Source: Polytrichum commune
Taxonomy: Eukaryota > Streptophyta > Polytrichopsida > Polytrichales > Polytrichaceae
Assembly (NCBI GenBank): GCA_950295325.1
Contig: OX485806.1
Location: forward strand, 33,914,001 to 33,978,000
Reading direction: 5' to 3'
Length of the DNA stretch: 64,000 nucleotides
The position numbers and the translations under genes were made by a program. The notes under the pieces were generated by a model, which searched no databases, was not told the origin of the DNA, and was given only the letters and a program-made list of their open reading frames with translations. Position 1 is the stretch's first letter, and each line of letters starts with the position of its first letter. Of this stretch, positions 1-64,000 are shown piece after piece.

Positions 1-62
1 AATAGGCAGTCTCTGGAGGCAGAGCTTTCGAAGAAGACATTTCTGGCAGCGTGAGCTTATTA

Positions 63-92
63 GGAGAGGAGGAGGAGGAGGAGGAGGAGGAG
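63..92 (+). repeat. GGA-rich microsatellite in the uricase 5' leader
   Basis: A run of GGA/GAG triplets lies directly upstream of the uricase start codon and is therefore probably in its 5' untranslated region. Purine-rich tracts are common in plant leaders; no specific role can be read from it. The promoter itself lies outside or at the very edge of the window. Confidence 0.6.
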
Positions 93-103
93 GTTGTTGA
101 AGT

Positions 104-3100
104 ATGGCCGGGGAGTTCGATCTGCAGCAGCAACACGGGAAGGCGAGAGTTCGAGTTGCGCGGTTGTGGCGTGGCCGGAGCCCCGGGGAGCAGCACCGGA
201 TCGTGGAGTGGAATGTCTCGATTTCCATCACCTCACACGCGCTTCCGGCGTTTACCGATGGCGACAATTCTTCGATCGTCGCTACGGATTCCATCAAGAA
301 CACGGTTCGTCGTTGTTCTGTCCCGCCTTGCCGCCTCCTTTCGTGTACACGCTCGTTGGCGTCGTATTGATTCTCTCTCTCATTCTCTTTCTGCTTCTGC
401 TTTGTGTTGTCTTACATCCCTGTTTCCCTGTGAATTTTCTGGCCGGAAATCCTCTTGGAAATCTTGTCAATGGAATCGCTTGGATCAGCTGACCTGCGTT
501 ACAGTCGGCTTCCTCGAGGAAGTTCTGCTATTGGTTCAGAACGCCTCAACTTGGCTAAAATGTCGTTCAATCCAAGGTTCCAAAGATATGTTCTGCGAGT
601 CCCCCTTTAGAGGGATGTGGACTCAACGAAATTGAAAGGGCTTTATGTCTGAGCATTTGCAACATTCCCTTAGTAACTTATAGAACGGAAATTTCACAAA
701 GAAGAGGGCGTTCTCGTAGAGATAAAACTATTTCACACGACGTTGTGGATGCCTGCAATTTATCATCAATTAATCTGTGGTTTTAAATTTATGGCTCGAT
801 AGACAGCTTGGGCTTTGGGCTTTGGTGTATTCAACTACTGCTGGGTTTTCCGATTCTTCAGTTGTTTGCACTCCTTTTTTCACTGCTATGGCACAAACAA
901 GTGTAGGGTCGCCTTCATTTGAGTGGACTTGCTAATTATTCAAATTTCTGGTGTGATTCTATCTCCGTTTCCTCTTTACCTTATCGCCCTTTAGTTAGTG
1001 GAATTTTCCGTTGCCGAGCTGAGCAGGTTTTACCCATTAACAATCCAAACTTTCTTCACTCTTCCTGCCCTCAATTGTGCGGTTAGACCAAAATTCAATC
1101 CGCACCCGAAAGCCTAGATAAGATCAAGTGCTCTCAAATGCGACTGACGTATTGCGAGTTTCGAAGCTGATCTTTACAAGTAATTGGAGATTATATAACG
1201 CTCGTCTTGTACCTTGAAGTTGAGCGTTTTCCAACGATGATTGACCCGTGTAATTTATGTAGACCTCCTCATATTTGCTAGATCTATGGACTCCTTGGAC
1301 TTATTACACTTATTAGAGTTCTTAGAGCCTGGTTTACAGAACCTGTCAGGTCTTGATCCCTGCATCTCACGGGCATTCTTACTTGATAGTTGGTAATTTA
1401 CTATGTTTATGGTGGTAATTGTGAATAGGTGTATGCCCTGGCAAAGCAATGCAATGAGGAGCTCTCTGTAGAAGACTTTGGAATTATTGTTGGACAACAT
1501 TTTGTGCGAACGTACCCTAAGGTATGCATTATGATGAGATAGCAATCTGCTGTACGCTTCATCCAGAGTCACAACGTAGGCGGAGGAAAATGGCTGGTTA
1601 TTTGTGTGTTTTATCCTCATATGCAAATTGTCCTCATCTTTACCTTGTAGTATTCCTATCTGTGTTACCCAGGCTCAAGATGTATCGCACATACATCGGG
1701 CCTTTACCATGCATTTTCAGCATGGAGTAATTTTTAGTATTTCTAAAGCTTCTGTCTACAGATTGTCACAGGTTGTAAGGTTTCACTTTGGGAGAAGCCA
1801 TGGGATCGAGTTGTTGTGAATGGTGTTGCTCACAATCATGGTAACTACCAGAACCTCTCTCCTCTTACTTGGAATACGGTATTGAATTGATCCAGAGTTG
1901 TAGTCACCTGTTATGTGCCATAGTTGGGCTGAATGGTTTGATGTCAGCCAAACACACCAAGACCTTGTTGCTGTGGATTAAATTTGCCTACACGTGACCT
2001 GAAATTTCAATGACCAAAGCACTAGGAGTGTTCTGTGGCGTTGTGCTCTTAGAGTTGAGCAGGCTGTACCAAACCCCCTCCCCCCCCCCTCCCGCCCCCT
2101 TTGTCTTTAATTCAGGCACAAATGGTTAATCTACTACCTTGTTGGTCACATTGGAAATGATGTGATTCTGTTTTGATTGCAGGCTTCAAATTGGGCACTG
2201 GGAAACACACTGCAGAAGTTATTGTTGGTAGTAGTGGACAGGCCAAGGTGACGACTGGTTTATCAGATTTGTCTTTGCTGAAGACAACCCAGGTACTTGA
2301 TACCTATCATTCAACGAGACACAAGTGCTTGTGTGTAACCATTTATGTACAAATGTGTATTCTCTAAGAGGTTATAAGTTCCCCTTTGTGAAGTGCAACT
2401 TATATGGATCTGCTAGCAAAAGGGACCTCACCAATTAAAGTCCATAACAAAAAGTAGGCTTTGATAGAGTTTCTATTGCACTTGGAATCTGACTTTACAA
2501 TCTTGTCTTTAGTGTCAAAAAGTATCTTAACAAGTGATGGTAGTCCTCTTGCATACTTGGTCGTGGTGCCAACTGTGTCTTACTTCTACTCGGAAGCATT
2601 GGAGGCATTCCCACTTATTCTCAACACCCCCCCCCCCCTTGTATCTAAACAAGAGTTCACTGGTGTGAGCTAACACATGCAATGGGTGGTATTCACAGTC
2701 CGGGTTTGAAAATTTTGTTCGTGATAAGTACACTATTTTGGGGGAGACAAAGGAGAGGATGATGGCTTCAACAGTTACTGCTCGTTGGAGGTATGTGTAT
2801 ACTAAGTTTACACAGTAGATTATTTTTTCTTTGTTTTATGTGATTGCAACTTTTTATCCAAAGCCTGATTGGTTGATTTGTGGCACAGCTATACGAGCAA
2901 CCGTGTGAGTTATCAGAAACTATACGAAGCTGTCAAAGATGAGCTTGTCAACAGCTTTTTTGGCCCTGCTGAGACTGGAACATATAGCCCTTCAGTTCAG
3001 AACACACTATACCTCATGGCAAAAGCTGTTCTACTCAGGTATTGGTTCTTAAAAAATTTAGTGGTCTTTACGTCTAGTAAATTGCTTATGAGTCCCTGTG

Positions 3101-3854
3101 CTTTTTTGTGGATGTAGTGAGTGCTAACTTTGAAGTGTGAAAGGTTGATCATGATAAATTTATTGGTGAAAGTTAGTTGTGCTCTGATAAGCTTTGGCAG
3201 ATATCCGCTGGATATTAATTGTAAGAGAAAATTTTCCCATTTGTACAATGCTCATGGACGGTTGTACTGTACATGCAGATATCCAGAAGTTGAGTCGGTG
3301 TACTTAAACATGCCAAATATTCACTTCCTTCCTGTGAACTTGCCCACAGTCGGTGTAAAGGTGAGTTGAGATCATTATGTATAGTACTTTCCCATTTTGT
3401 TGTATTTCGTACCATACATTAGGGATTGCATCATCTTTCTTTTATGTTCTGATAAATTTGTTAGTGCTATGGAATGGAATATAACTTTTTTAGGAAATAC
3501 CATCTCAAGGTAAAAACATCATCTGTGTTTTCTAACTCTAGTTCATTATGTGTGCTACGATTTAATAAAAGCTTGGTGAAATTGTCATTCAAACTTTCTC
3601 AAACTGCTGCTGTGGGGTTGTTGAATTAAGCCGGCTTCTCCATGCCCAGTTTCTAGAATTCTGCCCAATTCAGGAAACAAGTAGACCACTTCCATAGCTG
3701 AAGCAAGTTAATGTCAATCCATGGAACTGAAATTTTTTGTGCTGTTGTGTTTCCACAGTTTGAAAACGATGTCTTCTTACCAACTGATGAGCCACATGGA
3801 TCAATTGAGGCGTGTCTAACCAGGAGACACTCCATGGCCGTCTCCAAGTTGTGA
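104..3854 (+). CDS. UOX: Uricase (urate oxidase), peroxisomal, 8 exons
   Basis: Oxidises urate to 5-hydroxyisourate in the peroxisome (purine catabolism to allantoin). I assembled exons by homology and GT-AG sites: 104-304, 1429-1521, 1762-1840, 2183-2292, 2699-2790, 2889-3038, 3279-3360, 3759-3854. They join in phase to 903 nt, 300 residues, the usual family length. Recognisable blocks are VEWNVSIS, FTDGDNSSIVATDSIKNT (active-site Thr region), ERMMASTVTA (urate-binding Arg region), PSVQNTLYLMAK (conserved Gln), MPNIHFLPVN (conserved Asn and His) and LPTDEPHGSI. The protein ends in SKL, a canonical PTS1 peroxisome signal. The ATG at 104 has A at -3 and G at +4. All eight exons are open and no damage is visible, so the gene looks functional. 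The minor uncertainty is exact splice choice. Confidence 0.93.
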
Positions 3855-4547
3855 CTACACTAAGTGCCCGATCAGGTGTGTGGTGAAGTACTTGCTGTAA
3901 ATTTTCTTGTGTTTCTCATTCAATCTCTTTCCAGTGACTATTAGTGATGGTCCTTGTGGAATGAGAGCAAAGATGCAGAGAAGAACACTTTCAGATCACT
4001 GGAATATACCCTCCCCATTGTGTTTACTATTGAACATGGAATGGTGTCTATATTCTGAGCACATGGGCCGTGTGTCTCATTGGGACGTGTGTCTTTTTGG
4101 TTTCCGTTCTTGAAAGTGCCTAAGGGTGTACATTCTAACCTTGATAATATCACACCATCCGTTTCACCATTAAGTGTGATATAAACAAGGTGTGACATAT
4201 TTGATAATGTCACATTTTGAAGATTTGTGCATAATGTGATATTATCCAAAAAAAAAAGGTAGAAAATCAAAATGAAATTACAATGTAAAAAAAAAAAAAA
4301 AAACAAACACAAGACTTCAATGTTTTTGAATGTAAAATATAATTCAAAATTGTGAATAACAACATGAGCACATCACAATGTGTCATTGAGATCAGCCAAT
4401 CACTAGCTTCCAATGTAGCAACAACAACAAAAACAACAACACAACGAAGAACACCTGCACTGCATGAAGAAACACAAGCCTATGATAGAAAGTGTGCATT
4501 TAAATTCCAAATGAACAATGGTTCATTATATACAAGTGAGCTCGACC

Positions 4548-4698
4548 ATGAGCTTGACTAACCTACCTAGGAGACTGTTTCTACTTATGAGCTTGACTAA
4601 CCTACCTAGAAGACTGTTTCTACTTATGAGCTTGACTAACCTACCTAGAAGATTGTTTCTACTTATGAGCTTGACTAACTAATCTAGAAGATTGTTCC
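4548..4698. repeat. 39-bp minisatellite, about 3.9 copies
   Basis: Unit begins ATGAGCTTGACTAACCTACC and repeats every 39 bp at 4548, 4587, 4626 and 4665, the last copy degenerate. It lies inside the TA-flanked DNA transposon. Confidence 0.85.
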
Positions 4699-5212
4699 TA
4701 ATTGAATGCCCACTTAGGATGAGCGGCTAACACTTATGATCTTACTAGATTCTCCTATGCGACTATTGACTATAGAAACAGTGAAGACCGTGCCACATAT
4801 CTTGAGATTTCTACATTGCAAACCAATTGAACTAATTTAGCTTAAGTCGACACTACTCTGTACCAGCTCAGCTAAACCGTAGAACTTAACATCCTAAATT
4901 ACTTCACACAAGCTGAAACCCTCAAAGACACATAGGTGAACACATGTGACGGAAGGTGGGGTGCATAGAGGCCAAGAAGTCTTGGCAGCGCCGTCAAAGA
5001 CAACACCTTTGAGTGCCGTGTATAGACAACACCGTTCAGGGTTGGTGCACAGAGGCGGCTCATGACCCTTTGAATAACATTGCATTTATCACAGGGGTGG
5101 CTCATGACCCTTTTGGCTACTACAATATGTCCATCCAACCATCACATACAATCCATCCATATTTGATATTATCACATTTACACTACGGATTTTGGAAAAA
5201 AATAGTGACATT

Positions 5213-5264
5213 AACAAGGGTGATAGGGATAATAACAAGGGTGATAGGGATAATAACGAGGGAG
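5213..5264. repeat. 21-bp subterminal repeat, 2.5 copies
   Basis: The 21-bp unit AACAAGGGTGATAGGGATAA(T) occurs at 5213 and 5234, with a partial third copy from 5255. It is subterminal in the pogo-like element. The core AACAAGGGTGA also recurs next to the right terminus (5322-5332), so it may be a transposase-binding repeat; that role is inference. Confidence 0.7.
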
Positions 5265-5354
5265 TTTTACACTAAGAAAATCGGTTTCAAACTTTTAGGT
5301 GACAGTATCAAGGTGTCCCATTAACAAGGGTGACATTATCAAGGTTAGACTGTA

Positions 5355-6628
5355 TTTGTCTTTCAACGATTCCAAATTCTGTTTCTTGACTTTTACATGC
5401 TCCTCCACTGCACTGTCTATGGTATTTAGTGCCGTGTGCGTAATAGTGTTACTTGTCATATTTTGAGGCGTGTGCTAGGTCACGTTGATGATTAACGACT
5501 TCACCATAAGTTTCACCTCATGACACTTGGCATTCAAGTGGGCCTATTAAATCTTGGCATGAGTACGTTTTACTAGTGTTATGAGGTTCATCCCTCTGTT
5601 ACACAATGGTCTACAAGTTGATTAAAGTGTACACAAATGACACTTGCCATTAACATGCTCAATTATATCTTCTTGCATACTCAAATGTAAATACATGACA
5701 CTTGCCATTAGTATCCCTTGCATACTTAAGCACAAGACTATTATCTAACCTATCCCAATGTGCTATTCTAAATGTCATGTATATATTTTTTCACTTGAAG
5801 AAGGTACTTATGTTGACAAACATAATCATATTGGCAATCAGCGGGCGTGACACTTTGAGACCTCTAGGCATCTAGTTTAGGCCCTACGCAAATAGTGTAC
5901 ATGACATTGAATACCATAAACGGCGTAGTTGGTTGAGAAGATCTCTTCTACTTCACCTTCTTCTCCAACAATTCTACTTCTAGTATGTATGTCTTATCCT
6001 ACTATGTTGGAAGGTGATATCATCCTCCCTCTCTTGGAAGATGACGCACATGACTATATAGGGACCTTTTTACATATTTTGCAGGCAACCCAAGGTTTCA
6101 TAATTTTTTTGCTTGAGAGCCCATACGAGTATTCTTATTTTAGGTTGTCCAATTTTTTTTGGGGTTTCCTCAGGGATGTGGCATGTGAGTTGGGATAGAG
6201 ACTTGCCATGACCTGTTGATCAACTAGAAACCATGTCTTTGATGGCCAAGCTCTTTAGGGCTACTCAACCCTAAAAGTGAGACTTCATCTCATGATTCTG
6301 GGATTTTTTATTCCACCAAGGTCAAACTAAATTTCCCAAACCCATTTCATGAGGTCACCAACAAAAATCAGCAACTCTTATGGTAGATTGAACCATATGG
6401 ATAGAAACTTTGTAGAGTTCTGAATGGAGACTATTAGAAACAAAAAGGTTTTCCAATGGATAATTTACACAAAGAGTTTTTTTGGGATACAAATGTAAGC
6501 ACAGATGGGGAGTTGTTAACGTGCTCATATATTACTCAAAAACATATCAAGAAAAATGGTATTATGTATATCAAAATATATTTAATGTCGTACAACAATG
6601 AATTGATACCCTTTGACTTTCCACCTAG
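5355..6628. other. Gene-free interval
   Basis: No recognisable coding region, RNA gene or repeat boundary. The sequence is AT-rich with scattered stops. Short open frames at 5929-6198 and 6456-6638 have low-complexity translations without recognisable motifs. Confidence 0.5.
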
Positions 6629-7003
6629 GACAACTTAAAGCAACGGATTGTAGGTAAAAACCTTATATATAGAAGCATGATTCCAAGTGTTGTTGTGGAT
6701 GACTTCATCCTCATCATTGTTTGCATGCAAGACCAATAAAAACAAATTACACATGTGTTTACATGGTACATAGGGTTGTTTCCCACCAATGCTAGTGTTG
6801 TGGATTTCGAGAAAGGATGCGCACGAGCATTTGGGGTACTCGTTGACTGTGATATGGTGATGCTCATCGAGGGTAGTGTTGTTCTGGTCGGAAACAATAT
6901 AGATCTTCCCATCGGACATAGAAGTCAAGTTCACCTTCTCCATAACTACCATTGAAAACGACCGAGCAAGTGACATGCGTTGGTATTGGGATTTTGAAAA
7001 CAA
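6629..7003 (-). pseudogene. SWIM zinc-finger fragment of a MULE/FAR1-type transposase
   Basis: The minus-strand frame contains a CxCx(n)CxH SWIM pattern: PKCSCASF, then YVPCKHMCNLFLLVL, followed by a tail of the form DEDEVIHNNTW. This order (CSC, CKH, hydrophobic helix, then an IH-containing segment) is typical of the C-terminal part of plant MULE-type transposases. The catalytic DDE region is not detectable upstream, and the open frame is only about 120 codons, so this is a truncated remnant. An overlapping frame at 6864-7082 continues the homology weakly and suggests a frameshift. No terminal inverted repeats were found. SWIM alone also occurs in FAR1/FHY3 host factors; truncation and context favour a transposon. 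Confidence 0.6.
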
Positions 7004-7082
7004 CCCTTAACTTCCCAAGCCCATGAAAGGGTTGTTTTGAGTGTATTTCACACAATGTTGGTTGTGGAATTTTCATGGACAA

Positions 7083-8152
7083 GTTTTAGGTTAAAATGGG
7101 ATTTGTTTGTAGGATCTTGAAACATTGGAGATGAGCTATAACGAGGGAAAAAATGAGAACAAATAATCCTAGGAATTTTTAGATCATAACAATGGAAGGA
7201 AGTGATGCATGAGAAATTGCCATGTTTTATCTCCTAGGTAAATACCTTTGACCAATCAAATTGACCTAGAAAATGAGAGGAAGGCTTGTGTGATCCTCAA
7301 GATGGGAACAACTCAATAGTTGAGCATCTTCACAAATTCTCATGCCCAAATGTGCAATGACAATAGGCTAGCCACCTTGCATTTGGAGTGTGTAAATTGT
7401 GCCATATTTCACAAGCAACTTTCAACCGTCTCTCATGGGAAGAACATGGGACATACCCCTTAAATCCCATGGGTCACAATGTTATAGATGGGAAAGTTGC
7501 ATGTCCCATGATAGAGGGGAATCATCATGGGACAAACCAAAGTGAGATGCATCAACTATGAGAATTTGTTTCATCTCACAATTGTCTCTCTCAATCAAAA
7601 GGATAATTTCAATAATTTTATTTCAAAACATGATGGCCCCTCCACACTTGACTCTATCTTCGCTGGTTTAGGGTTTTTACTTTGACAATGAATAACGTTT
7701 CATTATGAGCTCCAAAAATTATTGGAAAAGTGACTACAACTTTGATTTGGATTTACTAATCATCTCATACTAATCGTATGTTTATTATTGAATGTCCATG
7801 AAAGAATGTTCTATCTTTGTTTCATTTAAGAGATCTTGTAGATCTAATCTAGATCTAGATTTGAGTCACCTTTCGTAAGTAATTACCTATGTGTGTGAGA
7901 GAGACAAAGAGAGGGAATTACCACCTATAAGTGTTTTTCATTCATCCAACAAGAAGCCTTGAAATAGTAAACAAGCCTCATTTGATTATTTTTAATCATT
8001 CAGACACCGGATTTAAGTTCAAAGACCCCAAATTAGTCTAGTCCAAATTATTTGAGATGAATCCGTTAAAAATCTATGAGGGACAAGTTTTTATGTTGGA
8101 TGAAAGAGAGGTGTTTTCATTTCTATATTCGTACATTACAAGATAAATGCTG
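7083..8152. other. Gene-free AT-rich interval
   Basis: No coding frame or RNA gene is recognisable. Short stretches with CATGGGACA-like words recur around 7440-7550 (CATGGGA repeated on both strands), but I cannot define an element. Confidence 0.5.
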
Positions 8153-8442
8153 TGTCGTATAAATAACGATCGTGTGTCACTGCAACTCAAGTACCAACCA
8201 CCACTAACAAATAACACTAAAACATAGCAAAGTCACACATAAACAACATACCTCGATACTTCACCTCACACAAGCTCTCTCCACACACTCACTCACAAGA
8301 CTTGACTTGGCAAGAATGCTAAGCCAAGGAGGAGGCTCCTCACTTAGGAGCCTTCCTCTTCACATCTAGATTCATCCATCCAAATCTAGATGGATGAAAC
8401 CCAACGGATGAGGTGCGGCCGTCGACGCCGCATACCGTGACA
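8153..8442 (-). mobile_element. Solo LTR related to the methyltransferase retrotransposon
   Basis: Read on the minus strand, this 290-bp block starts TGTCACGG and ends TTATACGACA, the same termini as the methyltransferase element (TGTCACGT ... TTACACGACA). It shares an internal core, CAAGTCAAGTCTTGTGAGTG. It also keeps palindromes at matching places, such as GGCTCCT/AGGAGCC and TTCATCC/GGATGAA, although the sequences differ. It therefore looks like an LTR of a sister family. No clear target duplication flanks it, so it is old or rearranged, and it may have truncated the gypsy element that follows. Confidence 0.65.
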
Positions 8443-8478
8443 TCCTCCAAATTAGTATAGAAACACGACAGAACAAAC

Positions 8479-11274
8479 CTATGTGTCTGAGGCGGATTGG
8501 AAGTATGTGGAGGTGAAAACTAGGAATGGGAAGGTTAGGCAGATGAAGATGGGGTCTAAGTTGGAGGAAAATGAAATCAAGGAGTATAGTGAATTAGTGG
8601 ATGGGTTCAGTGACACATTTGCATGGTTATATGACGAGCTTAGAGGCATACATTGGGAGATGGTGGAGCACCGCATTCCTTTGATTCCAGGTGCTAGACC
8701 AATGAGACAAAAAAAAGAAGGATGAACACATAGTTGGAGTTGTTAGTGAGGGCAGAGTTGGAGAGGTTGTTAAAGGCTGGGTTTATAAAGCGGGTAGAGA
8801 TCAAGGATTGGGTGTCTCCGATGGTGTTGGTCAAGAAGAAGAACGGGAAATTGAGGGTGTGTGTTGATTATAGGAAGTTGAATGCTTGCACACAGAATGA
8901 TCATTTTCCCTTATCATTCATCACGCTACTTTTAGAGAAGGTAGGTGGGCATGCCTGCTACACGTTCATGGATGGTTATGTGAGTTATAACTAGATTTTC
9001 ATAGCGTTACAAGATATTCATGAGACGGCTTTCACCATGCCTTGGGGCACGTTCGTGTGGGTGGTCATGCCATTTGGATTGTGTAATGCTTTAGCCACGT
9101 TTCAGATACTGGTCATGTACATCTTCACCGACTTGTTGTACAAATCCATGACAGTGTTCGTGGATGATTTTAGCACTCAGTCTAGTTCTAGTTAACATTT
9201 AGAGTGTGTGAGAGAGGTTTTGATTAGATGTCGGAAGATGCAGTTGGCTTTGAATCCGGACAAGACCTTCTTAGGAGTGCAGAGAGGAGTGTTGTTAGGA
9301 TACGTGGTGAGTGAGAAGAGAAGAGAGCCGGACCCGGAAAAGATAGCAGTCATAGATGAGTTGGCTACGCCAACCAATGCCATGGGCATAGCCAAGTTGT
9401 TGGGACACGTAGGGTGGTATAGAGAGTTGATCACGGATTATGCAAAGATTGCGGTATCTATCACGCAACTCCTTAAGAATGATGGTAAGTTTGAGTGGAT
9501 AGAGGCATGCCAATAAACATTCGAGGAGTTGAGGTCGAAACTTAGCACCTACCCGGTGTTGAGGTCACCAGATTGGGGAAAACCATTTCATGTGTTTTGT
9601 GATGCTGGTGCGGTGGCCCGTAAGTAGTGCATTGTGTCAGTCAACAGGAAACAAAGAAAATGATCAACCGGTGGCTTATGCGAGCCGACAGTTGACCCCC
9701 GCGGAGAGAAATTATTCAACCACTGAAAGGGAGTGCTTGGCCATAGTCTTCTCCGTTAAGAAGTTTCGTCGATCACATGGCGATTAAATTTTTAGTCAAC
9801 AAGGCGGAGTTGAGTGGGAGGTTGGCTAGGTGGGTCCTACTGTTGGAAGAGTTCGATTATACCGTAAAATATAAGCCCGGGCGTATGCACTTGCAAACGG
9901 ACCACTTATCAAGGTTGTTTGATGAGGTTTGATCCAATCCAATTGACGATAGCTTGAGGGATGACAAATTTTTTCTGGTAACCGCTAAAGCGGATTGGTA
10001 TTAAGGCATTGTTGAATTTCTAACAACTCAACAGTTAACTGGAGATTGGACGAAGGAGGATAGGAGGAAGGTCAGAGTTAATAGCAGGCACTACGCGGTG
10101 ATAGGGCAGAAATTATTCATGAGAGGGGCTGATGGTCTATTGAGGCGTTGCGTGTCGGAGGTAGGAGTGCCCTTTATCTTGGCCGCATGCCATGATAATG
10201 TATGTGGTGGACATTTTTCTAGACTACTCACATGCCAAAAGATACTTAGGGCATGTTATTTCTGGCCCGACCTGTTTAAGGATGCTAAGGAGTATGTCAA
10301 GAAATGTGATGCATGTCAGAGGTATGCGAGGAATGACCTCTGTATAGAATTGCCACTTCATGTGTCCTTATTTCTAGTCCCTTTTGATAAATGAGGAATC
10401 GATTATGTTGGAGAGGTTCACTCCCATTCCTCAAAATGTATGGTATATATTATAGTGGCCGCAAAGTATTTGACTAAGGGTAGAAGCTAAGGCAGTGAAA
10501 ACTAACACGGCCGCCTATATCGCCACGTTCATGTATGAGAACATCATTTCAAGGTTTGGGTGCTCCATGATTTTAGTTAGTGATAGGGGAACTCATTTCC
10601 TGAATTCTTTAATTCAAGAGATGACAGATAGGTTTAACATAGATTATAGAAAAACAACTCCTTATCATCCGCAGACCAATGGTCAAACGGGGCGTGTTAA
10701 CGGGACATTGGTGAGCATACTTCGCAAGACGATTCATGACTCTAAGAGGAATTGGGATGTCAAGTTGACAACGGCATTGTGGGCTTATCGAACAACCTTC
10801 AAGGTGACAACTCAAGCCACCCTATTTTCGTTGGTGTACGGATTGGAAGCGACTCTTTCCATTGAGTTTGAGGTCAAGTCATTGCGAGTGGCAGTAGATT
10901 CGCGTCTCACGGATAGTCAGTCACCGAGGAATAAATTGACAACATTTGAAGAGCTTGATGAGAGACGAAGGATGAGCGCTCAACACATTGAAACTATTCA
11001 AAGGCGAAGGAAGATCACCTTCGACCAACGGCACAAGACAAGGATTTTGAGGCCATGTATGATGATGTTACTTCAGGATGCTAGAAAGCTAGAGTTTCCA
11101 AGTAAGTTTGATACCGTATGGTTGGGACCATATCTCATTAGTGAGACATTTCCGAACAACTTAGTGCAATTGGAAACTTTGAATGGGGAAAACTTCCAAC
11201 CCGCACATCCCACAGTCGATGCAAGGAGTATTGAGCTTGAAATGACAACTTGCCTGCAGAACAAGATAATCTAG
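8479..11274 (+). pseudogene. Decayed Ty3/gypsy pol (RT, RNase H, integrase)
   Basis: In order: linker (8483-8725); RT start with VSPMVLVKKKNGKLRVCVDY (8734-8994); RT core with MPFGLCNA and FVDD, in which the usual YxDD reads VFVDD (9000-9180); thumb/connection (9208-9516); RNase H with CDAG, then [17 protein letters not shown] after a frameshift (9530-9920); integrase zinc region with CxxC as KKCDACQRY (10098-10394); and integrase core with VSDRGTHF and PYHPQTNGQTGRVNG (10495-10720). The catalytic Glu is Gly in that last motif. There are several in-frame stops (8992, near 9190, 9514, 10392) and frameshifts near 8720, 9610 and 9780. No gag or protease is left. It is dead. Its 3' LTR follows at 11301. 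Confidence 0.9.
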
Positions 11275-11300
11275 ATCCATCCCCTAATGGTCGCCAATTA

Positions 11301-12270
11301 TGTGAGCCCAAATCGGTGCCTACATTCTAATTGAACTGAAAATCATGTTCAAACACCAATGTTAGCATTTTGTGGTGTTAGTTTTAGGCTTGATGGAGTT
11401 GGAGGGAATTAAATTTAGTTAGTTTCAAAATTAAGTTTGAAAGTGTTGTGATTTAAAAGGGGAAAAACTAAAAAGTAAGGTGTGTTAATTAGAGTTTGGT
11501 AAAGGGATAAACCAGTAAGGGCCTTGGCCATCTTTAATTGTTGGTTTTTGGTGAGTAATGTGTTCGTTTAGGGGTAGGGCACCCTCCTAGAGTTGGATTA
11601 GGCTCTGGATTTCCGGGCGGCACCGGGAGGGGGTCTCAGAGGCTGGCTCGGAGGACTGGGTTGTGTGTATCCGGGCTGGAAGAGAAAAGAGGATGCGGCA
11701 GGGAGTTTGGGCAGCGAGGTCGCAATCTAGAGCTACTAAGGGGATGGGTAGTGGATGGAAGGGAAGGTGAAGAAAAATGCTGGATGCGGCAGCGGTGAAG
11801 AGGGGCTGGCACCAACAAGGGCAGCAAGGCCGCCGAAATGTGGGACTCAACATTGCTACCAGGAGGTGGAATGAGTCTGCTAGAGATTATGCCATGGGAA
11901 CGCCCAGATTCGAGGAGGAGGATTGAGGAGGAACGTGCGGAAGGGGTGCATATTCGGTTGAGAGGTGAGCCGACATGAGTTAGTCATTGGGTGAGCAAGA
12001 TGCAAGAATATTGTTGTGCGGTTGAAGAGCAAGATCCAGATCAATGCGAAGAATGCGAGTCAGGGGAACTCCTACCAGGGGGGATGAATTTACTAGCTTA
12101 GATGTCGAGCAAGTGTGCCAATGCGGAGGGAGCACAACTGCCTTGAGAAGGCTGCGTCCACAGGTGCAGCCATCCAGCAGGAGGAAAGGAAGCAAGGCGC
12201 GGTCTGGTTAAGGGGAGGGACTGCCACACTGAGGAGCCAACCTCACGAGGAGCTCCACGGGCCTCCCATC
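11301..12270 (+). mobile_element. 3' LTR of the decayed gypsy element, first part
   Basis: Begins TGTGAGCCCAAATCGG 26 bp after the pol remnant. Related LTR starts (TGTGAGCCCGATATTG) occur at 61352 (plus) and at 59819 (minus strand). A second shared point is GTGTTCGTTTAGGGG near 11560, matching GTGTTCATTCAAGGGG in the later LTRs. It is interrupted at 12270 by the methyltransferase element and appears to resume at 22285. Short minus-strand open frames at 11587-12195 are LTR noise. Confidence 0.65.
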
Positions 12271-12703
12271 TGTCACGTGAGGTGACATCGGGGGCTAAGT
12301 CACGTCAACTTAGGAGTAAATGGACTCCATTAGGAGTCCATGTGTGTTGGGATGAGTAACGGACTCCATTGGGAGTCCTAGTTAGTTGTTCATCCACTCC
12401 ATGGATGAACTCCACATTGGATTGGGGTTGTATGGAGAGGAAGGCCTCTTGACTTGCCATTGTTGTCAAGTCAAGTCTTGTGAGTGTGTTTTGAGAGAGA
12501 GAGAGAGCTTGTTGTTGCTTTCTCATGGCTATGGTGTAGTAGATTATGAGTAAAGCCTTTGCATTCTTTCTCCACCACTTGCACTCTTGGATTCTCCCTT
12601 CGTGGAGTGAGAGATAGCTTGACTCTTGTGTGTGAATTTTAGAGTTTCTTAAGCTTTGTAAGGAGACATTTTAGTTTCTTAAGCTTGGAGAGAGAAACCC
12701 TCA
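12271..12703 (+). repeat. 5' LTR of the methyltransferase element (433 bp)
   Basis: Matches 21742-22174 over its full length without a difference I can see. It starts with TGTCACGTGAGGTGACA, itself a palindrome. The last 105 bp found at the end of the 3' LTR are missing here: after CCCTCAT the 5' copy goes on with ACTTGACAAC into the leader. A primer-binding site complementary to a plant initiator tRNA-Met (TGGTATCAGAGC-like) is not visible directly downstream. Confidence 0.9.
12274..12307 (+). promoter_or_regulatory. G-box and ACGT-core motifs in U3
   Basis: CACGTG, a perfect G-box, lies at 12274-12279 and TCACGTCA at 12300-12307. Both are ACGT-core sites of the kind bound by plant bZIP (and, for CACGTG, bHLH) factors. 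They lie in the first 40 bp of the U3 and are repeated in the 3' LTR. Binding is inferred from motif only. Confidence 0.4.
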
Positions 12704-13032
12704 TACTTGACAACAATTGTGCAAATTTTTCATTTTTGGTTGTATTTCTGAGCCAGAATGGCCCAGTAATGAGAGCAAATGAGTGATACAAGTGTTTGAA
12801 AGCTTAGTTTGTCATTTCTTGCAACCTTCAAGAAGATTTTGAGAGAAATCTTCCCATTTTTCTTTTGTTGTCTCTTTGTGTTTTCTTCAAGTGTTGATGA
12901 TTGAATCTTGAGATTCCATTTGGTCTCAAGATTCTCAAGTCACATCATTCTTGCTTGCAATTTGTAATTTTTTAAATCGACAAACAAACACAAACCAAAC
13001 ATAAAATCCGAATTTTTTTTATAATATTTTTT

Positions 13033-13222
13033 TGAGCTCCGGAGCTCCACGGACACTCTTGGAGCTCCTGGAGCTCCTGGAGCTCCAATTCTGCACCCCG
13101 GGCGGCCAAATCCCGGGCCGGGGCCGGAGACATCCCGGGCCGGGGGCGGGCGGGCGGCGGCCGGGCCCCACGGCGAGGTGGCAGCGGGCCGGGCCGGGGG
13201 CGGGCGGGCGGCAGCCTGGCCC
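13033..13222 (+). repeat. GC-rich, CpG-dense block with internal direct repeats
   Basis: Contains repeated GGAGCTCCTGGAGCTCC and two copies of a segment beginning CGGGCCGGGGGCGGGCGGGC, about 60 bp apart. It stands out sharply from the AT-rich leader and would fold strongly as RNA. Confidence 0.75.
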
Positions 13223-13259
13223 CCCTTTCCCCTTTTCAAGTAAGCTTTTGCCTCAAATA

Positions 13260-13490
13260 AAGTTGCTTAATTAAGTTTATTAATTAAGTTAGTTAGCTTA
13301 ATTAGTTAATTAGGTTAGTTAATTAACTTAGATTAACTTAATTATTTAGGTTCATTAGTTTAAGTTAATTAAGTTAAGTGGAGTTAAATTAACTTAATTA
13401 AGTTAATTCATTTAAGTTAATTAAGTTAATTAAGTTAATTAATTTAGGCTAATTAAGTTACTTAGATTAAGTTTCATTAAGTTAATTCAT
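13260..13490. repeat. Degenerate TTAATTAAGTT tandem repeat
   Basis: Low-complexity AT sequence made of variants of TTAATTAAGTTAG, much of it self-complementary through TTAATTAA. Confidence 0.75.
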
Positions 13491-13617
13491 TTTTTTTGTT
13501 TTGTTTTTTTTGTTTTATTATTTTATTATTTTAATTTTTAAATAAACCGGATTTTTTTATTTTTATTTTATTTTTTACTTTCACTTTCAAATTTGGCATT
13601 TCATTGTCACAAACTTT

Positions 13618-13912
13618 GAGGCTCAAATTTGGGGGCATACTAGCTCCGATTGAAGTGAAATTTGAGCCTATTTTGTGTGAAATTTGCCAAGGAATCCAAT
13701 GGTGTAATTGGATTTTTGATTGGAAGTCAAAATCATTGCTGAAATTGCTAATTTCAACGCTGATTTTTGTTTTTGGGAGCAAATTAACTCCGATTGGAGT
13801 GAAATTTGAGCCTAATTTGTGTGAAATCTTCCTAGGAGTCCATTGGTGCACTTAGTTTGTTGATTGGAGTTCATAATCACCTTGGAAATGAGCCTTTTCA
13901 ACGCTGATTTTT
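13618..13912 (+). repeat. Two tandem copies of a roughly 150-bp leader repeat
   Basis: Copy one (about 13618-13765) and copy two (about 13776-13912) share CTCCGATTG(A/G)AGTGAAATT, GAGCCTA(T/A)TTTGTGTGAAAT, CCAATGGTG/CCATTGGTG and TTTCAACGCTGATTTTT in the same order. Confidence 0.75.
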
Positions 13913-14067
13913 CATTTTAATTACCAATCTCCAACCTTTGCACAATTTTGGAATTCTGGGGGCATAAACACTTGGCATTTGGCAAGGGATTGCCATTTAG
14001 ATAGCCCGCAACAGGTGCAGGTTGCCATTACCTTGTAGATAGTTGCAGGTACTCAAGTGATTATTTT

Positions 14068-17000
14068 ATGGTGCAAACTAGGAGCCGATATTATCGATCT
14101 CCATCACCAGATTACTTGGAGGACGTGCATACCACAAATCTTGAGCCAGAGGTAGATACCAACGAGGCTTTTGAGCCTATTTCGGCGTTGGACACTACTA
14201 GTAGGCTTCGGATTTGGAGTGTCGGCACGTTCGACGACATGGAGGACGATCGCCACAATTCATTGCGTGATCGGTTCTCAGGTCGAGCTGGGGGCATTTC
14301 CTTGCCCGATTGGAAACTCCGGTTTCGTACCTGGATTAAGGAGAAACGCCAAAGGTCTTCCAATTTCAATGATTGGTATGCCTTTGAACTTCTGCCTCAG
14401 CATTTGGAGTATGAGGCACTCCAAACTTACGAACGCTGGACAGAGGGTCATCAGCGACAACTTCGGGAGGTGGAGCAGTATTGGGAGGCCCGGGTTGAGC
14501 TTATTTCAGCCCTTAAAGATGGGGCGATTGCCACCTTAGCTCCACCTACCTTAAAGGAGGAGGATCCACTGGAGGAGTCTGAGGACCAAGAACTGGCATT
14601 TGGGCCAATGGTGGCTGGCAGTAGCACGGCTACCCTTTCACGGATGGCACGTGCTACACAGGCAGCATTGACGGCTGTTGGTCCACCACCTCCGTTTAAT
14701 CCCCTTACTGAATTTGTCGCACATTTGGAAGTGGAGTATGGTGGGTTTCGGCGAGACCAGATGCAGCGCATCCAGGATTTCCGCCGAGAGAAGGATGATA
14801 CTCCACGGACCATGTATACGCGACTCGCGCGATTTGCTGTGGAGTCGGGAGGTGTTTTTGCTGAGAGTCAGCTTGTTAAAATCTTTTTGTCTAAGATTGA
14901 CAAGCGGCTACTTGAGTTGGCATCACCTCGGATTATCCTCGACTACGAGGGCCGAGCTACGCTTGCACAAGCGTTTGCCGTGGTTGAGAAATGTGATCGG
15001 GCTCTTTGCCAACATGATGCCACGGATATGGTATCTTGGATGACAGAGAGTCCGAAACCAAGAAGAATTGTCACAGCTACTAGCAATTTAGCTGAGACTC
15101 AACCCGTCAAGGAGCAAAAGATTTTGCATTGTTGGGGTTGTGGAGAAGCTGGTCATTCGAAGAATGATCCCAATTGTCCTAAGAAGAAGAAAACTCAGCC
15201 TTTGGGAAAATTCAAACAAAAGATGGAACCAGTAAGGGCAGGGGACAATTCTAAGAAGAGACAATTGAAATGTAGCCATTGTGGTGGCACTAATCACGAT
15301 GTGGATCATTGTTTCCTACTTCATCCTGAGATGCGGCCTGCCAGTTATGTCACTGGAAAGTCTCCAAGGGAGCAGAGTCTTGAGGCTAAGGTGGCAGAGC
15401 TTGAGCAAAAGCTCAAATCTTCTGCATCTTTTGCTCAAATTTCTGAGCCGCATGTGGGTGGTGGCACCTCGGGTTCGGACATGTATATGTTTGGAGCAGC
15501 TGGAGAGGTGGTGGCGGCGGCTTCTACTCGCTCACAAACATTGGCAGATGCGGTGGCTTCCACGAGTGGTGGTAGCAACGAGGTGCTACATCCTCGCCAT
15601 GCCGGACCAGCTGATCAAATTGGTCAAGCACGTTTACCTCTTTCATTTGGATTGGTAGACACCACTGTTGTTGGGGCTAAAAACCCTGTACCTTTGAGAG
15701 ATGGGGATTCCATCTCGAAGGATGTTACGCAGGCATTGGCATATAAAATTCTCCATATGCCAATTTTCTCGGGTTCGGAGTTTATAGCTTCGGATTTCAA
15801 GCCTGCTGCAGTTTTTCATTTAGCTGGGAGAATGTTAGAAGGTAAGGCGGATTTGCCATCCCTTCAAGTATCCCAAGCTGTGGTTGACGTACCTGTGGCT
15901 GAGGAGGTGGAGGACTTAGCCAATTTGCGAGCGAGTCTTGCGGATGCGGCGATCATTGCTTTTGGTAAGCAAACTGATATTCCTCCAGCATCAATTTCAG
16001 CAGTGGATACGTCGTTTGCGAATTATGCGTCCGGAGCGGCATATCTTGCAGACATTTCTGCAAGGCCTGCTCGCGAACGGCATAATTTGCAACCAGGAGT
16101 TGTACGGCTGATAAACGACAAATCTTTGTTTGTTGTTTCACGTACGGATATGCCCACTATCCGTGCTACACCACTGAGAGTTATGATGGATTCCGGTGCT
16201 CAACCGGTTATGATTGGCAAAGGACTCGCTGACAGTCTTGGATTGACGCCAGCAAGCTTGGATCCTTGTCCATTCACTATTGTGACTTCAGTAGGGGGCA
16301 CTGAACGTGCAACAGGTTATACCAAGGCACCTCTACGTTTGATTTTTCATGTGGGGGCAGGGCCTACTTACACTCATTTGTCAATGAAGTGTGTTGTTAC
16401 TAATGCTACCAACTATGATATACTTGTTGGTCAGCAAGCTCTTTACCCACTTGGCTTTGGTTTGGATAATTGGACGGAAGAGGCATGGATTAGACCGGGA
16501 TGGTCCACTGGAGATGGTAGGAAGGTATTTATTCCCGTCACATTTGCAGCCACTGCTATGACTATGGTTGCGGAGGCAATGTTTGGTTGCAGCGGTTTAG
16601 TTGCAGATTTGCCTTGTGCTCCAGTTTTATTGGAGGAAACAATGGATTACACTTGTAATGCGGCAGAACAACAATTTTTACCATCTTTTCAAATTCCTGC
16701 TCGACATTTCAAGGATCCACCTCCACCATGGCGAACTCCTAAGGAGTTATCCGACCATTGTCGACACATTGTAGCGGATTTGGAGCTTGGAGAGGCACCC
16801 CCAACTTCATCCTTATTTTCTTTTGCTCAACTCATTCGTTGGCAACCATCACTTGAAGGTATTGTCCTTGTGGAGATCTTTGGAGGCATTGGCACAGGTT
16901 TGGCGGCAGTGTTGGAAGCTGGAATTACAGTTTGGCGATATATTCATGTGGACAATGGGTATGCAGCCAACAGAGCCGTCCGACACCACATCCAACAATT

Positions 17001-18165
17001 GTTGTTGAGATACCCCGCACAATTGTCAGCCTCTGCCATTCATGGATGTTGTGGTCAACTTCCTCAAGATGTCACTATGATTAGTGATGAGGATTTGAGA
17101 AGGTTGGGCCACGTGGATTTGATTATTGCAGGATGGCCTTGTCAAGGCCATTCGCGGGCAGGAACTGGCCAGGGATTGGATGATCCTAGGTCTAGTTTGT
17201 TTGCGGATTTGATGCGATTGATGCAATGGTGGTTTACCCACCAATCGACTCCGCCAGGGTACATTTTCGAAAATGTACCATTATTGGGTGATACCCGGCA
17301 CAAAGTGGTGAAGGATAGTGAGTACATTAACCAAATTCTGGGTACTCCAACATTTCTGGATGCTGCATCTTTGGGATCCTTTGCTCATCGGCCTCGTTGG
17401 TTTTGGACCAACTTGGTATCACCTCGGGTGCTTTCAGTGGCGATTGCCCGCATTCCCCGCCTTATGGATCGCAAGGTGGATGACATTTTAGATGATCATC
17501 GTGTTTCCTTGGCAGTTACCAAGGATGACACCTTGCCATTTGCATTAATTAACAAGGTGGGAATTCCGAGAGGTGCACTACCTACTTTTGTGACATATCC
17601 ACAGTCTTTTGCATTTCGATCTCGTGGACCTGGCATGGTTTGGGATTCAAAATCCCAAACTTATGAGGAGCCTACGGCAGATGAGCGGGAACGCGCCATG
17701 GGTTTTCTTACAGGTACCACAGCTGCTCACGGGCTTCAGGAAGGTCAGAGACGTTTCCTATTGGGGCAAGCTATGGATCTTAATAGCATTGTGTGGATAA
17801 TTGGAATTTGTCTTGCTGCTCAACAACGTATAGATGACCAATTGCTTACTCTGAGGGCAGAGAACAATGGTCAGGGGGCAATGGAGCCGCAATCCAAGGA
17901 TCACATTGAGGTCAATGATACCGAGGGATTATTTCCTTTGAAACTTCATGTTGCGGAAGAGCTTCGAGCCCAACGTGTTTTTTCAGCTTTGGCCCAAGAG
18001 TTTGGGAAGTTGGAGGCCCATAAAATGTTTCCACTTCTATTTCTTGGTGATACTTCATATGTGGGTAGCTATTTAGCTACACAAACTGATTGTAGTGGAG
18101 AGGATACGCATTTGGATTCAAGTGCAGATGATGGGGGCAAAGGTGTTGCCCTCTCCACGGACTAG
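14068..18165 (+). CDS. Gag-protease-DNA cytosine-5 methyltransferase polyprotein (ORF1)
   Basis: 1365 residues from ATG 14068 to TAG 18163. Gag: about 1-335, with a retrotransposon-gag core near 210-310. Zinc knuckles: CWGC...H at C355 and CSHCGGTNHDVDHC at C402 (CCHC). Retropepsin: MMDSGAQPV with catalytic D708. C5-DNA methyltransferase: about 925-1250, with motif I VEIFGGIGTGLA (F938), motif IV GWPCQGHSRAG (nucleophile C1025), motif VI FENVP (E1068), motif VIII HRPRW (R1108, R1110), and a terminal GQAMD motif. The spacing and the GIGTGL / WRYI features resemble the DNMT3/DRM group more than DNMT1/CMT. All catalytic residues I can check are present. A likely role is methylating the element's own DNA or its target chromatin; that is inference. 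It is in the same frame as ORF2 and separated by one stop codon. Confidence 0.92.
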   Translation: MVQTRSRYYRSPSPDYLEDVHTTNLEPEVDTNEAFEPISALDTTSRLRIWSVGTFDDMEDDRHNSLRDRFSGRAGGISLPDWKLRFRTWIKEKRQRSSNFNDWYAFELLPQHLEYEALQTYERWTEGHQRQLREVEQYWEARVELISALKDGAIATLAPPTLKEEDPLEESEDQELAFGPMVAGSSTATLSRMARATQAALTAVGPPPPFNPLTEFVAHLEVEYGGFRRDQMQRIQDFRREKDDTPRTMYTRLARFAVESGGVFAESQLVKIFLSKIDKRLLELASPRIILDYEGRATLAQAFAVVEKCDRALCQHDATDMVSWMTESPKPRRIVTATSNLAETQPVKEQKILHCWGCGEAGHSKNDPNCPKKKKTQPLGKFKQKMEPVRAGDNSKKRQLKCSHCGGTNHDVDHCFLLHPEMRPASYVTGKSPREQSLEAKVAELEQKLKSSASFAQISEPHVGGGTSGSDMYMFGAAGEVVAAASTRSQTLADAVASTSGGSNEVLHPRHAGPADQIGQARLPLSFGLVDTTVVGAKNPVPLRDGDSISKDVTQALAYKILHMPIFSGSEFIASDFKPAAVFHLAGRMLEGKADLPSLQVSQAVVDVPVAEEVEDLANLRASLADAAIIAFGKQTDIPPASISAVDTSFANYASGAAYLADISARPARERHNLQPGVVRLINDKSLFVVSRTDMPTIRATPLRVMMDSGAQPVMIGKGLADSLGLTPASLDPCPFTIVTSVGGTERATGYTKAPLRLIFHVGAGPTYTHLSMKCVVTNATNYDILVGQQALYPLGFGLDNWTEEAWIRPGWSTGDGRKVFIPVTFAATAMTMVAEAMFGCSGLVADLPCAPVLLEETMDYTCNAAEQQFLPSFQIPARHFKDPPPPWRTPKELSDHCRHIVADLELGEAPPTSSLFSFAQLIRWQPSLEGIVLVEIFGGIGTGLAAVLEAGITVWRYIHVDNGYAANRAVRHHIQQLLLRYPAQLSASAIHGCCGQLPQDVTMISDEDLRRLGHVDLIIAGWPCQGHSRAGTGQGLDDPRSSLFADLMRLMQWWFTHQSTPPGYIFENVPLLGDTRHKVVKDSEYINQILGTPTFLDAASLGSFAHRPRWFWTNLVSPRVLSVAIARIPRLMDRKVDDILDDHRVSLAVTKDDTLPFALINKVGIPRGALPTFVTYPQSFAFRSRGPGMVWDSKSQTYEEPTADERERAMGFLTGTTAAHGLQEGQRRFLLGQAMDLNSIVWIIGICLAAQQRIDDQLLTLRAENNGQGAMEPQSKDHIEVNDTEGLFPLKLHVAEELRAQRVFSALAQEFGKLEAHKMFPLLFLGDTSYVGSYLATQTDCSGEDTHLDSSADDGGKGVALSTD

Positions 18166-18171
18166 CAATCA
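18163..18171 (+). promoter_or_regulatory. UAG-CAA-UCA stop-codon readthrough signal
   Basis: ORF1 ends in TAG followed directly by CAATCA. This fits UAG-CAR-YYA, the tobamovirus-type leaky stop context known to promote readthrough in plants. ORF1 and ORF2 share the same frame and no other in-frame stop lies between them, so readthrough would yield a 2413-residue Gag-PR-DNMT-Pol fusion in minor amounts. Confidence 0.75.
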
Positions 18172-21100
18172 CAGGCTGTGCTGGCACCAATTGGCAATCC
18201 TTCTATGAAGAAGGAAACCACGGAGTTTGACGATTGGCCAATTGAAGTGGGGCCAAAGCTTACTGGTGCCGAAGCACGAAAGGTACGGGCATTTATTCGC
18301 TCTTACCGTAATTGTTTTGCCTTTAGTCTTCATGATCTTGAAGGATATAAAGGTAAACCTGTTCGTATTCAACTCGAGGACGACCACCCTATTTTCAGAC
18401 GGCCGTACAGACTTAGTACCTCTGAAAGGTTGGGTGTTCAAACTCGATGTCAAGAGTTATTGGCAGCGGAATTGATTGAACTCTCCAATGGAGAGTATGC
18501 TTGTGCCACGGTTATGCCGTCAAAGAAGGATATCTTTGGCAACTGGACGGAAAAACGGATGTGTGGTGATTATCGTCCAGTCAACCGCAAGACCAAGTCG
18601 GATCGATATCCAATGCCGATGCCGGAGGAGTTGTTTGATGCACTGGGATTTTCTAGAATCTTCAGCACTCTGGATTTGAGGTCTGGTTATCATCAATTAC
18701 CTTTGTTGTTGGGTGATCGGGTGAAGACCGCATTTTGGGGAATTGATAAAGATGGCAAGGATCAACTTTATCATTGGAAATTTCTGCCATTTGGTCTCAA
18801 GAATGCACCAGCTGAATTCCAGCGGGTGATGGACCAATTATTGGCCGGTTTGCCGTTTGCTAGATGTTACATTGATGATGTTATCATCTTTAGTAATAGT
18901 CCACAGGATCATGTGAGACATTTGCAAGCGGTATTTGAACGACTTCAACGGTGGGGACTCCGTTTACATCATGGTAAATGTAAGTTTTTCCATGATCAAT
19001 TGCCCTATTTGGGCCACATGATTGTTCCTGGCGGTCTTGGTGTGCAACAGGCGAAGGTGGACGCTTTGCACAAAATTCCCGCACCTAGTGATGTACCACG
19101 GCTTCGTGCATTTCTAGGATTGGCAAATTATTATAGGAGGTTTGTCAAAAACTTTAGTTTGATTGCCAAACCTCTTACCATTCTCACGGGGAAAGACCAA
19201 CCATGGATTTGGAGTCGGGAACAACAACAGGCATTTGATACATTGAAGCAGAGGCTCGGTTCTGCGCCAGTGCTTCGACGCCCGGATGTGTCTAGAGCTT
19301 TTCAATTGCACACGGATTGGAGTGCAGTGGGATTGGGAGCGGTATTGACACAGAAAGATGAAGAGGGGAAGGAATATGTGGTGGCTTATGCATCTAGAAG
19401 TAATAATAGTGCTGAATCTAATTATTCTTCTTATGAAGGCGAGGCCTTGGCGGCCGTTTGGGCCATTGCACATTTTCGACCTTATTTGTATGGGCAAAAG
19501 TTTACTTTGGTGACTGATCATCAGCCTTTAAAATGGCTTATGGAATCAGATAAGCTCACCGGGAAACTTGCTAGGTGGGCATTGTTACTTCAGGAATATG
19601 ATTTTGAAGTTGTTCACCGAGCAGGAATTGCCAACTTGGATGCAGACGGATTGTCTCGCAATCCAAGTCCTTCAGATGAGGATTTAACTGGAGCCAGGTG
19701 GCATGGAGATTGTGATCGTGAGGCAGTGCCGGGTTGGCATGCTGCCACATATCTCACAATGATATCGGGATTGGCTGCTGAGATCCTTGTAGAAGAACAG
19801 GATGAGGAGGTTGATAAATCTCTCGTTGTTAGTGATGTGTGGGAAGACCAGGCGGTCTTGCACAAACTTCAACAAGGGATATTTCCTCTTGGACTATCTG
19901 CTATGGAGCGAGATAGAGTTAGTCACAGGATAACAAGGTTTCGTTGGGCAAACAGCTTGTTATTTCGTGTGTGGCCGAACGGAACGAGGCGCATCGTTCC
20001 AAGGCCAGATCAAAGAGCTTCTTTGGTGCGGCAAGTGCACGAGGAGCTTGGACATTTTGGAGTGCGAAGGACACACTCTATGTTGCGCAACCAATATTGG
20101 TGGACTGGTATGTATCAACAGGTTGCCGCTTATGTTTCTAGATGTGAAGTATGTGACCGGGTCAGGTCAAGTTTTAATACTTTATCACCTCAACTTCAGC
20201 CTTTACCTATTATGGGCTTGGGATATCGTTGGTCTTTGGATTTTGCCGGACCACTTACTATCACTCCACGTGGCTCCAAGTATGTGCTGGTGATGGTGGA
20301 GCATTTTAGTAAGTGGATTGAACTCGTGGCTCTTCCCCAAAATTCCTCAGAATTGGCGGCTATGGCATTTCTTGATCGAGTTTTGGCACGGTTTGGAGCA
20401 CCTGCAGAGGTGTTGACGGATCAAGGGAGAGAATTTCTTGGATCTTTCGAGGCTTTGTGCACCAAGGCTTTTATTGATCATCGGACAACTTCCAGAGATC
20501 ACCCTGAGGCAGATGGCTTAGCTGAACGAGTTGTTCAGACGGTTAAGCGCGGTTTGCGGAAGTATGGATTGCTTCATGGCAACCATCGCGATTGGGACTT
20601 GATGTTACCATGGATAGCAATGGGTTATCGTTTCAGCAGGCAAGCATCTTTGGCATCCTATAGTCTTTACCAACTCTTGTATGGACGGGAACCAATTTTA
20701 CCTAGCTCGGTGCGAGAGAAATTGGCTCCCGTGGTAAACTTGGATGATCCAGATGTTTGGGCTCAATGTCTTCATGACCGAGCAGCGTTCTTCCAAAAGG
20801 CCATGCCTATGGCTATGGAGAACTTGAATATTGCTCAACATCGTGATACATTACGGTATGCCCGGATCCGCAGTGGAGCTTATCGACCTCAGGTTCGTAG
20901 ATTTTCCAAGGGGGATTATGTTTACTTGCAACGGGAGGCGCCTACGACATTGGATGTCAAGGCTGGGCGCACGATTTTGCGGGTAAAAGATGTCTTGCCA
21001 AGTGGTATATTATTGCTTGAAGGCAAGGATGGACGGGAATGTCGTGAGCATTCAAAGAATTGTGCTCCATGTCACCTTCCCATCGACGGCTCTGTGCATC

Positions 21101-21309
21101 CCGAGTTGGCGGTTGTGCCACAGGGTCTGCCTTGTTATGTTTGTGGAGAGAAGAAAGGAGCTGCAACAATGTTATTGTGCGACCAATGTCAACGTGGATG
21201 GCACATGGCATGTTTGACACCTCCCCTTTTGACTCTTCCTTCTGGCAATTGGGTTTGTCCTCGTTGTCGGAAAGCCTCTCATTCCGTGGCCGTTAATGGT
21301 CATGATTGA
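18166..21309 (+). CDS. Pol: RT, RNase H, integrase with C-terminal PHD finger (ORF2)
   Basis: Continues ORF1 in frame after the leaky stop (first internal ATG is 18205). Residues are numbered for the fusion. RT: STLDLRSGYHQL, LPFGLKNAPAEF and catalytic YIDD (1601-1604). RNase H: HTDWSAVGLGAVLTQ (D1750), SYEGEALAAVWA, TDHQPLKWL. Integrase: zinc region H1991...CEVC, then D2058 (LDFAGPL), D2118 (LTDQGREF) and E2153 (ADGLAERV), all intact. After the integrase C-terminal barrel follows a PHD finger (2356-2400, nt 21133-21267): CYVC, LLCDQCQRGWHMAC, NWVCPRC, a complete C4HC3 set. PHD fingers often read histone H3 tails, so it could guide integration, much as chromodomains do in chromoviruses; that is inference. 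No stops or frameshifts occur in 1047 codons. Confidence 0.92.
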   Translation, partial: QSQAVLAPIGNPSMKKETTEFDDWPIEVGPKLTGAEARKVRAFIRSYRNCFAFSLHDLEGYKGKPVRIQLEDDHPIFRRPYRLSTSERLGVQTRCQELLAAELIELSNGEYACATVMPSKKDIFGNWTEKRMCGDYRPVNRKTKSDRYPMPMPEELFDALGFSRIFSTLDLRSGYHQLPLLLGDRVKTAFWGIDKDGKDQLYHWKFLPFGLKNAPAEFQRVMDQLLAGLPFARCYIDDVIIFSNSPQDHVRHLQAVFERLQRWGLRLHHGKCKFFHDQLPYLGHMIVPGGLGVQQAKVDALHKIPAPSDVPRLRAFLGLANYYRRFVKNFSLIAKPLTILTGKDQPWIWSREQQQAFDTLKQRLGSAPVLRRPDVSRAFQLHTDWSAVGLGAVLTQKDEEGKEYVVAYASRSNNSAESNYSSYEGEALAAVWAIAHFRPYLYGQKFTLVTDHQPLKWLMESDKLTGKLARWALLLQEYDFEVVHRAGIANLDADGLSRNPSPSDEDLTGARWHGDCDREAVPGWHAATYLTMISGLAAEILVEEQDEEVDKSLVVSDVWEDQAVLHKLQQGIFPLGLSAMERDRVSHRITRFRWANSLLFRVWPNGTRRIVPRPDQRASLVRQVHEELGHFGVRRTHSMLRNQYWWTGMYQQVAAYVSRCEVCDRVRSSFNTLSPQLQPLPIMGLGYRWSLDFAGPLTITPRGSKYVLVMVEHFSKWIELVALPQNSSELAAMAFLDRVLARFGAPAEVLTDQGREFLGSFEALCTKAFIDHRTTSRDHPEADGLAERVVQTVKRGLRKYGLLHGNHRDWDLMLPWIAMGYRFSRQASLASYSLYQLLYGREPILPSSVREKLAPVVNLDDPDVWAQCLHDRAAFFQKAMPMAMENLNIAQHRDTLRYARIRSGAYRPQVRRFSKGDYVYLQREAPTTLDVKAGRTILRVKDVLPSGILLLEGKDGRECREHSKNCAPCHLPIDGSVHPELAVVPQGLPCYVCGEKKGAATMLLCDQCQRGWHMACLTPPLLTLPSGNWVCPRCRKASHSVAVNGHD

Positions 21310-21634
21310 GGACTTTGTGGATGTTTACCACATGTTTTAGTGGTGAAGTTGTTATTTAGTTGGTTGGAAATTTTATGGGATTGAAAACCACATTGAAAGA
21401 GTTATCCAAGAATTCAACATTAATTGTTGAAGGCGATTAAGGATGGGGCTCACATTGCACCCAGCCTACAATTCTTGGATTACTTTGTCAATCACGAGTT
21501 TAATTCCTTCGATTACTACTACCTAATTAAATATGTATAGATGTAGCAACAACTTCATCATGTTCAACAACTCTATCGATGAGTGTGTTTGTTCCTAGCC
21601 GATTGGAGGGGCTCCTTATCTGCTAGTGGGGGCA
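21310..21634 (+). other. 3' untranslated interval with polypurine tract
   Basis: Non-coding sequence between the Pol stop and the 105-bp repeat. AGTGGGGG at 21625-21632 is the best polypurine-tract candidate for plus-strand priming. It is unusual that it lies about 110 bp before the U3 start at 21742 rather than next to it. Confidence 0.55.
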
Positions 21635-21739
21635 CTTGAAGAGGTGGTTGTTAGCATTTTAGTTTGTTATTTTATTTTGCTATTGATGTTGACAACGACA
21701 CTCGATCTGTTGTGTTTAACGATCTTAGTTTACACGACA
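21635..21739 (+). repeat. 105-bp repeat A, copy 1 (before 3' LTR)
   Basis: Starts CTTGAAGAGGTGGTTGTTAG and ends TTACACGACA. An identical copy lies at 22176-22280, at the very end of the element. Copy 1 is separated from the U3 start TGTC by only GC, as in an LTR-LTR junction. Confidence 0.95.
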
Positions 21740-21741
21740 GC

Positions 21742-22280
21742 TGTCACGTGAGGTGACATCGGGGGCTAAGTCACGTCAACTTAGGAGTAAATGGACTCCA
21801 TTAGGAGTCCATGTGTGTTGGGATGAGTAACGGACTCCATTGGGAGTCCTAGTTAGTTGTTCATCCACTCCATGGATGAACTCCACATTGGATTGGGGTT
21901 GTATGGAGAGGAAGGCCTCTTGACTTGCCATTGTTGTCAAGTCAAGTCTTGTGAGTGTGTTTTGAGAGAGAGAGAGAGCTTGTTGTTGCTTTCTCATGGC
22001 TATGGTGTAGTAGATTATGAGTAAAGCCTTTGCATTCTTTCTCCACCACTTGCACTCTTGGATTCTCCCTTCGTGGAGTGAGAGATAGCTTGACTCTTGT
22101 GTGTGAATTTTAGAGTTTCTTAAGCTTTGTAAGGAGACATTTTAGTTTCTTAAGCTTGGAGAGAGAAACCCTCATCTTGAAGAGGTGGTTGTTAGCATTT
22201 TAGTTTGTTATTTTATTTTGCTATTGATGTTGACAACGACACTCGATCTGTTGTGTTTAACGATCTTAGTTTACACGACA
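21742..22280 (+). repeat. 3' LTR of the methyltransferase element (539 bp)
   Basis: Consists of the 433 bp shared with the 5' LTR plus one T and the 105-bp repeat A, which I read as U5. It starts TGTC and ends GACA, and CATC follows as the target duplication. The related solo LTR at 8153-8442 ends TTATACGACA, which supports this as the true LTR end. Confidence 0.8.
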
Positions 22281-22284
22281 CATC

Positions 22285-22752
22285 ACCGAACATGGGCTTC
22301 TGGACTCCCCAACAACCGACTGCCGAACGGGGACCAGCTGGTTTAAGGCTGAACCAGGGGACTGTGTTCCCACCGAGACCAGTGGCTCCCATACTCAGGC
22401 TTCTACGGGCAGACCTAGGCCTTAGGGGCAGTGGACAGCTAGATAAATTCCCAATTCTGGGTTTAATTGGCTAAGTAAATTAAGTGATGTTGCTAGGATT
22501 AATGGTAGTTGAAGTAGGGTGGTTAGGTTAGGAGTATTTCTTGGGACACTGGATTTGTTATGTGGATTTTCTATGAGAAGTTTAAAACTAGTGTTTATGA
22601 ACACTAGTGATTGATAATAATAATAATAAAAGATTGTGAAATGCTATTGTTGGCCATCGAGGCTAATGAAGTGTCAGCGTGAGGTTGAGTACATCGCGAA
22701 ACTATGGATGGGGGATCCTAGCTCACACTCATTCAATAGGGTATGTGTGTCA
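22285..22752 (+). mobile_element. 3' LTR of the decayed gypsy element, second part
   Basis: Continues the LTR interrupted at 12270. The TAATAATAATAATAAAAGATTG stretch near 22616 resembles an inverted counterpart near 54790. The end near GTGTGTCAG (about 22752) is a weak estimate. Total LTR length would be about 1.4 kb, in the range of the two solo LTRs at the right of the window. Confidence 0.4.
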
Positions 22753-23488
22753 GTAAGTGTAAGTTTTCATCTCGTCATGAGATTGTAGAACAATAATCTT
22801 TTGAGAACAATAGTCTTTGAGTATCACAATTATCTTTAATAAGCATTGGCCAATGCATCTTCAAATCACATTAGTACTTTCATTAATTGGTCAAGGTTAA
22901 TTCCAATACAAGACAAATTGTTTATTCCTTAATTCCAAGATTCAATCATTACTCATAACTTATGCAACTTAACAACAATTACCAAAGTCAAGCTATAGTC
23001 TTAATTGCTTTGCACAACCTGCAACAACAACAACCAGGGTAACACACAAAACAATAGTTGATCTGGTTAGTTTGCACTTCATACTCAAAGATTAAGTCTC
23101 TAGACTCTGTAATCATATAAAAACTCCAATTACACCTAAGACAACTTATGCCTAAATCTCCTTGATAATCCAAAGTTTACTCAAATTCAAAGTTACTTAA
23201 TCAAACTTATTCTCTCAACTCATCCACAAATCAACTAATCATAATTCTTTTCTCATCACATCCAGTTGATGGGGGGTTCTCTCATTAAACTCACTTGACA
23301 TATTTTACTTCTAGTAGCCTATAGTGTTTATTTCACTATAATCACACTCGGCTAAACAATTTACTCATTCCTTTCTTACTGCCTCTCACATGCTCAACAA
23401 TAGGCTATCGTTTCACTCACAGACTAACACTTGGCCTTCTGACTTCCTCACACGACTGTTGCCTCTTACAGGAATTTACCCCTCAACG

Positions 23489-23529
<41 letters not shown>

Positions 23530-24858
23530 GGCACCCCTGGGTTCACCCTTACAAGTTTTCTCTTCGTTTCAACCAACATTGTTCACACGTTCTACCCTCA
23601 GATCACTCACACATTCTTTCTCCTAGCTCAGGCCGATGATAGTTTAATTATGATCTTTCAGTTTCTACAATCATAGTTCTACCCTTGTTCTCACTCATCA
23701 GATGGTGATGGCTTCATTGACTCCCAGAATATCCCATTCCTTGTTGACTCTCGCTCTGCCAAGAACATAGTTCTCTCGCATTCTTACTTCGAACTCTCTC
23801 ATACATTTAGTAGACTCTTCCAGTCCTACTTGATTTTTTATTTAGATTTTCTTTCACATATGATAGTTTTCTCGCACATAACTCTATTCAATTGTTCGAA
23901 CTCTTACTTGCACAACTTACTCATTCAACTCTCTTCTCAACCGCAGATTCACTCCAATACAATTTCATCAAAAGACAATGATTTGACAATTTCATTGTAC
24001 GGAATCAAAGACAAGAAAATAGTTTGAACCATAACACGGCAACTCTGTGCAACTTATATTCCAAAACAACAATAAGCTTTTCTCCAAAGCCCCAATCCCA
24101 CAATCACTGCGGCGGTTGCTAAGCTATTTATTGAATATAGTTTCATTACAAGTAACCTCGTGCGCTTTCTGCAATGAGGGAGACATATCCATTGAGCTCA
24201 ACAATGCTCTCAAAAAGTCTACAAGAAAATGCATGTCTATCTCCCTCCTGCCAGCCCTCTTGACTCGGCTGGGAAGACAATAGTCTTTGTAACCAACTAT
24301 GGGCACCTAAGCCCGCGCTAATAATTATAACTACCTTCCTAACCTATAGTTAACTACTTTCATCTACTTGGATGTCGCTTCATCCAACTACTATATATCT
24401 ATCCATAGTTTAACTATTTGACCAAAAATTCGGCTCACAGTGCCCTCTTAAACTATACTTTTTCCGTCACGCCGAATGTGATGGCAACATGTGTGAAACT
24501 TCACGGCTTTAGGAAACTCTATGTATTAAGATTGGGGGGAGCTTATCGGAAATGGGTCTGTCTACTCTAATAACCTCCGACATGTACCAGAGCCTATTCC
24601 AAAGGTTGCAGATTACAAGCTTGTTGGTATATTTTCCTGCAGGACTACCGGAGTTGTCTTGTTGAAGAAAACAAGCACATAAACTGACAATGGTTAAAGG
24701 CTACAGTTAGGTTCTGATCAGACTTCAACTGTAGAAGCTATCACATGGCACATTAATGGAGCGCTGTCATGGCCTATAGGCTTTATGATGGCAATAACGC
24801 GATTTTTGCAAGGAATCAGAATGGGCAATCGCCCACACTATGAATGACTCCCAAGCTC
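22753..24858. other. Gene-free interval, possibly LTR-derived
   Basis: No coding region is recognisable. The plus strand is pyrimidine-rich. GGCTCACAG near 24431 (TGTGAGCC on the minus strand) resembles the start of the TGTGAGCCC LTR family, so part of this interval may be an old minus-strand LTR, but the rest cannot be matched by eye. Confidence 0.35.
23491..23527. repeat. (CT)n microsatellite
   Basis: An uninterrupted CT dinucleotide run of about 18 units. Confidence 0.95.
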
Positions 24859-24955
24859 TTGGATTGATGTCTGTGACATTTTGGACATGGAAACTGGGTG
24901 CACCGGTGTCCTGGGTCTGGAAAAGTCCTGATTGGGAAGGGGTTAATGGGTACTC
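24859..24955 (-). pseudogene. Fragment of the HxC-CPxCH repeat gene
   Basis: On the minus strand this reads as a diverged form of the repeat module in the 842-residue gene just downstream: a PIRT-like lead, then GHRCTQFPCPKCH. Nucleotide similarity runs from GGATTGATGT through CACCGGTGTCC to AAAGTCCTGAT. Flanking frames are broken, so it is a decayed partial copy or a severed repeat. Confidence 0.6.
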
Positions 24956-25377
24956 CCTGGGGCAGTAAAACCTGTATCATAAGCAGAGGTCATTGGCCAA
25001 ACAAGGTTCTGACAATTTATAGTGAGTTCACAAAAAGTGTTATAATAAGACTGTTAAATAGTAAGACAAATTTTCATTTAATGAAGTCATGGAAAAGTCT
25101 TATTATATCCTAAGACCCATGCAGAATGTCCTTAACTTTCCTTCTTCTCTTTACAGTATCCATTACCCGTAGGAATACAGCCGTTAACTATTACAAATAA
25201 GTTAGCATCGGATTCATCTTCTTGAACTCTTTGCAACAAGACCAAGTTCAGTGAGAGCTTAAGAATTGTGAAAGAAAAATAAGAATAGTGAAAACAGTGC
25301 TTTAAAATTTTAAAAATCTTTTTTTCTAAAACGCGTATTGCCTTTCAGGGACTACCACATGATGCTTGGAAACCACA

Positions 25378-27906
25378 TTAATGATCAACCTGCACATCGT
25401 GGGATAAATCGACTCTGACCTGCTGGTACTTGGGGCGTGGAGTCTGCATCTCTTCCGAGATTGCATGATGCTTGGAAATCACCACCTCAGGAACCGGATT
25501 AGATAATCCTGATTCACTCGCGCTAAATTTTTGAACTCCATGTACTGCAATCTGGGATTGATGTCGTCCGTGACATTTTGGGCATGGGAACTCGGTGCAC
25601 CGGTGTCCCCCGTCCGGCAAAGTCCTGATCGGATCAACGATGGGGTTGAAGGCCATGAGTACTACTCTTGCACTCGCACATGAATTATCCAGAACCACAT
25701 TTTGGGATTCCCCTCTGACCTGCTGGTACTTGGGGCGTGGTGTCTGCATCTCTTCGGAGATCATCGCATGATGCTGGAAAATCTCATAGTGATCGACTTC
25801 GGCCGTCAACATTGCAGGCGGCGATCTGCGACATGGGTGGCAAAGTGGGCAAGGGAACCGGTTGCAACGGTGGCCAGTCGGCTCTGGGAAGCTAATCTTC
25901 ACCACCTCAGGAACCGGATTAGATAATCCTGATTCACTCGCGCTAAATTTTTGAGCTCCATGTACTACATTCTGGGATTGATGTCGTCCGTGACATTTTG
26001 GGCATGGGAACTCGGTGCACCGGTGTCCCCCGTCCGGCAAAGTCCTGATCGGATCAACGATGGGGTTGAAGGCCATGAGTACTACTCTTGCACTCGCACA
26101 TGAATTATCCAGAACCACATTTTGGGATTCCCCTCTGACCTGCTGGTACTTGGGGCGTGGTGTCTGCATCTCTTCGGAGATCATCGCATGATGCTGGAAA
26201 ATCTCATAGTGATCGACTTCGGCCGTCAACATTGCAGGCGGCGATCTGCGACATGGGTGGCAAAGTGGGCAAGGGAACCGGTTGCAACGGTGGCCAGTCG
26301 GCTCTGGGAAGCTAATCTTCACCACCTCAGGAACCGGATTAGATAATCCTGATTCACTCGCGCTAAATTTTTGAACTCCATGTACTACATTCTGGGATTG
26401 ATGTCGTCCGTGACATTTTGGGCATGGGAACTCGGTGCACCGGTGTCCCCCGTCCGGCAAAGTCCTGATCGGATCAACGATGGGGTTGAAGGTCATGAGT
26501 ACTACTCCTGCACTTGCACATGAATTATCTAGAACCACATTTTGGGATATCCCTCTGACCTGCTGGTACTTGGGGCGTGGAGTCTGCATCTCTTCGGAGA
26601 TCATCGCATGATGCTGGAAAATCTCATAGTGATCGACTTCGGCCGTCAACATTGCAGGCGGCGAGCTGCGACCTGGGTGGCAAAGTGGGCAAGGGAACCG
26701 GTTGCAACGGTGGCCAGTCGGCTCTGGGAAGCTAATCTTCACCACCTCAGGAACCGGATTAGATAATCCTGATTCACTCGCGCTAAATTTTTGAACTCCA
26801 TGTACTGCATTCTGGGATTGATGTCCGTGACATTTTGGGCATGGGAACTCGGTGCACCGGTGTCCCCCGTCCGGCAAAGTCCTGATCGGATCAACGATGG
26901 GGTTGAAGGTCATGAGTACTACTCCTGCACTCGCACATGAATTATCCAGAACCACATTTTGGGATTCCCCTCTGACCTGCTGGTACTTGGGGCGTGGAGT
27001 CTGCATCTCTTCGGAGATCGCATGATGCTGGAAAATCTCATCGTGATCGACTTTGGCCGTCGACATTGCAGGCGGCGAGCTGCGACCTGGATGGCAAAGT
27101 GGGCAAGAGAACCGGTTGCAACGGTGGCCAGTCGGCTCTGGGAAGCTAATCTTCACCACCTCAGGAACCGGATTAGATAATCCTGATTCACTCGCTCTAA
27201 ATTTTTGAACTCCATGTACTGCATTCTGGGATTGATGTCGTCCGTGACATTTTGGGCATGGGAACTCGGTGCACCGGTGTCCCCCGTCCGGCAAAGTCCT
27301 GATCGGATCAACGATGGGGTTGAAGGTCATGAGTACTACTCCTGCACTTGCACATGAATTATGCAGAACCGCATTCTGGGATTCCCCTCTGACCTGCTGG
27401 TACTTGGGGCGTGGAGTCTGCATCTCTTCGGAGATCACATGATGGTTGATCTCATCACGATAATCTTCGGCTTCGGTGCGCCCTGGGTGACAAAGTGGGC
27501 AAGGAAACCGGTTGCAGCGGTGGCGAGCTGTCGGTTCCGGGAAGCTTCTCGACTTTGGGATGATTGCGTTGGGTAATGCACCTCCGCCTTCATGATGATC
27601 AACTCCTTTCTGGAATTGATCTGTGTGACATCTTGGGCATGGAATTACTAACGTCGTGCAACGGTGGCTCGGCTCCGGAAAACTCAGTGTAATCATCATT
27701 GGAAACTTCGTCATGTGTTCTAGTGTGAAACCTGCTGCATCATGAAATCCTCCCACCTTCTGAGGGATGATTACCTGATCATCACGAGAGTGATACCTTG
27801 ACCATGCAAACTGTTTGCAAGTGTAGAGAGATTCGGGACATGATGTGATCCCAGGAACGATGACTTCAGTGCTGTAGATGATCATCAATTGATCGTTGCA
27901 AGCCAT
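25378..27906 (-). CDS. Tandem-repeat protein with eleven HxC...CPxCH modules, unknown family
   Basis: 842 codons without a stop, ATG at 27906. I do not recognise the family. After a unique N-terminus (MACNDQLMIIYSTEV) come eleven cysteine/histidine modules: one HRCTTLVIPCPRCH, then HRCNRFPCPLCH and HRCTEFPCPKCH alternating five times each. Two modules plus linkers make a unit of about 140 residues (EEMQTPRPKYQQVRG, NSCASAGVVLMTFNPIVDP, RTLPDGG, SESGLSNPVPEVV). Each module offers one His, three Cys and a final His, a plausible zinc site. No signal peptide or membrane helix is evident. The last unit lacks the HRCNRF module. The frame is kept through whole-codon gains and losses between repeats (420/420/417/417 bp), which argues for a translated gene. 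Decayed relatives lie at 24859 and about 29600. Further introns upstream cannot be excluded. Confidence 0.75.
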   Translation of the reverse strand: MACNDQLMIIYSTEVIVPGITSCPESLYTCKQFAWSRYHSRDDQVIIPQKVGGFHDAAGFTLEHMTKFPMMITLSFPEPSHRCTTLVIPCPRCHTDQFQKGVDHHEGGGALPNAIIPKSRSFPEPTARHRCNRFPCPLCHPGRTEAEDYRDEINHHVISEEMQTPRPKYQQVRGESQNAVLHNSCASAGVVLMTFNPIVDPIRTLPDGGHRCTEFPCPKCHGRHQSQNAVHGVQKFRASESGLSNPVPEVVKISFPEPTGHRCNRFSCPLCHPGRSSPPAMSTAKVDHDEIFQHHAISEEMQTPRPKYQQVRGESQNVVLDNSCASAGVVLMTFNPIVDPIRTLPDGGHRCTEFPCPKCHGHQSQNAVHGVQKFSASESGLSNPVPEVVKISFPEPTGHRCNRFPCPLCHPGRSSPPAMLTAEVDHYEIFQHHAMISEEMQTPRPKYQQVRGISQNVVLDNSCASAGVVLMTFNPIVDPIRTLPDGGHRCTEFPCPKCHGRHQSQNVVHGVQKFSASESGLSNPVPEVVKISFPEPTGHRCNRFPCPLCHPCRRSPPAMLTAEVDHYEIFQHHAMISEEMQTPRPKYQQVRGESQNVVLDNSCASARVVLMAFNPIVDPIRTLPDGGHRCTEFPCPKCHGRHQSQNVVHGAQKFSASESGLSNPVPEVVKISFPEPTGHRCNRFPCPLCHPCRRSPPAMLTAEVDHYEIFQHHAMISEEMQTPRPKYQQVRGESQNVVLDNSCASARVVLMAFNPIVDPIRTLPDGGHRCTEFPCPKCHGRHQSQIAVHGVQKFSASESGLSNPVPEVVISKHHAISEEMQTPRPKYQQVRVDLSHDVQVDH
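25414..27388. repeat. Tandem repeat array, 420-bp unit
   Basis: The word TCTGACCTGCTGGTACTTGG recurs at 25414, 25714, 26134, 26554, 26971 and 27388, giving spacings of 300, 420, 420, 417 and 417 bp. The units starting at 25714 and 26134 are almost identical, which points to recent unequal exchange. The 300-bp spacing is a unit that lost one module. Confidence 0.95.
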
Positions 27907-27972
27907 ATTGATGCAAGAATTTGCTCCAATTCTTTGACTATACTGTAACTACAGATTCTTAACTGCAGATCT

Positions 27973-27981
27973 CTTTATATG
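27973..27981 (-). promoter_or_regulatory. Candidate TATA box of the repeat-protein gene
   Basis: CATATAAAG on the minus strand lies about 67 nt upstream of the ATG at 27906. This would place transcription start some 35-40 nt before the ATG. It is based on motif and position only. Confidence 0.35.
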
Positions 27982-29559
27982 AATGATCACTCTGAGTGTG
28001 CAGAAATAGGATGAATATCGAGGTGTGCGGTGAAGCTGTTTTTGTGGGTTTCAACTAGCTGGAACGTTGCATGTAAATAGCAGTCGATTACAGGAGTGAA
28101 TTGGTTCTAGAAATTTGGTAAGGCGACCCCAGATTGATTGCTACGAAACTTGATAACCAGCTGCAATTGCCTAGCATCTGCAACATGTACGGCTACCTGG
28201 AGAACTTTTTCAAAATCTCGATCGCTAGTTCCCGCGTTTAAATTTGTGTCAAAGTTCAGTACAAGCCGCTGACTAGTAGCGATGATCGAGGTCAGATGCG
28301 ACAGATATGAATTAGTATCAGTACTGCAGATCAGTATCTAGCGAGTTAGTAGCAGTAGTGGAGATCACTAAGGTGATTGGAGAGTAATTCATCAACAATG
28401 ATGATGAGCATTACAATTGGTAATCAACCCACGCCCTGATCTCAGCTAAATCCACTTCAAATCTGTACTAAGCACATGTACAAATGAAGCACAGTCTATC
28501 TTCATAAGCTAATTATTTACGTTTTGTTTTCAAAACAAATGAAACAGATTTATCTCATGGCCAACAAACTCAACAAGGCCACCGGACTGGCCCGAATTAG
28601 AACTTAAGCTAAGGTGCATGTGCGTTTAATGCAGGCAGCTGCTCGATCGACCGTTGCATATGAATAACAGTCGATTAGAAGTGAGGAATCGATTTAATGA
28701 TTCAAAACTCATCCGGGTCATGAGTATCCAGATTGGTTTCAACGAAATTCTGCAACATGAACTAGATATCAAAGTCTGACTGACAATGAATCATGAATCT
28801 TCAACTAACGAAGTAGAAGTAAGTGAATGTCTTAAAAGTGAATGTCTCCACAATGACGCAGTTGCGACATTCATTTGCGAAATGCTTGTGAAATCCCTGA
28901 GTGTACTTAATGTCTCAAATGTAGACATTAACTTACAAAACTGGAGAATCGAGATCGCTAAGCTGATTGCATGCAGAGTGAAGAGCGAAGTCTAATGAGC
29001 GGAGTAAAGAGTTCAGATGTGTATAACTAATCAGCCGACGCCCATTGAGCTCCACTTTTGAGGAATTTTCTACACAAACTGATAGAGCACAGATCATATT
29101 ACGCCACTTAAGTAATTGTACTCTCTGTCGATGGGTACAGTCCTCGGAGTCCCAGAATTATAAGTTTAACCTATGATGATCAAGAATAAGACAAATCACG
29201 ATCTTCCGAACTTCATGAAACATCACGGATCATAATTGTCCTCATCTTGTCGGCCACACGACGTCCAATCCTCCAAACTACATTTATATTCCAAAACCGT
29301 GAATCAACTAGTTGCTTCATTCAACTTCGTAACTCTAAATATTGGTACCCGATGGTTTGAACTCCAAAGCAGTCAAGGTGAAGCAACCCGTGCACTGAGG
29401 GAAATGAACTAAATTGACCGGCTCGTGCTTTTTGATTATATGTCGCCATGGATTGATCATTGATCCCCCGGTCAACCTCTGACTCCTGGAATTCAACAAG
29501 ATCGATGACGATGATCAGCAGATCATCACTGATGAGAGGAGGTAAAACCAAAAAAATCT
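27982..29559. other. Gene-free interval upstream of the repeat-protein gene
   Basis: No recognisable gene. A roughly 43-bp motif occurs twice in direct orientation: CGTTGCATGTAAATAGCAGT at 28064 and CGTTGCATATGAATAACAGT at 28652, each followed by CGATTA. A 69-codon plus-strand frame at 28786-28995 has no recognisable features. Confidence 0.45.
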
Positions 29560-29690
29560 CCCTAGTTTCAACTCTTGCCCGCCACGACGCATTCACATAA
29601 TGATCCTCGGCTGGGTGTGTGACATCTAATCCGGAAGCGAACTTGGGAACTGGGTGCCGCCAGTCGGCAGCTCAATGCTTTCCATCCACG
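29560..29690 (-). pseudogene. Strongly decayed HxC-CPxCH module
   Basis: On the minus strand GGCGGCACCCAGTTCCCAAG is followed by a GATGTCAC word, which aligns with the nucleotide sequence of the GGHRCTEFPCPKCH module of the 842-residue gene, with small indels. The frame is lost. Confidence 0.4.
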
Positions 29691-29699
29691 TTCGTCCAG

Positions 29700-29759
29700 T
29701 TGTGGACCGTGAAGGCCAACCAGTAAGGCTTACCACCAGTTGGCCTTCACGGTCCACAA
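29700..29759. repeat. Perfect 21-bp inverted repeat (hairpin)
   Basis: TTGTGGACCGTGAAGGCCAA(C) at 29700-29720 is exactly complementary to 29739-29759, with an 18-nt loop. It is GC-rich compared with its surroundings. No element boundary could be tied to it. Confidence 0.9.
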
Positions 29760-30146
29760 AGTTAGGGGTTGAGGTCTACAGTTATAGGCATGTGGCTTAG
29801 AACTCAGTTTCCTCCCCCTCATTTTACTAGTGAGGGTTTACAGACCATTGAAATTGCTCAATTTATTGTAGGGCATATGATGTCGCATGGATGGGTTGGT
29901 TTCATGCCCCCATCACACCAACGTTTCCTTCTAGTTCCAGCGGTGAAATTGCTGGGGATTATGTTGAGAAATAAATGCCGGCCCATCACTTTTCACATTG
30001 TTATAGTCGGAGTTGCCAACAAATGGTGCCAGAAGTGGCGGGCGTGATCAGCCCCTCAGCTCTGTTATACCACAAAACTGACCGATTTGGCAATAGAAGT
30101 TGGCAACGTAAAGGCCACGGAGGCCGAATTTGCCTTTGTAATCTAA

Positions 30147-30364
30147 GGGTCGGTTCACATGGGGTCCCAAGTCCCAAGTCCCACACATATCAGCAAATCC
30201 CAACTTTTGAGCCTCAAGAAATCATTGAAATATGGTTTATATTCATTATTGTTGAATTTTGATTTTTCTTAATGTAAATTAACTCTCAACACTTCAATAA
30301 GTGTTGCCGTGTAGGCATCCATGTCATACTTGGGACTTAGGACTTGGGACCCCATGTGAAGTGG
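30147..30364. mobile_element. MITE-like element with CCCAAGTCCCAAG inverted ends
   Basis: Left end GGGTCGGTTCACATGGGGTC and right end, read inversely from 30364, CCACTTCACATGGGGTCC share TTCACATGGGGTCCCAAGTCC. TAA occurs outside both ends (30144-30146 and 30365-30367), as in PIF/Harbinger insertions. The outermost bases do not match, so the exact ends are uncertain. A second right-end copy lies at 30408-30442 and a related left end at 54404. There is no coding capacity. Confidence 0.5.
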
Positions 30365-30442
30365 TAAGTCCCAACTTCCATGCTCCCAACAACTAAGATT
30401 GCATAGATTGACTTGGGACTTGGGACCCCATGTGATTTGGCC

Positions 30443-32491
30443 TTGAGGTACCCTTACTTTGCCTAATGCATCCTACAAAATTGCGGAGTGCATTATGTAT
30501 CTCCAATTAGATTCACCCTTGGGCTTTTACATTTAGTATTGCAAGAAGGGGTGTGCATAAAGCATTATGGGGAACATGGGCACCTATGCTTGGCCGGTGC
30601 TTCGCACAATGTCCTTATTATTCATGAATCATAATGCACTCCCCCTCATAACCTATGACAAAGTCAACACAAGGCATAGTAATACAATAATATTAATGTA
30701 TGTGGTTGAATGATAATAGAGTTGTTAAGCTAGAGAGAGAGAGTCAAACTCATGATGAGTGGCCCAACCCGTCGAAGTACAAAAGTGGAAGAATAGAAGT
30801 TTAGAGAGGTTGGGGTTGCCGATAGTCTAAATCAAGAGGCTAATAGTCCTAAGAGCCAAAAGCATGATCTCATGATTATAGTTGGATGTTATGTTTGGAT
30901 CAACATTGTGAGAAGGACTAGGCTACTGAAGCCCTATGCTAACTAAGAATATAGCAAATACAATTGTATGTTCCCTTGGATGCTTGCAAGGATTCCCCAC
31001 CGAGATGCTATATGAATATGATGATTTATGAATGAGATAATTTCATGGGAAGAAAAAAGAAATTAAAAGGAAGAATGAATGCGGAATGAATCTTTTAGTA
31101 ATGTAATTTGGTTTATGATTGATGATATTAAATGAGCATTCTAATTAAGAAAGAAGATATTAACCCCAATAGGATGAAAATCCATTGGTAGACTAATACC
31201 CCCTTCCCATTTGACTTTAGCTAAGCCTAGAAGTTGATTCTAACATCTTGGCCTTCACATCATTGACATTATCTAGTGCCAAACCTAGTTGGCAAATGAT
31301 GTGGCATGGCTTAAAAGTGGAGGTTTTAAACCTCAAGCACCGACCCTCCCATCGGTACCCAAACATGAGGCAAGAATATAGGACCTTTAAAAATGTCGCC
31401 TCCCGCCCTGGTGATTGGTTGCTTTTTAGTCTTAGCTATGAGGGCACAAGGAGCTCCATTAACAAAAACCGATGGTAAGATAAATGAGTAGTAAGAGATT
31501 TGGGGATGGGACAAAAACTATCCAACATTCATTGCTTGGTAGATAAAACCATGAACATGTGTGAAAGCTACTTAACTAAAACCTACTCAAAAATTTCCGG
31601 AGCAAGTTCTTATAGGTACATTGGGTTAGCCAGATGCCTCCCCTATAACCGAGGGAGCTTTACCCGGTTTTTAGGAAATACTTTGGTTATTTGGTAAAGT
31701 CAGGTGGGAAGGGGGCATAAGGCCACTATAAAGACAATTGCCAAGACAAAGACTATTGCCAATTTTAAAAGAGCCTCACAACTAATATAGTGGATGGAAT
31801 TAGAGTGATAGGAGTCTACACACATAGGATGGAATCACACACAACTAAGAAAACACCAATGAACCATAAGAGTGTGAATTAAGCCTAATGAAGGAATGAA
31901 AGAATAAAAGACATAGATTGTTGTCAGAAACCTCAATATAATGTGACATTAATCCTTATAGACAATAGCTCAGTAATCCTTGAGACCTTGTGCCTTGGGT
32001 TGTTTCTTTGGGTTAGCTTGGACTGATAGCAAACTTTAACTACATTTTGGTGTTGCTTTTGGGGAAGGCTATGATCGTCTTTTAAGATTAAGTTGGAGAG
32101 GTCCTTAATTTAATTAATGTTAGTTATCAAGATTGTTAAAAAATGAATTTGCAACATACATGGAGGTGTAAAGATTATACGAATAGAGATAAAGATTACA
32201 TTAGCAAGAATCAATTTAATCGACCACCACACATACATGTCCCTACTCCCACCCATATCCCTAGACCTCCTAAGGTATTGTCATTGCCTAAATCAACCTT
32301 GAACAATGACAACGAATTTTTGTCAACTCCTAACTATTATTATAGATAGATTAACTAAATCAAAAATTTATGTATATGCTATGTTTGAGAGATTGAAAAG
32401 AGATCGGTATTGTCAAAATGAACCCACGGATGTAGAGGATATGTGGAGTAAGATATGTCCAGCTAAGGCAAAAAAAAATTAGATGAAGATA
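30443..32491. other. Gene-free interval
   Basis: No recognisable gene, RNA or bounded repeat. The short frame at 32143-32349 (proline- and histidine-rich, PPHIHVPTPTHIPRPPKV) may belong to the gag remnant that follows. Confidence 0.4.
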
Positions 32492-32965
32492 TGTAGGAGA
32501 TGCATATGACTATGTTAGAATTCCATCAAAGAGTCGGAGAGATTTCTGTAAAGCTCTCTAGGATTGAGTATAGATTTATTTTTGAAAAACCAAATTTTAG
32601 TGCTAGACTAATGGCAAATATTTCCAACATGGCGGCTAATCCACCACCTAGGAAAAATAATGTAATCAACCTTTCTCACTTCCAAGGTAGATTAGGAACA
32701 AATCATGATATCCACGGTAGGAAATTTCAAATTGCATTTGTTGCAATTAGTGTCCCTATTGATAAGATGTTGGATGTATTTGCAGCTACTTTATAGGAAA
32801 ATGCATTTTTGTAGTTTTCCATCAAGCACCTCTTGCTAATTGGGATGCTTTCAAAAATGTGTTCTTATTATATTTAGACCCTTGGGGTTTGAGAATAGTT
32901 TAATGGAAAAATCAAGACGGTATTTATGGGTTTAATTGAGTGTGGATAGTTACTTGGGAAGGATG
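32492..32965 (+). pseudogene. Retrotransposon gag remnant
   Basis: The plus-strand translation includes INLSHFQGRLGTNHDIHGRK, then FQIAFVAISVPIDKMLDVFAATL, then, after a stop and a frame change, LANWDAFKNVFLLYL. The order (a short F-x-G block, a P-x-D-K block, an ATL block, then W-x-x-F) follows the plant retrotransposon gag core. Stops (32795) and a frameshift interrupt it, and no zinc knuckle or pol follows. The family cannot be named more closely. Confidence 0.5.
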
Positions 32966-35900
32966 AGTGATGTCTTGCTAAGATGATGAGCTTGTTCATT
33001 TTGAGCACGAGCATCAATCGAATGTCCAAACAAAAATATGGGTTCCGAAAATAGGAGAGCCGTAAGAGTTTTGGAGACCGGTGCAAGGAGGTTTGGGAGT
33101 ATATATGGGGAAGACCAAGGGAGTTTGATCATGGGCATATGCTCATGTGTTTGTGCCAAATAATATATGTTGAGGTCATTTTGGGCATACAAATTGATTG
33201 GTCAACCATCCCACTTACCATCACAGATTTGAAAGCAACGCACTGAAGTAGAGTCATACCTAGTTCCCTGCTAGGCTAGAATGATGGCTAACCAATCCCA
33301 TTAGCATGGAAATTTCCAACAAATCCTCTAGTGGTCTAAGCTTATTTTGATTTCCTTCCAGTCCCAAGTCATCAACCTTTGGAGATTGGTATTGGCTCTT
33401 GAGGTCATATCGTCCATCCAAATTGCTTGTTGCCTTACATGATGCAAACACGTTATTGTCCTTCATTGCAAAACCCTCCACATCGTAGGTTGTATGAACA
33501 ATCTGATATGCAATGGGGAATGGCTCCATATTGGAGGTTCAATATCACCAACGGTGTACCGCATGCAGAATACAACCATTATTCTGCTTATAGCTCGCAA
33601 GCACGATAGTAAGTCAAGGACTTCTAAGGCTATCCAATGAATTTCACAACTGAGCACATCACAAGGGTGATGCATGAGTTTTACCATGGTTCTACACCTA
33701 AAGGATGTGTTGAGAGAGCATTTTTATATAAATCATGGCGATACAAGGGAGTTCGTTAAAGGCCCACACCCCCAAGGTTACATTTATGACTCAAATGGTA
33801 AAGTGATTGTGGGTTCATTGCCGCAGGAACCCATTCCATGCGAGACAGTGACTTGGGATATGGAACACATGTTGGATGTTCAAAATTTTTAGCCTGATGA
33901 AGAAATCAAAAAAGGTGTCACTAAAGTGGTGTCGTTTACCAAACAAAGATATTCATGTTAGTTTGAACAAGTGCAAATACATCAACAGCCTTACCAATGT
34001 TCAGGACGGCGCCAATAGTCCCAGCATGAATGACATGTTCCGTCATTTTCTACCAGCGTGGTTGGCCATTGGGAACCACATGTGCACTTGTTCCCAAGTA
34101 GCTAATGAGGCAGAATCTGCAGAGTTGTGGGCCCTCAATGAAATTAGGCATGAGGTAAGATGCCAAACCCTTCAACCACAAAATCTAAACGGTGCAAGCT
34201 TGAGTCGTAGCCCTCCAATACCCTTGGATACCCATTCCAAATTTGATTAGTTTTTTGGACACATAGTACCCAAATATGCCTATAACTATGATGCATGATC
34301 TTTGATTCAACTATACATAATGTGGGAATTTCATTTTTGTATGATTTATAAGAAATTTTGTGTTCACAATCACTTTTGAGATTAATGTCATTATGTTGCC
34401 ACTTCCTATGATTGGCTCTAGAGTCGGGTCCTGCAAACACGGGTAGATCACTCTAAGACATATTTGTGCACCACGTGTGGCTGGGGGTTATTTGTTTTGG
34501 GGTTATTTACCTTCAAAGGCTGAATTAAAGCCTCCCTATAATTACTTAAATTTCAAAAATGGCCCATTTGTTTGCACCCTTCCATTACTTATATTGTCCA
34601 AGTCACTGCAATTTTTTGTACTCTATATTCCTTTTAAGTAATAAAAGCTAATCTACTTCCTAACGCAATTGACGAGCGTTGAGGGAAAGCATGGAAACAA
34701 AGAATCCCCGTGAGTCCTAAACCCATTTACATACCATACTAAACATACCTTCTAGGATCCTTATCTTCAGCCCTTATATTAATTTTACAAAAAAATAATG
34801 GCCCACGTTTTATGTCCATCTAACTTACTTATAATGGGATTGTCTACATTTAATGGCCCCTTCATTATTTAGAATTCCTTTATAATTTTTATTTCAAATG
34901 ATTTTAATCCTCTCTATATTATGCCGCACGTCGTTTTTAAAATGCACTAAGTGATCTACCCGTGCCTGCAAACAAATAATGAATTCATGGACCTCAACTT
35001 CAAATGCATGGGAATCCACACTTGGACCAAAATGGTATTAAAATGAAGTGAAATGTGACAAGTTGGTATAAGTATCTTTTTATAACAATTGACATATTCG
35101 TTCATTAAAGAAAAACATGACGGAAATGTCATACATGCATCCATTGTATACTTATAATCATATGTTGTATATTGCCTACATACCAATGTATGTAAGTATA
35201 TGTCCAAGCATGATCTACATACTAAACTCTTGCCATATTGATAGGACTAAGCTTGTACTCTCTGTAAACCTCATATTCCTTTTGGTGCGCGGTGCATTGG
35301 TTGAACCCCCAGTGGATTGGGAGAGGCGTGGAATGTTCTATGGTTTGGTAGAACTGCCACAAGGTCACGTAGTTTCTTAGGAAATATGATTAATTTTTAC
35401 CATGTCTTGGGAATGTATAGTTAGGGTTTTGCTATCACTTAAATATTCCAAAGGGAAACAACCCAAGGAATTAGGTCACATGGAAGACTGAGCTAGTGTT
35501 TATAAGGGTTAATGTCACATTGGATTAAGGTTTCTAATAGCATTTTATGACTTATCTCATTCTTTACTCCCTTCCACATTCATTTCCTTCACTCTTAATG
35601 ATTCATTTGTGCTTCTTCAGTCATGGGTGATTCCGTCCTATCTTAGGGGATTTGCAATCACTCTATGTCTTGACTTAATTGAGTTGTGGAGCTCAAAAGC
35701 TTGGCAGATATTCAGTAGCTCATAGTCAAGACAACACCTCCGGGGTATCATCTTTTGAGTATCTGCATCGTCTTTAATTGTGATAAATTATGCTTGCAGT
35801 AATCTCAAATTAAGTCCGCTTAATTACTTACAACCATTAGGCAAGTCTTCGGAACTGTAACCACCACCTTGATCTTCTGGCAAACCTGGCCACTCATCTC

Positions 35901-37969
35901 AAAGATCGTCCACATTGTTAATACATCAACAACATATGATAATCAAGCTATGTCCTTTAATTTATTTGCTTACAGTCTAAAGGACTTGCAGGGAGTTCAG
36001 TCATATCTCACAAGGTAAAGTCTTCTTCTCCTTATAGTATTGACTATGCAATTTATAGCCCACATCAGTCCTCACTAAGCTTCATCATCAGTGTTTGTCT
36101 ACTTCATTACACTTGTTGGCGATATGCGGCTAACTTATATAGGCTATATCCCCTCTTGGGTAATTAACACAACGTAATGTCTATTGCGACCCAAGCCTTT
36201 GGTCACGGCTATGGCCTATCAAACTCTTTCAACGATGGCTTTGCCCATCCCAAACCACTCAGTTTGCACCGCTCACAGTATGGTTATTCGCCTTCTCTCG
36301 CGACATAGCTTAAGTTTTAGCCACTTGCTTATGGTCTTTAGTATGCACCCAGGCTATTGCCCTTGCGTCTCCCATACAAAAGTTACTTATGTCTTCACCT
36401 TCTACTGGTCATGCATCTACACCATCGGCTTCAGATCATTGCCTTCATGCCAGCAATTAGTCTTCACTCCCTCTTCAAGGGTAAGTGACTTAACTCACTC
36501 GATTATAGCATGTTGTTATCTCTTCCACTCATATCTTAACTCTCTTTCTCTCTAACTCTCACTCCGACGCTTTCTTCGTGGCCTCTTGCCAAAAGACTTA
36601 AATTCTCAAAGTAGTTGACCACTCGTTGGCTTAACATATCCACTCCATAACTTCACAGCTTATTGCTCTCAAGACATTTGCCTCTTCAAACATTACTCTT
36701 TGAGTTTAGCACTTAAGCTTCCTCCTACTTGGCCTATCGCCCAAGACTTCTTATCTTTGACACTACAACTTCTCACAACATTAATGTGATCCTTTACTTA
36801 CAAACTTCCACTCCTTGTCACTCTTCAAGCCATTGCCCTTTCTCTCTCTGCAATCAACCCTCCAATGCTATCTCAGAATGATAGAAGTATCTCTCATGCT
36901 TATGGCCATATTTTGACTACAACCATTGCTAACTTTCGGACTTTACTCTCAATCTACTTCGCCCCCTTTGGCGGATTATTTGTCTATCCCAACGCTCACG
37001 GTTATCGTCCAAAATCACACAAACATTATTTCCATTCAGAAACATACTCAATAATTAAAATTTCATTTCAACAACATCAAAACGATTGCACATGAAAGAT
37101 ATTTGTCCTTATATCAAAGTTCAGTATTCAAGAATCCAAATCACTCGGTTCCCATTTGCCTAACGCTATTTCTTCGAGTATCTCACTCGGAGTATGCCTA
37201 TTGGCATTCAACCTCAATCGCTTAGAGTTGATGCCTTAACTAGCCTATTGTTCTATTATGAAACTATGCATGATTCTACATATAAAAATAACATGCCTAA
37301 GTCTTTGCTCGCCTCCTCCTTATTGTGTCGAGGAAGAGGAGTCGGTTAGAATCCATAACTGATTCACAACGGCAATTGCCTCTAACTTGTACTCCAAATG
37401 ACATCCAACCGCCTATAGCCGGATGAATGTTGTCAAAGTTCAAAAATTGCCTAATTCGGCTAGGCTATGGCCCAAAAAGTGGTCTTACAGAATGTCTCAA
37501 AGGTCCTCGAACAAATGCCATGAGAAAAGTTTCTCCTTAACACCAATGTGGCATGCTAGTCTCTCTCGGGGGTCCAAATAAACACGTCGGAGCTTATCAA
37601 CATTTTCCTCGGTAGTCAAACCTAATAAAATTCAATGAATACTTGAATTGGTCGCAACATATTGTACAAGTCATCCTCGTTTCAAGTGTTATTCGCGACA
37701 TTTTTGGGTGTAAACTCATCCGCTTCATCCAGTAAGCCCAACATATGTCAAGGATTGTAATGCATACTTTGGATGAAATAATTGTGGCCCTCGTCATTCC
37801 ACTCCCAACCATAGCAAACCTATGGACTAACCAAACCACCAATAACTTTGAGCAATGTATGTGAGGCATACAAGATCCTCCAAATGATTTGAAGGTGGGG
37901 CAAACTCCTCATGGGCACGATACATGAATTTATATGGCCCTCCATGTGGAAGCATTGGGTGTTAAGGTT
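32966..37969. other. Long interval without recognisable genes
   Basis: Several short open frames have plausible codon usage but no known motifs: 33427-33609 and 33674-33892 plus, and 33260-33529 minus. The first two carry peptides such as PHAEYNHYSAYSS and GPHPQGYIYDSNGK and may be one broken gene. 35500-37400 is pyrimidine-rich on the plus strand and has no coding signal. No LTR or TIR boundaries were found. Confidence 0.4.
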
Positions 37970-39170
37970 TAGCAATCGACTGGATGGTCGATTGTTGGGT
38001 GGCAATTGATTTGCATGGATGACTATTGCAATGTGGTCATCCAAACTAGTTGACTGCTACAATACAATTGTCCAAGCTAGTCAATCGCTCCAATGGAGTC
38101 GTCCTAACCAATCGATTGCTACAATGCAGTTGTCTAAGCTAATCGACTACGACAAGGCAATTGTCCAAGCCAATCAACTACTACCTAATAGTTCACTAGA
38201 ACTTGGGATTGATTGGAGCGCTAGCTTAATCACATCATACATTAATTGTGGAATTCTGTAGCAATCCTTACCTCATTTTGGCCTCATTCCCAAGCTCTTC
38301 ATCGGCCTAGCTTGTTTTGGCAAGCTTTGCATAAAGAGAACAAAAAGGAAAAGGTGGTCGATGATTGTGGTCTATATTAAGCCAAGTTATTTTCAAGAAG
38401 ACAATAGAGTCTTTGTTTATCCCTAGCCTTCCTAAGGACATAGTAGCCAAACATATAATGCTCAAGGTGATGGAGCCCATAATGATAATCGCAACAAATC
38501 CATCCCAATCCATCAATCACAATGTCTCTTTGAGGGATTTATGGTTCTCCTATATATTTATAAATACATGGTGGTTAACAAGGTTTGGTGCCTTTATTTC
38601 TGCATGAAAGAAGTGCACAACACACTCTGATTGGCTCTTTCTAAATTGGACATTCATAGTCCTCATGCATTCATCGGAGTGAAAGGAATGATATCATTTG
38701 ACAAAGCACTTCGCAAATATTTCAGCAACCAATTTATTTTCAATGTCACGCAACCAATAATCATCCCAATTGAGTGGTAGGTTCAACATGCTTGAATGAA
38801 CAATCTAAGAATCATGCTACTTCAATACCTTTGAGACATGCTTGTAGAAAATAAGGATTATCATGATGGGCATCCCATTGAACGCAGGAGATGCATCAAC
38901 TATTGGATTTGTCCTTCACAACGACTTTTACTGTGAACATTGAGGGTTGGATCAATATTGTTTTTAGTTCACCTTTTTAATCCAAGCTAAACCATTGTAA
39001 TGTTCTAGGTAGCTTGTGGATAGAATGGCACTACTTGCAACATGTATACCCACATGTGACAATGAATTCTATCACCATATCATTATATAGTCGTGGCATT
39101 ATAACTTTGAGTGCACTACTTTTTATATTGGCAATATACATTGTATATATGTATTTACACATACCGTAGG
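37970..39170. repeat. Unidentified repeat unit, copy A
   Basis: Begins with a block of imperfect repeats of the form CAATTGTCCAAGCTAGTCAA, followed by about 1 kb that recurs in diverged form from 39330. Shared landmarks are TTTATGGTTCTC(C/T)TATATATTT, TTTGACAAAGCA-like words, GGATTTGTCCTT and CATGTGACAA in the same order. Frames are broken. Confidence 0.6.
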
Positions 39171-39329
39171 TTGATAGCCAGTTGGGGTTCAAATGTCCAA
39201 GCATTAATTAATTTATTAATTAAAACTTAGGTGGTTCATAATAACATGTATAAAAAATTAGGCAACTATGCATACATTTATTTATTTATGTAGGAGCATA
39301 ACAAATTCTACATATGTCATCAATTGATG

Positions 39330-41660
39330 GCCTTAAACAATTGTCATACATGCAGTCAACTATTGGGTAATAGTCTACTACCTTGGTGAATTGTTGGTCA
39401 ACAATCAACTGCCATGGTTGATTGTTGGGCATCAATTAGCTACCAAGGCCGATCATTGGGCAACATTCGACTTCCACATCTGATTGTTAGGCAAGAGTTG
39501 ACTATTCGGATTCAATGGAAGCTCAATGATAGCCAAGAGAGCTCAAAGGGTGCAAGAGAAGAGCCTTAGCTTAGTCACATCATATTAATTATCCATAATC
39601 ATTACAGTGGGGGTTTATATTAACAAGCCCACCTCACATTGGCCTAGCTTATTATAATAAGCTTTGCATATGGAAAACAAACGGGAAGGAAGGTCGGTGA
39701 TTTTTGTGTATATTGGGCAAGTAAATTATTTACAAAATGGAGTGTACATTTATACCTGGCCTTCCCAACAACATTGTGCAAGATTATATCATACTAATAT
39801 AAATGAAGCCCATATTAATAGTCAATCCACGTGCCATTGACATTATAGAGAGGAATGACATGGTTGTGATTTTATGGTTCTCTTATATATTTATAAATAC
39901 ATGGAAGTTAACGAGGTTTGGCACCTTTATTTTGGCATGGGAAAAATGTACAATGTATTTCGATTGATTCTTTATGACTTTGACATTTAAATTGTCCAAA
40001 GATCCTATGAAGGGAGAGGAGCATTATTGCTTGACAAAGCAATTTTTGAGTATTGGTGTAATAAATTTATTTTCAGCACTACGCACCCCATAGCCATCTC
40101 AATTCGATGGTGAGTTCAACAAACTCAATCAAATGATGTAAAGATCATGAAATTTGAGTACTTTGGGAACAAGCTCATTGATAGCAATGAATATTGGCTC
40201 CGGTATCAAATAAAAAACCATTTGCCTTAGGGGAGCTCACAAGGTACTTGGCTGCAATTTGTTTAGCTTCTCAACAATGTTCTAGGTCCTATCAACCATA
40301 AATTACATCACTCAACACTCTGTGGATCACATAACAACTTCTTTTTCTCTCCTTTTTTATTTAGCTTCACTAGATTCATTAGTATGCTTAACCCCCATTC
40401 CTACATATCAACGAATGGAATTTTAACCTAATATTCTTTCCAAACAACAAGTGATGATTTCAAATGCATCAAATATAAATTCAATCATTATTCACTAATT
40501 TAGCACATCAACTTCACCATCCAACATAAAATTGTACAAAAAATTATATATTTTATTGCCACACATTCCAACCATCACAATTAATCCAATACTACTCCAT
40601 TTTCCTCTATCATTTCTTTTCTTTTTTCTCTCCCTAGACAAAATTAATTCAGTCCCCTCTATTTTTCAACAAACAACCTCCCACTAATACTAAGTATTAG
40701 GCCACATTTTCCTCCTCCAAAACCCACACAAGGGGTTTGCTTTGGGTGGCCGCATTTTCTCCTCTAGAACTCGTACAAGAGGTTTCTTTCAAGCAACCAC
40801 ATTAATTGTTTGGCAATGATTTCCAACTTTCCATGTCAACACTATTAGATAAGTTTGACTTATATCCATTTAGACTTAGTCGCTGCCAAGTACTAATGCA
40901 AACCTTCTACCCATTTACTTTATGTTTTATCTTAGAGGTAAAATATTTAACTTAATGAAAACTAAAATTTCAAAGAAGAAGTAAAACCAAACCAAAGCTA
41001 ACGGAAACCCTTCAACTAGTCAGGAAATAAATAACATGAAGGATTTAAAACCACCGCGAGTTGCACCTTGATCCCCAAATCTCGGGAATAAGGCTGGAAA
41101 AGTAAATTCAAGCATGACAATGTTGGTCTAGGCTTGAAACCTTCCAAGCTCATTGACTAAATTGTGAGGCACACGATTTGATATTGCTAATAAGCAAGCA
41201 GGGAAAATAAGCCAATCTCCCACCTACCTTACCGTGACAAAATAAAACTGTGGTTTTCGACCCTCCCATTTTTTTCTAATTTCCTTATTAATCACACATT
41301 GCATACTCCGAGTTCTTAAATTTGAAACTAACATTCTAAACAACACAATTTTTTTTTTACATTGTGCATGAATTAATATGTGACACCGGTTAGATGGGCG
41401 TTGTATCAAACTTTGGCAATGCGCTAACTATTGAATTTGTCCTTTAGAGAGACTTTCACCATGAGCATATGTGCAATGTGGTCGTGTAATATTTTTTTTT
41501 AGTTCGTTGATTTGATTTGAGCAAACATTGTACAATGGCGGAGGTAGTTTGTGGATATAATCGCAACATGTGCACCTACATGTGACAAAAACTTCATTCA
41601 TCGTATATATGGTCTTCGTATTATAACTTTGAGTTACTACAAATTTGTAGTGGTAATACC
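39330..41660. repeat. Unidentified repeat unit, copy B, with an insertion
   Basis: Direct copy of the previous unit. Landmarks correspond up to about 40150, then about 1.2 kb without counterpart (40200-41400), then the match resumes (AACTATTGAATTTGTCCTTT, ACCTACATGTGACAA, TTATAACTTTGAGT). Copy B therefore carries an insertion or copy A a deletion. Confidence 0.55.
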
Positions 41661-43376
41661 CCTTGTATGCATGTATGTATGAATGTATATGGATTTGGTG
41701 TTAATTCACTAAGGTCATGCATAAGCCTGTTATTTGATTAAAACCAATTACCTAGATGTGGTTCACTTTATATATTTGTGCACCTTAGGCAACTTTTGAT
41801 GTTAATGCAATCTACATTAACACCTAGGTCCAAACTTACTCATATATAGGAGTATTACATACAAAATGTGATTACAAAAAGTAAACCATGTGATTTTTTT
41901 TTAATATTGTAAACATCATACATAATTTAAAATATTTGTGAGCTACCTATACCGCTCGCGGTTTGAGTTAAGGCTTACGGTCTAGTAAAAAATGAAGTTA
42001 GTTGTTAACAGTTAGCTTAATATCTATTAGTTAGCATTGTTAAGGTCATTAAGAAATACACAAAGACCATCACGGCGTCGAGCGGATGAAGCGTCAAGCA
42101 TACGAAGGTGTAAGCATACGATGGCATATGAGCGGACTACAATGTATGCAAGTAAAGACGTCGAACAAATACAAGTTGAGCGGATGGAGGCTGTTGGATG
42201 AAGAGGGCGGCGAGCAAAGACCGTTGGATTTAGGGGTTTTGATAATGATACTTAGGGTGGAGTTGGTTGTAGATGCTAGCCATTAGATGTAGATACGGTT
42301 AGATCTACAGTCCGTAAGGCTTTATGGTTGAAGGGGGTTGGTCCATGAAGGTTAGCGCGAGATTCACTCTCACTGTCTCTCATGGTTAGAGCATTTTCTC
42401 TCTCTCCTCCCTCTCTATGTAGGTAGATGCGCAAAGTTTTTATAATAATAACAAAATGAATGTTGAACAAAATGTTTTATGGACCCTATTGATGTTGAAT
42501 TTTTTTTTAAAGGAAATTGAACCCTATTGGACAATGGTTGTACGGATATGTGTTGCTGGAGCGATTGTGTGTGAACGTGTGGCTATCGGAGTGAAGGTCG
42601 CAACCGGTTGTCTCTAGATTATATTGAGAGTTTTGCAGCATTTGAGGCTTATAGGCATGAGATAAAGATTAAATTTAAAAGAAAGTTAGAGACTAAAGCT
42701 AAACTCTAGCTTAGTATTGATTGGAATGTTAGCTTGAAGGGCGGCAAAAAATCACCCATCCGAATATCAATCCTAAGAAGGATGGCTTAACCTTCAATCC
42801 TCCCACTACCCAACCAACCCAACTTAGGGTGCCCGGTATGGAATTTGATGGATATTAGGTATTTTTACCAAACCACCCCCCTCTCTCATGGTAGCGATGG
42901 ATGAATTTTAGATGAAGCTAGAGCAATTTAGGTTGGATGAAAAGAGGTTCCATGAGGGATGAAATGATGGACTTAGGATGAACCATGCCGGTAGTGGCAC
43001 TAACCAAATAAGCGTCCACGCAGGGTATTGTTGGGGACCGCCATATAATATGTTGCACCAAGATAACCTCCAAGTGGGAGTCCATTGTTTAACCACCTAT
43101 TGAATGCGATGGTTTGCCTTGTAATGGACTTAGAGCGTGTCACAATGTTGGACGTGCCCTCACCGTGTTAAACATGAATCGGTGGTATAGTCCCTATTGG
43201 TTGTTACTTTGGTGTTGGCAACAAAGGAGGGGGGAGACCATTAGGTGATGGATGAATATGAAAACAATTGGTTGAATGTCATCCACATCCATCCGGATGT
43301 TATCCTCTTTAACAACCTCATGCACATTGGGTTTGGCTACAATGTTTTTATGCACACCGGGTTCCAATTCAACCAG
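41661..43376. other. Gene-free interval
   Basis: No recognisable gene. The sequence around 42070-42330 repeats GAGCGGATG and GTTGGAT words. Confidence 0.4.
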
Positions 43377-43472
43377 CACATTGGATATAGTTATTGTGGT
43401 CACATTGGATATGGCCGTTGTTGGCACATTGGATATGGTCATTGTTGGCACAATGCATATTGCCATTGTTGG
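43377..43472. repeat. 24-bp tandem repeat, 4 copies
   Basis: Units of the form CACATTGGATATGGTCATTG(TTGG) at 43377, 43401, 43425 and 43449, with a few substitutions. It lies just beyond the 3' end of the hAT remnant. On the minus strand it reads as an open repeat peptide (ISNVPTTA-like), but there is no evidence that it is expressed. Confidence 0.9.
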
Positions 43473-43559
43473 CATAGCGGGATGCACATTCACATTTAAG
43501 AAAGAATTCCAATTGGCGATGTTAGACCATATGTGAACTCATTATCGTCTGCAGCGTCA

Positions 43560-45690
43560 TCACCATCAAATGTAAATGAATCATCAGGGTTGTCAAGGTC
43601 CAAGTTCCCTCCACCTTGTCCGCTGCCACTATCATTGTCCAAAGGCCCCGAAGAATCTTCGCTAGATCATACTGGCGGATCATCACTTATATCCTCGTTG
43701 ACTGAGTAGTTGGATTCTTCAAACATCATGATCATTAGGTACCATGCGGTCGAGTCCCTGTCCACCCTCTCTAGTGCCAACCGTGCATTAATATAAATGT
43801 AGACCAAAATTTAGGCCTTAGCCGAATTCAACATGTTCCTAGTTTTGTTATGCACAAATGAATAACTACTCTAATTTCTTTCACATGACGAATATGAACA
43901 TACCTAGGCCAAAATACGCTTGGCCAAACATGCCAAGTGTGTGCCAACTTCATCCACAAGGTCCCACCACCCATAGGATGGAATGTTGGCTTCCATGGCT
44001 AAAGGCATTTTGGCAAATGCACCTATACACTTGAAATTTGGCCCACTGCCCGACCACATTGACCGTAGGATCAACTTACTCATGTCACGTGGTCAATCTC
44101 CTTATTGCATCCAAAAATCTTGACTTTCACAACAACTTTATGAATACTAAGTCCATCCTGTAAATAGGGAATCAACATTATGCTTGCATGGTGGAGGTCT
44201 ATGGTCATCATACGCCATTGGCTATAGAGATTTTTTTTGGCCAATGTTGGGAAAATTATGAGCAAAGTTGAAATGATGATTTCTTAGGATAAGCACATAT
44301 TTTTCCAAGTTATTCATCGTCACTCAAGCCTTGCCTATTTCCACCTCAGACTATGCCATCAAACACACTCAATACTTTCAATACTTCCTCTAACTTGTGA
44401 CAGTAATTATCACAATTAGCCCAAAAATTATCGTTGTTCACATCTGCCTTGATTTGATGAGCCTTGATGGCACTTCTCCTCTTATTATCATCTTTCTTAC
44501 TCAAATTGTTTAGATAGGGAGTCTAATCAAGATGTATGATCTTGACAAGTGGATCAATCATTAGGAAGTTGGTGGCAAATCTCGTGAACCCAACCATCTT
44601 TAATCCCAAATTATGTGAGTGAATAAGGACGACCGTTGTAAGACATTGGTGGGGTGGATGTATTTGACAATGTCCTTCACCTTGTCTACCACATTTATTG
44701 CCCATCGTTGTTGTTCTAAATCCTTTAATAACAAGTTCAAACAATGCACCACACATCCTTGCCGATGTATGCATGACCGTTCATGGCTAATATAACTAGC
44801 CATGTTTTTCATAGCCGCCGCATTGTTGAAGCACATTTGGACAACATTTTTTAAATCCACTCGGGTAATATATTGTTTGACCTCAGTGGCGACATAATCA
44901 ACGTTGTTTGTGCTATTAATTGTGTCAATGAAAATCAAGGAACACGCCATCCACCAGACCAATTTGCATGATGTTCACAAAAACCAGTAGTCAACATTCT
45001 TCCTTTCATCTGAACAAATAATGCAACCATGGATGATTTTGTCTTCAACTCCACAAATTTTTGGGTATTGTATTATACATCATTGAGTAATTTTTGCACA
45101 TTGCTTGATAGGCTAGTGGTTTGTATAGAATTATTGCCTTGTTGGGTTGCTTTTATAGCCTTGATGAACGCGTAATGGCGGACAATACTAATGGGAATAT
45201 TAGCCTTGTATGAGGCTTGTAACCATTTTGTATTCAACTTGTGTTTCTTAGAATTTTGTATGCCTTCATCTAGGCCCAATGAGGTTGGAAATGTATGTTG
45301 GATTCAGGAGTTCGATCCAACACCACTTGCCTTGCCACGGATGGTGCAAGGGACAATGAAGCGGTTTGACTTATGTTCCCATTGGACTATGTACCTTTTT
45401 AAGCTTGTTGTTGGAAGCCAATTACATCAGTCTTCACCGTCATCAACGTAATCATCCAAAACGTCATGTAGAATTGCTAACCACACACCGCCACACTTGG
45501 CAAATAAAGTTTTGACAACCGACCCTTGGTGTTGACACAATGCCATCCCTTGCATTTTGTCGTCGTTATTTTTGTATCCCAAATGGGCACATGTACGGTC
45601 ATTCCTATACAAGAGTTCCAACTTGCAAAATTTGCACTCCATCTTCTTTGACGTTGGAGTTCACTCCTTGGCACGTACCAAGGCTTTCAT
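43560..45690 (-). pseudogene. Inactivated hAT-family transposase
   Basis: Domains on the minus strand from right to left: BED zinc finger near 45560-45650 (MECKFCK...HLGY...GMALC); N-terminal helical part with ANIPISIVRHYAFIKAI (45073-45279); RNase H-like core with VVQMCFNNAAAMKNMASYIS, then RQGCVVHCLNLLLKDLEQQR and VVDKVKDIVKYI (44600-44962); TRFATNFLMIDPL (about 44540); and the dimerisation domain with GWWDLVDEVGTHLACLAKRI and SSCERN (43790-44010). A very acidic tail follows. Stops interrupt the dimerisation domain and frames shift several times. The D expected before NAA in the core reads N (FNNAAAMKN). Dead copy; its terminal inverted repeats were not located. Confidence 0.85.
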
Positions 45691-45699
45691 TCGTCTCAC

Positions 45700-46680
45700 C
45701 TTGGGGGGTTCACTAGTGAAAATCGTAGAACAACGTGCAATAAAAAATAGGGTCCAATATATTCATTGTAGATAAATTTTGTAAAAAATGTACATGTAAA
45801 ATAGGGAATTTTAAAATAGTGAAACATGTTTACATGTAAAATACCATCACATATAATATTATCAGGCTTTTTACATGTAAAATACCAACCCATTACCACT
45901 CTCTTTGTAACGAATGCCTAAAGGCAATCAAGGTCAAACAAAGTCGGTGGGAATGTCGAGTATCAATCACATGGGGGTTTTATAGTCCCGGTGCATTCAC
46001 TTACACTAATATAGATTATCATTTTATAATAATAAGCATGTCTAAACCCATACACAAGCTTATTGTGAAAAAATACCTTTATGATTTCTTTTTAAGGTTG
46101 TTGATTTCCCCCTACAATCAGTATGGCGGTTGACTACCAACTTGTAACTAGCAATCGATATGGCACTTGACCTAGACATGTCTACTACTTCTAGAAGTCG
46201 ATTTTCATATCGACCGCTTCCAAAAATCAACATGGGAGTCAACTTTCATATTCTGAAATTGACATGGCATTGACTATCTTATCAACTACTAAATAAAGCT
46301 AACATGGAAACTATCCTATCGATGCACCGAGCAAGTGACAAATTAGATCAAATGCAAGGGTCGACTGCTAAATAACGGTTGTCTACACTTAATCAACCGT
46401 TGGTTACTGAATATATTCTAACAAGTTGTCAATTGCATTGAGTCGACTGCATTAAATAATAGTTGAATGCCCTATGTTGACTGCAACTCAAGAGTTGATT
46501 GTCTTTAGTTAATTGCTAAGTAACAATCATTTGTTTTGGTCAACTGCTAAGTAATAGTCATTTATCTTGGTCGATTGTCACCTTGCAGTCGACAAACATC
46601 TCCTCCATCTGAACCATTGGATGTAATTGCATCCAACGGTCATGATCAAGGAGATCGGCCCGGGGGAGGTGAGACCCTCC
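45700..46680. repeat. Array of CAGTCGA / TCGATTG-type motifs
   Basis: Between about 46100 and 46600 many irregularly spaced copies of GTCGACTGC, GTCAACTGC, TTGATTG and similar words occur on both strands. The same vocabulary returns at 37970-38200, 39340-39500, 48780-49130 and 50200-50540. No gene lies here. Confidence 0.5.
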
Positions 46681-46685
46681 CAACC

Positions 46686-46694
46686 TATATATAA
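46686..46694 (+). promoter_or_regulatory. TATA-like motif
   Basis: TATATATAA follows a GC-rich stretch (GGCCCGGGGGAGG) and precedes open but unrecognised sequence. It might be the promoter of an unidentified LTR or element; motif only. Confidence 0.2.
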
Positions 46695-47247
46695 GGTGGG
46701 AAGCTTCCTTAACCTCAATTTTAATCACCCCGTCTCAAGAGAGACATTGGGACCTAGAATGCCTAGCATACTTTGCCTACTGTTCAAAGGGTCAAGGGGA
46801 GTTGAAAGATTGTTGACGGTCCCGAACCTTTGTCAGTTTCATATTGGATTTTGGCAGCATTGAGGTGTAGATATCGCCGCATTTGTGAACACATTCAAAT
46901 TGTGTTTGTAAACACAAGCATATCGTATTATAAACATGATGTCATAATGGAGTTGGATGATGGGAGATGATGATTCAAAGGGTTCCAATAGGGTGTTTAA
47001 ACGGCCTAATATAAGGCAAAGGCATTCAAATGTGGGATCGGCTAATTCTACAGGGTTGGAACCAAACTTAATCCACTGATCATAATGCAACGTGCCCATC
47101 CATCCAATTTCCATGCCCACTCGTGTGGGCGAGGAACTCCTGAGCCCTCAGGTTCATCCACTAAGAACAAGAAGCCAAAGGTGAAACTTCTGGAACTATA
47201 ACAAAATAGGACCATAACGCCATCATAGACCCGGTATGTGCACAATG

Positions 47248-48419
47248 ATGTGGATGGCATCAAATGGAAAATTATTAAGTATCTTCTAAAAGATCAAGTG
47301 GCCGACAGAATAAAGAAGTCAATTGAGGAAGCCATTTGATACATAATGGATGGACCAAAATTTTCAGAAGATTGAAATCTCACATATTTTAACTCTTTGG
47401 TAAAGAATAAGGCCCAAAATGGAGTTTTCAATCTCAAGCAATCTGCTGATAATGTTTCCCTGACCCCAAAAGTGGGTAAGGTGGTGACCCTTCAAGTGGC
47501 AAATGCGGGCGTTGCTTAGATGGTGGACAACCCCATGCCAAAGATGGCCAACATAGTAATTAGTTGGAAGGACATAACTTGGAGAAGTGGTTAAAAGCGG
47601 CATGCCCATGCTAATCATAGTAGATTTTTAAGTATGGCAAAGGTAATCCTCTTGGAAAACAAGAAAAAGATTGGGAGGGGGGGTGTACAGGGAGATTATT
47701 AAGGTAGAGATTGAGGGTGACGAACGTTTGTCTCCGGATATCACATGGTCCCAAAAAACTCCAAAGATCGGCGATTTGCAAAAAGCTTGGATTCAAGCCA
47801 ATACCGAGGCATGCATTTTTAAGAAATCTTATCCTAGCTTTATCAAAATTTGGTTGATCGGCAATAGGACCAATGTGGGCTACACACTATGATGGAACAT
47901 AGGATCTCTAAGAGAAATGTATATCCAAGATAGAGCATATCTACCAAATGACAATGTCATGGTCATGACTCCAACCAAATGGCAACGATGGGACCAAGTT
48001 GAAAGGTTCCAGATGAAGAGGGTAAAGTTATCATGGGCTTTGATATGGTTCATGTCAGATTTGCACAATTAAAATATGCAACACAATGATCTTTCCACAT
48101 ACAACATTACTCTCCATTGGGAGTTGGACAAAAACTTGAAGATTGCAGTGTGCAGTTGGGGGTGCACATCACAAATGGGTGAAAATGTTGATTCATTGTG
48201 GCATGCAAAAACCAAAGATATCAAGGAAAATTTGAAGAAGGAGAAGTTTTGAATGGCACCCGAGTTGTTTAGGTCCATAGTAAGAGACAATAGAATTTGC
48301 CCAAAATATTACACCAAGAAGGTTGAAAGTTTTAAAGTTGGCAAACTTGCACAACAACTTTGCAACCATGGTCATGACCCAATACTCTATGCTGAGGAGG
48401 AATATAAATGTTAGATCAT
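47248..48419 (+). pseudogene. Broken coding remnant of unknown family
   Basis: Successive plus-strand frames give protein-like text separated by stops and frameshifts: IKWKIIKYLLKDQVADRIKK, FNLKQSADNVSLTPKVGKVV, VEIEGDERLSPDITWSQKTP, SFIKIWLIGNRTNVGYTL, NITLHWELDKNLKIAVCSWG and KVGKLAQQLCNHGHDP. Composition and length of these pieces look like former protein, about 390 residues in all. I do not recognise the family; a retroelement or transposon-carried gene is likely from context. No LTR or TIR was found around it. Confidence 0.4.
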
Positions 48420-51400
48420 GACCCTAGACCTTTTTGTGCAAAGAAACCATGGGCAACATCATTGACTTGGCTTTCATGAGACGTCGGACATAGATGGACG
48501 ATTTGAGGTGGGATAAGCCCATGAACTGCTAAAGATCCAAGACCGATGATAGTATTAGAAGAATTTAGTTTCAACCGGCATCCTGAGGGGGCTTTCATAG
48601 ACTTAGTAAGCATGTATTACTGACATGAACTTGTTTGTAAAATTGTGTATCTTTATAAACCCGTTGTTATGATATAATACGTTTTTTCTAATACATATAA
48701 CTATTGGCTATTCTCTCTTTTTCCATTTCATGGTCCTTGAATCCATATGCCCATCCATATAAGGAATTGGTTGCGCATATGAGCAGTCGGTTCCCTAATC
48801 AACTACCGGTGGGAGCAGTCGACCATTAATACGGAAGTTGACTAAGGAGATGATTGCTCGTATGAACAAATCGACTAAAGGGTTCACTACTACTATGACA
48901 ATCGACTAAAGGGCTAACTACTACTATGATAGTCAATTGCTCACATAAGCAATTGACTAGAGGGCCAAATGCTTATGTGAGCAATCAACTAAAAGGCCAA
49001 CTGCTTATGTGAATTTCATCATAGGCCAACTACTTATATGCAATTGACTAACGTGTTGATTGCCATAGTAGTAACCAATCGCAAATTCGCTTCTCATAGT
49101 AGCAATCGAAGTAGAGTCCACTTTGTGGTGCAATCGACTTTGTGGTGACATTGTTAACAATATAGTTACCACAATACATCCGTTGGACATCATGCCCAAA
49201 CATGACATGATGTGACGAGCTAATGGCCGCATCATGTCCATTTGCACATTTGTGGTCAACAATGAATTTCCTCATGTGTACATAAATATGTCAATGAAAC
49301 ATGGGTTAAACACATAGCAACTTGGGGGGGGGGGGAATTTGATGCGATTAGCAATTTCTATGATTTATTTAAATGTTATGCTTTGAAATTGATATATACA
49401 TAATTTCATCTTTATTATATAACTTTTCTCAAGAATATAGGATATATATTCTCAACAATACCTTATTGGAGAGAAACATCATTTGAGGATTTAATGTCAG
49501 TTGTTTTCATGAATGTAGCAAATCCGTTGGGAAAATTATTCACCAATTGGGAGGATGGCTATGAGCTCAATATAAAACCCTAAATAATATAGTAAATCCA
49601 AGTGCATTCTTCAATCATCATTATATTTAGTAAACCTTGAACAATCCCCTTGGAAAAAACATGCTCTTTTCAAAAAGGACCTCCAACCGGTAATAAGTAG
49701 GTTGGAGAATGATATGGCAACCACAATTTGGTCTTGAAAACAATAAAGGTTAAACACTTATGCACCATATTTTTGCCAATTTAAACCCAACATCATGCTT
49801 GCTCCAAAAATTGATGTAGATATGTCCTATTCAAATTTGGTGTAGACTACTTGATGTGATCAATGTACTCAATTTGTATAAACTTTAAAACTATTTAGGA
49901 TGGCGAAGCATTTTCAAATTAAATCTATGCGTGTATAAGCTAACAAATTTTAGAATAATGTACAAAATATTGGTTCATCTTGATCATTTATTAATTCATC
50001 TTGACGATCCATCTTGAGAAATATTTAATCTTGATTCCCAATTATAAAATATTTAATATCAAGTATTGTAAAAAATATTGAAATATCTAATTTATTGTGC
50101 ATGTCAGATCCCAATGCCCATCGGGTGATGGGATGGTCGGTCTGCCATTTGTCCACCCCCCATCTTTGTCAGGGTCCACCTTTGGGTATAGTCAAACCCG
50201 GGACCAAACAAGGGACCCGATCAGTCGGTAGACATATCAACCTGCAAGTCAATCAGTCTTGCTATATCGACTTACAAACCAACTTCACATGTTGATCAGA
50301 CACAACAATGTGGATGCCATGATATATGTCAGGTCAATGGCATGTGCCGACAGGTAGTTACAAGTTGACTTGCCAAATCGACATGGGATGCCACGACAAT
50401 CATATAGATTGTTTTGTCAAATTGACCTATCATGACAAGAAAAATAGGTAGATAAGTCGACATGGCAATCACCCTCTCCAAATTGGTTGACATGCCCAAT
50501 CAGCTTGTTCAGACAAGTGAACCAACCATGTCGACCGGCTATAGAATATCTAAATGGCCAATGATGGGTTGGGATATATGGTCAACCATATGTCACCAAG
50601 TGGCGGAGCGACACCAAGGGGCATGTTGTTGACATACTCAATAAAAAAGGGTCATGGGCTACCACTACTCACTTTCCATCTTGTTTGGGCCATGTTTGAA
50701 AAAGCATTGGAGAGCAAGGAAGGAAAGGAAGGGAAGGAACTCACCACCCTTTAATTCCAATATATTACAACATGGTCACCAAACGATATACCATGTTGCT
50801 ACCTTCGCCAAACTCTTTGGTGACATCATGTCCTGGGGGTGGACTCTTAATGCAATCTACGAACTGATGTGAGTGTAAGAAGGGATGCTATTTGAGGCAT
50901 TGATGAACATATAATACATAAGTGAGAAGTATTATTTTCCTTTCTTGTCTACATTTTAGAAAGGCCATTAGAAATTTTGAGGTATAATTAAATTTACAAA
51001 AAGGGGCCCTAAGGTTTATAGAAAATGTTGATATTAGATGTGTTTCATCCAATTCACATTTCATTCATTGTTGTCATATGGTATTAATCCTCAATGACTA
51101 TCTTGTCCATTCTTTTTAGGGTTTGCATAGCGTTTACATTTTTCATTTTTGTTTTAATTTACAAACTCCATGCTCTTGGAGTGCACATGGGATCCCTTGA
51201 GTCTTGCACTTCGGATTGTGGCTAAGTAATTGTGCTCTTGTCTTTGTTTGTTTTTTTGATACAATCATTGAATTACATTCTATGGATGAAAAAACCTTCA
51301 ATGACTTTCTCATTGGAAAGTGAAAGTGGATTTTATAAGTAATAATAGCCTAGTTAATTAATGTCTTTTTATTTTGTATATGTATAGGTAACTTAAAAAA

Positions 51401-54400
51401 CTTAGTATAAATATGTAAGGCCGTATTCTAACACGTCGTTAGTATGCGTACATTTATTTTTCTATACAAACTTCTCATAAATAGGGAGTTTTATTTCATA
51501 ATGACCCACACACCTCATTTCGGTTTCCAATGAAGAGTCCACCCCCTGAACGTGATATAAACTCTCAAGGTTATTGACATACCTTGAGAGTATGGAGCCA
51601 TGGGAGTTCAATGAAAACCAATCACACATGGATTGGTTGAACATTTTAAATGTTATTCAATACTACATGCTTAAACAAACATGGCGCAAACACAATTAGG
51701 CCCAACATGGTGTAAAAAAGCATGCACATCTCGACATAGCACTTGTGGGTGGATATTGAACTTTGCAACTATGGATTTATGCAATAGTTATTATTTGAGC
51801 ACAATTACGTGCAATGACACGTTAGAAAGTGAGAGTGGTTCCTGCCACCTTTGAAGGTGTTGGTTCCTAGTTTAGTGGGCCTAGATCACATACAAGTTGG
51901 GAGTTAACATTTTTGGAGACTGGTAGAGGAACGACAATGGTGATATTTGCTAGAGAGTAGTTTGTAAATGCTATTCGCATAGATAACACCGCAACGTACG
52001 ATACAACCAAATGCTTATTATGAACTATCATTGATATAAGGTTGTATGCAAGATGATGAACATTTTTGAAATGAGATGGATATAGTTTATAAACCATTAC
52101 AATGTTACATCCATTAAAATGTGATAGAGTTTTTTTCTTCTATAAACATGTCATTGGAACCACAAAAATCCACCAATAAAGTTATTCCAATATCCACAAT
52201 TAGAAGAACACATGTTGTATGTTGATAGATGTAGCTTCCTGTGACAATGATGACCATTCTAGTCAAAATTGGATGAACATCTAAAAATTTACATCTCATA
52301 CAAATATATGTTAGCAAGTGTCACACAAAGATAGGCTTTGAGATCATGGAAATTTTAAAAGGGAAAATAACATTTAGAGACTCAAGTTACATTTATGGCA
52401 CATACATATTAAAATATGCTATCAATCCTTTCACCCAATAAATGAAGCCCAATTGACATGTGCGTCAATGTTCACACCCCACCAAGCTTACCATTTTAAG
52501 ATTCTAGCATGACAAATTGGGCAATTGAAGGACGTTATGTCATAAATGTACAAAATTCGTGACATATTGCCCATGATGAAAATAGTGACAAGTAGGTATA
52601 ACTGATTTTCTCAAGTATTAGACTAACTCTTTAGTGTACTTGGTGAAATGAAATTTGTCCGAACACATCAAATCTTCTACTAGAGTTGTTCAAAACTTCC
52701 CAGTTACACTCAATTGGAGTATTCCAAATAATCTCAACCAAGTTCCCTAGTTTCATTACGGTTGACCTTTAAAAGACCAAAGAGCTAAATTTGCGTTGTA
52801 CATTTACAATTTCTATAAGCCTCTCCAAATTTTAAATTTATATTATTTGTATTCAAGCATTAGAATCTTATCTTGTTTCAAGGGGAAAAGAACACTATCC
52901 ATCTGTGACAATAAGGACAAACATATGAAACATGTATATGTATCCAAGGGTACATGGATTGTTTATTGAATTCATGTTTTCAATAACATTAAGATTTTCA
53001 ACACATTTGAAAAGTGCACTTGAGAAATAAGTCAACTTTAAATATAGTCACTTTGACACATTAGATAAAAATGGAGGTATGGAGCCCAAACGCATGACTT
53101 TATGCAAGATGTGTGTGGTCCATTGCCATACCATTTTGCGCTTGTGTACAATGGGTGTGCGTACAATACCGAAAGAGGTGCATCTCATCTTCATGAGAAC
53201 CACGGGAGCACATATTATTCTCTATACCCACATGCATGTTCACCTTGGTGCAAAAGTTCCTTGTTGATTATAGTCGGGATTGAATAGAACAAGACAATGA
53301 GAAAATGTAAAAGCACGCCGGAAAGCAAATAAGCATGCCACGTGGAATTTTTGATGGCATCCATAGTATTCTTGTTTTAATCGCACAAGGGTCGTGATTT
53401 AGAAGGAGAAAATGAAGGCCTCTATTCAAAGGTACGAAATAGTGAGTTGGTGTTTGTAATATGTGTGGTTTTTTCCACTCACTATTGGGGCGGTTTGTGA
53501 TTGTTTATTCGATACGTGTCTCCAAAAGTTCCCTCTCTTCTACGCGGGTAGGCTGCTTTGAGGGTTGTTATGCGTATGCTATCATTTCAACACAATGGCA
53601 TAACAATGATCAACTTCACCCAATGCTTACTTTTCCAATGAAACGATTTGGTCTAGTACCATTGAAATAAACATGCGCAAGATTTTCATCTACATCAAAT
53701 CTAAGTTTTATTTTCATTTTTAGAAACAAATGAAACTGGATATTAGTTCATTATCAAATAACCATACAAGTCACTTAAACCCCAAAAAAGAGAGTGGGCA
53801 AACTTTCTTGGGTAAACCAAATGGAACCACAAACCCCCCTAAAAAGGTGAACAATCTAAACTTGATCAACTTAGTCAACATCATGCACAAGTTTGGCAAC
53901 ATTGTGAGGAACATGTGATTGGCATAATGAATGTAAGTTGTTGCTAACTAACCCCTATAAAACAATTGGGTTTCCCAAAATAAAAATATGTATGTATAAA
54001 GGTGAGGGAGTTCTCCGCCTAGTGTTATTATTCCAAGCCATATATGAACTTACTTCACTCCAGTTTTACTTCTACATACGTGTTTTTTTCTATGAAATAA
54101 TTTAAACTGATAAAAGCATACATAAACTTTTTGGACTACATTGTGGTGGTTAACTACAGACATTTTTGGAAGTTGTGCAATTGAAGAATCATTTGTCGGA
54201 ATGTCTGTATACGAAAGTAAGCTTTGAAGTGTGTCGTCGAACTTATGAGTTTGAGTTGTACAGTTGTTGGTGGTTTTACTTTTGTACTAGGTAGGTATGC
54301 TATGCAATTTCGCAAGTCCTACTAGGTTGCATTCACGTGTTTTTTTTCTTTTTTCTTTTGCTTCTTGGCTCATTACTATCACCACGGTCTAGAATTATTT

Positions 54401-54403
54401 TAA
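48420..54403. other. Long interval without recognisable genes
   Basis: AT-rich, many stops on both strands. Holds two of the CGACT-type motif arrays (48780-49130 with TCGACTAAAGGG-like words, and 50200-50540). There is a G run at 49324-49334. Short frames at 50095, 53079, 53461 and 53730 have no recognisable motifs. Confidence 0.45.
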
Positions 54404-54704
54404 GGGCCATTTCACACGGATCCCAAGTCCCAAGGCCCGGTTTACATCATGAACCATGAAGTCGTATCATGGAAGATGGTCTTTTTCCATGGTTCAACTT
54501 CCATGGTCTGATTTCTTTAAAAAAAAGCAATTTACAAAGTTTTTGGGCCCCTCACTAAGTGTGAAACCGAATGTGGACCAAGAGGATTGACCACACACCA
54601 AGAAGTGAATGTGCTGATTTTCTTTAATATATGCCCAAAAAGAACAGTTTTGAAAAAAATCAAGTTTGACCATTCTCTTGACCATCAAACTTGAAATGGC
54701 TCAA
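54404..54704. mobile_element. MITE-like fragment related to the element at 30147
   Basis: Left end GGGCCATTTCACACGGATCC then CAAGTCCCAA matches the inverted ends at 30147 and 30442, and TAA precedes it (54401-54403). TGAAATGGCTC at about 54694-54704 is a possible right end (GAGCCATTTCA inverted). An internal hairpin TCAAGTTTGA/TCAAACTTGA lies at about 54659-54692. Confidence 0.4.
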
Positions 54705-54779
54705 GGTTCACATGTGTTGAATCAATCCCCTTCTCCCCACCATTTCTTCAATGCACCCTTGAATGAATTTGATATGCAT

Positions 54780-55833
54780 ACACACTTTATAATAATAATA
54801 AAAATAGAATCATACAATAGCATTAAGAAATGCTTTTGTTTGTACATCTAGCTATCTGACAATACACCCAACTAACTCACCTACCCTCCTAAGTTTCCTT
54901 GTGATTCCTACTCCCTAACTACCCCTTAGTGTCTAACCCCTTACTCTCAAGTACGACCCCAGACGCAGCTGCCTCACTGGCTTTTGTGCAATTCGGCCAG
55001 GGGTCCCCCTGTCTCCACCTTTGCTACACTCTGCCGACACTCCTCGGCCCTGGGAGACTGTTGCAGATCTTCCCTCCTCTCGGAGTGTACCAACCCCTTC
55101 AGCCGAAGCTGCTTAGTAGACAGAGCTACACCGCATGGCATGTGACGAGCTGTATATATCCTCCCTCCGCAGCCTTGCTCTCTGTATCGGAATTCGGCTT
55201 CACACACTCGCCCCAACCACTGCCACCCTCGCACTTCCACCTCGCACTCGCACAACGGAGAGAAAGCAACGGAATCCCTTTTTTTTCACATCACACTTCC
55301 CAACAATTCGGATTAGAGCTCAGTCATACTCCGAGTGCACGGAACCTTCCACTGGGCCTCAATGCACTTCCTCCCCTTCCTGCACATTCAACATCCCAGA
55401 AAAGGCACCAACGGCAATTCGAAATATGCCTTACCCATTCACTACTTCGGAGCGGCAGGACCCTCTCCCAGGTGTACCCTCAGTCTGCCAAACCCCCTGA
55501 TGCGCAGCCTTCGACTCATGCATTGCCCAAACACTTAGATTTTTTCCACTGTTCTCAGTGTCCCACAACTAGAATGTGACTTAATTCCCGGCCCAGAGCC
55601 GTAATCAACACCCGTCTTCCTAAGATGAGTACAGAGTTGAGTTAGACTCCTGGTTTACACAGCCTCCGTGTGCAAGCGGCAACCGCTCTTGAATTCTGCC
55701 TCAATTGGTAAACCAACCCTCTTTTCACCACTTATGCTACAACCGGCGGTCTCGGCCTCCTTCGCACTTCCACCACAACCCTCGCATTGTGGGTGCAAAG
55801 GCACCCTCCTCCATTCCAGCGGTCTTCTAAGCC
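54780..55833 (-). mobile_element. LTR-like fragment, minus orientation
   Basis: GC-richer than its surroundings and similar in layout, read inversely, to the LTRs at 11301-12270/22285 and 61624-63252: an ATAATAATAA stretch, a CTAACTACC-type block, then a GC-rich variable part. It ends abruptly at about 55833, where gypsy RNase H coding sequence starts mid-domain, so it seems to have inserted into, or recombined with, that pol. Open frames inside it (54929-55579 and others) are not convincing genes. Confidence 0.4.
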
Positions 55834-57543
55834 TCCTAATTGGGACAAGGGATTTCACATGTTTGTTGATGCATCCAATGTGGCAAATGGATCAGTCATA
55901 AACCAGAAGGATGGAAATGGACATGATCACCCCATTTATTTTGCTAGCCGTTAGTTGGTACAAGCTGAAAGAAATTATACTGTCACTGAACGTGAGGCCT
56001 TAGGCATGGTATTCTTAGTCCAAAAGTTTCGTCACTATCTCTTAGGAAACAAATTTGTATTCCATGTGGATCATGATGCATTGAAATACATGATTAATAA
56101 ACCCCAATTGAGTGGAAGAATAGCAAGATGGGTAATATTTTTGCAAGAATTTAACTTCACAGTTGAAGTTAGACATGACAAAAGTCATGCCAACGCTGAC
56201 CATCTTTCGAGATTGAATGAAGAGTGTGGATCGGAACCCATTGACGATTCATTTCTAGACGTCCAATTATTTTACATCGATGTGATCCTTCAGGAGTATG
56301 CAAAAATAATTGAATATTTACAAAGTAACAAATTCCTTTCGGACTATAATGAAAAACAAAAACGTCGATTGGTTTTCAAAGCCATGTCTTATACTATTAT
56401 TGCTGATACCTTATATAAACAAGGGAAAGATGGTGTTTTACGTCGTTGTGTCACCAGCTCAGAAATCCCTTTGATTTTAAAATAGTGTCACGATAATATG
56501 GCTGGAGGTCATTTCGCAGGAGATGTCACTGCTAGAAAGATATTACAAAGTGGTTATTGGTGGCCCACCATTTTCTTTGACTGTGTGACTTACACAAGAC
56601 AATGTGATGTTTATCAAAGAATAGGGAAACCAATTGACTCTTCGGCAATGTCACTCACACCTAACCTAGCTCTAGTATCATTTGAGAAATGGAGAATTGA
56701 TTTTGTGGGACCCATAAACCCTCCAAGTCGTCATGGAAGATACCAATATATTTTGGTGGCCACAGATTATGTCACTAAATGGACAGAAGTTGAAGCCACT
56801 AGAAAATACGATAAACACGTGGTAGCTAAGTTTTTGAGAGAAAATATCTTATCACGTTATGGTTGTCCAAAGGAATTGGTGAGTGATTGAGGAACACACT
56901 TTATAAATGTTATTATCAAAGAACTAACAAAGAAATATAAAATCAAACATCGATTCACTTCCCCATACCACCCACGAGCTAATGGTCAAACTGAAAAGAT
57001 TAATGGGATTTTGTGTAAAATCATTACTAAGACGGTTCAAAACTCTATGATTGACTAGGACAACAAGTTGTTAGATGCACTATGGGCTTATCACACAACC
57101 TATAAAGTCACAACTAAGTTTACACCCTTCCAATTAGTCTATAGTCAGGAAGCCATCCTACCGGTTGAATTGTTACTACCCTTTTTACGTATAGCCATTG
57201 ATGAAAGACTAAGTGATGAACAATCTCTCCAACAGAGAATAACAATGTTAGAGAAGTTAGACGAAATAAGAAATCAAGCCTATTTAAATATGGCAACCAT
57301 TCAAAAATGGCGTAAAACTTATTATGATAGTAAAATGAAATCTAAAAAATCACTACTAATGATTTAGTTCTACTTTATAATAGTCGCTTCCAAATATTTC
57401 CAGGTAAATTTAAATTACATTGGATGGGTCCTTATAAAGTCCAAATTGCACATGACAATGGATCTTTTGAGTTAATGGATTTGGAAGGAACACCCCTACC
57501 CACGCGAATAAATGGTTATCGTCCGAAGAAATATCATCAGTAA
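55834..57543 (+). pseudogene. Ty3/gypsy RNase H-integrase remnant
   Basis: Starts mid-RNase H (FHMFVDASNVANGSVINQKD, YFASR, ERNYTVTEREALGMVF, HVDHDALKYMI). The integrase follows: zinc region (CHDNMAGGHFAGD, YTRQCDVYQR), core with WRIDFVGP (first D), VSD then stop then GTHF (second D), and SPYHPRANGQTEKINGI (E). The C-terminal part reaches LDLEGTPLPT-like text near 57490. Stops occur at 55951, 56483, 56888 and 57056, each at a position where relatives have CAG, CGA or TGG. RT, protease and gag are missing upstream. It is related to, but distinct from, the pol at 8479. A polypurine candidate (AATTGGGGG) lies near 57884. Confidence 0.88.
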
Positions 57544-57641
57544 CTGAGGACAATTACTTAGACTAAAGAGGGAAAGCCAAGTGTCATTTTGTGAAATATA
57601 GAAAGATATATATATAAAACACACACAATTATAAATGATAG

Positions 57642-57642
<1 letters not shown>

Positions 57643-57688
<46 letters not shown>
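57643..57688. repeat. (TA)n microsatellite
   Basis: About 23 uninterrupted TA units, just after the gypsy remnant. Confidence 0.95.
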
Positions 57689-57692
<4 letters not shown>

Positions 57693-57981
57693 AGATTTAT
57701 TAAATAACATGCATAATTAATACGGAGATTATGTGAAATCTCAAGAAGTAGGAATTAAGGTTGTAAGTTGATTATAATATTACATTAACTATCTCAATGA
57801 ACTGCTCAACTAATTACCTAGTCTATAGTCCGAGTTTAAATTGAGAAGAGGTTAACATGGCAATAGCCTTAATTGGGGCAGCTGAGTTGATCAATTGGGG
57901 GCTATATGTGATTAAGAGGACCGCCACTTTAAATCATCATTATGCCTAGCCGCCAAGAACAACTGGGGGTTACAAGCTTAA

Positions 57982-59819
57982 TGTCAGCCACAAACCCCCA
58001 CCCTTGTGCGTCGTAATCCGGGTGAGAGCTCATGGCTCACATGTACTTGTACAACCTCCTTTAGCCCTTGCAATCAACCTCCCAATGCTCCATCCAAATG
58101 AACATAAACCACACAACTTTTTATTCAAGAGAACGAGGTGACAAGTATTTAAAAATACTCCTCTCCCTCACAGCCATGGCCACACATGATAATCCAAAAC
58201 ACCCACAATCATGAAGCAGTTAACTAAACTTACCCATCCCCTAATGGCACAGAAACCACACCAATTGTGCATTTGGCTTTCCCATGCCCTCACTACACCC
58301 CCTACTCCTTCAACCCCCACCCCGCTAACATCCTACTTAACCATCCCTACTCATGCCCACTAATCTATAGTTAATTAAGATTTTTATTTATGGGCAAGTA
58401 ATGGCTATGTCGCCCCTGCCTTGCTCGGACTCTCCCTTGTTTCGAGTCTAGGAGTTGTTCATCTTGCCCCTGGGAATGCAGCCTTCCCTGGCGTCCAGCA
58501 AGCTTGTGACAACTGCAGAAGTCCTACAAATTTGATTGAGCAATTCTAGCTCAAGAGGGTGCACAATTCCGCACTCCTTCGAGGCCCATCTCACTGCTTC
58601 CTCCTCTCTGTGGCCATAGCACAACAACCAGCTGACTGCCTTGCTCGGCACTTCAGCTCCTTCACTGAATTCCTTAACCCTCCCCTATTTCAAGGATTCC
58701 GACACCTCCTTCTAGACCATTATGTCAATTCCAGCAATGGATTCACTGCCACTTCATCTAACCGCAGTTCACACCTCCACCCAAGAGACAGAGGTAGGTT
58801 GATGATCCTCGATTTTCCCCTCTCCCACTCAGCGCTGCTGCGGAATTTCGTTGACCCAATAGTAACCAGATAGATTTGTACTTCTCGAATCCTCACTGCC
58901 CAGCATTGAATGAGATCACAACTGCCTCAGGGTATGCAGCATTGTTGCTGCCGGAATTAGAATGGAGCGGTGAGACTCCCTCCGACACCACCCAGGGCTG
59001 AGTCAACCACAATGCGAGATTCCACAAGCTGCAGAATTGTGGCACGCAGTTGGTGCTAGCAAATTCCCTTGATTAATGACGCCTGATCTGCATCCTTCTG
59101 TATCCGAAATCCTTCCCGCTCCTGCATGTCTTTGTCTCAGCTCTACTCTCTAAGGTGAGGTTTCGATCCTCGCCTAACTATCCTAGTAATTACTGCCACT
59201 CATGCCTCAGCCGCGGTTGCCTCCAGATCTGGGAGCTGACAACTTCACTCCTTCTGCTTCCATCCTCTTGGTTCTTTGTTTGGCAGCCTGAGACGACACT
59301 CCTCCCACTTCCCTCGCTACTTCTAACTCCTCCATTCATGTTTCGAAACAACCAGTAGCCTGCATCGTCCTCTCATCTGTCTCACCCTCAAGCAACCGCA
59401 GCCAGGGAGCTTCGCCGCTCTGCCCAGCCGCCGCTGCCTTCCTCGTCTGCTGAGAAAGAGAACTGGAGAGCCACCGAAAACAAACAGGGGCCCTGATCTG
59501 GAAATCCGGAACCCAATCTGGAATTGTGAAGGGACCCCCCCCCTTGAATGAACACACAACTTACCCTACTCACCCAATTAACCTTGGGTCAAGGCAATTC
59601 AACTTGGTGCATCAAAACTTAATTTAACCTTACTCACTACTTTTTAGTTTTTCCTTTTTGATAACCAGAGCTTCTCAATCAACACCACTAAAGATAATTA
59701 GCACCTAACGCTCTTAACTAATTCTAAAATTATCCCTTTTAGCAACCCCCTCACATAAATACTAATTTTTAATAATTTTAATGGTTAAGAAGACATGTGG
59801 GCACAATATCGGGCTCACA
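57982..59819 (-). mobile_element. Solo LTR, minus strand, CTTAA target duplication
   Basis: 1838 bp. Left end TGTCAGCCACAAACCC; right end GGGCTCACA (TGTGAGCCC on the minus strand). The 5-bp duplication CTTAA flanks it exactly (57977-57981 and 59820-59824). No internal region accompanies it, so it is a solo LTR left by recombination. The ends match the solo LTR at 61624. Confidence 0.85.
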
Positions 59820-59824
59820 CTTAA

Positions 59825-61351
59825 TTAGTGCGCCATTAGTGACTTTAAAGCATCATTACTCCGACATCTGGAGCCGCCAAGGAGGTGAAGCGACTAGTAG
59901 TTAGAGTATTAGTTCAAGAACGCGCCATGCGCTAGTTGTTTGGACGGTGAAGAAGGAGACCGAGAAGAGAGAGAGAGTTGCGAAGCAACATTCCCAATAA
60001 AGAAAGTGAGGACAACGAGGAGAGTTTGCACCACATAGAGGAGAAGCATGGAGAGTTTGTGGTAGTGATAACTAGAGATATCTTTCTTTCGAAAAGCTAG
60101 AGCAAGAGAGGAGGGGTATGCGGAAGGAGAAAAAATGTTTGCTTTGCTGAAATCAGGTGAGAACTCTTACCATCTTCCTCTTTTGTTGAGCATTTGATGT
60201 ATATGTTTCTTGGAAATAAGCTATGTTAAAGAAGATACCGAGACTATAGTCCAGTGGAAGCCGAGGTTACTTGTAAACTTTTTCGGACTATGGACTGGTT
60301 ACATGATATTGGAGACTTGAAGCTTAGACTATCGCCTCTTGCAACGCTTTTGCCGAGACTTCTCCAGGTATGCTTTGATATAGTACCTGGATATATTGCC
60401 GATGATATTTTTAAAATGATTGAAGTTTATGATGTACTCTCCTTTTAATTTTTGTTAGACTATCGCAATTTTTTGTCATGTATAACACATAAAATCAAAA
60501 CTAACTGTAAGGGATTGTCAAGTTTAGGATAATATATTGTCAAATATAACATGTAATATCAAAAGTTAAGAGTAATTTCAAATAATGTTTGCATTTTTTA
60601 ATCACATATGAAACTATATAGATGTAGTATTTTTTTCTAAATATTAATATTTAATATTGAATTTATTTTTAGATTTGCAATCATAGGAAGGAAAGAAAAC
60701 AAATTCAAATATCCAATATCCAATATAACCTCCTATCAAATTTAAAGATCTTCAATGAACAAAAAACAATGCAAAAATTTGCCAATTTGTATTTAATCAT
60801 CTTTGTTTCTATTATGTGAGAGCGTGTTTCAGATTTTATAGATGATCAAAGATTGGATGAAAAGATAAAATGCGATGGAATATTAAGAGAACAATTATAG
60901 GGGAGAAAAATATTCAACGTCCCGAAATTGATTTTTTTATTACTCACACATATTATGAGTGTGCATATGGACCATAAGATTATAGAACTGATCGTTTGCA
61001 TAAATGTTATACCAAAAGAAGTTGTTTTGTTTGATTATTAGTGGAAAAATCTGTAGTAGTAAATTTTGAATTTTTTGGTTCATTTCTGAAAAAAGTGGAA
61101 ACATAGTCTTTATTCACCTAGATATCGCCTAAAAGGACTAGTGGAAACGGCAATAGTCTTCTGAGATCAGAAAAATTATTAGTAAGGACTATAGTCTGTT
61201 GGCAACCGAGGTAGTTACAGAGACTCGGCTGGCTCTCAGAGCTATAGGAGGGTGGAGAAATTAGAGAGACTCTCTCAGAAGTTGAGCGAGGCTAGTCTTT
61301 TTGTAGGCGAGAGGCGAGAAGCCGAGAGCATGTGGTGGATGTTATTGAACC
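59825..61351. other. Gene-free interval, possibly gypsy LTR material
   Basis: Continues the sequence interrupted by the CTTAA solo LTR. ACTTTAAA(G)CATCATTA and AGCCGCCAAG words occur on both sides of that insertion (57932-57957 and 59843-59882). GACTATAGTC palindromes occur near 60243 and 61188, each followed by GTGGAAGCCGAGG/TTGGCAACCGAGG. It could be the 3' LTR of the gypsy remnant at 55834. No gene was found. Confidence 0.4.
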
Positions 61352-61623
61352 TGTGAGCCCGATATTGTGCCCATATGTCTTCTTAACCATTAAAATTGTT
61401 AAAACTTAGTATTTATGTGAGTGGGTTGCTAAAGGGGATAAGTTTAGAATTAGTTAATAGCGTTAGGTGCTAATTAGATTTAGTGGTGTTGATTGAGAAA
61501 CTCTTGTAATTAAAAATGCAAAACTAAAAAGTAGTGAGTGAGGTTAAATTAAGTTTTGATACACCAAGTTAAATTGCCTTGATCCAAGGTTAAGTGGGTG
61601 AGTAGGGTAAGTTGTGTGTTCAT
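61352..61623 (+). mobile_element. Plus-strand gypsy LTR, first part
   Basis: Starts TGTGAGCCCGATATTGTGCC. It is an inverted copy of 59550-59819 within the CTTAA solo LTR. Interrupted at GTGTGTTCAT by the next solo LTR; continues at 63258. Confidence 0.75.
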
Positions 61624-63252
61624 TGTTAGCCACAAACCCCCACCCTTAAGCGTCGTAATCCAGGTGAGAGCCCATGGCCAACATGCACTTGTTTGACCCC
61701 TTCCGCCTTGGCGTTCAACTCCAAATACCCCCACCATGTAAATGTTGAACACACAATTCTTTATTTAAAGACTGGAGGTGCCAAGTATCCAAAGATACTT
61801 ACCCCCTTGCCCTTTAGCCACACACATTGGACCCACAACCGTATAGATCTAATCCACTATCCTACACACTTGCCTAATGCGGTTGGCCATACCTCATTAA
61901 CCCTTTTGGTGTGTCTAAGCCTTCCATGTCTCTACCTCTAACAACTCACCTCCACAACCCATTAAACTACCTAAACTAACTATACAACCCCTACTCCCCT
62001 AGTGCTCATGCTTTAATCAGCTCCCAGAACCATAATCTATCACAGCTGTTGCCCAAGTTCTCTTCACCGTCCCTCAATACTCGGATGTGGCATCTTCGTC
62101 TCACTACCAGTGGCCTCAGATGTCCCTCGCCCTTCCAGCAGCCTCCTGCACCCGTAAACATCCAGGTCTGCCTGGCTTCGAGCCCTGCTGCACAATTCCC
62201 AGCGCTGGAGGCACTCTGTTGCTGCCCCTTCCCCAATACCCAATGCAGCCGCATTATCAGGAAGCATCAGGCCTCAATTCCCCTGCCAACTTGGTGCTCA
62301 TGTGTTGCTATGAATCCCTGCCTTGCATTAGAATGCGGCACCCCAGCCAATGCAGCACCTCTCACCCACATTTCTCATCCTTCTTGCCCTCAACTTCTGA
62401 TCACACCTTAGTTGCCTCGCGCCAATAATTTGAGGCACCCCTGCAAGAGTTGAATTGCCCTACAAATGCACCCTTCCAGATCGCCGCATTCCCCCGACTC
62501 ACTCGCCCACTGCCGTTGCAGGGCGCCCTCCTCTTCGGCTTCGGCTGCCTCCCCTGTTCCTTTGAATTCAATCTCTGCCACTCCTCCCTCATGCAGGAAT
62601 CTCCTTAGAGGTCATACCATCCTTGCTCCAGGGGGTTAGCTGGTCCACTTTCCTTGTTCATCATGCGAATTCCTCCCACCTTCGGAGGCTATCCTCCCTC
62701 CCTCCTGAGAAGAATTCCCTCATTGCTCACTGAGCCGCATTCCCTCACTTCGGCACACCTCCAGAGAGACTGGAGCTTGGCAGCTCCTTACCGCTTCCAT
62801 CTACCTCTTCTCCTCCTTCCCGCACACACATAACTCCTTCCCCAGTACCCCTGTAGCGCCTCCCTCTGCCGTCATCCTCCAACTGCCATCTCCCCTGGTC
62901 CTTGGCACCGGAATTCTCTAGGTTCCAGGGATATCATGAGCCTTCAGTTGTCAACCTCGGCAGCTGCCCAAAAAATGGTAGCACCCCCTCCCCCTAAACG
63001 AACATGAGGAAAGCCTATTTCTGATAATAAAACTTGACCTTTGAGCAAAGCCTAGCCTAACTAATTCCCAAGCCATTCTTCTAATCCCCTCGCTCTAAGT
63101 GACTACCACCCTATTCCTTAAAACTACTTTGGAACCTAACTTAAGCATCACTCTTTTTATTGTTTTTTTATTGTTCGATGCCACTACAAAACCCAAGGTT
63201 TTTTATGACTTTTAGAATAGAAGACACATGTGGGCACAATATTAGGCTCACG
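61624..63252 (-). mobile_element. Solo LTR, minus strand, TTCAT target duplication
   Basis: 1629 bp, left end TGTTAGCCACAAACCC, right end GGCTCACG (terminal base changed from A). The 5-bp duplication TTCAT lies at 61619-61623 and 63253-63257. It is inserted into the plus-strand LTR that starts at 61352. Confidence 0.85.
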
Positions 63253-63257
63253 TTCAT

Positions 63258-64000
63258 TCAACGGGGGAGGCCCCTTCACAATTCCAGATTGGGTTCCGGA
63301 TTTCCAGATCCAGGGGCCTATTCGTTTTCGGTGGCTGCCTCTCTCTCTCCCTCTATCTCTCTCGGTGGTGACAGGAGGTGGCCGGAGCCAAGCAGAAGCG
63401 CTGGTCAATTTTGGGGATTCAAGGAAGTTTGGCTTCAAGTTCTGATGCGGGTGCGTTCCCGAGACATACGAGTGTGGACAGAGGCAGCTTTGGGGAGAAG
63501 GGCGGAGATTCAAAGTGGGAGCTCTGTTGAACCAGGGAGCCTTGTCGAGCTAATGACAGTGGAATTCCGAAGTGAGGAAGGAGAATGTGAGCTGAGACCG
63601 TCGGGAAAAAGGCATGGTTGCGGCACAACACACGGTAGGGCTGATGTTGGGTTTCATTGTAAGGTTCAGACTGAGGATTCACAGAATCCACCAAGGTCTG
63701 GTGACTCTCGGCTCATCAGAGATTTTTCTTAGCTGCCTGGCGAGACGGGGGTACAGAGAGAGAGAGAGAGAGAGAGAGACGTCCTAGGTAACTACTAGAA
63801 TTGAAGTGATGAGTGGACAAGGAAATCTAATTAAGTAACTTGTTATGAGATGATGATAAGGTAGTTCAGAGTGATCATTACTTAGAAAGACAAGAAGTTT
63901 AGATGTATTAACGAGCTATAATGAAAATCGGAGAATCATGATGGTGTTGAGTCGACAAGTAATCTAATCAACAAAGAGCGTGCTTTGATATGATTAGGAA
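63258..64000 (+). mobile_element. Plus-strand gypsy LTR, second part, cut by window end
   Basis: Joining 61623 to 63258 restores GTTCATTCAACGGGGG, which then matches the inverted CTTAA solo LTR through CCTTCACAATTCCAGATTGG, TTCCGGATTTCCAGATC and TTTTCGGTGGCT. Includes a (GA)n run at 63754-63779. The right end is outside the window. Confidence 0.65.

Follow-up and report, generated by a model that had tools for sequence, protein, structure and literature searches.

Does the interval at 12271–22280 of a Polytrichum commune locus hold a retrotransposon to which a DNA methyltransferase (DNMT) and a PHD finger belong as regular parts, and if so, what might the two domains do for it? The first-pass annotation of the analysed stretch (64,000 nucleotides in full; hereafter, the window) had described a young gypsy element with near-identical LTRs, a target duplication, a C5-DNMT with intact motifs fused to Gag-protease, and an integrase that ends in a complete C4HC3 PHD finger. 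We conclude that the element is almost certainly a young, high-copy Ty3/gypsy retrotransposon from a lineage with an integrase-terminal PHD finger and a DNMT3-like DNMT.

Architecture and predicted expression

The element bounds are exact, from 12271 (TGTC...) to 22280 (...GACA), with the CATC/CATC flanks of the claimed target duplication, and the order of protease, RT, RNase H and DDE integrase is that of Ty3/gypsy elements (Table 1). The description as a young gypsy element is borne out, and the catalytic motifs are intact. ORF1 encodes Gag, protease and DNMT, and ORF2, in the same frame beyond a UAG-CAA-UCA stop, encodes RT, RNase H, integrase and the PHD finger. The CCHC knuckles were identified from sequence, with no Pfam call.

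Table 1 Features of the element, with positions in the window
Feature	Position	Strand	Remarks
Left target duplication copy CATC	12267..12270	.	
Repeat A1	12271..12704	+	TGTC at integrase-defined left end; CTCAT end at primer binding site (PBS)
Putative self-primer ATTGTTGTCAAGT	12459..12471	+	Complementary to PBS; covaries in subfamily 2
Putative PBS ACTTGACAACAAT	12705..12717	+	
AT-rich array	13256-13491		Upstream of 144-bp units
Two tandem 144-bp units	13628..13915	+	In long 5′ leader
ORF1: Gag, CCHC-like knuckles, DSG protease, DNMT	14068..18165	+	1365 aa, open
Aspartic protease region	16168..16467	+	Pfam 5.4e-4, below cut-off; DSG present
DNMT3-like C5-cytosine methyltransferase domain	16855..17811	+	ORF1 residues 930-1248
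UAG CAA UCA stop	18163..18171	+	Type I readthrough context; ORF2 in same frame
ORF2 (Pol): RT, RNase H, H2C2, integrase core, C-terminal domain, PHD	18178..21309	+	1043 aa, open
Reverse transcriptase (YIDD)	18466..19029	+	Pfam RVT_1 E 9.1e-31
RNase H	19228..19602	+	Pfam RT_RNaseH E 8.1e-39
Integrase zinc-binding and DDE core domains	19993..20649	+	Pfam H2C2 9.6e-18, rve 1.3e-13
Integrase C-terminal domain (SH3/GPY-like position)	20881..21102	+	Name inferred by position
C4HC3 PHD finger	21133..21267	+	Pfam PHD E 2e-10, 41 bits (cut-off 24)
G-rich polypurine-type tract AGTGGGGGCA	21625..21634	+	Putative plus-strand primer; GAGGGGGGGCA in subfamily 2
Repeat B1	21635..21739	+	
GC spacer	21740..21741	+	Between B1 (GACA) and A2 (TGTC)
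Repeat A2	21742..22175	+	
Repeat B2	22176..22280	+	GACA at integrase-defined right end
Right target duplication copy CATC	22281..22284	.	

The type I readthrough consensus is UAG CAR YYA, and the element has both a matching stop and an in-frame downstream ORF. The putative tobamovirus-type signal is common to two subfamilies and appears to be new. The main product would be Gag-protease-DNMT, and a minority of ribosomes would pass the stop, adding Pol-PHD. As part of the main product, the methyltransferase would be made in Gag amounts and could accompany the cDNA inside the particle.

For a tRNA primer, inspection by eye revealed no TGG-type PBS directly 3′ of A1; a self-complementary match was found instead. 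The 13-nt complementarity between leader and PBS, through which the element RNA would prime its own minus strand, is kept by compensation between the two subfamilies, as in Tf1-type self-primed elements, and this covariation is likewise apparently new. Self-priming has also been predicted for Tcn1 elements of moss and club-moss (PMC6317226). Taken from sequence, stop readthrough and self-priming are both very probable.

The methyltransferase and PHD finger in copies and relatives

Both domains scored above their Pfam cut-offs, as the first-pass annotation had expected. The DNMT matched DNA_methylase (E 1.3e-11, 45 bits, cut-off 22), with catalytic motifs I, IV, VI and VIII present and DNMT3 as the best match. 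Among solved catalytic domains, that of DNMT3A/DNMT3B came nearest in sequence, profile and fold, and by profile and predicted fold the ORF1 methyltransferase is DNMT3-like. Neither PWWP nor ADD was found by Pfam up to E 1. The zinc ligands of the PHD finger are in canonical spacing, which is complete in 118 of 121 family members.

The DNMT occurs at two alternative positions in the lineage, with the PHD finger after the integrase in both. Across the family, the catalytic Cys is kept in all 55 readable DNMT domains; 56 of 57 domains retain the motif VI Glu, and as many the motif VIII Arg. The Pro before the Cys in motif IV is kept in 25 of 26 type I domains, and 21 of the 31 type II domains have Glu in its place, so altered activity is possible in some type II relatives. 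This replacement would suit a DNMT retained for a non-catalytic job, such as nucleic-acid binding or particle structure; given the conservation of the Cys, Glu and Arg, and of the Pro in type I, we consider such a job improbable. Within subfamily 1, pN/pS was 0.47 for the DNMT (15 copies, one with an internal stop) and 0.60 for the PHD finger (18 copies), and both values were weighed against our main explanation.

The DNMT tree was rooted on a single long outgroup, a segment of DNMT3A that fills 49% of the columns. In it, P0026, P0044 and P0147, all of type I, grouped beside type II with support 80; on such an outgroup, one capture that moved within the element fits equally with two captures. 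P0044 stands apart by the long end branch of its DNMT (1.57), which may have replaced an earlier one.

In the 408-Mb Polytrichum commune genome, 123 DNMT places and 251 integrase-PHD places were scored. An integrase-PHD place lay downstream of 94 of the 123 (chance expectation about 0.3); for the other 29, no such partner was scored. The 123 may include a few host genes. Many sister copies have both domains, some of them contiguous with target duplications, and amino acids are conserved between the subfamilies. Among the closest integrase relatives listed, which include Volvox, a PHD finger was present in 118 of 120, together with a same-protein DNMT in 48; the volvocine green-algal relatives have both domains. 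Type II elements hold them in one polyprotein. P0147 has DNMT and integrase and no PHD finger, the methyltransferase part is present in Sphagnum, and the Marchantia matches showed a DNMT, none extending to the integrase C-terminus. No protein named Klebsormidium was among the matches listed. Three IMG/VR loci are viral relatives at 31–35% identity.

The first-pass annotation had asked whether other genomic copies lack both domains, in which case this copy could be a chance fusion. Both recur, and a chance fusion, an assembly error or contamination, or a single captured copy is a reading that we reject as having practically no probability. All that favours it is that the architecture has rarely been published; the partnered DNMT places, the relatives in other organisms and the contiguous copies with target duplications speak against it. 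The pair is a feature of a wide family and not of a single capture. The earlier description was right that both domains are parts of one element; it had omitted the wide family and the one-frame readthrough-type stop.

Repeat layout and integration

Repeat comparison within the element and at the 3′ and 5′ ends of copies led us to reject a plain two-LTR structure. Two full-length direct LTRs at both element ends were not found; the order is A-internal-B-A-B instead. A1 and A2 are identical in sequence, as are B1 and B2, and the near-identical LTRs described earlier therefore hold as to identity but not as a simple pair. B-A-B was present at 45 and A-internal-B at 9 of the 57 assessable subfamily-1 3′ ends, and B preceded the 5′ end in 0 of the best 40 of 829 candidates. 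Insertions had TG...CA ends, and 23 of the 25 assessable ones had a 4-bp target duplication, absent in copy L033 and in the A-internal-B copy L069/L096 (L076, truncated at the edge of its sequence piece, was left out of the counts). Copy L060 ends shortly past A2, with a possible ACCT duplication.

In the model that we retain, reverse transcription would give B-A...B-A ends, these would be joined, and integrase would cut at GACA/GC/TGTC to leave A-internal-B-A-B. The A/B joint fuses the two ends expected from reverse transcription, which points to integration from joined ends, an idea abandoned for retroviruses. The model does not account for the one-sidedness of the insertions: a purpose-made query returned neither the mirror form (A-B-A-internal-B) nor B-first insertions in the best 40 of 829 matches. 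A two-repeat circle cut at random should yield the mirror form as well, and the absence of that form from these 5′ ends favours direct copying of A-internal-B-A-B as in DIRS, in which the template jumps over the B1-A2 junction with neither end joining nor an internal cut. The A2/B2 joint, identical in most copies, could then be inherited through RNA. Direct copying is a serious contender that we rate somewhat below an even chance. Against it, the joint is exactly PBS-end plus PPT-end in two subfamilies whose repeats differ in sequence, and its length changes in L021, L035, L043, L075 and L089 resemble end-joining scars (other junctions were not tallied systematically). The A-internal-B ends also speak against it, with target duplications in 7 of 8 checkable copies, and in contrast to DIRS the element has a DDE integrase and 4-bp duplications, with no tyrosine recombinase by Pfam. 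The layout with 4-bp target duplications and an A/B joint of predicted ends is new here, and makes it possible to examine whether joined ends can serve as substrate for a DDE integrase.

A DNMT gypsy with the A-internal-B-A-B layout has already been published for Klebsormidium, and the first-pass annotation had placed such elements in charophytes. KnitGypsy-Dnmt3 of Klebsormidium nitens is described as an LTR gypsy retrotransposon whose Dnmt3-related DNMT is under purifying selection and whose repeats follow a DIRS-like A-coding-B-A-B order (PMC5890265). As described there, it shares with the Polytrichum element the Dnmt3-related DNMT, the repeat order and the green lineage; its DNMT lies in the Pol ORF, whereas ours lies at the end of the Gag-protease ORF, from which readthrough in the same frame would still join it to Pol. 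The word PHD is absent from the main text of that paper, and among the open-licence papers searched we recognised none that reports a gypsy element combining an integrase-PHD protein with a DNMT. We regard the pairing of PHD finger and DNMT as new.

Possible roles of the two domains

We infer a "writer plus reader" function, in which the DNMT would methylate new double-stranded cDNA, or landing-site chromatin, before or at integration, and the PHD finger, putatively of the H3K4me0-reading class, would tether integrase to silent chromatin. The finger lacks the cage Trp and in sequence agrees with readers of unmodified H3, and tethering to H3K4me0-type chromatin falls only just short of an even prospect. 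It would occupy the place of the chromodomain in chromoviruses, which are chromodomain gypsy elements (PMC6317226; PMC3605345); unlike these, the Polytrichum element has a PHD finger there plus a DNMT, and no chromodomain was found after the integrase by Pfam up to E 1. Integrase followed by PHD is shared with Ginger1-9_HM of Hydra, described as having a gypsy-type integrase, a PHD motif further on and an Ulp1 protease (PMC2836005); as a DNA transposon it has no RT.

Self-methylation by the element DNMT is a tentative proposal, towards which we are more doubtful. Compared with the remainder of the window, the element is not depleted in CG (o/e 0.66 vs 0.54), which does not help the idea. A CG-decay signature was rejected: over 6820 sites in 13 copies, the differences between A1 and A2 and between B1 and B2 comprised 29 transitions (3 CG, 1 CHG, 25 CHH) along with 5 transversions and showed no CG excess. 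About equally doubtful is that the two domains have unrelated tasks, the PHD finger only tethering integrase and the DNMT acting in trans, for example by diluting or misdirecting host silencing or by protecting cDNA, with the landing site unmarked. The stop that separates them into two primary products would fit this, as would the varying position of the DNMT beside a PHD finger that always follows the integrase; their joint presence in deeply diverged elements of either arrangement and the single polyprotein of type II elements argue against it.

DNMT3 pairs an H3K4me0 reader (ADD) with a methyltransferase. Compared with DNMT3A/DNMT3B, the element has the catalytic domain only, and its reader is a canonical C4HC3 PHD finger in another part of the polyprotein. 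Arthropod retrotransposons reportedly captured MBD (de Mendoza, 2019, cited in PMC12344493); there a DNA-methylation module was captured likewise, as a methyl-CpG reader and not a writer with a histone reader. A bolder and, we think, unlikely reading is that a green-lineage family rebuilt the DNMT3 logic, placing an H3K4me0 reader on its integrase and packing a DNMT3-type writer into its particle; it would both land in and impose methylated silent chromatin, and a DDE integrase would cut its joined ends within the repeat. The overall explanation, a PHD/DNMT gypsy lineage with self-priming, readthrough, methylation, tethering and joined-end integration, is one that we moderately favour.

Host DNA methylation silences retrotransposons. 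An element family with its own methyltransferase and histone reader inverts this defence and makes self-silencing as a strategy testable. Some plant and algal genomes have high counts of DNMT-annotated genes, and many of these may be transposon genes.

DNMT and PHD finger in the window and across the genome

The bounds of the gypsy element obtained here match those of the first-pass annotation exactly, and the proposed combination of a C5-DNA methyltransferase (DNMT) with a PHD finger holds, with a stronger case than first stated. Curated Pfam cut-offs were exceeded by the DNMT, PHD, RT, RNaseH and two integrase domains; the protease scored under its cut-off. The biological role proposed for the pair is putative.

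Features of the window
Feature	Position	Strand	Remarks
Element	12271-22280		Starts TGTC, ends GACA; CATC flanking each side
ORF1	14068-18165		Gag region, CCHC-like knuckles, DSG protease, C5-DNMT
ORF2	18178-21309		RT, RNaseH, integrase zinc domain, DDE core, C-terminal domain (CTD), PHD finger
Integrase fragment, divergent, gypsy-type	10495-11274	+	About 1 kb left of insertion; below Pfam cut-off
Repeat-A match	8275-8328	-	54 nt, 83%; part of A only
842-aa ORF	25378-27906	-	Overlies a 420-bp tandem repeat (4.7 copies at 25479-27437, 97% matches)
Inverted pair	59547-59819 / 61352-61624		273 bp, 93% identity

The assembly comprises 408 Mb, with seven large contigs of 42–78 Mb. Searches of it scored the best candidates only, so all place counts are lower bounds. 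At least 123 DNMT places were scored (353 candidates), some of which may be host genes, and integrase-CTD-PHD queries from the window copy's group (subfamily 1) and a divergent group (subfamily 2) each gave at least 150 places (542 and 539 candidates), at least 251 distinct places combined. An integrase-PHD place was located on the same strand 3.6–7.8 kb downstream for 94 of the 123 DNMT places, 86 of these within 3.5–4.6 kb, against a chance expectation of ~0.3. Both domains thus recur in other genomic copies; their absence there would have made the window copy a chance fusion.

The two subfamilies share 84–87% identity in the integrase-PHD region and 63–64% in the DNMT protein. Between them, pN was 0.23 and pS 0.72–0.74 for the DNMT (raw ratio ~0.3), and 0.10 and 0.65–0.66 for CTD-PHD (~0.15); given that synonymous sites are near saturation, the true values should lie below these. 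For subfamily 1 alone, the ratios came to 0.47 (DNMT) and 0.60 (PHD), which is what a group with many dead copies would be expected to show.

Given the integrase fragment to its left, the element seems to have inserted next to transposon sequence of greater age, and the repeat-A match is perhaps an old solo remnant. The 842-aa ORF has recurring cysteine-histidine motifs, and a Pfam search with it returned no family above cut-off.

Relatives and the PHD finger

A DNMT protein search detected 32 proteins, including ones from Marchantia polymorpha and Sphagnum fallax. With integrase-PHD, 488 matches were obtained among 8000 candidates scored, and the best 120 of the 488 were examined. The PHD finger was present in 118 of these 120, the exceptions being P0067, which stops 18 residues past the CTD, and P0147; a purpose-built profile detected a whole or partial DNMT in the same protein for 48 of the 120. 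Both domains occur in proteins of Volvox reticuliferus (P0080) and V. africanus (P0109), and integrase plus PHD was seen in one from Haematococcus lacustris (P0036). The name of P0039 is of transcript-assembly type, and P0119, probably through a binning error, is assigned to a Spirochaetia metagenome bin.

Two arrangements were distinguished, with the DNMT before RT (type I) or between RNaseH and integrase (type II). They were split by a 100% branch in a DNMT tree (40 of 57 domains plus one outgroup), and a 99% branch in a polymerase tree of 42 rows had all 15 type II rows on the same side, with one further row, P0137, which has no DNMT, lying between them (support is SH-aLRT only for both trees). 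As the PHD finger is common to both types, its presence probably dates back to their split or earlier. One type II polyprotein (P0030) has a signal-peptidase S26-like match C-terminal to its PHD finger.

The PHD finger of the element has all eight ligands, and full spacing was found in 118 of 121 family PHDs. Among those 118, the residue two before the His is always G, A or P, and Asp follows the third Cys in 113. The best 60 of 111 PDB matches included KDM5/Lid, KAT6A, BHC80 (PHF21A), CHD4, UHRF1, AIRE and ATXR5; ING, BPTF and TAF3 were not seen among them. Fingers of this kind read H3 unmethylated at K4, and by analogy that of the element may bind the same mark.

Split repeats, putative self-priming and integration

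Self-comparison revealed two sets of direct repeats: A (434 bp) brackets the coding region, and B (105 bp) brackets the right-hand A. The near-identity of the LTRs described in the first-pass annotation stands (A1 = A2, B1 = B2), whereas the simple pair does not, the order being A1-internal-B1-GC-A2-B2. The target duplication it reported was also recovered.

We sampled 20 further copies, each as a 5'-to-DNMT piece plus a 3' piece, followed by a further 40 3' and 10 5' ends, all non-random picks from high-scoring places. Of 58 subfamily-1 3' ends inspected, including the window, 57 were classed (L076 is left out, as its fetched piece ends too early): 45 B-A-B, 9 B alone, 1 B-A (L060) and 2 with A2 then inverted A (L038, L086). 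Genome-wide, at least 40 full B-A-B ends were scored (827 candidates). The three subfamily-2 copies have different repeat sequences in the same layout. In subfamily 1, counting the window, 16 of 17 insertions are flanked by perfect 4-bp target duplications, as are 4 of 5 additional B-only ones; subfamily 2 has them at 3 of 3. Recent activity is indicated because 7 of 13 fetched copies compared, like the window copy, have no A1/A2 or B1/B2 differences. In L031/L032 and L043/L044 the 3' part of A is internally duplicated, both in A1 and in A2, the A2 duplication being shortened in L043/L044; in L086, a 79-bp piece of A2 is repeated in tandem as three additional copies. One copy, L102, has GC-rich tandem repeats (GGGCGGGCGGC...) in its 5' leader.

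The 13 bases directly after A1, a putative primer binding site (PBS), are reverse-complementary to A1 positions 189–201, which start 28 bases downstream of the TATGG start. This complementarity (13–16 nt) is kept in 15 of 16 fetched copies assessed (L043 is unmatched). Although PBS and leader are both changed in subfamily 2, a 15-nt pairing persists in 3 of 3 copies, indicating compensation. L038 and L086 terminate as A2-PBS-inverted A(201..1), the product that would be expected of fold-back from this pairing.

As the PBS follows A1 and a G-rich tract (putative plus-strand primer) precedes B1, standard reverse transcription would yield B-A-internal-B-A, whereas insertions start at A and mostly finish at B. 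In both subfamilies, the A2-B2 joint is the PBS-side end joined to the tract-side end; its length is changed in L021, L035, L043, L075 and L089, the remaining junctions being tallied unsystematically. We infer that two finished ends would fuse and that integrase would then cleave at GACA-GC-TGTC. Against such cutting of joined ends counts the finding of no B-first or mirror insertion forms among the 40 best-scoring 5' ends.

Candidate readthrough stop and the Klebsormidium case

ORF1 and ORF2 share one frame. The stop between them reads UAG CAA UCA in the window and 16 of 17 fetched subfamily-1 copies, UAG CAA CCA in L021, and UAG CAA UUA in both readable subfamily-2 copies (the third is unaligned there), where neighbouring bases differ from subfamily 1. 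All stops seen match UAG-CAR-YYA, the tobamovirus-type readthrough context; CAR-YYA after a stop is expected at ~1/512 under equal base frequencies. Given this stop, the DNMT is predicted to accompany Gag, and the PHD finger to be part of Gag-Pol, the rarer product. In P0026, the ORF1 and ORF2 parts are fused in a single 2358-aa ORF.

PMC5890265 describes DIRS-type elements as arranged A-coding region-B-A-B and ascribes DIRS-element structure to the KnitGypsy-Dnmt3 repeats of Klebsormidium. On that account, KnitGypsy-Dnmt3 and the present element are both DNMT-bearing gypsy elements with split repeats. To the Klebsormidium case are added here the pairing of DNMT and PHD finger, in this moss and in volvocine algae, a stop in readthrough context, a putative self-primer that covaries with its PBS, and split repeats with target duplications.
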